This document shows, in pieces, positions 1 through 34,492 of a stretch of DNA of 34,492 nt; the first letter of the stretch is position 1, and every line of letters starts with the position of its first letter. The notes under the pieces were generated by a model. It did not search any database and was not told where the DNA came from. It saw only the letters and a program-made list of their open reading frames with translations. This stretch comes from Acidimicrobiia bacterium (GTDB lineage: Bacteria > Actinomycetota > Acidimicrobiia > Spongiisociales > UBA11373). The position numbers and the translations under genes were made by a program. The DNA is taken from positions 1-34,492 of the forward strand of contig JAFGCH010000027.1 of the NCBI GenBank assembly GCA_016932695.1, given 5' to 3'.

Positions 1-84
1 CAACGTCGTCTTACCATGATCAATATGACCCATCGTCCCCACATTCACATGCGGCTTCGTACGCTCAAACCTCTCCTTACCCAT
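1..84 (-). CDS. tuf: Elongation factor Tu, N-terminal fragment (cut by window edge)
   Basis: EF-Tu is the GTPase that delivers aminoacyl-tRNA to the ribosome in the cytoplasm. Only the first 28 codons lie in the window. They read [16 protein letters not shown] and continue into the P-loop (G1) motif [10 protein letters not shown], which is diagnostic of EF-Tu. The ATG at 84 is preceded by AAGGAG nine bases upstream. The gene lies 46 bp after tRNA-Met on the same strand, so it is probably co-transcribed with the three tRNAs. The rest of the gene lies beyond base 1. Confidence 0.95.
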
Positions 85-130
85 CGCAGCGGACTCCTTC
101 TCTGGTGTTGTCGTCGTTTTCGTTCGGTCG

Positions 131-202
131 TAGCGGCGGGTGGATTCGAACCACCGACTACCCGATTATGAGCCGGGTGCTCTGCCACTGAGCTACGCCG
201 CC
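131..202 (-). tRNA. tRNA-Met (CAT)
   Basis: The 72-nt minus-strand sequence folds as a cloverleaf. The 7-bp acceptor stem is GGCGGCG paired with CGCCGCT (one G-T pair), the D arm is GCTC/GAGC, the anticodon loop is CTCATAA, and the T loop is TTCGAAT with a GGTGG/CCACC stem. The anticodon is CAT. The fully paired acceptor end argues for elongator rather than initiator tRNA, although CAT can also mark a tRNA-Ile with modified C34. CCA is not encoded. Confidence 0.93.
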
Positions 203-256
203 TCGTCGCCCCGGGGGACTTTCCCCCGGCAGGATGGCGCGTAGGCCGCCACCCGG

Positions 257-328
<72 letters not shown>

Positions 329-353
329 AAGTGCGGCCAGGTTACCGCACCGG

Positions 354-435
354 TGGGGGGAGAAGGATTTGAACCTCCGTAGGCTTCGCCGGCAGATTTA
401 CAGTCTGCTCCCTTTGGCCGCTCGGGCATCCCCCC
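354..435 (-). tRNA. tRNA-Tyr (GTA)
   Basis: An 82-nt minus-strand tRNA with a long variable arm, as expected for bacterial tRNA-Tyr. The acceptor stem is GGGGGGA with TCCCCCC, the anticodon stem is GCAGA/TCTGC with loop CTGTAAA (anticodon GTA), the variable arm is about 13 nt, and the T arm is GGAGG/CCTTC around TTCAAAT. It is the first gene of the tRNA-tuf transcription unit. CCA is not encoded. Confidence 0.95.
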
Positions 436-446
436 GAGGCGCCGCG

Positions 447-452
447 ATGATA
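447..452 (-). promoter_or_regulatory. Possible -10 box for the tRNA-Tyr/Thr/Met-tuf unit
   Basis: On the minus strand the hexamer TATCAT lies 11 bases before the 5' end of tRNA-Tyr, so transcription would begin a few bases before the mature tRNA. No convincing -35 hexamer is visible at 16-18 bp. Assigned by position and match to TANNNT only. Confidence 0.3.
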
Positions 453-481
453 GTCGGCCTCGGTCGCTGGGGCTCCGGTGA

Positions 482-507
482 GGGGCCCGCCGGCGGCGGC
501 GGGCCCC
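482..507 (-). terminator. GC-rich hairpin downstream of htpX
   Basis: A perfect 11-bp inverted repeat (482-492 with 497-507) around a 4-nt loop sits about 60 bp past the htpX stop codon and before the tRNA unit. There is no T-tract, which is common for terminator-like hairpins in high-GC bacteria, so function is inferred from position and stem stability. Confidence 0.5.
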
Positions 508-567
508 GGTCACGGCGGGAAGGGCCGGGCTCCCTCGCGACGGGCTCTCCTCCCCCAGGGGTCTCCC

Positions 568-1440
568 CTAGCGGATCCCCTGGGCCATCTCCGTCAGCCG
601 CTCCACGCGCTCGGGGATGGGCGGGTGCGTAGAGAACAGGCGTCCCAAGCCACCGCCCCCGCCGTGGCGGCCCAGAGCCTTGAGCGGGTCGGCGATGAAG
701 AGCTGGGCGGTGGAGGGGTTCATGGGCATAGGGATGCGGGAGGTCCCGGCCTCGAGCTTCTCCAGCGCCCGGGCCAGGGCGAGGGGAGAACCGGTCATCT
801 CCGCCCCGCTACGGTCGGCTTCGAACTCCCGGGCCCGGCTGATGGCCATCTGGATGACCATGGCCGCCAGCGGGGCCAGGATGATGCTCACCAGGCCGAT
901 GATGGCACCCAGGGGACCCATGTCGCGCCGATCGCTGCCCCCCAGGCCGCCCCACAGCGCCAGGCGCAGCAGGAAGCTGAGGGCGGCGGCCACGGTGGCG
1001 GCGATGGTGGCGATGAGCACGTCCCGGTTGCGCACATGGGAGAGCTCGTGGGCCAGCACCCCCTCGAGCTCCTGGAGGTCCATGATCTGCAGGATCCCGG
1101 TGGTGACCGCCACCGCGGCGTGCCGGGGGCTGCGGCCGGTGGCGAAGGCGTTGGGCTGCGCCGACTGGATCAAGTAGAGGCGGGGCATCGGCATGTTCTC
1201 GCGCTGGGTCAGCGAGCGCACGATGGCGTAGACGTTGGGAAGCTCGTGCTCCTCCACCGGCTTGGCCCGGGTGGCGGCCAGGGCCACCTTGTCCGAGAAG
1301 AAGTACATGAGGAAGTTGATCCCCCCGGCGATCACCAGGGCGGTGATGGCCCCGCTGGTGCCGCCGACCAGTTGGCCTACCAGCACAAAGAGCGCCCCCA
1401 GGACCGACATCAGCACCAGGGTCTTGAAGTTGTTGCGCAT
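568..1440 (-). CDS. htpX: HtpX-type membrane zinc metalloprotease (M48)
   Basis: A 290-residue protein, the usual size for HtpX, a membrane protease that degrades damaged membrane proteins. The N-terminus has the family-typical start MRNNFKTLVLMSVLGA and two membrane helices (about 7-25 and 28-48). The zinc motif HELSH (H131, E132, H135) is followed by two more hydrophobic segments (about 141-165 and 176-200) and the third-ligand region EFEAD (E205). The frame is open further upstream, but the family alignment begins at the ATG at 1440. No Shine-Dalgarno sequence precedes it. TACCAT lies 7 nt upstream instead, suggesting a leaderless message. The gene appears monocistronic: the protease upstream ends in its own hairpin. 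Confidence 0.93.
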   Translation of the reverse strand: MRNNFKTLVLMSVLGALFVLVGQLVGGTSGAITALVIAGGINFLMYFFSDKVALAATRAKPVEEHELPNVYAIVRSLTQRENMPMPRLYLIQSAQPNAFATGRSPRHAAVAVTTGILQIMDLQELEGVLAHELSHVRNRDVLIATIAATVAAALSFLLRLALWGGLGGSDRRDMGPLGAIIGLVSIILAPLAAMVIQMAISRAREFEADRSGAEMTGSPLALARALEKLEAGTSRIPMPMNPSTAQLFIADPLKALGRHGGGGGLGRLFSTHPPIPERVERLTEMAQGIR

Positions 1441-1447
1441 GGCCGGG

Positions 1448-1453
1448 ATGGTA
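1448..1453 (-). promoter_or_regulatory. Putative leaderless promoter -10 box of htpX
   Basis: TACCAT (TANNNT class) on the minus strand ends 7 nt before the htpX ATG, and no ribosome-binding site lies between. Transcription would start at or next to the start codon. No clear -35 hexamer is visible. Confidence 0.45.
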
Positions 1454-1663
1454 GAGAGGCCCGCTGCATTGAGGAAGACCGTCTCTTCCGTCGTGAGGGA
1501 CTCGGGGACGGGGAATGCGCCCCGGCCCGGCATCGGCCTCTGCCGTGCTGGTCCCCGGCGCGGCCCCGGCCCTCGGGGCCGCCGCAGGGACCGGTCGCCC
1601 CAGCCACACCACCTTGGTTGTGGGCCCGCCGCCCACGAGTTGCTCCGGGTAGGGCAGACGCGA

Positions 1664-1689
1664 AGACGGGGCCCCGAAGGGCCCCGTCT
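1664..1689 (-). terminator. Hairpin terminator of the subtilase gene
   Basis: A perfect 11-bp inverted repeat (1664-1674 with 1679-1689) begins about 20 bp after the stop codon of the protease gene. On the transcribed strand the loop is TTCG, the very stable UUCG tetraloop in RNA. No U-tract follows. Confidence 0.65.
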
Positions 1690-1710
1690 CCAGACTCGGT
1701 CGCTAGGACG

Positions 1711-4700
1711 TTATGGGGTCGGCAAGAGCAAGATCGACTCCGTGCCCTTGGTGGCCCCGCCGCGTAGGCCGGCGCCCCGATCTCCGTTGCTGAAGAGCAG
1801 GATGCCCAGCTCCGGGGTGTTCCCCGGCCAGAGGCCGAAGTCGTACGCGGTCAGCGACCCCGCGGACAGCGGCGCCACATCGGAGGGGACCCCGTAGTAG
1901 CCCTCGCCGTAGGGGGTCACCACCAGGTCGGACACCAGGTCGCCGGGCCCGCCGTAGTAGATGTCGGCGGCGTAGACATCCAGGCCGACGTTGGTGCCGG
2001 CGCCGAAGTAGGCCATGTCCGCCCCGTTCATGCCGATCTGCTCGCCGCAGAGCCACAACGATGTGTTGGCCGTGTTGGTGGCATGCTCGGCATAGAACCA
2101 GGCATCGGCCGCCCCCGTGGCCAAGTCGATGGTCCAGGTGAGCTGCCGCCCGTCGGAGACACCCCACGGGCCGGCGGCATCGGCGGTGGTCACCAGGTAG
2201 TCGTCTGTGCCGTCCATGTTGGTGTCCAGGTAGAGCCAGTAGCTCACCGGGAGCAGATGCGACTGGCGCTCGTGCGAGGTAATGGCGAAGGCCCACACGA
2301 AGGAGAGCCCCGCATCGCAGTAGTCCATCACCGGGTAAGTGGTGACGCCAACCGCCTCGATGTCCGGAACCGGGGCCTGACCGCCCGCCGGACCGGACGG
2401 GATGTCCGGGCTGGTGGCGATCAGGGTGTAGGCGTCATTCTGCGCCCAGCCCGCCCCGATGTTGTTCAGGTCGACCGTGGCCATGCCGGCGGCGAAGGTC
2501 ATCGGGCCGGCAATCTCTCGGGCGGCCTGCCGCGGCAGCACGTGCCACGGCATGTGGAGCGACCCCTCCGAAGAGGTGAAGGTCAGGTACCCGTCGTACT
2601 CGTTCAGGGTGAGCGCCGCCGGGTTGGCCCCATTGGCCCCCGAGTTCATGTTGTTCGTCGGCAGCAGGCTGCCGTCGATGGTCAGGCTCACCCGGAAAGT
2701 ACGGCTGCCGTGAGCCGGCACCTTGATCTTCGCCGGGTGCTTCAGGGTCACCGCCCCGCTTGCCTCATCGTCGGCGAAGCGGAAGTCGCTGGCGATGGCG
2801 TAGGTGATCTCCGCATCGCTGTAGTTGGTGATGGTGACCCTCTTGGTGAAGCGCTTGGTGCCCCACACATCGATGAACCCGAACGACAGCGCGCCGCTCA
2901 GCGTCCGCGTCTCCCAGGCCGCCGCTTCGGAGGTGAGCGCTTCGTCGACCCGGACTTCACCGCCGCCGATGCGGCTGATGGGGGCCAGGCCGCCGCCGAA
3001 GAAGGCCGCCATGTTCATGATGTCGGTCTCGGCGGTGTTCATGAGCACCGCCTTGATCTCGGCCGGCGAACGGCCCGGATAGGCCTGCACCAGCAGGGCC
3101 GCGGAACCGCTCACCATCGGGGCGGCGCCGGACGTGCCGCCGAAGGGCCCGGTACCCGTGCCGGTGCCGTAGATGGCCGACACGGAGGCGCCGGGGGCGC
3201 CGATCTCGGGCTTGATCAAGTTGGTGATCATGCTCGGCCCGCGGGAGGAAGAGCCCACCATGTGCTGGATGAGCGGTATCCCGTTGGCCGGGTCGAACAC
3301 GACGTAGGTGTTGGGCAGGCCCGACTTCAGGGCGTTCGAGATGGCCTGGCTCACCATGAAGCCGGGGATGTCGATCGGCCGGTCGCCGCCGTCGCCGCCG
3401 TTGAAGGGGTCTCCCGGGGCGATGAGGCCGATGATGCCGGCGAGGCCGCCCGCCTGGCTGATGTTGCTGATCTTGAGGGTGAAGTTGCAGGCCCCGCGGT
3501 CGACCAGGACGATCTTGCCCGCCAGGGAGCCGGGGGCGAAGGGGGCGCATCCGTTCAGGTTGCCACCCGCTCCGTCGGCGTACTGCACGAACCCCTCGAT
3601 CTTGCCCGTCGTCTCGAGCGGCACCGACCAGTCCTGGAATACCGCCGGGTACTGCCCGACGATGGCCGCCGGAGCGGTGATCTCCAGGAGAGGCTGCACC
3701 GCGGAAGGCACGTTGGTCTGCGCCACCGACAGGGCGGAGGAAGTCGCCGACGGGGTGCCGACGACGTAGGGCTTGTCCGCCCCGTTGCCGGCCGAGGCCA
3801 CCGTCAGCACGCCCACCCGGGTGGCGGCTTCCACGGCCTGGGACAGGTCGTCGTCGAACGCCTGGCCGTAGTCGGAGCCGAGGGACATGTTGATGACGTC
3901 GACGTGGTCGTCGACCGCGCCGTCCATGTTCGGGTCGAGGGCGAAGTCCATGCCCTGGATCAGGGCGATGCCGCTGCAGGCGGTGGAGACCGACGAGCAG
4001 ACCTTGACGGCGTACAGGCCGACGCCCGGAGCAACGCCGCCCAGGCCGCCGATGATGTCGGCCACATGGGTGCCGTGGCCGCCCCCGGGACCGTCGTCCA
4101 GCGGGTCGGGGTCGGGCGACTCGGCCGGGCCGCCGGATCCAAGCCAAGCAGCGCCGACGAAGTCGTGCCCGCCGATGACCTTCGCGGTGGGGAAGGTCCC
4201 CACCTCGACGATCGTCGGGTCGTTGGCGGCGTACTCGGCCGGGTCGCCGCTGCCGCCGAGGTTGGCGTGGATGTAGTCGATGCCCGAGTCGAGCACGGCC
4301 ACGGTGACGCCGGTGCCGTCGAAACCGAGGGTCTGCACCGCGGTGGCGCCGATGTAGGGCACCGTCTCGGACAGATCGATCTCGAAGTCCTTGACGCGGC
4401 TGATCGAGGCCACGTTCGGGTTGGCGGCCAGCGCCTGGAGGGCCGAGGCGTCCACTTCGGCGAAGACGGTGTTCAGGGCCACCTGCGCCGAGCCCAGGAC
4501 GGTGCCGCCCTGGCCGCGCAATGCCGTGGTGAACTGCGCTTGCTGATCCAGCACGGCGCGCAGCTGAATCTTCTGCAGGTCGGCGCGGGCCCCGGTGGCC
4601 GCCACCGCGGCAACCGGGTCACCGGTGAGGCGAATGCTGACCCTCACGCGGCCCTCGGCACCGAACAGGCCCAGGTCGATCTTGTCGGCCGCGGTGACAC

Positions 4701-4848
4701 CCGATGCCGAGACCGGGTTGTCCAGCTTCAGGTCGGCGACATGATCGGGTAGGGCCCGCTCGGGCCTATCGATCTCCTGGGCGCTGCCCACCGCGGCCAT
4801 ACTGAGCAGCGTGACCAGGGCTACAAACAACACGAGTGTGCGCTTCAA
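1711..4848 (-). CDS. Secreted subtilisin-family serine protease (S8) with PA insertion
   Basis: A 1045-residue extracellular protease. Residues 1-23 form a signal peptide ending in GSAQ. About 60-160 resembles an I9-type propeptide. The catalytic domain carries Asp187 (VLDSGID), His258 (GHGTHVA), oxyanion Asn355 (SAGN) and Ser573 (GGTSGAAP). A protease-associated (PA) domain is inserted between Asn and Ser (about 405-520), as in Vpr-like and plant-type subtilases. The remaining ~420 residues look like beta-rich Fn3-like modules; no sortase signal is seen. The start is TTG at 4848, preceded by AAGGGAG six bases upstream; the next downstream start would destroy the signal peptide. The substrate is unknown. 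It stands alone, ending in a UUCG hairpin. Confidence 0.92.
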   Translation of the reverse strand: MKRTLVLFVALVTLLSMAAVGSAQEIDRPERALPDHVADLKLDNPVSASGVTAADKIDLGLFGAEGRVRVSIRLTGDPVAAVAATGARADLQKIQLRAVLDQQAQFTTALRGQGGTVLGSAQVALNTVFAEVDASALQALAANPNVASISRVKDFEIDLSETVPYIGATAVQTLGFDGTGVTVAVLDSGIDYIHANLGGSGDPAEYAANDPTIVEVGTFPTAKVIGGHDFVGAAWLGSGGPAESPDPDPLDDGPGGGHGTHVADIIGGLGGVAPGVGLYAVKVCSSVSTACSGIALIQGMDFALDPNMDGAVDDHVDVINMSLGSDYGQAFDDDLSQAVEAATRVGVLTVASAGNGADKPYVVGTPSATSSALSVAQTNVPSAVQPLLEITAPAAIVGQYPAVFQDWSVPLETTGKIEGFVQYADGAGGNLNGCAPFAPGSLAGKIVLVDRGACNFTLKISNISQAGGLAGIIGLIAPGDPFNGGDGGDRPIDIPGFMVSQAISNALKSGLPNTYVVFDPANGIPLIQHMVGSSSRGPSMITNLIKPEIGAPGASVSAIYGTGTGTGPFGGTSGAAPMVSGSAALLVQAYPGRSPAEIKAVLMNTAETDIMNMAAFFGGGLAPISRIGGGEVRVDEALTSEAAAWETRTLSGALSFGFIDVWGTKRFTKRVTITNYSDAEITYAIASDFRFADDEASGAVTLKHPAKIKVPAHGSRTFRVSLTIDGSLLPTNNMNSGANGANPAALTLNEYDGYLTFTSSEGSLHMPWHVLPRQAAREIAGPMTFAAGMATVDLNNIGAGWAQNDAYTLIATSPDIPSGPAGGQAPVPDIEAVGVTTYPVMDYCDAGLSFVWAFAITSHERQSHLLPVSYWLYLDTNMDGTDDYLVTTADAAGPWGVSDGRQLTWTIDLATGAADAWFYAEHATNTANTSLWLCGEQIGMNGADMAYFGAGTNVGLDVYAADIYYGGPGDLVSDLVVTPYGEGYYGVPSDVAPLSAGSLTAYDFGLWPGNTPELGILLFSNGDRGAGLRGGATKGTESILLLPTP

Positions 4849-5077
4849 AGCCCGCTCCCTTCCTGAGCGCTTACCTCCGGCGCGCCCATAGGACGTGCCA
4901 CCCCCGAATCTAGCGCGCCGGACTCACCCCGCGTCGGCCGAGAGCGGTCCGAAGGCCCTCATTCGGTAGGCCGCGGCGTTCTGCAGGGCTCCATTCGCCG
5001 GGGCGCGGGGTCCGCCGGGGCCGGTCGAGGAGGACCGCCACCTCTCGCGACCTCGCCGACGGGCCGGGATCTCGCCT

Positions 5078-6133
5078 TCAGCGGCGGGCCACCAGTACCC
5101 GGAAGTCCCCCAGCCCGCGAGGGTGCAAGAGAGCCTCACCGCCGGTGATCAGGCTCCGGACCCGCAGCCTTTCCAGTGCATTGCCTTCCCGAGCGAGGGC
5201 GAGTTCCTCAGCGCGCCTGGCCTTGAGCAGGTCGCCCAGGCCCCAGCGCTCCAAGAAGGACGCCTGGGAGTAGATCTCGGCCCGGGCGCCCTCCTCCTCC
5301 GCCGCCGTCCGCAGCGCCCCAAAGTCCACGTCCAGGGTGATGTCGGTATGCCCGGGTTCCAGCAGGGGATCGGGCCCGAGGTGATGCCCCCGGTAGGTGC
5401 GCAGCGTCCCCTCGGCACGCCTCGCCGTCAGCCCCGGGCCGGTGTCCCCGTAGTCCACAACCAGCACGGCACCGGCGGCGAGGCGGCGCAGCGTGCCCCG
5501 CAGCCACTCCCCGGCGGCGATCTGGGCTTCCACCAGGCCGCCTTCGGGGACCGGCCCGGCATGGCGCTCCGCCCAGGCCGCCACCTCAGGCCGGGCGGGG
5601 CCTTCGAGCCAGCACAAGCGCCCCTGCTCCTCTCCCACCAGGCGCTCCGCCCACCCCCCGTCGCGCCGCACCGCCACGGCGGCGGGCAGGTTGTCGGCCA
5701 GCTCGTTGGCCACCACTACGCCCCGGATCGGCAGGGTCAGGGCGGCGGGGGATTGCGCCACGGCCGCCTCGGGCACGAAGAGGCGCAGAGACTCCCGGGC
5801 CGCCGGGGAGACCTCCAGCGCCCAGGCCCGCACCCCGACCCGCGCCGCGTCCAGCAGGGAACGCAGCAGCGTCCCCGAGCCCGCCCCGGCATCCACCACC
5901 ATCACCGGGTCGGCGCCGATCCGCCCCGCCTCCGCCTCGACGAAGCGAGCCAGTACCGCTCCGAAGAGCGGGCTCACCTCGGGGCTGGTGAGGAAGTCGC
6001 CTTCCCGCGCCGAGCGCAGCGGGCCGGCGGTGAAGTAGCCCTCGTCGGGATCGTACAAAGCGGCCCGCATGAACTCATCGAAAGGCAGCGGCCCCTCGGC
6101 ACGGATGCGGGCGGCGAGGCGGGCTCCCAGCAC
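5078..6133 (-). CDS. NDUFAF7/MidA-family SAM-dependent methyltransferase, last gene of nuo operon
   Basis: A 351-residue protein of the Methyltransf_28 (DUF185) family, whose mitochondrial member NDUFAF7 dimethylates an arginine of the complex I subunit NDUFS2 during assembly. Visible marks are the N-terminal ARIRAEGPLPFDEFM, the family signature GDFLTSPEVSPLFG (about 45-58), SAM motif I DAGAGSG (81-87) and VVANELADNLP. It begins with GTG nine bases after the nuoN stop codon and is clearly part of the nuo transcription unit. A TANNNT box (TAGCCT) sits 6 nt before the GTG, so an extra internal start is possible. NuoD in this operon keeps the arginine corresponding to the human target. That NuoD is its substrate is inference. 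Confidence 0.88.
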   Translation of the reverse strand: MLGARLAARIRAEGPLPFDEFMRAALYDPDEGYFTAGPLRSAREGDFLTSPEVSPLFGAVLARFVEAEAGRIGADPVMVVDAGAGSGTLLRSLLDAARVGVRAWALEVSPAARESLRLFVPEAAVAQSPAALTLPIRGVVVANELADNLPAAVAVRRDGGWAERLVGEEQGRLCWLEGPARPEVAAWAERHAGPVPEGGLVEAQIAAGEWLRGTLRRLAAGAVLVVDYGDTGPGLTARRAEGTLRTYRGHHLGPDPLLEPGHTDITLDVDFGALRTAAEEEGARAEIYSQASFLERWGLGDLLKARRAEELALAREGNALERLRVRSLITGGEALLHPRGLGDFRVLVARR

Positions 6134-6142
6134 GCTCCCAGG

Positions 6143-7615
6143 CTACGGCAGGGCCAGGCCCCGCGCCGCCTCACCGAAGAAGGCCAGCAGCTGCGGGTAG
6201 AAGCCGGCGGCCAGAGTCACCGCCAGGGTGATCACCAGCGCCGCCGCCAGCGGCCGGGAGAGCGGGGCCCCTTCCGGCAGAGACTCGGGAGCCGGGTCCA
6301 TGAAGGCCGCCTTGAGCACCCGGGCGTAGAAGAACAGGGCGATCACCGCGTTCACCGCGGCGATCACTGCCAGCGATACTCCCCAAGCGTTCCCCGGGTC
6401 GCCCAGGACCGCCTTGAACATGACGAACTTGGCGAACCATCCGGCCAACGGCGGGATGCCGGCCAGCGAGAAGAAGAACACTCCCAGCAGGGTGGCCAGG
6501 GTGGGCGAGTACCGCGCCAGGCCGGCCCAGTCGTCTATCTCCCGGCTGCCGGTGCGCTCGGCGATGGCGATGACCGCGGCGAACGCCCCCAAGTTCATGA
6601 AGGCGTAGACCAGCAGGTAGGTGAGCGAGCCGAAGAAGGCCTCCTCCAGGGCCGGGCCCTCGAAAGCGGCGGCCATGGCGAAGGGCACCAGGATGAACCC
6701 GGCGTGGGCCACCGAGGAGTAACCCAACAGGCGCACCACGTTGCTCTGGCGCAGGGCGGTCAGGTTGCCCACCGTCATGGTCAAGGCGGCCAGCACCCAC
6801 AGGGCGGGGCCCCACACGTCGCGCGCCCCGGCAAAAGCCGAGTAGCAGATGGTCAGCAGGCCCACGACACCCGCTCCCTTGGAGCCCACCGACAGGTAGG
6901 CGGCCACGGGGAGGGGCGCCCCCTGGTAGGTGTCCGGGGCCCAGAAGTGGAAGGGGACGGCGGCGATCTTGAAGCCGAAGCCGACCAGGGTGAAGAGCAC
7001 CCCGAGCACGAAGGCCGACTCACCCGAAACGGCGGCGGTCGCCCCGGCAATGCGGGTGAAAGTGGACTCCCCGGTGGTGCCGTACACCAGCGACATGCCG
7101 AAGAGGAGCACCGCCGACGACAGGACGCCGATGAGGAAGAACTTCAGCGAGGCCTCGTTGGAGCGCAGGTCGCCCTTGCGCCACCCGGCGAGCAGGAACG
7201 CCGGTGCGGAGACCAGTTCGAGGCCGATGAACATGGTGATCAGGTCCCGCGCCGAAGCCATGACCACCGCCCCAGCGATCGACGCCAGGATCAGGAAGTA
7301 GTACTCGCCCTCGTAGTAGCGGTCGCCCCGCAGGTAGCTCATCGAGGCCAGCAGCACGATGGCCCCGGCGACCAGGAACAGGCCCTTGACCACCAGGGCG
7401 AAGTCGTCCACCACGTAGGACCCGGCGAACATCTCTCGCGTCCCCCCGACCCCCGCCAGAGTCAGGAGGGGCACTCCGGCGGCCAGGAGGCCCACGATGC
7501 CCGCCGCCCCGGCCAGCCAGCGGCGGCGCGGGGCCACCAGCAGGTCCACCCCCAGCACCACCAGCAGGGTGGCGCCGAGGATGAACTCTGGTAGCAGGGC
7601 GTGGTAGTCGAACAC
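6143..7615 (-). CDS. nuoN: Complex I membrane subunit N (first set)
   Basis: An antiporter-like proton-pumping subunit of complex I, 490 residues, with about 14 membrane segments. The proton_antipo_M core is visible, including FIGLELVSAPAFLLAG (conserved Glu), the SLKFFLIGVLSSA segment, FKIAAVPFHFWAPDTYQGAP (conserved Lys) and LLGYSSVAHAGFIL. I chose the GTG at 7615 because GGAGG lies 8 nt upstream; a TTG at 7630 in the same frame would place that site inside the gene. It starts 4 bases after the nuoM stop and ends 9 bases before the methyltransferase gene. Confidence 0.93.
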   Translation of the reverse strand: MFDYHALLPEFILGATLLVVLGVDLLVAPRRRWLAGAAGIVGLLAAGVPLLTLAGVGGTREMFAGSYVVDDFALVVKGLFLVAGAIVLLASMSYLRGDRYYEGEYYFLILASIAGAVVMASARDLITMFIGLELVSAPAFLLAGWRKGDLRSNEASLKFFLIGVLSSAVLLFGMSLVYGTTGESTFTRIAGATAAVSGESAFVLGVLFTLVGFGFKIAAVPFHFWAPDTYQGAPLPVAAYLSVGSKGAGVVGLLTICYSAFAGARDVWGPALWVLAALTMTVGNLTALRQSNVVRLLGYSSVAHAGFILVPFAMAAAFEGPALEEAFFGSLTYLLVYAFMNLGAFAAVIAIAERTGSREIDDWAGLARYSPTLATLLGVFFFSLAGIPPLAGWFAKFVMFKAVLGDPGNAWGVSLAVIAAVNAVIALFFYARVLKAAFMDPAPESLPEGAPLSRPLAAALVITLAVTLAAGFYPQLLAFFGEAARGLALP

Positions 7616-7619
7616 TCGC

Positions 7620-9203
7620 TCAGCCTCCAAAGGCCCGCGCCACCAGGCGCTGGACGGAATCGTTGGTAGTGCCGAAGACGATGGCCGGGTACACGCCGAC
7701 GGCCAGCGTGGCCAGCACCAGGGGCACCCAGGCCCCCAGCTCGTAGCCGTCGGCGTCGCGGAAGGACTTCTCCCGCCACTCCTCGGGGATCTCCCCCAGG
7801 TTGACCCGCTGCAGCATCCACAGCAGGTAGCCCGCGGTGAGCACGGTGCCGATGGCCCCTATCACCATGGCGCTGCGGAAAAGCGCCAGGTTGGCCCCGG
7901 CGAAGGGGTTGTACGAGGCCAGCAGGGCCATGAACTCGCCCCAGAAGCCGGCCAGGCCGGGCAGGCCCAGTGAGGCCATGGCGGCAAAGCCCAAGATGCC
8001 CCCCAACCGGGGCAGGATCTTCTGGTTGCCGCCCAGGCGGGCCATCTCCCGGGTGTGGTAGCGGTGCTGGATCGACCCGGCCAGGAAGAAGAGCAGGCCG
8101 GTGATGATGCCGTGGGCCACCATGCCCACGATGGCGGCGTTGATGCCCACCTCGGTGAGGGTGGAAATCCCCAGCATCACGAAGCCCATGTGGCCCACGG
8201 AGGAGAAGGCGATCAGGCGCTTCATGTCGGTCTGCGCCAGGCAGGCCAGCGACCCGTAGATGATGGCAATCACCGCCAGGATCGCGATGACCGGGGCCCA
8301 GGCCTTGGCCTCTTCGGGGAGGATGGGCAGGGCGATGCGGATGAAGCCGTAGGACCCCAGCTTCAGCAGGATGGCCGCCAGTAGCACCGAGCCCACGGTG
8401 GGGGCGGCGGTGTGGGCGTCGGGCAGCCAAGTGTGCAGCGGCCACATCGGCACCTTGACGGCGAAGCCCAGGAACAGGGCGAAGAACACCCAGAAGGCGA
8501 AGGTCCCGGTGAACAACTGCCCCTCCGCCCCCCGGGCCGATAGCGCCTCGATGTCGAAGGTGCGGGGGAGGCCCCCGTTGCCGGAGCGGAAGTACAGGGC
8601 CAGGAAGCCCAGCAACATGAACGCCGAGCCGAACAGGGTGAAGAGGAAGAACTTGATGGCGGCGTAGAGCCGGGTCTCCACCGGGCGCTTGAAGCCCGGC
8701 AGCCGCATGGGGTTACGGTCGCCCCAGATCCCGATCATGAAGTACATCGGGAGCAGCACCAACTCGAAGAAGATGAAGAAGAGCACCAGGTCCAGCGCCA
8801 CGAAGGTCCCCGCCATGCCGGTGGCCAGCACCAGCATCAGCACCAGGAACGCCTTGGGGTTGTGCGGCTCGGGCCAGTGGTTCCACGAATAGATCACACA
8901 CAGCAGGGTGATGAAGGTGGAAAGCACCACCAGCGGCAGGCTGATCCCGTCGACCCCGATGTGGAACCGCGAGTCGATGGCCGGGATCCAGGAGGTGTCG
9001 GCCCCGAACTGGTAGCCCGCCGAGCCGAAGTCGAAAGCCACGGTGGCGATCACCGACACGACGAAGGAGGCGGCGGCGAAGCCGAGGGCGATGGCCTTGA
9101 TCGCCGTCTCCCGGGCGCGCGGGACCGCCAGCACCACGGCCGCCCCCACCAGGGGGAGGAACACGATGAGGCTCAGCCCCCACCCGTTCTCGAACCAGCC
9201 CAT
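7620..9203 (-). CDS. nuoM: Complex I membrane subunit M (first set)
   Basis: An antiporter-like proton-translocating subunit, 527 residues, the normal size for NuoM. Family segments include FFIFFELVLLPMYFMIGIWG (conserved Glu), KFFLFTLFGSAFMLLG, FAVKVPMWPLHTWLPDAHT (conserved Lys) and LIAFSSVGHMGFVMLG. Compared with the second NuoM in this window it has a 15-20 residue insertion after the IWG motif (DRNPMRLPGFKRPVETR). The ATG at 9203 has GGAGG nine bases upstream. The gap to nuoL is 15 bp. Confidence 0.95.
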   Translation of the reverse strand: MGWFENGWGLSLIVFLPLVGAAVVLAVPRARETAIKAIALGFAAASFVVSVIATVAFDFGSAGYQFGADTSWIPAIDSRFHIGVDGISLPLVVLSTFITLLCVIYSWNHWPEPHNPKAFLVLMLVLATGMAGTFVALDLVLFFIFFELVLLPMYFMIGIWGDRNPMRLPGFKRPVETRLYAAIKFFLFTLFGSAFMLLGFLALYFRSGNGGLPRTFDIEALSARGAEGQLFTGTFAFWVFFALFLGFAVKVPMWPLHTWLPDAHTAAPTVGSVLLAAILLKLGSYGFIRIALPILPEEAKAWAPVIAILAVIAIIYGSLACLAQTDMKRLIAFSSVGHMGFVMLGISTLTEVGINAAIVGMVAHGIITGLLFFLAGSIQHRYHTREMARLGGNQKILPRLGGILGFAAMASLGLPGLAGFWGEFMALLASYNPFAGANLALFRSAMVIGAIGTVLTAGYLLWMLQRVNLGEIPEEWREKSFRDADGYELGAWVPLVLATLAVGVYPAIVFGTTNDSVQRLVARAFGG

Positions 9204-9218
9204 CTCGCTCGCCCTCCT

Positions 9219-11305
<2,087 letters not shown>

Positions 11306-11306
<1 letters not shown>

Positions 11307-11611
11307 CACCACTTCATCAGGTCGAGCTCGTCCACGTTGGCCGACGAGCGGTTGCGGAAGATCAGGATCACGATGGCCAGGCCGATGCCCACCTCGGCGG
11401 CGGCGACGGTGATGACGAACAGGGCGAAGATGTGGCCGGTGTGCAGGGTGTCCCCCAGCAGCGAGCCGAAGGCCACCAGGTTGATGTTCACCGCCGCCAG
11501 CATCAGCTCTATGGAGAGCAGCACCGCCACCGCGTTGCGCCGTACCAGCACGCCGTAGACGCCCAGAGAGAAGAGCAGGGCCCCGAGGATGAGGAACTGG
11601 TTGACCGTCAT
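11306..11611 (-). CDS. nuoK: Complex I membrane subunit K
   Basis: A small three-helix Mrp-like subunit of complex I, 101 residues, the standard length. It shows LGVYGVLVRRNAVAVLLSIELMLAAVNINLVAF, with the conserved Glu of helix 2 in SIELM, followed by the second acidic helix (VAAAEVGIGLAIVI, Glu in AEVG). It starts ATGA-overlapped with nuoJ and ends overlapping nuoL. Confidence 0.96.
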
Positions 11612-12192
11612 TCCTTGGGATCGCTTTCCTTGGGGTCGCTTTCCTTGGGATCGCTCTTCTTGGGATCGCTTCCCTTGGGGTCCTTTCGGGCGACCACGAT
11701 GCCGCCGATCAGCGCCGCCAGCAACACGAAGGACACGGCCTCGAAGGGAATCACGAAGCGCCGGAAGAGCGCGTCGCCCAGATCCCCGGTGAGGTTCCGC
11801 TCCACCGCCGCCCCCTCGGCCCAGCCGAAGAAGGCGGTGGTGGCATAGGCCAGGGTGGCGAACACCGCCGCCGCCACCGCCAGCGCCGGCCAGCGCCGCC
11901 GGTGGTCGAGAGGTATGGGATCACGGCGCAGCGGGGCACGGGTGATCATGAGGCCGAAGAGGAACAGCACCACCACCGCCCCGATGTAGACCAGCACCAC
12001 CGTCCAGGCCACGAACTCTGCTCCGAGCAGCAGGAACAGGGCGGCCGACCCGGCCAGGGCCACCACCAGCATCAGGACGGCGTGCACCAGGTTGCGGGAG
12101 GTGACCACCCACCACCCGGCGGCCAGCATCACCACCCCGATCACCAGGAAGACGATGTTCTCGCTCTGGCCGATCCACTCGCCGAAGCTCAC
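11608..12192 (-). CDS. nuoJ: Complex I membrane subunit J with repeated acidic/basic tail
   Basis: A 194-residue membrane subunit of complex I with about five helices. The pi-bulge helix region is recognisable ([17 protein letters not shown]), as is [27 protein letters not shown]. The GTG start at 12192 overlaps the nuoI stop as GTGA. Unusual is the C-terminus: after the last helix (about 168) it ends in [24 protein letters not shown], five tandem 5-residue units encoded by a 15-bp DNA repeat. Typical NuoJ proteins lack this tail. Its role is unknown. Confidence 0.94.
11611..11685. repeat. Five 15-bp tandem repeats at the 3' end of nuoJ
   Basis: The plus-strand unit TTCCTTGGGATCGCT repeats at 11611, 11626, 11641, 11656 and 11671. 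The first three units differ by at most one base, and the fourth and fifth diverge by a few. Being in frame, they give the SDPKE tail of NuoJ and end exactly before the nuoJ stop/nuoK start overlap. Confidence 0.9.
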
Positions 12193-12710
12193 GGCTCACC
12201 CCCCTCCGGCTCGCTCCCTTCGAGGGCGGGAGGCTCGGGCACGGTCGCCAGCCACTGCGTCAGCCGCTCCTTGCCGTGCAGCAGGTCGGCCAGGCTCTCC
12301 GCCGAGTACTCGTACTCCGGGGACCAGAAGAGGGCGTCGAAGGGGCAGACCTCCACGCAGATCCCGCAGAACATGCACAGGGCGAAGTCGATGTCGAAGC
12401 GGTCGAGCACCGAGCGGGTGCGGGCCCGACCCCCCGGCTCGGCGGGCGGTTGCTGCACCTTGTGGCCCTCGATGTAGATGCACCAGTCGGGGCATTCCCG
12501 GGCGCAGAGCATGCAGACGGTGCAGGCCTCCACGTCGAGGGCGATGACCCCGCGCGCCCGCTCCGGCGGGATCTCCTTTTCCACCGGGTACATCACCGTG
12601 ACCGGCTTGCGCAGGAAGGTGCGAAAGGTGAGCCACATGCCCTTGAAGAGCCCCCAGCCCGGGACCACCGAGCGGAGGCGCTTGCCGGAGGAGGAGCGGG
12701 GGATGCTCAC
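12189..12710 (-). CDS. nuoI: Complex I iron-sulfur subunit I
   Basis: A ferredoxin-like subunit of the peripheral arm, 173 residues, carrying clusters N6a and N6b. Two complete 4Fe-4S motifs are present: C63-x2-C66-x2-C69-x3-C73 and C112-x2-C115-x2-C118-x3-C122. The N-terminal amphipathic stretch (about 15-35) fits membrane attachment. The GTG start at 12710 overlaps the nuoH stop as GTGA. With no NuoG, NuoF or NuoE encoded here, NuoI would be the entry point for electrons, as in ferredoxin- or F420-linked 11-subunit relatives. Confidence 0.95.
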
Positions 12711-13720
12711 AGCACCACCTTCAGCGTGGCGGTGACGGCGATGTTGGCCAGGGCCAGCGGCACCAGCCAGCGCCAGGCCAGCGACTGCAGCTGGTCCTCG
12801 CGCAGGCGCGGCCAGGTCCAGCGGAACCAGATCATGACGAACACCAGGATGAGCGACTTGCCGATGAGCACGAACGGCCCGAACCAGTCGGCGTTCAGCC
12901 CCCAGAAGTGATAGCCGCCCAGGAAGAGGACCGAGGCGATGGCCGACATGGCCAGCATGCCGGCGTACTCCCCCAGCAGGAACATGGTGAAGCGGATGCC
13001 GGAGTACTCCGTCAGGTAGCCCATCACCAGTTCCGATTCGGCGATGGGCATGTCGAAGGGGATGCGCACCAGTTCGGCCAGGGCGGCGATCATGAAGATG
13101 ACGAAGCCGATGATCTGGCCCTGCAGGGCGTAGGGCAGGGAGATGCCCACCGAGCCGATGTGGAACAGGGGCTGGGCCTGGGCCTCGGTGATTCCTACCA
13201 TCGACATGGTGCCCGCCTGGATGACCACCCCCACCACCGCCAGCACCAGGGGCAGCTCGTAGGCGATCAGCTGGGCCCCGGCCCGCAGGCCGCCGATCAA
13301 CGAGTACTTGTTCCCCGACGACCAGCCGGCCATGAGCAGGGCGATGGTGCTCACCGACCCGGCGGCCAGCGCGTAGAAGATGCCCACGTCCAGGTCGCCG
13401 GCCACCAGCACCGGGGAGAGCGGGATGATCACGATCACCGCAAAGGTGCCCAAGAGCGACACCATGGGGGCCAGGCGGAACACCGGGGCATCGGCGTCGC
13501 GGGGGATCAGATCCTCCTTCTGGAGGAACTTCAGCGCCTCGGCGAACACCTGGGCCCAGCCCCAGCGGCCCCCGGCGAAGTAAGGGCCGATGCGGTGCTG
13601 CATGTGGGCCGACACTTTGAGCTCGGCGAACATCACCACCAGGGCCAAGGCAAAGAGGATCACCACGGCCAGGCCCAGCTTGACCGCCAGCACCACCCAG
13701 ACGTTGTCGAGCAGGCTCAT
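12707..13720 (-). CDS. nuoH: Complex I membrane subunit H
   Basis: The 337-residue, eight-helix subunit that forms the quinone entry channel and links the peripheral arm to the membrane arm. Diagnostic stretches are the [27 protein letters not shown] region, LQKEDLIP, and the acidic helix with [22 protein letters not shown]. The frame is open upstream, but family homology begins at the ATG at 13720, which overlaps the nuoD stop as ATGA. Confidence 0.96.
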
Positions 13721-14916
13721 CGGTCCACGTCCCCGAGGACGAAGTCGAGGCTGCCCAGGATGGCGATGACGTCGGGGATCAAGGCCCCCTCCAGCAGCCA
13801 GGGCAGCACCTGCAGGTTGCAGAACGAGGCCGAGCGGATCTTCACCCGGTAGGGACGCCGCCCCCCGCCGGAGACGATGTGGTAGCCCATCTCCCCCTTG
13901 GGGTTCTCCGCCCGGACGTAGCACTCGCCCTTGGGCACCTTGATGACCCGGGGCACCTTGGCCTGCAGCGGCCCGCCGGGCAGGGAGTCGACGGCCTGCT
14001 CGATGATGCGGGCGCTCTGGCGAATCTCCTCGAGGCGCACCCGGCAACGGTCGTAGTTGTCGCCGTTGGGCATGGTGACCACGTCGAAGTCGAAGCGGTC
14101 GTAGGGCAGGTAGTCCTCCACCTTGCGCAGGTCGAAGGGCACGCCGGAGGCCCGCAGGTTGGGCCCGCTCATGGCGTACTCCACCGCCTTGTCGGCGGGG
14201 AGCACCCCGATGCCTATGGTGCGCTGCTGCACGATCTCGTTGCCCAGGACCAGGTTCTCGAGGTCGTCGCAGACGTGGCGTACCGCCGTCATGGCCCGTC
14301 GCGTCCCCTCGATGAAGCCCTTAGGTAAGTCCTGGGCGCGGGTGCGCTGCGTGGACCCGCCCCCGGCCGCGGGCTTCACCCCGCCGATACGGTTGAAGTT
14401 GGGATGGAAGCGGCCCCCGGTGACGCCCTCGATCAGGTCCAGCACCCGCTCCCTCTCCCGCAGGGCATACATCAGCGGAGTCGGCGCCCCCAGTTCGGCG
14501 GGGAAGGAGCAGAGGAAGATGAGGTGGTTGGAGATACGGAACATCTCGGTGAGGATGAGACGGATGCACTGGGCTCGCTCCGGCGCCTCGACCCCCATGA
14601 GGCGCTCGGCGGCGACGATGAAAGGGATCTCGTTGGCGAAACCCGACACCCAGTCGATGCGGTTCACCAGAGCGGTGATCTGGGCGTAGGTGCGCACCTC
14701 GGCCAGCTTCTCGTAGCCGCGGTGCATGTAGCCCATCACCGGCTGCACGCTCCGCACCCGCTCTCCGGCGACGGTGGCCACCAGGCGCAGCACCCCGTGG
14801 GTAGAGGGGTGCTGCGGGCCGATGTTGAGGACCATGTCCTCCGTCTGCAGCTCCACCGAAACCGCCGCCTCGGAGCGGTGCATGGCCAGCAGGTGCCGAT
14901 CGGCGGGAGTGGTCAC
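13717..14916 (-). CDS. nuoD: Complex I 49-kDa subunit D with Trp at the quinone-site Tyr position
   Basis: The catalytic quinone-site subunit, 399 residues, ancestrally related to NiFe-hydrogenase large subunits. [13 protein letters not shown] (H36 and H40, equivalent to His34/His38 of Thermus Nqo4) and the C-terminal [19 protein letters not shown] are canonical. The quinone-binding Tyr (Tyr87 in Thermus, in the context MDYL) is Trp89 here (IDWV). Arg66 in YMHRGYEK matches the arginine that NDUFAF7 methylates in human NDUFS2. The start is GTG at 14916: GGAGG lies 7 nt upstream, and it overlaps the nuoC stop as GTGA. The open frame continues upstream through nuoC but is only a shadow there. 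Confidence 0.95.
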
Positions 14917-15533
14917 GCCCCGCCCTCCTTCGGCTCGCCGGCGGATCCCTCGGCGGCGGGCAGCGGGGTGACCTCCACCGCCCCCGGCCAGGCCTTCACC
15001 TCGCGGGCCAGCAGCGGGTAAGACTTGCGCAGGGGATGACCCACGAACCCCTCGGACAGGTAGATGCGCACCGGGTTGGGATGCCCCACGAAGGTGATGC
15101 CGAACATGTCGGCCGCCTCGCGCTCGTGCCAGTCGGCGGCGGTGTATACGCCCGCCAGCGAGTCGATGGTGAGGTCGTCCGGCGGCAAGTCGGTGGAGAG
15201 GATCACCGCCTCCCCGGCGGAGACGTCCGAAAGGCGGCTGATGACCTCGTAGCGCTCCTCCACCGGTTCGCCTTCCAGCGGGTCTCCCACCGCCACCTCG
15301 TTGGACCAGTCGATGGCCGAGAGCCAGGCGAAGAAGGGCAGGTGCGGCTGCAGGGCGCGGTGGGCCTCCACCCAGCGCTCCCGGGGCACCCGCACCTTGA
15401 CGGTGCGGAAGGCGTCGGCCCATTCCGCCGAGCCGACCAGGGCCGCCCAGTGTGCGGCGCGCGCGGGCGGCGTCTCGGCAGAGGGGGTCTCCGGATCGGG
15501 CGCCGGGGCGGCGGGGGGCTCAGGCTCGCTCAC
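14913..15533 (-). CDS. nuoC: Complex I 30-kDa subunit C
   Basis: A 206-residue peripheral-arm subunit that packs against NuoD. The family core is clear: [18 protein letters not shown], then [12 protein letters not shown] and the end signature [10 protein letters not shown]. The first 25 residues are a Pro/Glu-rich, low-complexity extension ([16 protein letters not shown]). The GTG at 15533 overlaps the end of nuoB by 14 bp. Only a weak ribosome site is visible, so translation is probably coupled to nuoB. Confidence 0.94.
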
Positions 15534-16011
15534 CGGCGTTCCACTTCTCTTTGATGTCCTCGCCCATGATCTTGCGCTGGAGCAGGACGATGCCCTCCAT
15601 GAGCGCCTCGGGCCGCGGCGGGCAGCCGGGCACGTAGACGTCCACCGGGATGATCTGATCGACCCCCTTGGTGACGTTATAGGAGTCCCAATAGGGGCCG
15701 CCGCAGTTGGCGCACGACCCCATGGAGATGACGTACTTGGGCTCGGGCATCTGGTCGTACAGCTTGCGCACCGCCGGGGCCATCTTGTCGGTGATGGTGC
15801 CCGCCACGATCATGAGGTCGGCCTGCCGGGGGGAGGCGGGCAGCGGGATGATGCCGAAGCGCATGAAGTCGTAGCGCGGCCCGGCGGCGGCCATCATCTC
15901 GATAGCGCAGCAGGCCAGGCCGAACTGGAAGAGCCAGAGGGAGTACTTGCGCGACCAGTTGAGGAGCCAGGTCAGCGGCTTGGGGGAGTCGAACCGATCT
16001 AGGACTCCCAC
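15520..16011 (-). CDS. nuoB: Complex I subunit B, carries cluster N2
   Basis: A 163-residue subunit holding the terminal 4Fe-4S cluster N2 that reduces quinone. The four ligands are C34 and C35 ([10 protein letters not shown]), C100 ([10 protein letters not shown]) and C130 ([11 protein letters not shown]). An additional Cys103 makes a CxxC, unlike the CAxS of many canonical NuoB proteins. The N-terminus is short. The GTG at 16011 lies inside the end of nuoA (13-bp overlap) and is the only start close to the conserved region; in-frame codons farther upstream would read through nuoA. Confidence 0.94.
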
Positions 16012-16367
16012 TTGAGCACTCCCTTGCGGATGGCGTAGACCAAGCCGGCGAGCAGGATCACGATGAAGATGACCATCTCCACCAGGGCGAACAGGCCCAG
16101 CTGCTCCAGCCGCACCGCCCAGGGGAAGATGAAGGCCGCCTCGACGTCGAAGATCAGGAACAGCAGAGCGAAGATGTAGTAGCGGATGTGGGTCTGGCTC
16201 CAGCCGCCGCCCACCGGGTCGATGCCGCACTCGTAGGCTGTGGCCTTGGCGGCCGAGGGACGGCTCGGGCGGAGCAGCCAGCCGACTCCTACCGCTGCCG
16301 CTACCAGGAGAGCGCCGAAGCCGGCGAAGACGGCGACGGTGATGTAGTCCTGGAAGTACTCCGCCAC
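15999..16367 (-). CDS. nuoA: Complex I membrane subunit A, first gene of operon
   Basis: A three-helix membrane subunit, 122 residues. The family pattern is visible: [46 protein letters not shown], including the YECG loop with the cysteine that lines the quinone-site region and the FDVE acidic helix. The GTG at 16367 is preceded by TAGGAG about 5 nt upstream. It opens the twelve-gene operon, and a -10-like TATACT lies about 30 bp upstream. Confidence 0.95.
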
Positions 16368-16396
16368 TGCTCTCCTACCGGGATCAGGACGGCCGG

Positions 16397-16402
16397 AGTA
16401 TA
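16397..16402 (-). promoter_or_regulatory. Possible -10 box of the nuo operon
   Basis: TATACT on the minus strand lies 29 bp before the nuoA GTG, giving a predicted leader of about 20-25 nt that contains the TAGGAG ribosome site. No good -35 hexamer is seen at 17-18 bp. The surrounding intergenic stretch (16368-16509) is GC-rich with small nested inverted repeats near 16423-16455 that might end the upstream gene. Confidence 0.35.
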
Positions 16403-16509
16403 GGAACGGGGAAGACGGCGTCGCCCCGCGAGACGGCCCGCAGGGCGGCCGGGGCGCCGCCTGCCTCGCCCGGCACCGCCGGTAGCGCTGTGGTCGACTG
16501 CCTCCGTGC

Positions 16510-18390
16510 CTAGGGCACCTGGTAAGTCACCACCAGCTGGGGCCGGCTGGCGGTGATCGCCTCGCCGGTGAGCAGCGACAGGTAGTCGGCCTGCCCGTTC
16601 AGGTTGTTCCCCTCGAACCGCAGCCTCACCTGGGTGACGCCGGTCAGGTTCACCAGCGGCCAGGCCGAGGCGCGTAGCGGAGCTCGGTACCAGCGGTCCT
16701 CCGGCGTCTTCACGAACCGTCCCACGTTCCCGCGCGTGCCCATGGCGTGGAAGTCGAAACGCTCCAGGCTCACGCTGTCGTGAAACCAGCCGGTCTTGAT
16801 GTCCACCTTCAGCAAGCCCATCGAGTCGAACGGGTTATCCCCCACCAGGCCCTGCCGACGAACCCGCACCGTCGCACCCACGACCACCGCATCGTCCGGC
16901 AAGGAGGCGGTGTTGAACGACAGCACCGTCCGGTACTGACGACCGGCGGCATCGTCCCCCACCCGGGTAGTGATCGCCGCTGCCTCCAGCGAGCCTCCCT
17001 TGCCGGACCCAACAGCGCTCTCCAACACCCAGCCGTCGTTGGCGGCTGCCGAACGGAAGACCGCCTCTACTTGCAGCGGTTCCACCTCGTAACTGCGCAC
17101 GAACACATCATGTGAGCCGGCGTTGGGCTCCTGGAGGGGCAGGGTCCCGCTGGTGGCGCCGGCGACGTACATCGCTCTTTCCCCAACTGCCACCCCATAG
17201 GCGTAGTTCTTGCCCGTTTCAGTGTCGATTGTGCGGGTCCACAGTTCCTTGCCGGCGTGGTCGTACCTACGGACGAAGCCCACTAGGCCCTGTTGGGGCA
17301 ACCCGGGCAACGGGCCCGACGTCTCCCCCACCAGGTAGACCCCGGCGGCGTCCGCCGCCACCCCCCAGCCAATCTGGGTATCAGGGACCTCCGAACCACA
17401 CACCTGGCGGGTCCAACCCTCGCCGCCGGCAGGGTCGTACTGGCGCACGAAGGCGTCCTCGCCGCCGGTAGAGGTCTGTCCGGGCAAGACCGCTCTCGTG
17501 CTGCCCACGACATAGACTGCGGCGCCTCCCACCGCCACCCCCCAGCCGAAGTCGAAGTAGTTGGACCCGCTGGTCGAACATATCTGGCGGGCCCACACCT
17601 GGTTGCCGGCATGGTCGAGCTTGGCGAGGAAGGCGTCTGGGTCCATGTTCCATGCCCCGGGATAGGTCGTCTGCCCGGGGAAGACCCCGTAGGTCATGCC
17701 GGCCACGTAGACGCCGGTGGCATCGACCGCCACCCCATTGGCCTCGTCCACATCGTTGGTGCCGAACTGGCGGGTCCACCGGTGCTTGCCGGCATGGCTG
17801 TACTTGCGCACGAAGGCATCCCGGCTCTCGCAGTACTCCTGGTCGGGCAGGCAACCCGAGGTGTGTCCGGCCACGTACACCCCGGTAGCGTCTACCGCCA
17901 CGCCCCGGCCGTACTCGGCCGAGAATTCGCTGCCGACGCCGATGTCGCCGAACTGGCGGGTCCACAGGTGCTTGCCGTCGGGGTCGTACTTCCGCACGAA
18001 GGCATCCACCGAGCCGGCGAGACTCTGCCCCGGCAGGGCACCCTCGACCCCGCCGACCACGTACACCCCGCTGACGTCCACCGCCACCCCATAGCCGTGG
18101 TCTTCGCCGGCAGTACCGAACTGACGGGTCCAGAGGTGTTTGCCGGCCGGGTCGTACTTCCGAACGAACACATCGAAGTCGCCGGCCGCAGTCTGCCCCG
18201 GCAGGACGCCCTCGACGTCACCGGCCACGTACACCCCGCCGGAGTCTGCCGCCACCGCACGGGCTATTTCGTAACCGGTGCTACCGAACTGGCGGGTCCA
18301 GTTGACCTGGCCTTCCGCAGCCTCCACCCCCGGCAGCGCCCCTAGGCAGAGACCGGCCACTACTGCAAGCACGAGCAAGATCCGCCTCAT
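16510..18390 (-). CDS. Secreted SBBP beta-propeller repeat protein with C-terminal DNRLRE-like domain
   Basis: A 626-residue exported protein of unknown function. Residues 1-24 are a signal peptide (RRILLVLAVVAGLCLGALPG). Seven repeats of about 50-60 residues follow, each opening with W(T/A)R(Q/T), then G-VAVD--GVYVAG, LPGQ and DAFVRKYD-AGK. These are SBBP repeats, expected to form a beta-propeller with seven blades. The last ~200 residues contain RTVLSFNTASLPDDAVVVGATVRVR and end in RPQLVVTYQVP, matching DNRLRE/CBM-like beta-sandwich modules. I chose ATG 18390 because GGGAGGT lies 6 nt upstream; ATG 18396 abuts that site. It is probably cell-surface or extracellular; the ligand is unknown. 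Confidence 0.85.
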   Translation of the reverse strand: MRRILLVLAVVAGLCLGALPGVEAAEGQVNWTRQFGSTGYEIARAVAADSGGVYVAGDVEGVLPGQTAAGDFDVFVRKYDPAGKHLWTRQFGTAGEDHGYGVAVDVSGVYVVGGVEGALPGQSLAGSVDAFVRKYDPDGKHLWTRQFGDIGVGSEFSAEYGRGVAVDATGVYVAGHTSGCLPDQEYCESRDAFVRKYSHAGKHRWTRQFGTNDVDEANGVAVDATGVYVAGMTYGVFPGQTTYPGAWNMDPDAFLAKLDHAGNQVWARQICSTSGSNYFDFGWGVAVGGAAVYVVGSTRAVLPGQTSTGGEDAFVRQYDPAGGEGWTRQVCGSEVPDTQIGWGVAADAAGVYLVGETSGPLPGLPQQGLVGFVRRYDHAGKELWTRTIDTETGKNYAYGVAVGERAMYVAGATSGTLPLQEPNAGSHDVFVRSYEVEPLQVEAVFRSAAANDGWVLESAVGSGKGGSLEAAAITTRVGDDAAGRQYRTVLSFNTASLPDDAVVVGATVRVRRQGLVGDNPFDSMGLLKVDIKTGWFHDSVSLERFDFHAMGTRGNVGRFVKTPEDRWYRAPLRASAWPLVNLTGVTQVRLRFEGNNLNGQADYLSLLTGEAITASRPQLVVTYQVP

Positions 18391-18493
18391 CGCCATACCT
18401 CCCTGAGGCAAACGAGCGTCCACCCGAGACTACGCGGTCAATACCGACGATGACGGGGCGGCACCAGCGCAGAGCCGGCCGGCACGCTCAGCC

Positions 18494-18520
18494 GCCGCCC
18501 CCTGGGGAGCCCAGGGCGGC
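18494..18520 (-). terminator. Hairpin just after the thiamine-binding protein gene
   Basis: A CCTGG/CCAGG core with a 5-nt loop, extended through a 2-nt bulge to GCCGCCC/GGGCGGC, starts 2 bp after the stop codon at 18523 on the minus strand. There is no T-tract. It probably separates this two-gene unit from the SBBP protein gene downstream. Confidence 0.4.
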
Positions 18521-18522
18521 CT

Positions 18523-18795
18523 TCAGTCGCCCCCCTTCCCCGACGACTCCGCCCACCCCGCCGGGCAAGCATTGGACACCGTCGCCGTCATCACACACCC
18601 GGCGGCGGCAACGGCGTCGAAGGCACCCGCCAGGGCGCGGAAGACCGCCTCCGCCGGGCCGACGACCAGGGTGCTCATCGCTCCCGGCCGGGGCTCCAAG
18701 CCCGCCCGGCGCACGGCCTCCAGCGCCGCGGAGACCCAGGGCTCCAGCGACGACACCCCCAACGGGTAGACGGCGAACTGGCAGCTCACCTCCAT
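18523..18795 (-). CDS. Small YkoF/MTH1187-like thiamine-binding protein
   Basis: A 90-residue cytoplasmic protein resembling the thiamine-binding YkoF-like / MTH1187 family (ferredoxin-like fold). It begins EVSCQFAVYPLG, then LEPWVSAALEAVRRAGLEPRPGAMSTLVVG and ends after VMTATVSNACP, the order and length seen in single-domain members. Such proteins bind thiamine or its derivatives; no transporter or thiamine gene adjoins it here. ATG 18795 lies 2 bases after the stop of the methyltransferase gene, whose last codons contain GGAGG at good spacing, so the two are translationally coupled. The longer open frame upstream is a shadow of the methyltransferase. Exact ligand unverified. Confidence 0.72.
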   Translation of the reverse strand: MEVSCQFAVYPLGVSSLEPWVSAALEAVRRAGLEPRPGAMSTLVVGPAEAVFRALAGAFDAVAAAGCVMTATVSNACPAGWAESSGKGGD

Positions 18796-18797
18796 GG

Positions 18798-19466
18798 TCA
18801 CCTCCGCTCTACGACGATCACCTGGAAGGCGCCCCGGCCCGGAGCCACCCGGCCCCACTTCTCGAGGAGGGGCCCCAGCCGGCGCAGACCCGGAAGAGGC
18901 CCGGGAGCAAAGAGGGCGCCTTGGCGCCGGACCTCCCCATGGCCCCGGCACCAGCCCGCCACCTCCTCCGGCCGCAGCAGCCGCGCCGCAGCCCAGGCTC
19001 CCCCACGCCGCCGCGACCGCGAAGCCAGGCCCCACGGGCTGCGGGAGTTGAGCAGGGCCAACACCAGCCGTCCGCCCGCCCGGGTGACCCGCGCCAGTTC
19101 GCCCACTACCCGAGGCGGGTCGGCGACGAACTCCAGGAGGGTCACCGCCACCACCACATCGAAGGACCCGGCCCGAAACGGGAGACGAGCGGCGTCGCCT
19201 ACGACCACCGGGCCCGTGCCCCGTGCCGCGGCCCGCGCCGCCATCGAGGGATCCAGGTCCAGCCCGACCGTGGCCGCCCCCGCGGCGCGCAGCACCTCGG
19301 TAAATCGGCCGGGACCGCAGCCGGCGTCCAGCGCCCGGCTGCCGCCCAGATCCCCCAGGACGCGCCGGAGCAGAGCCGCCTCTGCGGCAAAGGCGTAACG
19401 ACCCCAGGGCGTCTCGAACCACTCGTCGTAGGCGCTCGCATCGATCGTGCCGCCGGCGCCGGGCAC
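18798..19466 (-). CDS. Class I SAM-dependent methyltransferase (Methyltransf_11 type)
   Basis: A 222-residue cytoplasmic methyltransferase of unknown substrate. Motif I is ALDAGCGPGRFTEVL (DAGCGPG at 47-53), the acidic ribose-binding motif is GLDLDPSM (about 69-75), motif II is SFDVVVAVTLLEFVADP, and motif III is VTRAGGRLVLALLN. The layout fits UbiE/COQ5-like small-molecule methyltransferases. The GTG at 19466 is preceded by AAGGAGG four bases upstream. It is divergent from the phosphatase gene across 133 bp and coupled to the thiamine-binding protein gene downstream. Confidence 0.8.
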   Translation of the reverse strand: MPGAGGTIDASAYDEWFETPWGRYAFAAEAALLRRVLGDLGGSRALDAGCGPGRFTEVLRAAGAATVGLDLDPSMAARAAARGTGPVVVGDAARLPFRAGSFDVVVAVTLLEFVADPPRVVGELARVTRAGGRLVLALLNSRSPWGLASRSRRRGGAWAAARLLRPEEVAGWCRGHGEVRRQGALFAPGPLPGLRRLGPLLEKWGRVAPGRGAFQVIVVERR

Positions 19467-19586
19467 TTCGCCTCCTTCGCCTTGCCCCGGCCGCGCCCGG
19501 AGGCGTCGCCTCGCTCACCGCCGGCTGCGGCCTCGGACGGAGGGTACCCCCGGTCGGTCGGAGCCGCCGCCCCGGCCCACCGGCGC

Positions 19587-19592
19587 TACCCT
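19587..19592 (+). promoter_or_regulatory. Putative leaderless promoter -10 box of the phosphatase gene
   Basis: TACCCT (TANNNT) lies 7 nt before the GTG start at 19600, and no Shine-Dalgarno sequence is present between or upstream. The expected transcription start falls at the start codon. Confidence 0.4.
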
Positions 19593-19599
19593 CGCCGTC

Positions 19600-20688
19600 G
19601 TGCGCCCCCCCGACTACACCGGCGGCGGGTTGGTCAACCTGGTAGCCGAACTGGAAAGGCGGCTCGCCGGGAAGGCCCCCACTCCCGGCCTGCATGCCGA
19701 CCTCGCCGCCGCCGTCCCCGAAGCCGCCACCTATCTACTGGTGCTCTTCGACGGCCTCGGCGACGCCCAGCTGGCCCATCCCGTGGCCGCCGCCCTCCGC
19801 GCCGCGCGCCGCGGGGCGCTCGACGCCCCTTTCCCCACTACCACCACGGTGAGCCTGGCCACCATCGCCAGCGGCCTGCCTCCCGCCCGCCACGGCCTCA
19901 TCGCCTACCAGTTGTGGCTGCCCGACCTCGGCCGCGTGGCCAACACCATCAAGTGGACCACCCTGTGGGGGGACCCTCTCGACCTGGACTTCCCCTCCTT
20001 CCTGCCCCAGCCCAACACGTGGGAGCGAGTCGCCGCTGCCGGCGCCGAGCCGATCGTCATCCAGCCGCTCAACTTCCTCGGGACTCCCCTCACCCGGGTC
20101 CTGTACCGCAACTGCCGGGTGGAGCCGTACGCCGACCCCGGCGAGGCGGTGGCGGCCGCGGTGCAGCTCACCCGGGCGCCGCGGCGCTTGGTGATGCTCT
20201 ACCTGCCCCAGGTGGACTTCGCCGCCCATGTCTGGGGCCAGGACTCCGACGGCTATCGAGAGGCCCTGCGCCTCGTCGCCGGCGTGTGGGAGGCGGTCGG
20301 CGCCTCGCTGCCGCCGGGGGTGGTGATGGTGGGCACGGCCGACCACGGCCACGTCGACATCCCCAAGGCCCGCCAGGTGCGCCTGGCCAAGCCCGACCAC
20401 GAGGGGCGCACCTTCTACGGCGACCCCCGGGTGACCTTCGTCAAGGGCGAGGGGGCCTCACTGGCGGCGGGGCTCCCCGCCACCTGGGTGCCGCTCACCG
20501 AAATGCAGGGATGGTGGGGGCCGGGTGAGCCCCATCCCCGTTTCACCGACCGGGCCCCCGACGGGGTCCTCTTCGCCGACTCCGGTTGGGCGCTGCTGCA
20601 CCGCTTCAGCGACGACCGCCTCATCGGCCAGCACGGCGGCCTCACCGAGGAAGAGCTGCGCGTTCCCCTATTGGTAGCGGGCGGCTGA
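19600..20688 (+). CDS. Alkaline-phosphatase-superfamily hydrolase (nucleotide pyrophosphatase/phosphodiesterase type)
   Basis: A 362-residue protein with the metal-binding pattern of type I phosphodiesterases/nucleotide pyrophosphatases: D51 (LVLFDGLGD), a Thr nucleophile in PFPTTTTVSLATIASG (Thr80-83), D206 and H210 (LPQVDFAAHVWG), D248-H249 (TADHGHVD) and H345 (QHGGL). These account for the two-zinc site. There is no signal peptide, so it is likely cytoplasmic; the substrate cannot be told from sequence. The start is GTG 19600, where homology begins; the frame is open for 50 codons upstream but with Pro/Arg-rich shadow sequence. It lies 55 bp before the trehalose synthase fusion. Confidence 0.82.
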   Translation: MRPPDYTGGGLVNLVAELERRLAGKAPTPGLHADLAAAVPEAATYLLVLFDGLGDAQLAHPVAAALRAARRGALDAPFPTTTTVSLATIASGLPPARHGLIAYQLWLPDLGRVANTIKWTTLWGDPLDLDFPSFLPQPNTWERVAAAGAEPIVIQPLNFLGTPLTRVLYRNCRVEPYADPGEAVAAAVQLTRAPRRLVMLYLPQVDFAAHVWGQDSDGYREALRLVAGVWEAVGASLPPGVVMVGTADHGHVDIPKARQVRLAKPDHEGRTFYGDPRVTFVKGEGASLAAGLPATWVPLTEMQGWWGPGEPHPRFTDRAPDGVLFADSGWALLHRFSDDRLIGQHGGLTEEELRVPLLVAGG

Positions 20689-20731
20689 GGCCTGCTTCCC
20701 CGGAGGCAGGGTGCCCCGCGACCCGCCCGCC

Positions 20732-20737
20732 TAGGCT
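20732..20737 (+). promoter_or_regulatory. Putative leaderless promoter -10 box of the trehalose synthase fusion
   Basis: TAGGCT (TANNNT) lies exactly 6 nt before ATG 20744 in the 55-bp gap between the two plus-strand genes. No ribosome-binding site precedes the ATG. This arrangement favours the ATG over the GTG at 20738. Confidence 0.4.
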
Positions 20738-20743
20738 GTGCCC

Positions 20744-24061
<3,318 letters not shown>

Positions 24062-24070
24062 CACCCGCTC

Positions 24071-24625
24071 TCACTCACCCGGCCCAGGGCCTTGCCCGCG
24101 CGACCGCGAGGCGGCCCGCCACTCCACGGCGAGGTCGGCCACGCCCACCGCCACGAAGGGAAGGAGGCAGGCGGCGGTAACCCCGGCAGCGGCATCGATG
24201 CGGAGGGTGGCGAACACGTAGACCGCGGTGGCGACGACCGCGATGATGCGCGCTCGCCGACTGTGCAGATACTCCCGCCGCAGGGCCACCACTCCGCCGG
24301 CCCCGTAGCCGGCGGCCAAGCCGGTGACCACATCGCGCGCCAAGGCCGCCAGCGGCAATGCCACCGGCACCGCTACCAGCAGGGCCACCACCACCGCCCC
24401 GCCGGCCGCCGGATGGCCCGAGCCGAAAGCCAGGGCGATGAAGGCGAAAGGCACCAGGGCCAGGCCGAGCGCGAAGGGAGGCCCCGGGGCGGCGGTTTCG
24501 TAGTTCACCGCTCCCTCGACGGCGCCGTAGAGCATCAGGAAGACCGACGCCGCCTGAATGACCGTGGCGGCGGCGATGGCGGCCCACTTGCGCCTGGCAG
24601 AAACCGGCTTGGCCGAACCCAGCAC
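24071..24625 (-). CDS. Small multi-pass membrane protein of unknown function
   Basis: A 184-residue hydrophobic protein that I do not recognise. It has about five predicted membrane segments (roughly 14-34, 50-66, 73-93, 95-112 and 125-165, the last probably two), a basic N-terminus (SARRKWA) and a basic, Gly-rich C-terminus. The start is GTG 24625, 21 nt after the aglG stop. No Shine-Dalgarno sequence is visible, but TACGCT sits 6 nt upstream, suggesting its own leaderless transcript. It is convergent with the trehalose synthase fusion. Confidence 0.6.
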   Translation of the reverse strand: MLGSAKPVSARRKWAAIAAATVIQAASVFLMLYGAVEGAVNYETAAPGPPFALGLALVPFAFIALAFGSGHPAAGGAVVVALLVAVPVALPLAALARDVVTGLAAGYGAGGVVALRREYLHSRRARIIAVVATAVYVFATLRIDAAAGVTAACLLPFVAVGVADLAVEWRAASRSRGQGPGPGE

Positions 24626-24631
24626 CGGGTC

Positions 24632-24637
24632 AGCGTA
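24632..24637 (-). promoter_or_regulatory. Putative leaderless promoter -10 box of the small membrane protein gene
   Basis: On the minus strand TACGCT (TANNNT) ends 6 nt before the GTG at 24625, inside the 21-nt gap after aglG. No ribosome-binding site is seen. Confidence 0.35.
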
Positions 24638-24646
24638 GTGCCCGGG

Positions 24647-25588
24647 TCATCCCTTGACCGACCCGGCGGTGAGGCCCCGCACGAAGTAGCGCTGCAGGGA
24701 GAAGAAGACCGCCAGCGGCAGGGTCATGGAGATGAAGGCCCCGGCGGTCAGCAGCTGCCATTCGTTTCCCCGGGAGGCATTCAACTCCATTAGGGCCTGG
24801 GTGAGCACCCGGTTCTGCGGCTCCCCGCCCAGGAAGATCAGGGCCACCAGGAGGTCGTTCCACACCCACAGGAACTGGAAGATGGCAAAGGACGCCAGCA
24901 CCGGCACCGACAGCGGGATGATCAGCCGGGTGAAGATCTTGAAGTGGTCGGCGCCGTCGATGCGCGCCGACTCGATGATGCTCGACGGCAGCGAGCCGAT
25001 GTAGTTCCGCAGAAGGTAGACCGCCAGCGGCAGCCCGAAACCGGTGTGGGCCAACCACACCGCCAGGTAGGTCCCGTTCAGGTCGAGGTCGGGGAAAATC
25101 GTGACGCCGAACACCTCCGCCCCCGACGTATAGAGGCGGAGGATGGGAATGAGTGCCATCTGCAGAGGGACCACCAGCAGCCCCACCACCACCACGAACA
25201 GGACGTGGCGCCCCTTGAACTCCATCCAGGCGAAGGCATAGGCGGCGAAGGCGGCGATGGTGATGGGAATCACCGTCGAGGGAATGGTCACCGCCAGGCT
25301 GTTGAGGAAGGCATTGCCGAACCCCTGGCGCGAAAGAACGGCGTCGTAGTTGCTGATGGTCCAGGTCGCCTTGTCGAACATGTGGGGGAAGACCGTCCAC
25401 CAGCCCGTGGCGTTGATGTCGTCGGTGGGACGGAAGGACGTGATCAGCAACCCCACCGTGGGGATCAGCCAGAGGATCACGATGAGCAAGACGACGAACT
25501 TCACCAGCCAGTGGTCGGTGAGCCAGGAGAGGCGACGGTGCCGCCGGGATCCGGAGCGGGCCGGCGCCGGTGCGGTGGTGGCCGTCAT
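24647..25588 (-). CDS. aglG: Alpha-glucoside-type ABC transporter permease (MalG/AglG-like)
   Basis: An inner-membrane permease of the CUT1 sugar family, 313 residues, with six membrane helices after a basic cytoplasmic N-terminus. The EAA loop that contacts the ATPase is IIESARIDGADHFKIFTRLIIP (about 204-225). The stretches FAAYAFAWMEFKGR, LQMALIPILRLY, LAHTGFGLPLAVYLLRNY and the end FSLQRYFVRGLTAGSVKG closely resemble AglG of the rhizobial alpha-glucoside transporter as I remember it. The start overlaps the aglF stop as ATGA, with AGGAGGAG upstream. Substrate (trehalose, maltose or sucrose) is inferred from family and the nearby trehalose synthase. Confidence 0.85.
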   Translation of the reverse strand: MTATTAPAPARSGSRRHRRLSWLTDHWLVKFVVLLIVILWLIPTVGLLITSFRPTDDINATGWWTVFPHMFDKATWTISNYDAVLSRQGFGNAFLNSLAVTIPSTVIPITIAAFAAYAFAWMEFKGRHVLFVVVVGLLVVPLQMALIPILRLYTSGAEVFGVTIFPDLDLNGTYLAVWLAHTGFGLPLAVYLLRNYIGSLPSSIIESARIDGADHFKIFTRLIIPLSVPVLASFAIFQFLWVWNDLLVALIFLGGEPQNRVLTQALMELNASRGNEWQLLTAGAFISMTLPLAVFFSLQRYFVRGLTAGSVKG

Positions 25589-26748
25589 CGCGTCTCCTCC
25601 TGCTGCCGGAACTTACGCACGTTCACGACCATCATGGGGATCACCGCAATGAACAGGATCACGGCGAGTGCCGCCCCGACCCCGTCGTTGCGGAAGGTGA
25701 AGAACTCCTTCACCATGCGCTGGGCTACCACCGAGGTGTTGAAGCGCCCCCCGGTCATCACGAAGACGATGTCGAATACCTTCCACACCACAATGGTGAT
25801 GGTCGTCACCACCACCACCACCGTGGAGGCGATGGAGGGCAGCACCACCCGGGTGAATACCTTCCACTCACTGGCCCCGTCGATGCGGGCGGCCTCGAGC
25901 AGGTCTTCGGGCACCGACTTGATGGCGGCCGACAGAATCACCATGGCAAACCCCGTCTGCAGCCAGATCAGGATCACCATCAGGTAGAGGTTGTTCCACG
26001 GTTCCTGCAGCAGCCAGGCGACCGGTTTGTTTCCCATGCCGGTCCAGATCCCGTTGAGCAGCCCGATCTGCTCGCCGAAGCCCGCCGAGCGAAAGCTGTA
26101 GACGAATCCCCACACGATGCTGGCCCCGACCAGTGAGATCGCCATGGGCAGGAAGATCATGGATTTGGCGGTGGACTCGGTGCGCCGCCCGAGCTTGTCG
26201 GTCAGGGTGGCGAAGGCCAGTCCGATGATCACCGACGCCGCCGGCACGATCACCACCCACAGCAGGCTGTTGCGGATCGCCACCAGCGTTTCGCTGTTGG
26301 TGAAGATGTCGATGAAGTTGCCCAGGCCCCCCTGGGAAGCCCAGTTCTCCCCCTTGGCGTCCTTGAAGGCGAGGATCGTGGTGTTGATCGCCGGGTAGAT
26401 GAGGTAGACGGCGAGGATCACCAGAGCCGGGCCCACGAAGACGGCGGGGCGTACGGACTCGCGGATGCGGGCGGGGAGCACGGTGCTCACCAGCAGGTCC
26501 ATGCCCCAGTACAGGAGCCAGATGCCCCCCACTCCCACCACGATGGCCACCACCGCCACCAGCAGGCGGTTCGCGTCGGAGTCGCGCAGGAAGTTGAAGG
26601 TGAGCCAGAGCAGGAGGAAGCCGATGATCGGCACGGCCAGGGCCGCCGCCATCCGGAGAATCGAGAGCAGCGAGCCGCGCGCCCCCGCGCTCAGGAGCCG
26701 GCGACGCGGCTCCGGGGCCTTGTCCGGCAGTACCGGCGGCTCGGCCAT
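25585..26748 (-). CDS. aglF: Alpha-glucoside-type ABC transporter permease (MalF/AglF-like)
   Basis: A membrane permease partner of AglG, 387 residues. Two extra N-terminal hydrophobic segments (about 33-54 and 62-81) precede the six-helix core. The EAA loop is DLLEAARIDGASEWKVFTRVVLP (about 282-304). ATG 26748 has AAGGAG five bases upstream; an adjacent TTG in frame is too close to that site. It is separated from the binding-protein gene by 112 bp that carries a strong hairpin. Confidence 0.85.
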   Translation of the reverse strand: MAEPPVLPDKAPEPRRRLLSAGARGSLLSILRMAAALAVPIIGFLLLWLTFNFLRDSDANRLLVAVVAIVVGVGGIWLLYWGMDLLVSTVLPARIRESVRPAVFVGPALVILAVYLIYPAINTTILAFKDAKGENWASQGGLGNFIDIFTNSETLVAIRNSLLWVVIVPAASVIIGLAFATLTDKLGRRTESTAKSMIFLPMAISLVGASIVWGFVYSFRSAGFGEQIGLLNGIWTGMGNKPVAWLLQEPWNNLYLMVILIWLQTGFAMVILSAAIKSVPEDLLEAARIDGASEWKVFTRVVLPSIASTVVVVVTTITIVVWKVFDIVFVMTGGRFNTSVVAQRMVKEFFTFRNDGVGAALAVILFIAVIPMMVVNVRKFRQQEETR

Positions 26749-26787
26749 CAACGCTCCTTTCCCACCCTCGCCGACTCTAGCGAGGGA

Positions 26788-26812
26788 GGGGGCGGCTGGT
26801 TTAGCCGCCCCC
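26788..26812 (-). promoter_or_regulatory. Intercistronic stem-loop between aglE and aglF
   Basis: A perfect 10-bp stem (26788-26797 with 26803-26812) around a 5-nt loop, extended by an imperfect GAGGGA/TCCTC base to about 26782-26818, lies between the binding-protein stop and the aglF start. Hairpins at this position are known in other sugar ABC operons, where they attenuate transcription or protect the upstream mRNA so the binding protein is made in excess. No T-tract is present. Confidence 0.5.
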
Positions 26813-26860
26813 CTCCTCTAGGTGATTGCTTCGCACCGATTGCCTGCTGCCGAATGTGGC

Positions 26861-28219
26861 CTACTCCGCGGGCCAGCCGGCTTCAACGGCGTCGACGACC
26901 TCCTGGGTCGGGGTGCCCCGGCTCCAGTCGATCATCCCGGTCCAGAAGGAGCCCTGCCCCACGGCCGGCGGCATCAGGTCGGAGGCATCGAACACGAAGC
27001 TGTTCGAAGCCAGGGCCGCCGTGATCGAAGCGGCGAATGCCTTGGCGGCATCCGTCTCGTAGCAGTCGGGTGAGACGTCCTTGTGGCCCGGCAGGCGCTC
27101 CACGCCGGCCACCCCGTGGCCGCCGTGCATGCTCGCGGTGCCCCCGGAGGGGGAGGCCAGCACGCACTGCCATTCGGGGGTGATCCAGTCCTTGATCGCC
27201 TGGACCACTGCGGGCTGCGGATCGAACACGATCAGGGTGTCGCCGCCGCCCATCGCCCCGGTGTTCCCCTCGATGGTGGGGAAGGGGAAGGTCTTCATGA
27301 TCCCCTCCCCGCCCTCCGGGAAGTAGTTGGCGATGAACGAGCCCTGCTTGAACATCAAGCAGTCGGGCGGATCGTTGAACGCCGGCAGCGGGGTGTCGCG
27401 GAAGTTGATCGCCGCCACCCCGTCGGTGCCGCCGAGCACGAACCCTTCGCCGAAGAAGATGTCCCCGAAGATGTCGAAGGCTTCGACGACCATCGGATCG
27501 TTGAAGGGGATCTCGTGACGGAACCACTGGCCGTAGACCTCGCCGCCCCAACGGCGGACCATGATGTCCTCGAGCCAGTCGGTGGCGGGCCAGCCGCTGG
27601 CATCGCCTGATTCGAAGGCGAAGCACCACGGGGTCATCCCGTCGGCCACGATCTGCTCGCTCAGGGCGACCAGGTCCTCGTAGGTCTCGGGAATCTCGTA
27701 GTTCATCTGGGTGAACATGGGCTCGTGGTAGAAGACGATGCTCTTGAAGTTGGGGAACCACGGAATGCCGTAGTGCTTCCCGTCGTCGCAGAGCCCCAGG
27801 TCCATCCAGAACTTGCCATGGTTGGCTTCCATTGCGGCGATATCGAAGCCCATGTCCTCCAGCGAGGCCAGCGCGCCTTCCTCGGCAAAGACGCAGATCG
27901 AGGCAGGCTGCGGGGTGAAGGCCACGAGCGGCGGATTGCCGCCGTCGACCCGGATCCGCAACTGCTCCTCGAAACTGTCCGACCCCTCGAAGGTGATGTT
28001 CGATCCCTTCACGCTGTTGTAGGCGTTCAGGAACCCGGTCATGGCGTCACCTTCGGCGGCTACCGGGGCCCCAAACACGGTGAAGGTCGCTCCCTCCATC
28101 ACGTCCGTGGCGCCCGTCGTCGTGGTGGCGGCGGTAGTGGTTGTCGCGTCGTCGTCGCCGCAAGCGGCAACCAGCAACGCGAGAACGGCGAAGATGACGA
28201 CCCATCTGAGTCGCTTCAC
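26861..28219 (-). CDS. aglE: Alpha-glucoside ABC transporter substrate-binding lipoprotein (AglE-like)
   Basis: A 452-residue extracytoplasmic solute-binding lipoprotein. KRLRWVVIFAVLALLVAAC is a lipoprotein signal with lipobox LVAAC (Cys20), followed by an Asp/Thr-rich linker (about 21-37). The mature part has the cluster B sugar-binding fold, with landmarks such as GIPWFPNFKSIVFYH, PETYEDLVALSEQI, WPATDWLEDI and FPFPTIEG. I chose GTG 28219 because GGAGG lies 7 nt upstream; an ATG at 28234 is in frame but contains that site. It is the first gene of the transporter operon. No ATPase gene is in the window, so a shared MsmK/UgpC-type ATPase elsewhere is likely. Confidence 0.85.
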   Translation of the reverse strand: MKRLRWVVIFAVLALLVAACGDDDATTTTAATTTTGATDVMEGATFTVFGAPVAAEGDAMTGFLNAYNSVKGSNITFEGSDSFEEQLRIRVDGGNPPLVAFTPQPASICVFAEEGALASLEDMGFDIAAMEANHGKFWMDLGLCDDGKHYGIPWFPNFKSIVFYHEPMFTQMNYEIPETYEDLVALSEQIVADGMTPWCFAFESGDASGWPATDWLEDIMVRRWGGEVYGQWFRHEIPFNDPMVVEAFDIFGDIFFGEGFVLGGTDGVAAINFRDTPLPAFNDPPDCLMFKQGSFIANYFPEGGEGIMKTFPFPTIEGNTGAMGGGDTLIVFDPQPAVVQAIKDWITPEWQCVLASPSGGTASMHGGHGVAGVERLPGHKDVSPDCYETDAAKAFAASITAALASNSFVFDASDLMPPAVGQGSFWTGMIDWSRGTPTQEVVDAVEAGWPAE

Positions 28220-28220
28220 G

Positions 28221-28246
28221 TGTGCACCTCCCATGTCGATTGCACA
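28221..28246. promoter_or_regulatory. Inverted repeat overlapping the aglE ribosome-binding site
   Basis: TGTGCA (28221-28226) and TGCACA (28241-28246) form a 6-bp inverted repeat with a 14-bp spacer that contains the aglE Shine-Dalgarno sequence. It could be an operator or an RNA element limiting translation. It may also be chance. A -10-like TAGGGT lies upstream on the minus strand (28292-28297). The rest of 28220-28414 holds no gene I can support. Confidence 0.25.
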
Positions 28247-28414
28247 CCGCCGGGCCGCACGACTCACGCCGGCAGGCCTCGGCTGCACCTCACCCTACCA
28301 AACCTGTTCCTTCCTGCGCCACCGGCTGCCGGGAGCGACCAGCAAGCGGCAGTCGCCGCTTCGAGTATGAGACGGCACCGGGGGAACGGGCGCCGTTGCT
28401 CCCCGGCCGCCGCC

Positions 28415-29581
28415 TTAAGCGGCGGGGCTTGCCGGGAGTAGCGGCAGGGGGCCGGGGCCGCTCGCCCGTCGCGCCTCCCAGGCCCCAATGGTGAAGGCCC
28501 CCAGGCCGATCACCAGGGGGATCAGGTAGATCACCGCCGCCGCCAGCGAGAGCAGCCACATCCCGGCCCGCCAGGCCAGCGCCGCCACCACGAAGCCCGC
28601 CAGCACGCCGCCTCGCCCTTTCAGCAGGCGCTCCCCGGCCGCCGCCACCGCCGGGGCCGGCCCCAGGAAGAGCCCTAAGACCCAGAAGAGCAGAAGGAGC
28701 ACGGCGACCGGCAGGCCCACCAGGCTGAGGAACAGGGGAAGGGCTACCACCGGAGGGAGCACCAGCACCGCTAGTCCCACCAGGGCGGAGCGCCCCGGCC
28801 GCTGCCGGGCCACCCGCACCGCCCGGGCGCCCGTCCCCCGGAACAGCCAGAACAAGGCCACCCCCGACGCCACGAAGCCCAGCACCGACAGCCAACCCAG
28901 CAGCCGCGTCAGCGCCTGGGCCCAGACCGGCGCCAGCACCTCGGCCTGCACCACCGCCCCGCCCACGGCCGCCGCCGGCGAGAGGCGGACGTCGTCGCTG
29001 GCCCGGAAGGTGACGTCCCCCTGGACCCGGGCCGAATCACCCAGCGCCATGTCATCGACCCGGGCCACCACGTCCCGGCCCACCTCGCCGTCCACGGTCA
29101 GCTGCCAGGCCTGGGCCCGCACGTCCCGTCCCACCCGAGCGGTGACGTCGGCATCCCCGCCCACGACCAGCACGTCCCGCCCCACCTCGCCCCCGACGCG
29201 GGCCTCTCCGATCAAGCCGCTCACGTCCCCGCCGATCCGGCCGGAGGTCTCCAGGCGCAGCGCGGCCACCAGCACCGAATCCCCCACTTCGCCGCCGAGG
29301 CGCACCGGGCCGCCCACCAGGCCGATGATGTCGCCTTCCACCGTCCCGGTGACGATGACCTCGCCGGTGAGCACCACCAGGTCTCCCCGTACCACCCCCT
29401 CCACGATGGTGCGCCCCCCCACCGCGTACAGGTCCTCGGTGACCGTGTCGTCCTCGGTGACGATCACCTGGTTGGCGGTGCGGATGCTCCCCAGCACGGG
29501 GGCCACCGGCAGGGCAATGCCCCCGGCCAGCAGGACGATCCCGGCGAGGCGCCCCAGGAGACGGCTAAAGAGGAAGGGCAT
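28415..29581 (-). CDS. Membrane-anchored bactofilin-like polymer-forming protein
   Basis: A 388-residue protein. A hydrophobic N-terminal segment (about 5-31) is followed by a run of short beta-helix turns rich in G-x-V-x-G-D-V (about 38-215), the pattern of bactofilin/polymer-forming domains. Four or five membrane helices follow (about 229-250, 265-290, 291-312, 326-350 and 345-368). The beta-helix would probably lie outside the membrane, unlike classical cytoplasmic bactofilins. Its ATG at 29581 overlaps the end of the second nuoN by 17 bp, so it belongs to that operon. The function is unknown; a scaffold or envelope-associated role is a guess. Confidence 0.75.
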   Translation of the reverse strand: MPFLFSRLLGRLAGIVLLAGGIALPVAPVLGSIRTANQVIVTEDDTVTEDLYAVGGRTIVEGVVRGDLVVLTGEVIVTGTVEGDIIGLVGGPVRLGGEVGDSVLVAALRLETSGRIGGDVSGLIGEARVGGEVGRDVLVVGGDADVTARVGRDVRAQAWQLTVDGEVGRDVVARVDDMALGDSARVQGDVTFRASDDVRLSPAAAVGGAVVQAEVLAPVWAQALTRLLGWLSVLGFVASGVALFWLFRGTGARAVRVARQRPGRSALVGLAVLVLPPVVALPLFLSLVGLPVAVLLLLFWVLGLFLGPAPAVAAAGERLLKGRGGVLAGFVVAALAWRAGMWLLSLAAAVIYLIPLVIGLGAFTIGAWEARRASGPGPLPLLPASPAA

Positions 29582-31031
29582 CGCGCAAAACCTCGAGCAG
29601 CGGCCAAGGGGCGATGCCGAAGACCAGGGTGGCCGCGGCCGCCACCGCCAGCACGAACCGGGCGCCCCAGCCCACCGCCGGGCTCGCGGGAAGGCTCGCC
29701 CCCTCCTCCGGGCTCGCGAGGTACATGGCCACGATCACCCGCAGGTAGAAGAACAGGCCGGCCACCGTGGCCAGCACCGCCACGATCACCAGCCACAGAT
29801 AGCCGGCGTCGATGGCCGCCCGGAACACGGCCACCTTGCCGGCGAAGCCGGCGGTCAGCGGGATCCCCGCCATGGCGAGCAGCATCAGGGTCATGGCCGC
29901 GGCCAGCCAGGGAGCGCGCCGGCCCAGCCCGGCCCAATGCGCCAGGGGTGATCGCCCGGCCCGGTCCCCCGACACCGCCGCGGCAACGGTGAAGGCACCG
30001 AGCACCTGCACCGCGTAGGTGGCCAGGTAGAACCACATGTCGCCCACGCCGCCCCGTCCTGCCACCAGGGCGGTGAGGATGAACCCGGCGTGGGCCACCG
30101 ACGAGTAGGCCAGCAGGCGCTTGACGTCGTCCTGCACGATGGCCAAGAGCGTGCCGACGACCACCGAGGCCGCGGCCAGCACGGCGACCGCCGGCACCCA
30201 ATCGTCCGCCCGGGCTCCCAGCACGGCGGTGAGCACCCGGGCCAGGGCGGCGAAGCCCGCCACCTTGGCGGCGGCGGCCAGGAAGCCGGTGACCCCGCCC
30301 GGGGCCCCCTGGTAGACATCGGGAGCCCAGACGTGGAAAGGAGCGGCCGACACTTTGAAGGCCAGGCCCACCAGCAGGAGGGCCAGGCCGGCGAGCAGCA
30401 CCCCGGGGCGGAAGATGACGGTCCCGGCCAGGTAGTCGGCGATGCCGCCGTCGCCGTAGAAGGTGGTGCTGCCGGTGGCGGCGAAGACCAGCGCCACCCC
30501 GTAGAGGAACACCGCCGAGGCGAAGGCGCCGAGCAGGAAGTACTTCAAGGAGGCCTCGTCGGCGTCCACCCGCTCGCGGGTGAAGCCGGCCAGCACGTAG
30601 AGGCTGAGGGAGAAGACCTCGAGGCCGATGAACAGCATGATGAAGTCGGCCGCAGCGGCCATCAGGTGGGCCCCGGCGGCCGCCAGCAGCACCAGGGCGA
30701 TGAACTCCGCCCCGCGCCGCCCCTGAGAAGCGGCCAGGCGCCAGGCCGACATGAGCCCCAGCCCGGCCAGAGGGAACACCAGAAGGCCGGCCAGGGCGGC
30801 GAAGCCGTCCACTGCGATCATGCCGTTCCAGAAGGTCCCGGTATCGGCCCCACGGTGGGCCACCCACTGCCAGGCCGATAGCGCCGTCCCCGCGGCCAGG
30901 CCCGCCCCGGCCACCACGGCCCAGGCCCACGCCCGAGGCTTGAAAGTCACTTCGACCAGCAGCAGCAGCACCACCGCCGCCGCCAGGGCGATCTCGGGGG
31001 CCACCGACAAGAAGGTCAGCGAGCCGTTCAC
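29565..31031 (-). CDS. nuoN: Complex I membrane subunit N (second set)
   Basis: A second NuoN, 488 residues, with about 14 membrane helices. Family segments are FIGLEVFSLSLYVLAG (Glu), SLKYFLLGAFASAVFLYG, FKVSAAPFHVWAPDVYQGAP (Lys) and LLAYSSVAHAGFIL. It differs markedly in sequence from the first NuoN (6143-7615), so the two are old paralogues rather than a recent duplication. The GTG at 31031 overlaps the stop of the second nuoM as GTGA. The bactofilin-like gene follows with overlap. Confidence 0.94.
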   Translation of the reverse strand: MNGSLTFLSVAPEIALAAAVVLLLLVEVTFKPRAWAWAVVAGAGLAAGTALSAWQWVAHRGADTGTFWNGMIAVDGFAALAGLLVFPLAGLGLMSAWRLAASQGRRGAEFIALVLLAAAGAHLMAAAADFIMLFIGLEVFSLSLYVLAGFTRERVDADEASLKYFLLGAFASAVFLYGVALVFAATGSTTFYGDGGIADYLAGTVIFRPGVLLAGLALLLVGLAFKVSAAPFHVWAPDVYQGAPGGVTGFLAAAAKVAGFAALARVLTAVLGARADDWVPAVAVLAAASVVVGTLLAIVQDDVKRLLAYSSVAHAGFILTALVAGRGGVGDMWFYLATYAVQVLGAFTVAAAVSGDRAGRSPLAHWAGLGRRAPWLAAAMTLMLLAMAGIPLTAGFAGKVAVFRAAIDAGYLWLVIVAVLATVAGLFFYLRVIVAMYLASPEEGASLPASPAVGWGARFVLAVAAAATLVFGIAPWPLLEVLRDALPL

Positions 31032-32596
31032 GGCCGCGCCTCCGCCTCGGGCAGATCGGCTTCGATGCCGAACTGGGGCACTTGGTAGTCGGTGGTCATC
31101 TCGATGCGATCCAGGATGCCCTGCACCGCCGGCTCCACCCGGTCGAGGGCCGGCTTGGGGAAGATGCCCAGGAAGAGCACCAGGGCCACGATGGGCGCCA
31201 GCAGGGCCACCTCACGGAAGCCCAGGTCGGCCAGGCCCCGGTTGGCCTCCACGGTGATCGGCCCGGTGAACATGCGCTGGTAGGCCCACAACAGGTACAC
31301 CGCCGCCAGCACCACCCCCAGCGAGGCGGCAACGGCGTAGCCGGGCAGCGACAGGTACGAGCCCAGCAGCACCAGGAACTCCCCCACGAACCCGTTCAAC
31401 GGGGGTAGGCCGATGGAAGCCAGCGAGACGAAGAGGAACGCCCCGGCGAACAGCGGCATCACCGTGGCCAACCCCCCGTAGTCGGCGATCTGGCGGGTAT
31501 GGCGCCGCTCGTAGATCATGCCGACCAGGAGGAAGAGCGCCCCGGTGGTGAGGCCGTGGTTCACCATCTGGATGACCCCACCCTGCAGGCCCTGGGAGGT
31601 GAGGGCGAAGATGCCGAGGACCACGAAGCCCAGGTGGCTGACCGAGGAGTAGGCCACTAGGCGCTTGATGTCCTTCTGCACGGTGGCCACCACCGCCCCG
31701 TAGATGATGCCGATCACCGCCAGCACCGCCAGCAGGGGCACCAGGTCCACCGTCGCCTCGGGGAAGAGGGTCAGGTTGAAGCGGATCAGGCCGTAGGCCC
31801 CCATCTTCAGCAGCACCCCGGCCAGGATGACCGACCCGGCGGTGGGCGCCTCCACGTGGGCGTCGGGGAGCCAGGTGTGCAGGGGGAACACCGGCACCTT
31901 GATGCCGAAAGAGAGGGCAAAAGCCCCGAACAGCCAGAACTGGGCGGCCCGGCCCAGGTCGACGCCCAACAGCTCGACGAAGTCGAAGGTGGGACGCCCC
32001 AGCTGGTCGCCGGCGGTGAGCGCCAGAGCCAGGATGCCGGCCAGCATCAAGGCGGAGCCGAGGGCGGTGAACAGGAAGAACTTCAAAGCGGCATAGATCC
32101 GTCGCTCCCCGCCCCAGATCCCGATGATGAAGTACATCGGGACCAGCATCACCTCCCAGAAGGCGAAGAACACCAGGAGGTCGAGGGCGACGAACACCCC
32201 CAGGATCCCCGCCTCCAGGAACAGCATCGAAGCGAAATAGCCCCTGACCCGCGTGGTTATGGAGGTGCTGGCCAAGAGCGCAATGGGGAAGAGGAAGGCG
32301 GTGAGCAGCACCATGAGCAGGGAGATCCCATCCACCCCCAGGTGGTAGGAGACCCCCCACGGCTCGTACCAGATGACCTGCTCCTCGAACTGGAACCCGG
32401 CGACGCCGGTCTCGAAGGAAGCCAGCAGCCAGCAGGCCGCTCCCAGGGTGATCAGGCTCAGCGCCAAAGCCACCGGCAGCACCAACTCGCCCCGGCGCCG
32501 CGGCAGGGCCAGCACCATCAACCCGCCGACGGCGGGGAGGAGCACGATGACCGAGAGGATGGGAAAGTCCATGGCAGCGCGGAGAGGGGCGTCCAT
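31028..32596 (-). CDS. nuoM: Complex I membrane subunit M (second set)
   Basis: A second NuoM, 522 residues. Conserved stretches are FFAFWEVMLVPMYFIIGIWGGERRIYAALKFFLFTALGSA (Glu), FGIKVPVFPLHTWLPDAHVEAPTAGSV (Lys) and LVAYSSVSHLGFVVLGIFAL. It lacks the insertion found in the first NuoM and is closer to canonical NADH-type NuoM. A Pro/Glu tail follows the last helix. ATG 32596 has GGAGG seven bases upstream and directly abuts the nuoL TAG stop. Confidence 0.95.
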   Translation of the reverse strand: MDAPLRAAMDFPILSVIVLLPAVGGLMVLALPRRRGELVLPVALALSLITLGAACWLLASFETGVAGFQFEEQVIWYEPWGVSYHLGVDGISLLMVLLTAFLFPIALLASTSITTRVRGYFASMLFLEAGILGVFVALDLLVFFAFWEVMLVPMYFIIGIWGGERRIYAALKFFLFTALGSALMLAGILALALTAGDQLGRPTFDFVELLGVDLGRAAQFWLFGAFALSFGIKVPVFPLHTWLPDAHVEAPTAGSVILAGVLLKMGAYGLIRFNLTLFPEATVDLVPLLAVLAVIGIIYGAVVATVQKDIKRLVAYSSVSHLGFVVLGIFALTSQGLQGGVIQMVNHGLTTGALFLLVGMIYERRHTRQIADYGGLATVMPLFAGAFLFVSLASIGLPPLNGFVGEFLVLLGSYLSLPGYAVAASLGVVLAAVYLLWAYQRMFTGPITVEANRGLADLGFREVALLAPIVALVLFLGIFPKPALDRVEPAVQGILDRIEMTTDYQVPQFGIEADLPEAEARP

Positions 32597-34477
32597 CTAG
32601 AACCCTCCTCGCGACAGGAACCAGGCGAGCAGGGCCACCGCCCCCAGCACGATGCCCAGGCCGTACTGGCGCACGAAGCCGGTCTGCAGGGGCCGCAGGC
32701 GCTCCCCCACGGTGCGCACCAGCACCCCCAGTCCGTTGACGAGGCCGTCGACTCCCTTCTGGTCGACGGCCTCGTCGGTGAAGCGGGCGACGGCCTGGCC
32801 CCCGGCGGCGAACACCCGGGCATAGGCCTCGTCCACCCCGTAGCCCCGCCGCAGTAGCTCCCATGTCGGGCCCTCCTCGGCGGGCCGCCGAGCCCGCAGG
32901 TAGGCCCCCGCGGCCAGCAGGATCCCCGCCGCCGCCGCGGCTACCGACAGTGCGGCCAGCACCCATTGGGTTGCCCCCGAGGGGAGGTGGGCCAGGTCGA
33001 GCCCCTCGAACGCCGGCTCCAGGAAGTGCTCCAAGCCCGGGCGCCAGGGGGTGTTGACCACGCCTCCGGCGAGGGCGAGGACGGCCAGGGCGCCCAGGGC
33101 CACCGTCATCACCTTCGGGGCCTCGTGAGGATGGGCTCCCTCGGCCCAGCGGCGCTCCCCGAACAGCGCCAGGAAGATGAGCCGGCTCATGTAGAAGGCG
33201 GTGAGCAGGGCGGTGAGCAGGCCCACCGCCCAGACGGCCCGCCAGGCGCCGCCCCGGGCGAACAGGGTGGCCAGGATCTCGTCCTTGGACCAGAAGCCGG
33301 CCAGCGGCGGGATGCCGGAGATTGCCAGCCAGGCCACCACCATGGTGACGGTGGTGACGGGCAGCCGGCGCCAAAGACCGCCCATGCGCCGCAGGTCCTG
33401 CTCCCCCGCCAGGGCGTGAATCACCGCCCCGGCCCCCAGGAACAGCAAGGCCTTGAAGAAGGCATGGGTGGTGAGGTGGAACATGCCCGCTACGTAGGCC
33501 CCCGCCCCCACCCCGGCGAACATGTAGCCCAGCTGGCTGATGGTGGAGTAGGCCAGCACCCGCTTGATGTCGTACTGGGCCACGGCGATGCTGGCGGCGT
33601 ACAGGGCGGTGCCGATGCCCACCGCGGCTACCACCGCCGCCGAGACCGGGGCCAGGTCGAACAGGACGCCGGTGCGCGCCACCATGAACACCCCGGCGGT
33701 GACCATGGTGGCGGCGTGGATCAGCGCCGAGACCGGGGTAGGGCCCTCCATGGCATCGGGCAGCCAGACGTACAGGGGGAACTGCGCCGACTTGCCCGCA
33801 GCCCCCATCAGCAGGAGCAGGGTGATGGCGGTGGCCATTCCGGTCGACAGTTCGCCCGCTGCCCGGCCCAGCACCTCTTCGTAGCTCAGCGACCCGAAGG
33901 CGGCGAACACCAGCATCAGGGCCACCAGGAAGCCGGCGTCGCCCACCCGGTTGACCACGAAAGCCTTCTTGCCGGCGGCGGCGGCGACGGGCTTCTCGAA
34001 CCAGAAGGAGATGAGCAGATACGAGCACAGGCCCACCAGCTCCCAGCCGACGAAGAGCAGGGCGAAGCCGTCGGCCAGCACCAGAATCAGCATGGAAGCC
34101 ACAAACAGGTTCATGTAGGCGAAGAAGCGCCCGAAGCCGGGGTCGGCCTTCATGTAGCCGATCGAGTAGAGGTGGATGAGGGCCCCCACCCCGGTGACCA
34201 CCAGTGCCATCAGGGCCGAGAGGGGATCCCACAGCAGCCCTGCCCGCACTCCGAGGGGGGCCAGCCAGTCGAACCAAGGGATGTGGGTGGCGTGGGCCCC
34301 GCCGGCGAGGAAGTCCCCACCGGCCACCGCGGCCAGCACGAAGGCGGCGCCCACGGTCAGGGTGCCCAACACCCCGGCGGCGGGCTCGCCCAGGCGGCGG
34401 CCGAAGGCGAGCAGCAGGGCGCTCCCTCCCAGAGGCAGGAGGATGAGCAGGGAGACCATGACCTCGCCCGCTTCCAT
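32597..34477 (-). CDS. nuoL: Complex I membrane subunit L (second set)
   Basis: A second NuoL, 626 residues, close to the standard length. It shows GWELVGLCSYLLISFWFEKP (Glu), GKSAQFPLYVWLPDAMEGPTPVSALIHAATMVTAGVF (Lys), TTHAFFKALLFLGAGAVIHA and a long C-terminal region with an extended helix and terminal anchor. ATG 34477 follows an upstream in-frame stop (TAG at 34481-34483) by only 3 bp, so it continues a larger nuo operon outside the window. Confidence 0.95.
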   Translation of the reverse strand: MEAGEVMVSLLILLPLGGSALLLAFGRRLGEPAAGVLGTLTVGAAFVLAAVAGGDFLAGGAHATHIPWFDWLAPLGVRAGLLWDPLSALMALVVTGVGALIHLYSIGYMKADPGFGRFFAYMNLFVASMLILVLADGFALLFVGWELVGLCSYLLISFWFEKPVAAAAGKKAFVVNRVGDAGFLVALMLVFAAFGSLSYEEVLGRAAGELSTGMATAITLLLLMGAAGKSAQFPLYVWLPDAMEGPTPVSALIHAATMVTAGVFMVARTGVLFDLAPVSAAVVAAVGIGTALYAASIAVAQYDIKRVLAYSTISQLGYMFAGVGAGAYVAGMFHLTTHAFFKALLFLGAGAVIHALAGEQDLRRMGGLWRRLPVTTVTMVVAWLAISGIPPLAGFWSKDEILATLFARGGAWRAVWAVGLLTALLTAFYMSRLIFLALFGERRWAEGAHPHEAPKVMTVALGALAVLALAGGVVNTPWRPGLEHFLEPAFEGLDLAHLPSGATQWVLAALSVAAAAAGILLAAGAYLRARRPAEEGPTWELLRRGYGVDEAYARVFAAGGQAVARFTDEAVDQKGVDGLVNGLGVLVRTVGERLRPLQTGFVRQYGLGIVLGAVALLAWFLSRGGF

Positions 34478-34480
34478 CGC

Positions 34481-34492
34481 CTATCCCTTCAG
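34481..34492 (-). CDS. Last codons of an upstream gene, possibly a second nuoK
   Basis: The final 12 bases on the minus strand can be read as Leu-Lys-Gly-stop, ending 3 bp before the second nuoL. Gene order in complex I operons puts nuoK just before nuoL, and a short LKG-like ending fits NuoK. Three codons cannot prove it. Confidence 0.3.
   Translation of the reverse strand: MKG

Follow-up and report, generated by a model that had tools for sequence, protein, structure and literature searches.

A MidA/NDUFAF7-family methyltransferase encoded after nuoN of an 11-subunit complex I, and its pairing with Arg-type NuoD in Actinomycetota

Introduction

A methyltransferase of the MidA/NDUFAF7 family is encoded directly after nuoN of an 11-subunit complex I in the window (the whole stretch of 34,492 nucleotides analysed here, contig C140 of a 2.44-Mb assembly that is 96% complete), and the Actinomycetota genomes that carry such a gene almost always carry also a NuoD with arginine at the position of human NDUFS2 Arg85; the enzyme is most probably dedicated to this Arg-type complex, which lacks the NADH module.

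The arginine is symmetrically dimethylated in cow, human, Pichia and Paracoccus denitrificans and plain in Escherichia coli, as established by mass spectrometry (Carroll et al. 2013, PMC3750175), and NDUFAF7 is the enzyme responsible (Rhein et al. 2013, PMC3829151); alphaproteobacterial homologues are thought, according to a review, to act likewise (PMC9006661), and the proteobacterial origin of MidA has been treated by Shahul Hameed et al. 2018, as cited in PMC12455994. Since dimethylation was reported in P. denitrificans (PMC3750175), complex I arginine methylation in bacteria is not new; the suggestion of a first-pass annotation of this DNA, that such methylation also exists in bacteria, thus keeps its direction and loses its novelty. 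The modification may serve assembly, the potential of the Fe-S cluster N2, or both; a single cell holding a complex with a predicted methylated NuoD Arg and a second one with a NuoB Arg would represent a built-in comparison, and the likely role of the enzyme, so far tied to Proteobacteria and mitochondria, is extended here to include Actinomycetota and 11-subunit complexes.

The methyltransferase

The gene (5078-6133) runs on the minus strand from a GTG start at 6133 to 5078 and encodes 351 residues, the plus-strand reading of the same interval yielding no meaningful protein. The product matches PF02636 (Methyltransf_28; COG1565) with an E-value of 5.5e-36 and 124.7 bits, against a Pfam cut-off of 23.3, while none of the NCBIfam models matches at E 1e-3; its PDB sequence matches are only 4f3n/4g67 (COG1565), 1zkd and 5ztz (an NDUFAF7 homolog, the Dictyostelium MidA structure). 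An AlphaFold model, built with 21 relatives (pLDDT 93.7), superposes on 4f3n, 4g67, 1zkd and 5ztz/5zu0 with TM-scores of 0.77-0.83 (ranks 1-6), and a wide gap separates these from the remaining folds listed, other methyltransferases included (TM <=0.39). Profile and modelled fold together confirm the assignment to the bacterial MidA/NDUFAF7 family of SAM-dependent methyltransferases already proposed in the first-pass annotation. It is the only PF02636 copy in its genome, and its closest named relative, 81% identical over the methyltransferase, belongs to an unclassified Actinomycetota MAG (VGBK01000008.1).

The protein carries motif I as VVDAGAGSG, followed by ANELADNLP, VVDYGD and DITLDVDF; all residues that are invariant across 64 actinobacterial homologues (E..D, DY and D) are intact, as is the SAM-binding glycine motif (GAGSG). 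These features bear on the idea that the protein turned, in this lineage, into a non-catalytic assembly chaperone for NuoD: some divergent members, from the group of 6-10 Mb genomes labelled here Streptomyces-like, have indeed an altered motif I (e.g. MAAGRG) and have lost other consensus residues, but the window protein retains GAGSG, every invariant residue of the family and a confident predicted fold, so that a chaperone is the least likely of the alternatives that we considered. Two or more PF02636 genes are present in families f52 and f55 (five loci, L214-L216, L272 and L273; genomes G181, G149, G245 and G224).

The Arg-type nuo operon

Eleven nuo genes precede the methyltransferase on the minus strand, from 16367 down to 6143, in the order nuoA-B-C-D-H-I-J-K-L-M-N: nuoA (15999-16367), nuoB (15520-16005), nuoC (14913-15533), nuoD (13717-14916, 399 residues) and nuoH (12707-13720), identified from the sequence; nuoI (12189-12710, with two CxxCxxC motifs) and nuoJ (11608-12192), for which the annotation of relatives was also used; nuoK (11306-11611), named with the best-match annotation of relatives; and nuoL (9219-11312), nuoM (7620-9203) and nuoN (6143-7630), recognized by sequence and profile. 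With nuoE, nuoF and nuoG absent between nuoD and nuoH, this is the gene set of an 11-subunit complex. The stop of nuoN at 6143 and the GTG of the methyltransferase at 6133 leave a gap of 9 bp on the same strand, exactly as stated in the first-pass annotation; its further statement, which puts the methyltransferase last in the operon, fits the position of the next minus-strand ORF, a subtilase whose TTG lies at 4848, about 230 bp on. A promoter scan at the junction between nuoN and the methyltransferase found nothing, although at 70% G+C such a scan says little.

Directly upstream of nuoA and on the same strand lies a gene for an SBBP beta-propeller-repeat protein (16510-18423), with a LipL53-like profile and a weak DNRLRE-like C-terminus. 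Elsewhere in the window, three consecutive tRNA genes for Met(cat), Thr(ggt) and Tyr(gta) occupy 130-435 on the minus strand, an ORF at 20738-24061 on the plus strand reads like a trehalose synthase/maltokinase fusion, and ABC sugar transporter-like genes are found at 24647-28288 on the minus strand.

In the class to which the window belongs, the methyltransferase usually lies on the same strand as the nuoD motif and 9-10 kb downstream of it, which corresponds to the end of the operon. Neighbourhood to nuo operons, raised in the first-pass annotation, varies: gaps of 52-299 bp to nuoN were measured in eight loci, in other families too (L012, L014, L017, L025, L027, L069, L070, L079), while in some close relatives (L032, L081, L082) the distance grows to 2-6.6 kb, the intervening genes being toxin-antitoxin-like, Rhs-like or murI-like, and in some families the gene sits on another contig than nuo. 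In L032, for instance, nuoN is separated from a methyltransferase 81% identical to that of the window by Rhs-repeat-like ORFs together with a gene for a PIN-like toxin (6070-9810).

Such variation of the distance to nuoN within one order, with unrelated genes between, and the cases on another contig, are what would be expected if the gene were an unrelated neighbour read by chance from the nuo promoter, its correlation with the Arg type reflecting descent only. We consider this very unlikely, given that an Arg-type NuoD is close to the gene in several different arrangements, among them those of three groups with nuoD outside the operon. In these groups (the Streptomyces-like genomes, families f26/f60/f63, and family f25) the second nuo clusters examined have no nuoD between nuoC and nuoH (L136, L137, L138, L141), and a displaced Arg-type NuoD is found some 0.4-8.6 kb from the methyltransferase, often convergent with it; in Nonomuraea gerenzanensis, the methyltransferase occupies 465775-466485 and NuoD (GYMHRGAEK) 471061-472179. 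The four clusters were considered together with L065, L092, L072 and L067, where nuoD lies near the methyltransferase. On the tree of Arg-type NuoDs the genomes with a relocated nuoD form three separate groups; independent relocations number two or three, a count left uncertain by the lack of support for the deeper branching between two of the groups. Furthermore, in all genomes where one contig holds the methyltransferase, an Arg-type NuoD and a Thr-type NuoD, the shorter distance is that to the Arg type (20/20 genomes; median distance 8.8 vs 57.5 kb), and these within-genome comparisons side against a chance neighbour as well.

The target arginine and the two complexes I

NuoD, read from the GTG at 14916 and overlapping nuoC by 4 bp, carries Arg66 within GYMHRGYEK (codon CGC, 14719-14721, minus strand); this residue, equivalent to Arg85 of human NDUFS2, is the presumed methylation target. 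The first-pass annotation had correctly placed it in MHRGYEK and had noted that Thermus Nqo4 has Thr instead, as its HTG indeed shows. In a comparison of Thermus and Yarrowia, a NuoD Arg was found to pair with a NuoB Thr and a NuoD Thr with a NuoB Arg (Hameedi et al. 2021, PMC8042128), the swapped side chains occupying the same space beside N2 (PMC8042128). The window operon conforms to the first state, NuoB having Thr70 in AGTITDK (codon 15798-15796), a position taken by Arg in the Thr-type complex. In the operons surveyed, counted by loci with some genomes entering twice, NuoB has Arg in 49/49 Thr-type loci and, among 32 Arg-type loci, Thr in 30 and Ser in two, both of the latter belonging to distant NuoD-like proteins; a larger set (60, 32 and 2) is likewise without exception, and the combinations Thr/Thr and Arg/Arg were never met.

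Searching 397 Actinomycetota genomes with the DNA pattern G[YF]xH(R/T)GxEK revealed that in many of them an HTG NuoD coexists with an HRG one. The genome of the window is among them, with HTG on contig C22 (18501) and HRG on C140, so that it encodes a second, Thr-type complex I, which the first-pass annotation had missed. NuoF follows the Thr-type NuoD by about 2 kb in seven of seven relatives tested, and on this basis the Thr type is identified with the 14-subunit complex, which leaves the 11-subunit one for the Arg type; in the genome of the window no NuoF turned up, C22 stopping inside the Thr-type nuoD. Many Actinomycetota genomes hold both a 14-subunit complex that combines NuoD Thr with NuoB Arg and an 11-subunit complex in which NuoD has the Arg and NuoB the Thr.

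At the end of the contig (34477-29565, minus strand) lies a second nuoL-nuoM-nuoN set, which matches the LMN genes that precede the Arg-type operons of relatives (43-59%) better than the local set matches those genes (37-44%); it is consequently interpreted as the final part of the Thr-type operon. Judged from these similarities it looks like the end of the 14-subunit operon that starts with nuoA-D on contig C22; in closed genomes such as G074, the Thr-type operon directly precedes the Arg-type one.

Co-occurrence of the methyltransferase and Arg-type NuoD

PF02636 was found in 101 of the 397 genomes and, with an own profile, in G362. Exceptions on both sides were searched again with NuoD itself before cross-tabulation: most of the apparent cases of methyltransferase with Thr only turned out to be Arg-type NuoDs that the pattern had missed (MHRAAEK, MHRAFDK, MHRSVEK, MHRSLEK), and the mirror check on gene-less Thr-only genomes recovered eight overlooked Arg-type NuoDs, seven of them readable and all HR[AS]F, the eighth (G287) being assigned by identity with its motif cut off. 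In the resulting table, 94 of the 179 genomes with an Arg-type NuoD have the methyltransferase and 85 do not, while in the 62 Thr-only genomes it is present in three (G149, G264 and G335) and absent in 59 (Fisher p 1.3e-12, a value that ignores descent). The expectation of the first-pass annotation that gene and arginine go together across genomes holds, therefore, in one direction: where NuoD is readable, gene-bearing genomes have the Arg type in 94/97 cases and Thr only in 3/97 (in five incomplete gene-bearing genomes, 64-83%, NuoD is unreadable), but the arginine does not predict the gene. The 85 genomes whose Arg-type NuoD or NuoD-like protein comes without it imply that the Arg can do without modification, the situation in E. 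coli, or receive one by another route. As to G149, it has two PF02636 genes, and an Arg-type NuoD was not found in its draft genome.

Descent accounts for part of this pattern. Presence of the methyltransferase requires nine changes on the tree of Arg-type NuoDs, compared to 17.4 with shuffled labels, which means that much of the association is inherited; much of it may represent one ancestral linkage passed down.

The methyltransferase is mostly lacking where NuoD belongs to the HR[GAS]F clade or is an HRG[LI] NuoD-like protein, and the two HRG[LI] proteins that were read, at 31% identity, sit in gene clusters unlike nuo operons. Arg-type NuoDs with a Phe two residues past the Arg (HRGF, HRAF, HRSF; L240-L246, L074, L075, L078, L080) are almost always without methyltransferase. 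This Phe might stand in for the packing of the methyl groups, but the contrasts amount to about seven independent ones and are not significant. A more general rule, by which the residue after HRG predicts the gene (Y/H/A/M/V with, F/L/I without), gave striking raw counts and was not retained: it reduces to about seven independent contrasts (sign test p ~0.12), is broken outside the phylum by the HRGA of E. coli, which lacks the gene, and remains a lead only. No second methyltransferase was seen beside HRGF-type operons, where the C-D and I-J gaps of L074 and L075 were not resolved into genes.

Among control genomes outside the phylum, PF02636 is present in Caulobacter, Synechococcus and Haloferax and absent from E. 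coli and Thermus; as far as they go, these agree with the literature on the methylated Paracoccus, the unmodified Arg of E. coli and the Thr of Thermus.

Proposed function

Most probably, the enzyme symmetrically dimethylates Arg66 of the NuoD encoded in its own operon; the modified residue would sit where NuoD meets NuoB, beside the terminal Fe-S cluster N2, and would aid the joining of the two subunits and the settling of N2 while the 11-subunit, NuoEFG-less complex assembles. The other complex I of the cell (14 subunits; nuoA-D on C22, LMN at 29565-34477) would require no such enzyme, because its NuoD has Thr and its NuoB the equivalent Arg. Family and fold of the enzyme, gene order, the arginine, the phylum-wide pairing of gene and Arg type, and the Arg swap are observations; the symmetric chemistry and the residue that it targets, as well as its timing and its part at N2, are inferred from characterised relatives.

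It could be argued that the enzyme has another target, be it a different Nuo subunit, a component of the assembly machinery or a nucleic acid, and that this activity explains why it is linked to nuoD. Indeed, adenine and cytosine methylation in DNA has been reported upon expression of Wolbachia MidA in E. coli (PMC12455994), the function of prokaryotic MidA is described as inferred only in silico (PMC12455994), and the substrate in Actinomycetota is still a presumed one. However, where nuoD and the operon have split, the methyltransferase stays by nuoD and not by the remaining nuo genes, it is rare where NuoD has Thr, and both human NDUFAF7 and Paracoccus indicate the same Arg; another target is accordingly judged unlikely.

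With moderate confidence, the predicted methylation of NuoD Arg66 can be placed in a broader picture, in which Actinomycetota commonly run two complexes I and solve the problem posed by N2 either with an unmodified NuoB Arg or with a methylated NuoD Arg; the methyltransferase would mark only the complex without NADH module, NuoD and methyltransferase would form a module able to leave the nuo operon jointly, and some lineages (HR[GAS]F type) would have dropped the enzyme and kept the Arg, which would imply that methylation can vanish without loss of the complex.

Comparison with known systems

A literature search covering few subscription journals retrieved no papers on this pairing in Actinobacteria; none of the papers searched described the phylum-wide pairing, the restriction to one of two complexes per cell, or NuoD and methyltransferase genes paired away from the operon. 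With NDUFAF7/MidA of human and Dictyostelium (5ztz, 5zu0; PMC3829151) the window enzyme shares PF02636, the fold (TM 0.83), the invariant residues and, as candidate target, the HRG-motif Arg of the 49-kDa/NuoD subunit; unlike them, it is encoded at the end of a nuo operon and its partner is an 11-subunit complex without NADH module, the identity in the structural alignment being only 22-23%. The complex I of P. denitrificans, whose Nqo4 Arg65 is symmetrically dimethylated (PMC3750175), is also a case of a bacterial NuoD with Arg here, although the window's host belongs to another phylum; Caulobacter, an alphaproteobacterium related to Paracoccus, has PF02636, and in Sinorhizobium the methyltransferase gene lies between lgt and pgeF, away from nuo. 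The intersubunit Arg switch of Thermus and Yarrowia (PMC8042128) shows the same alternation, NuoD Thr/NuoB Arg versus NuoD Arg/NuoB Thr, whereas here a single genome holds both states as two complexes, with the methyltransferase tied to one only. Finally, the 11-subunit complex I-like enzymes such as that of Desulfitobacterium (PMC11238625) have the same nuoABCD-HIJKLMN arrangement without nuoEFG; a difference is that in Actinomycetota a methyltransferase gene is attached and many hosts possess also a 14-subunit complex.
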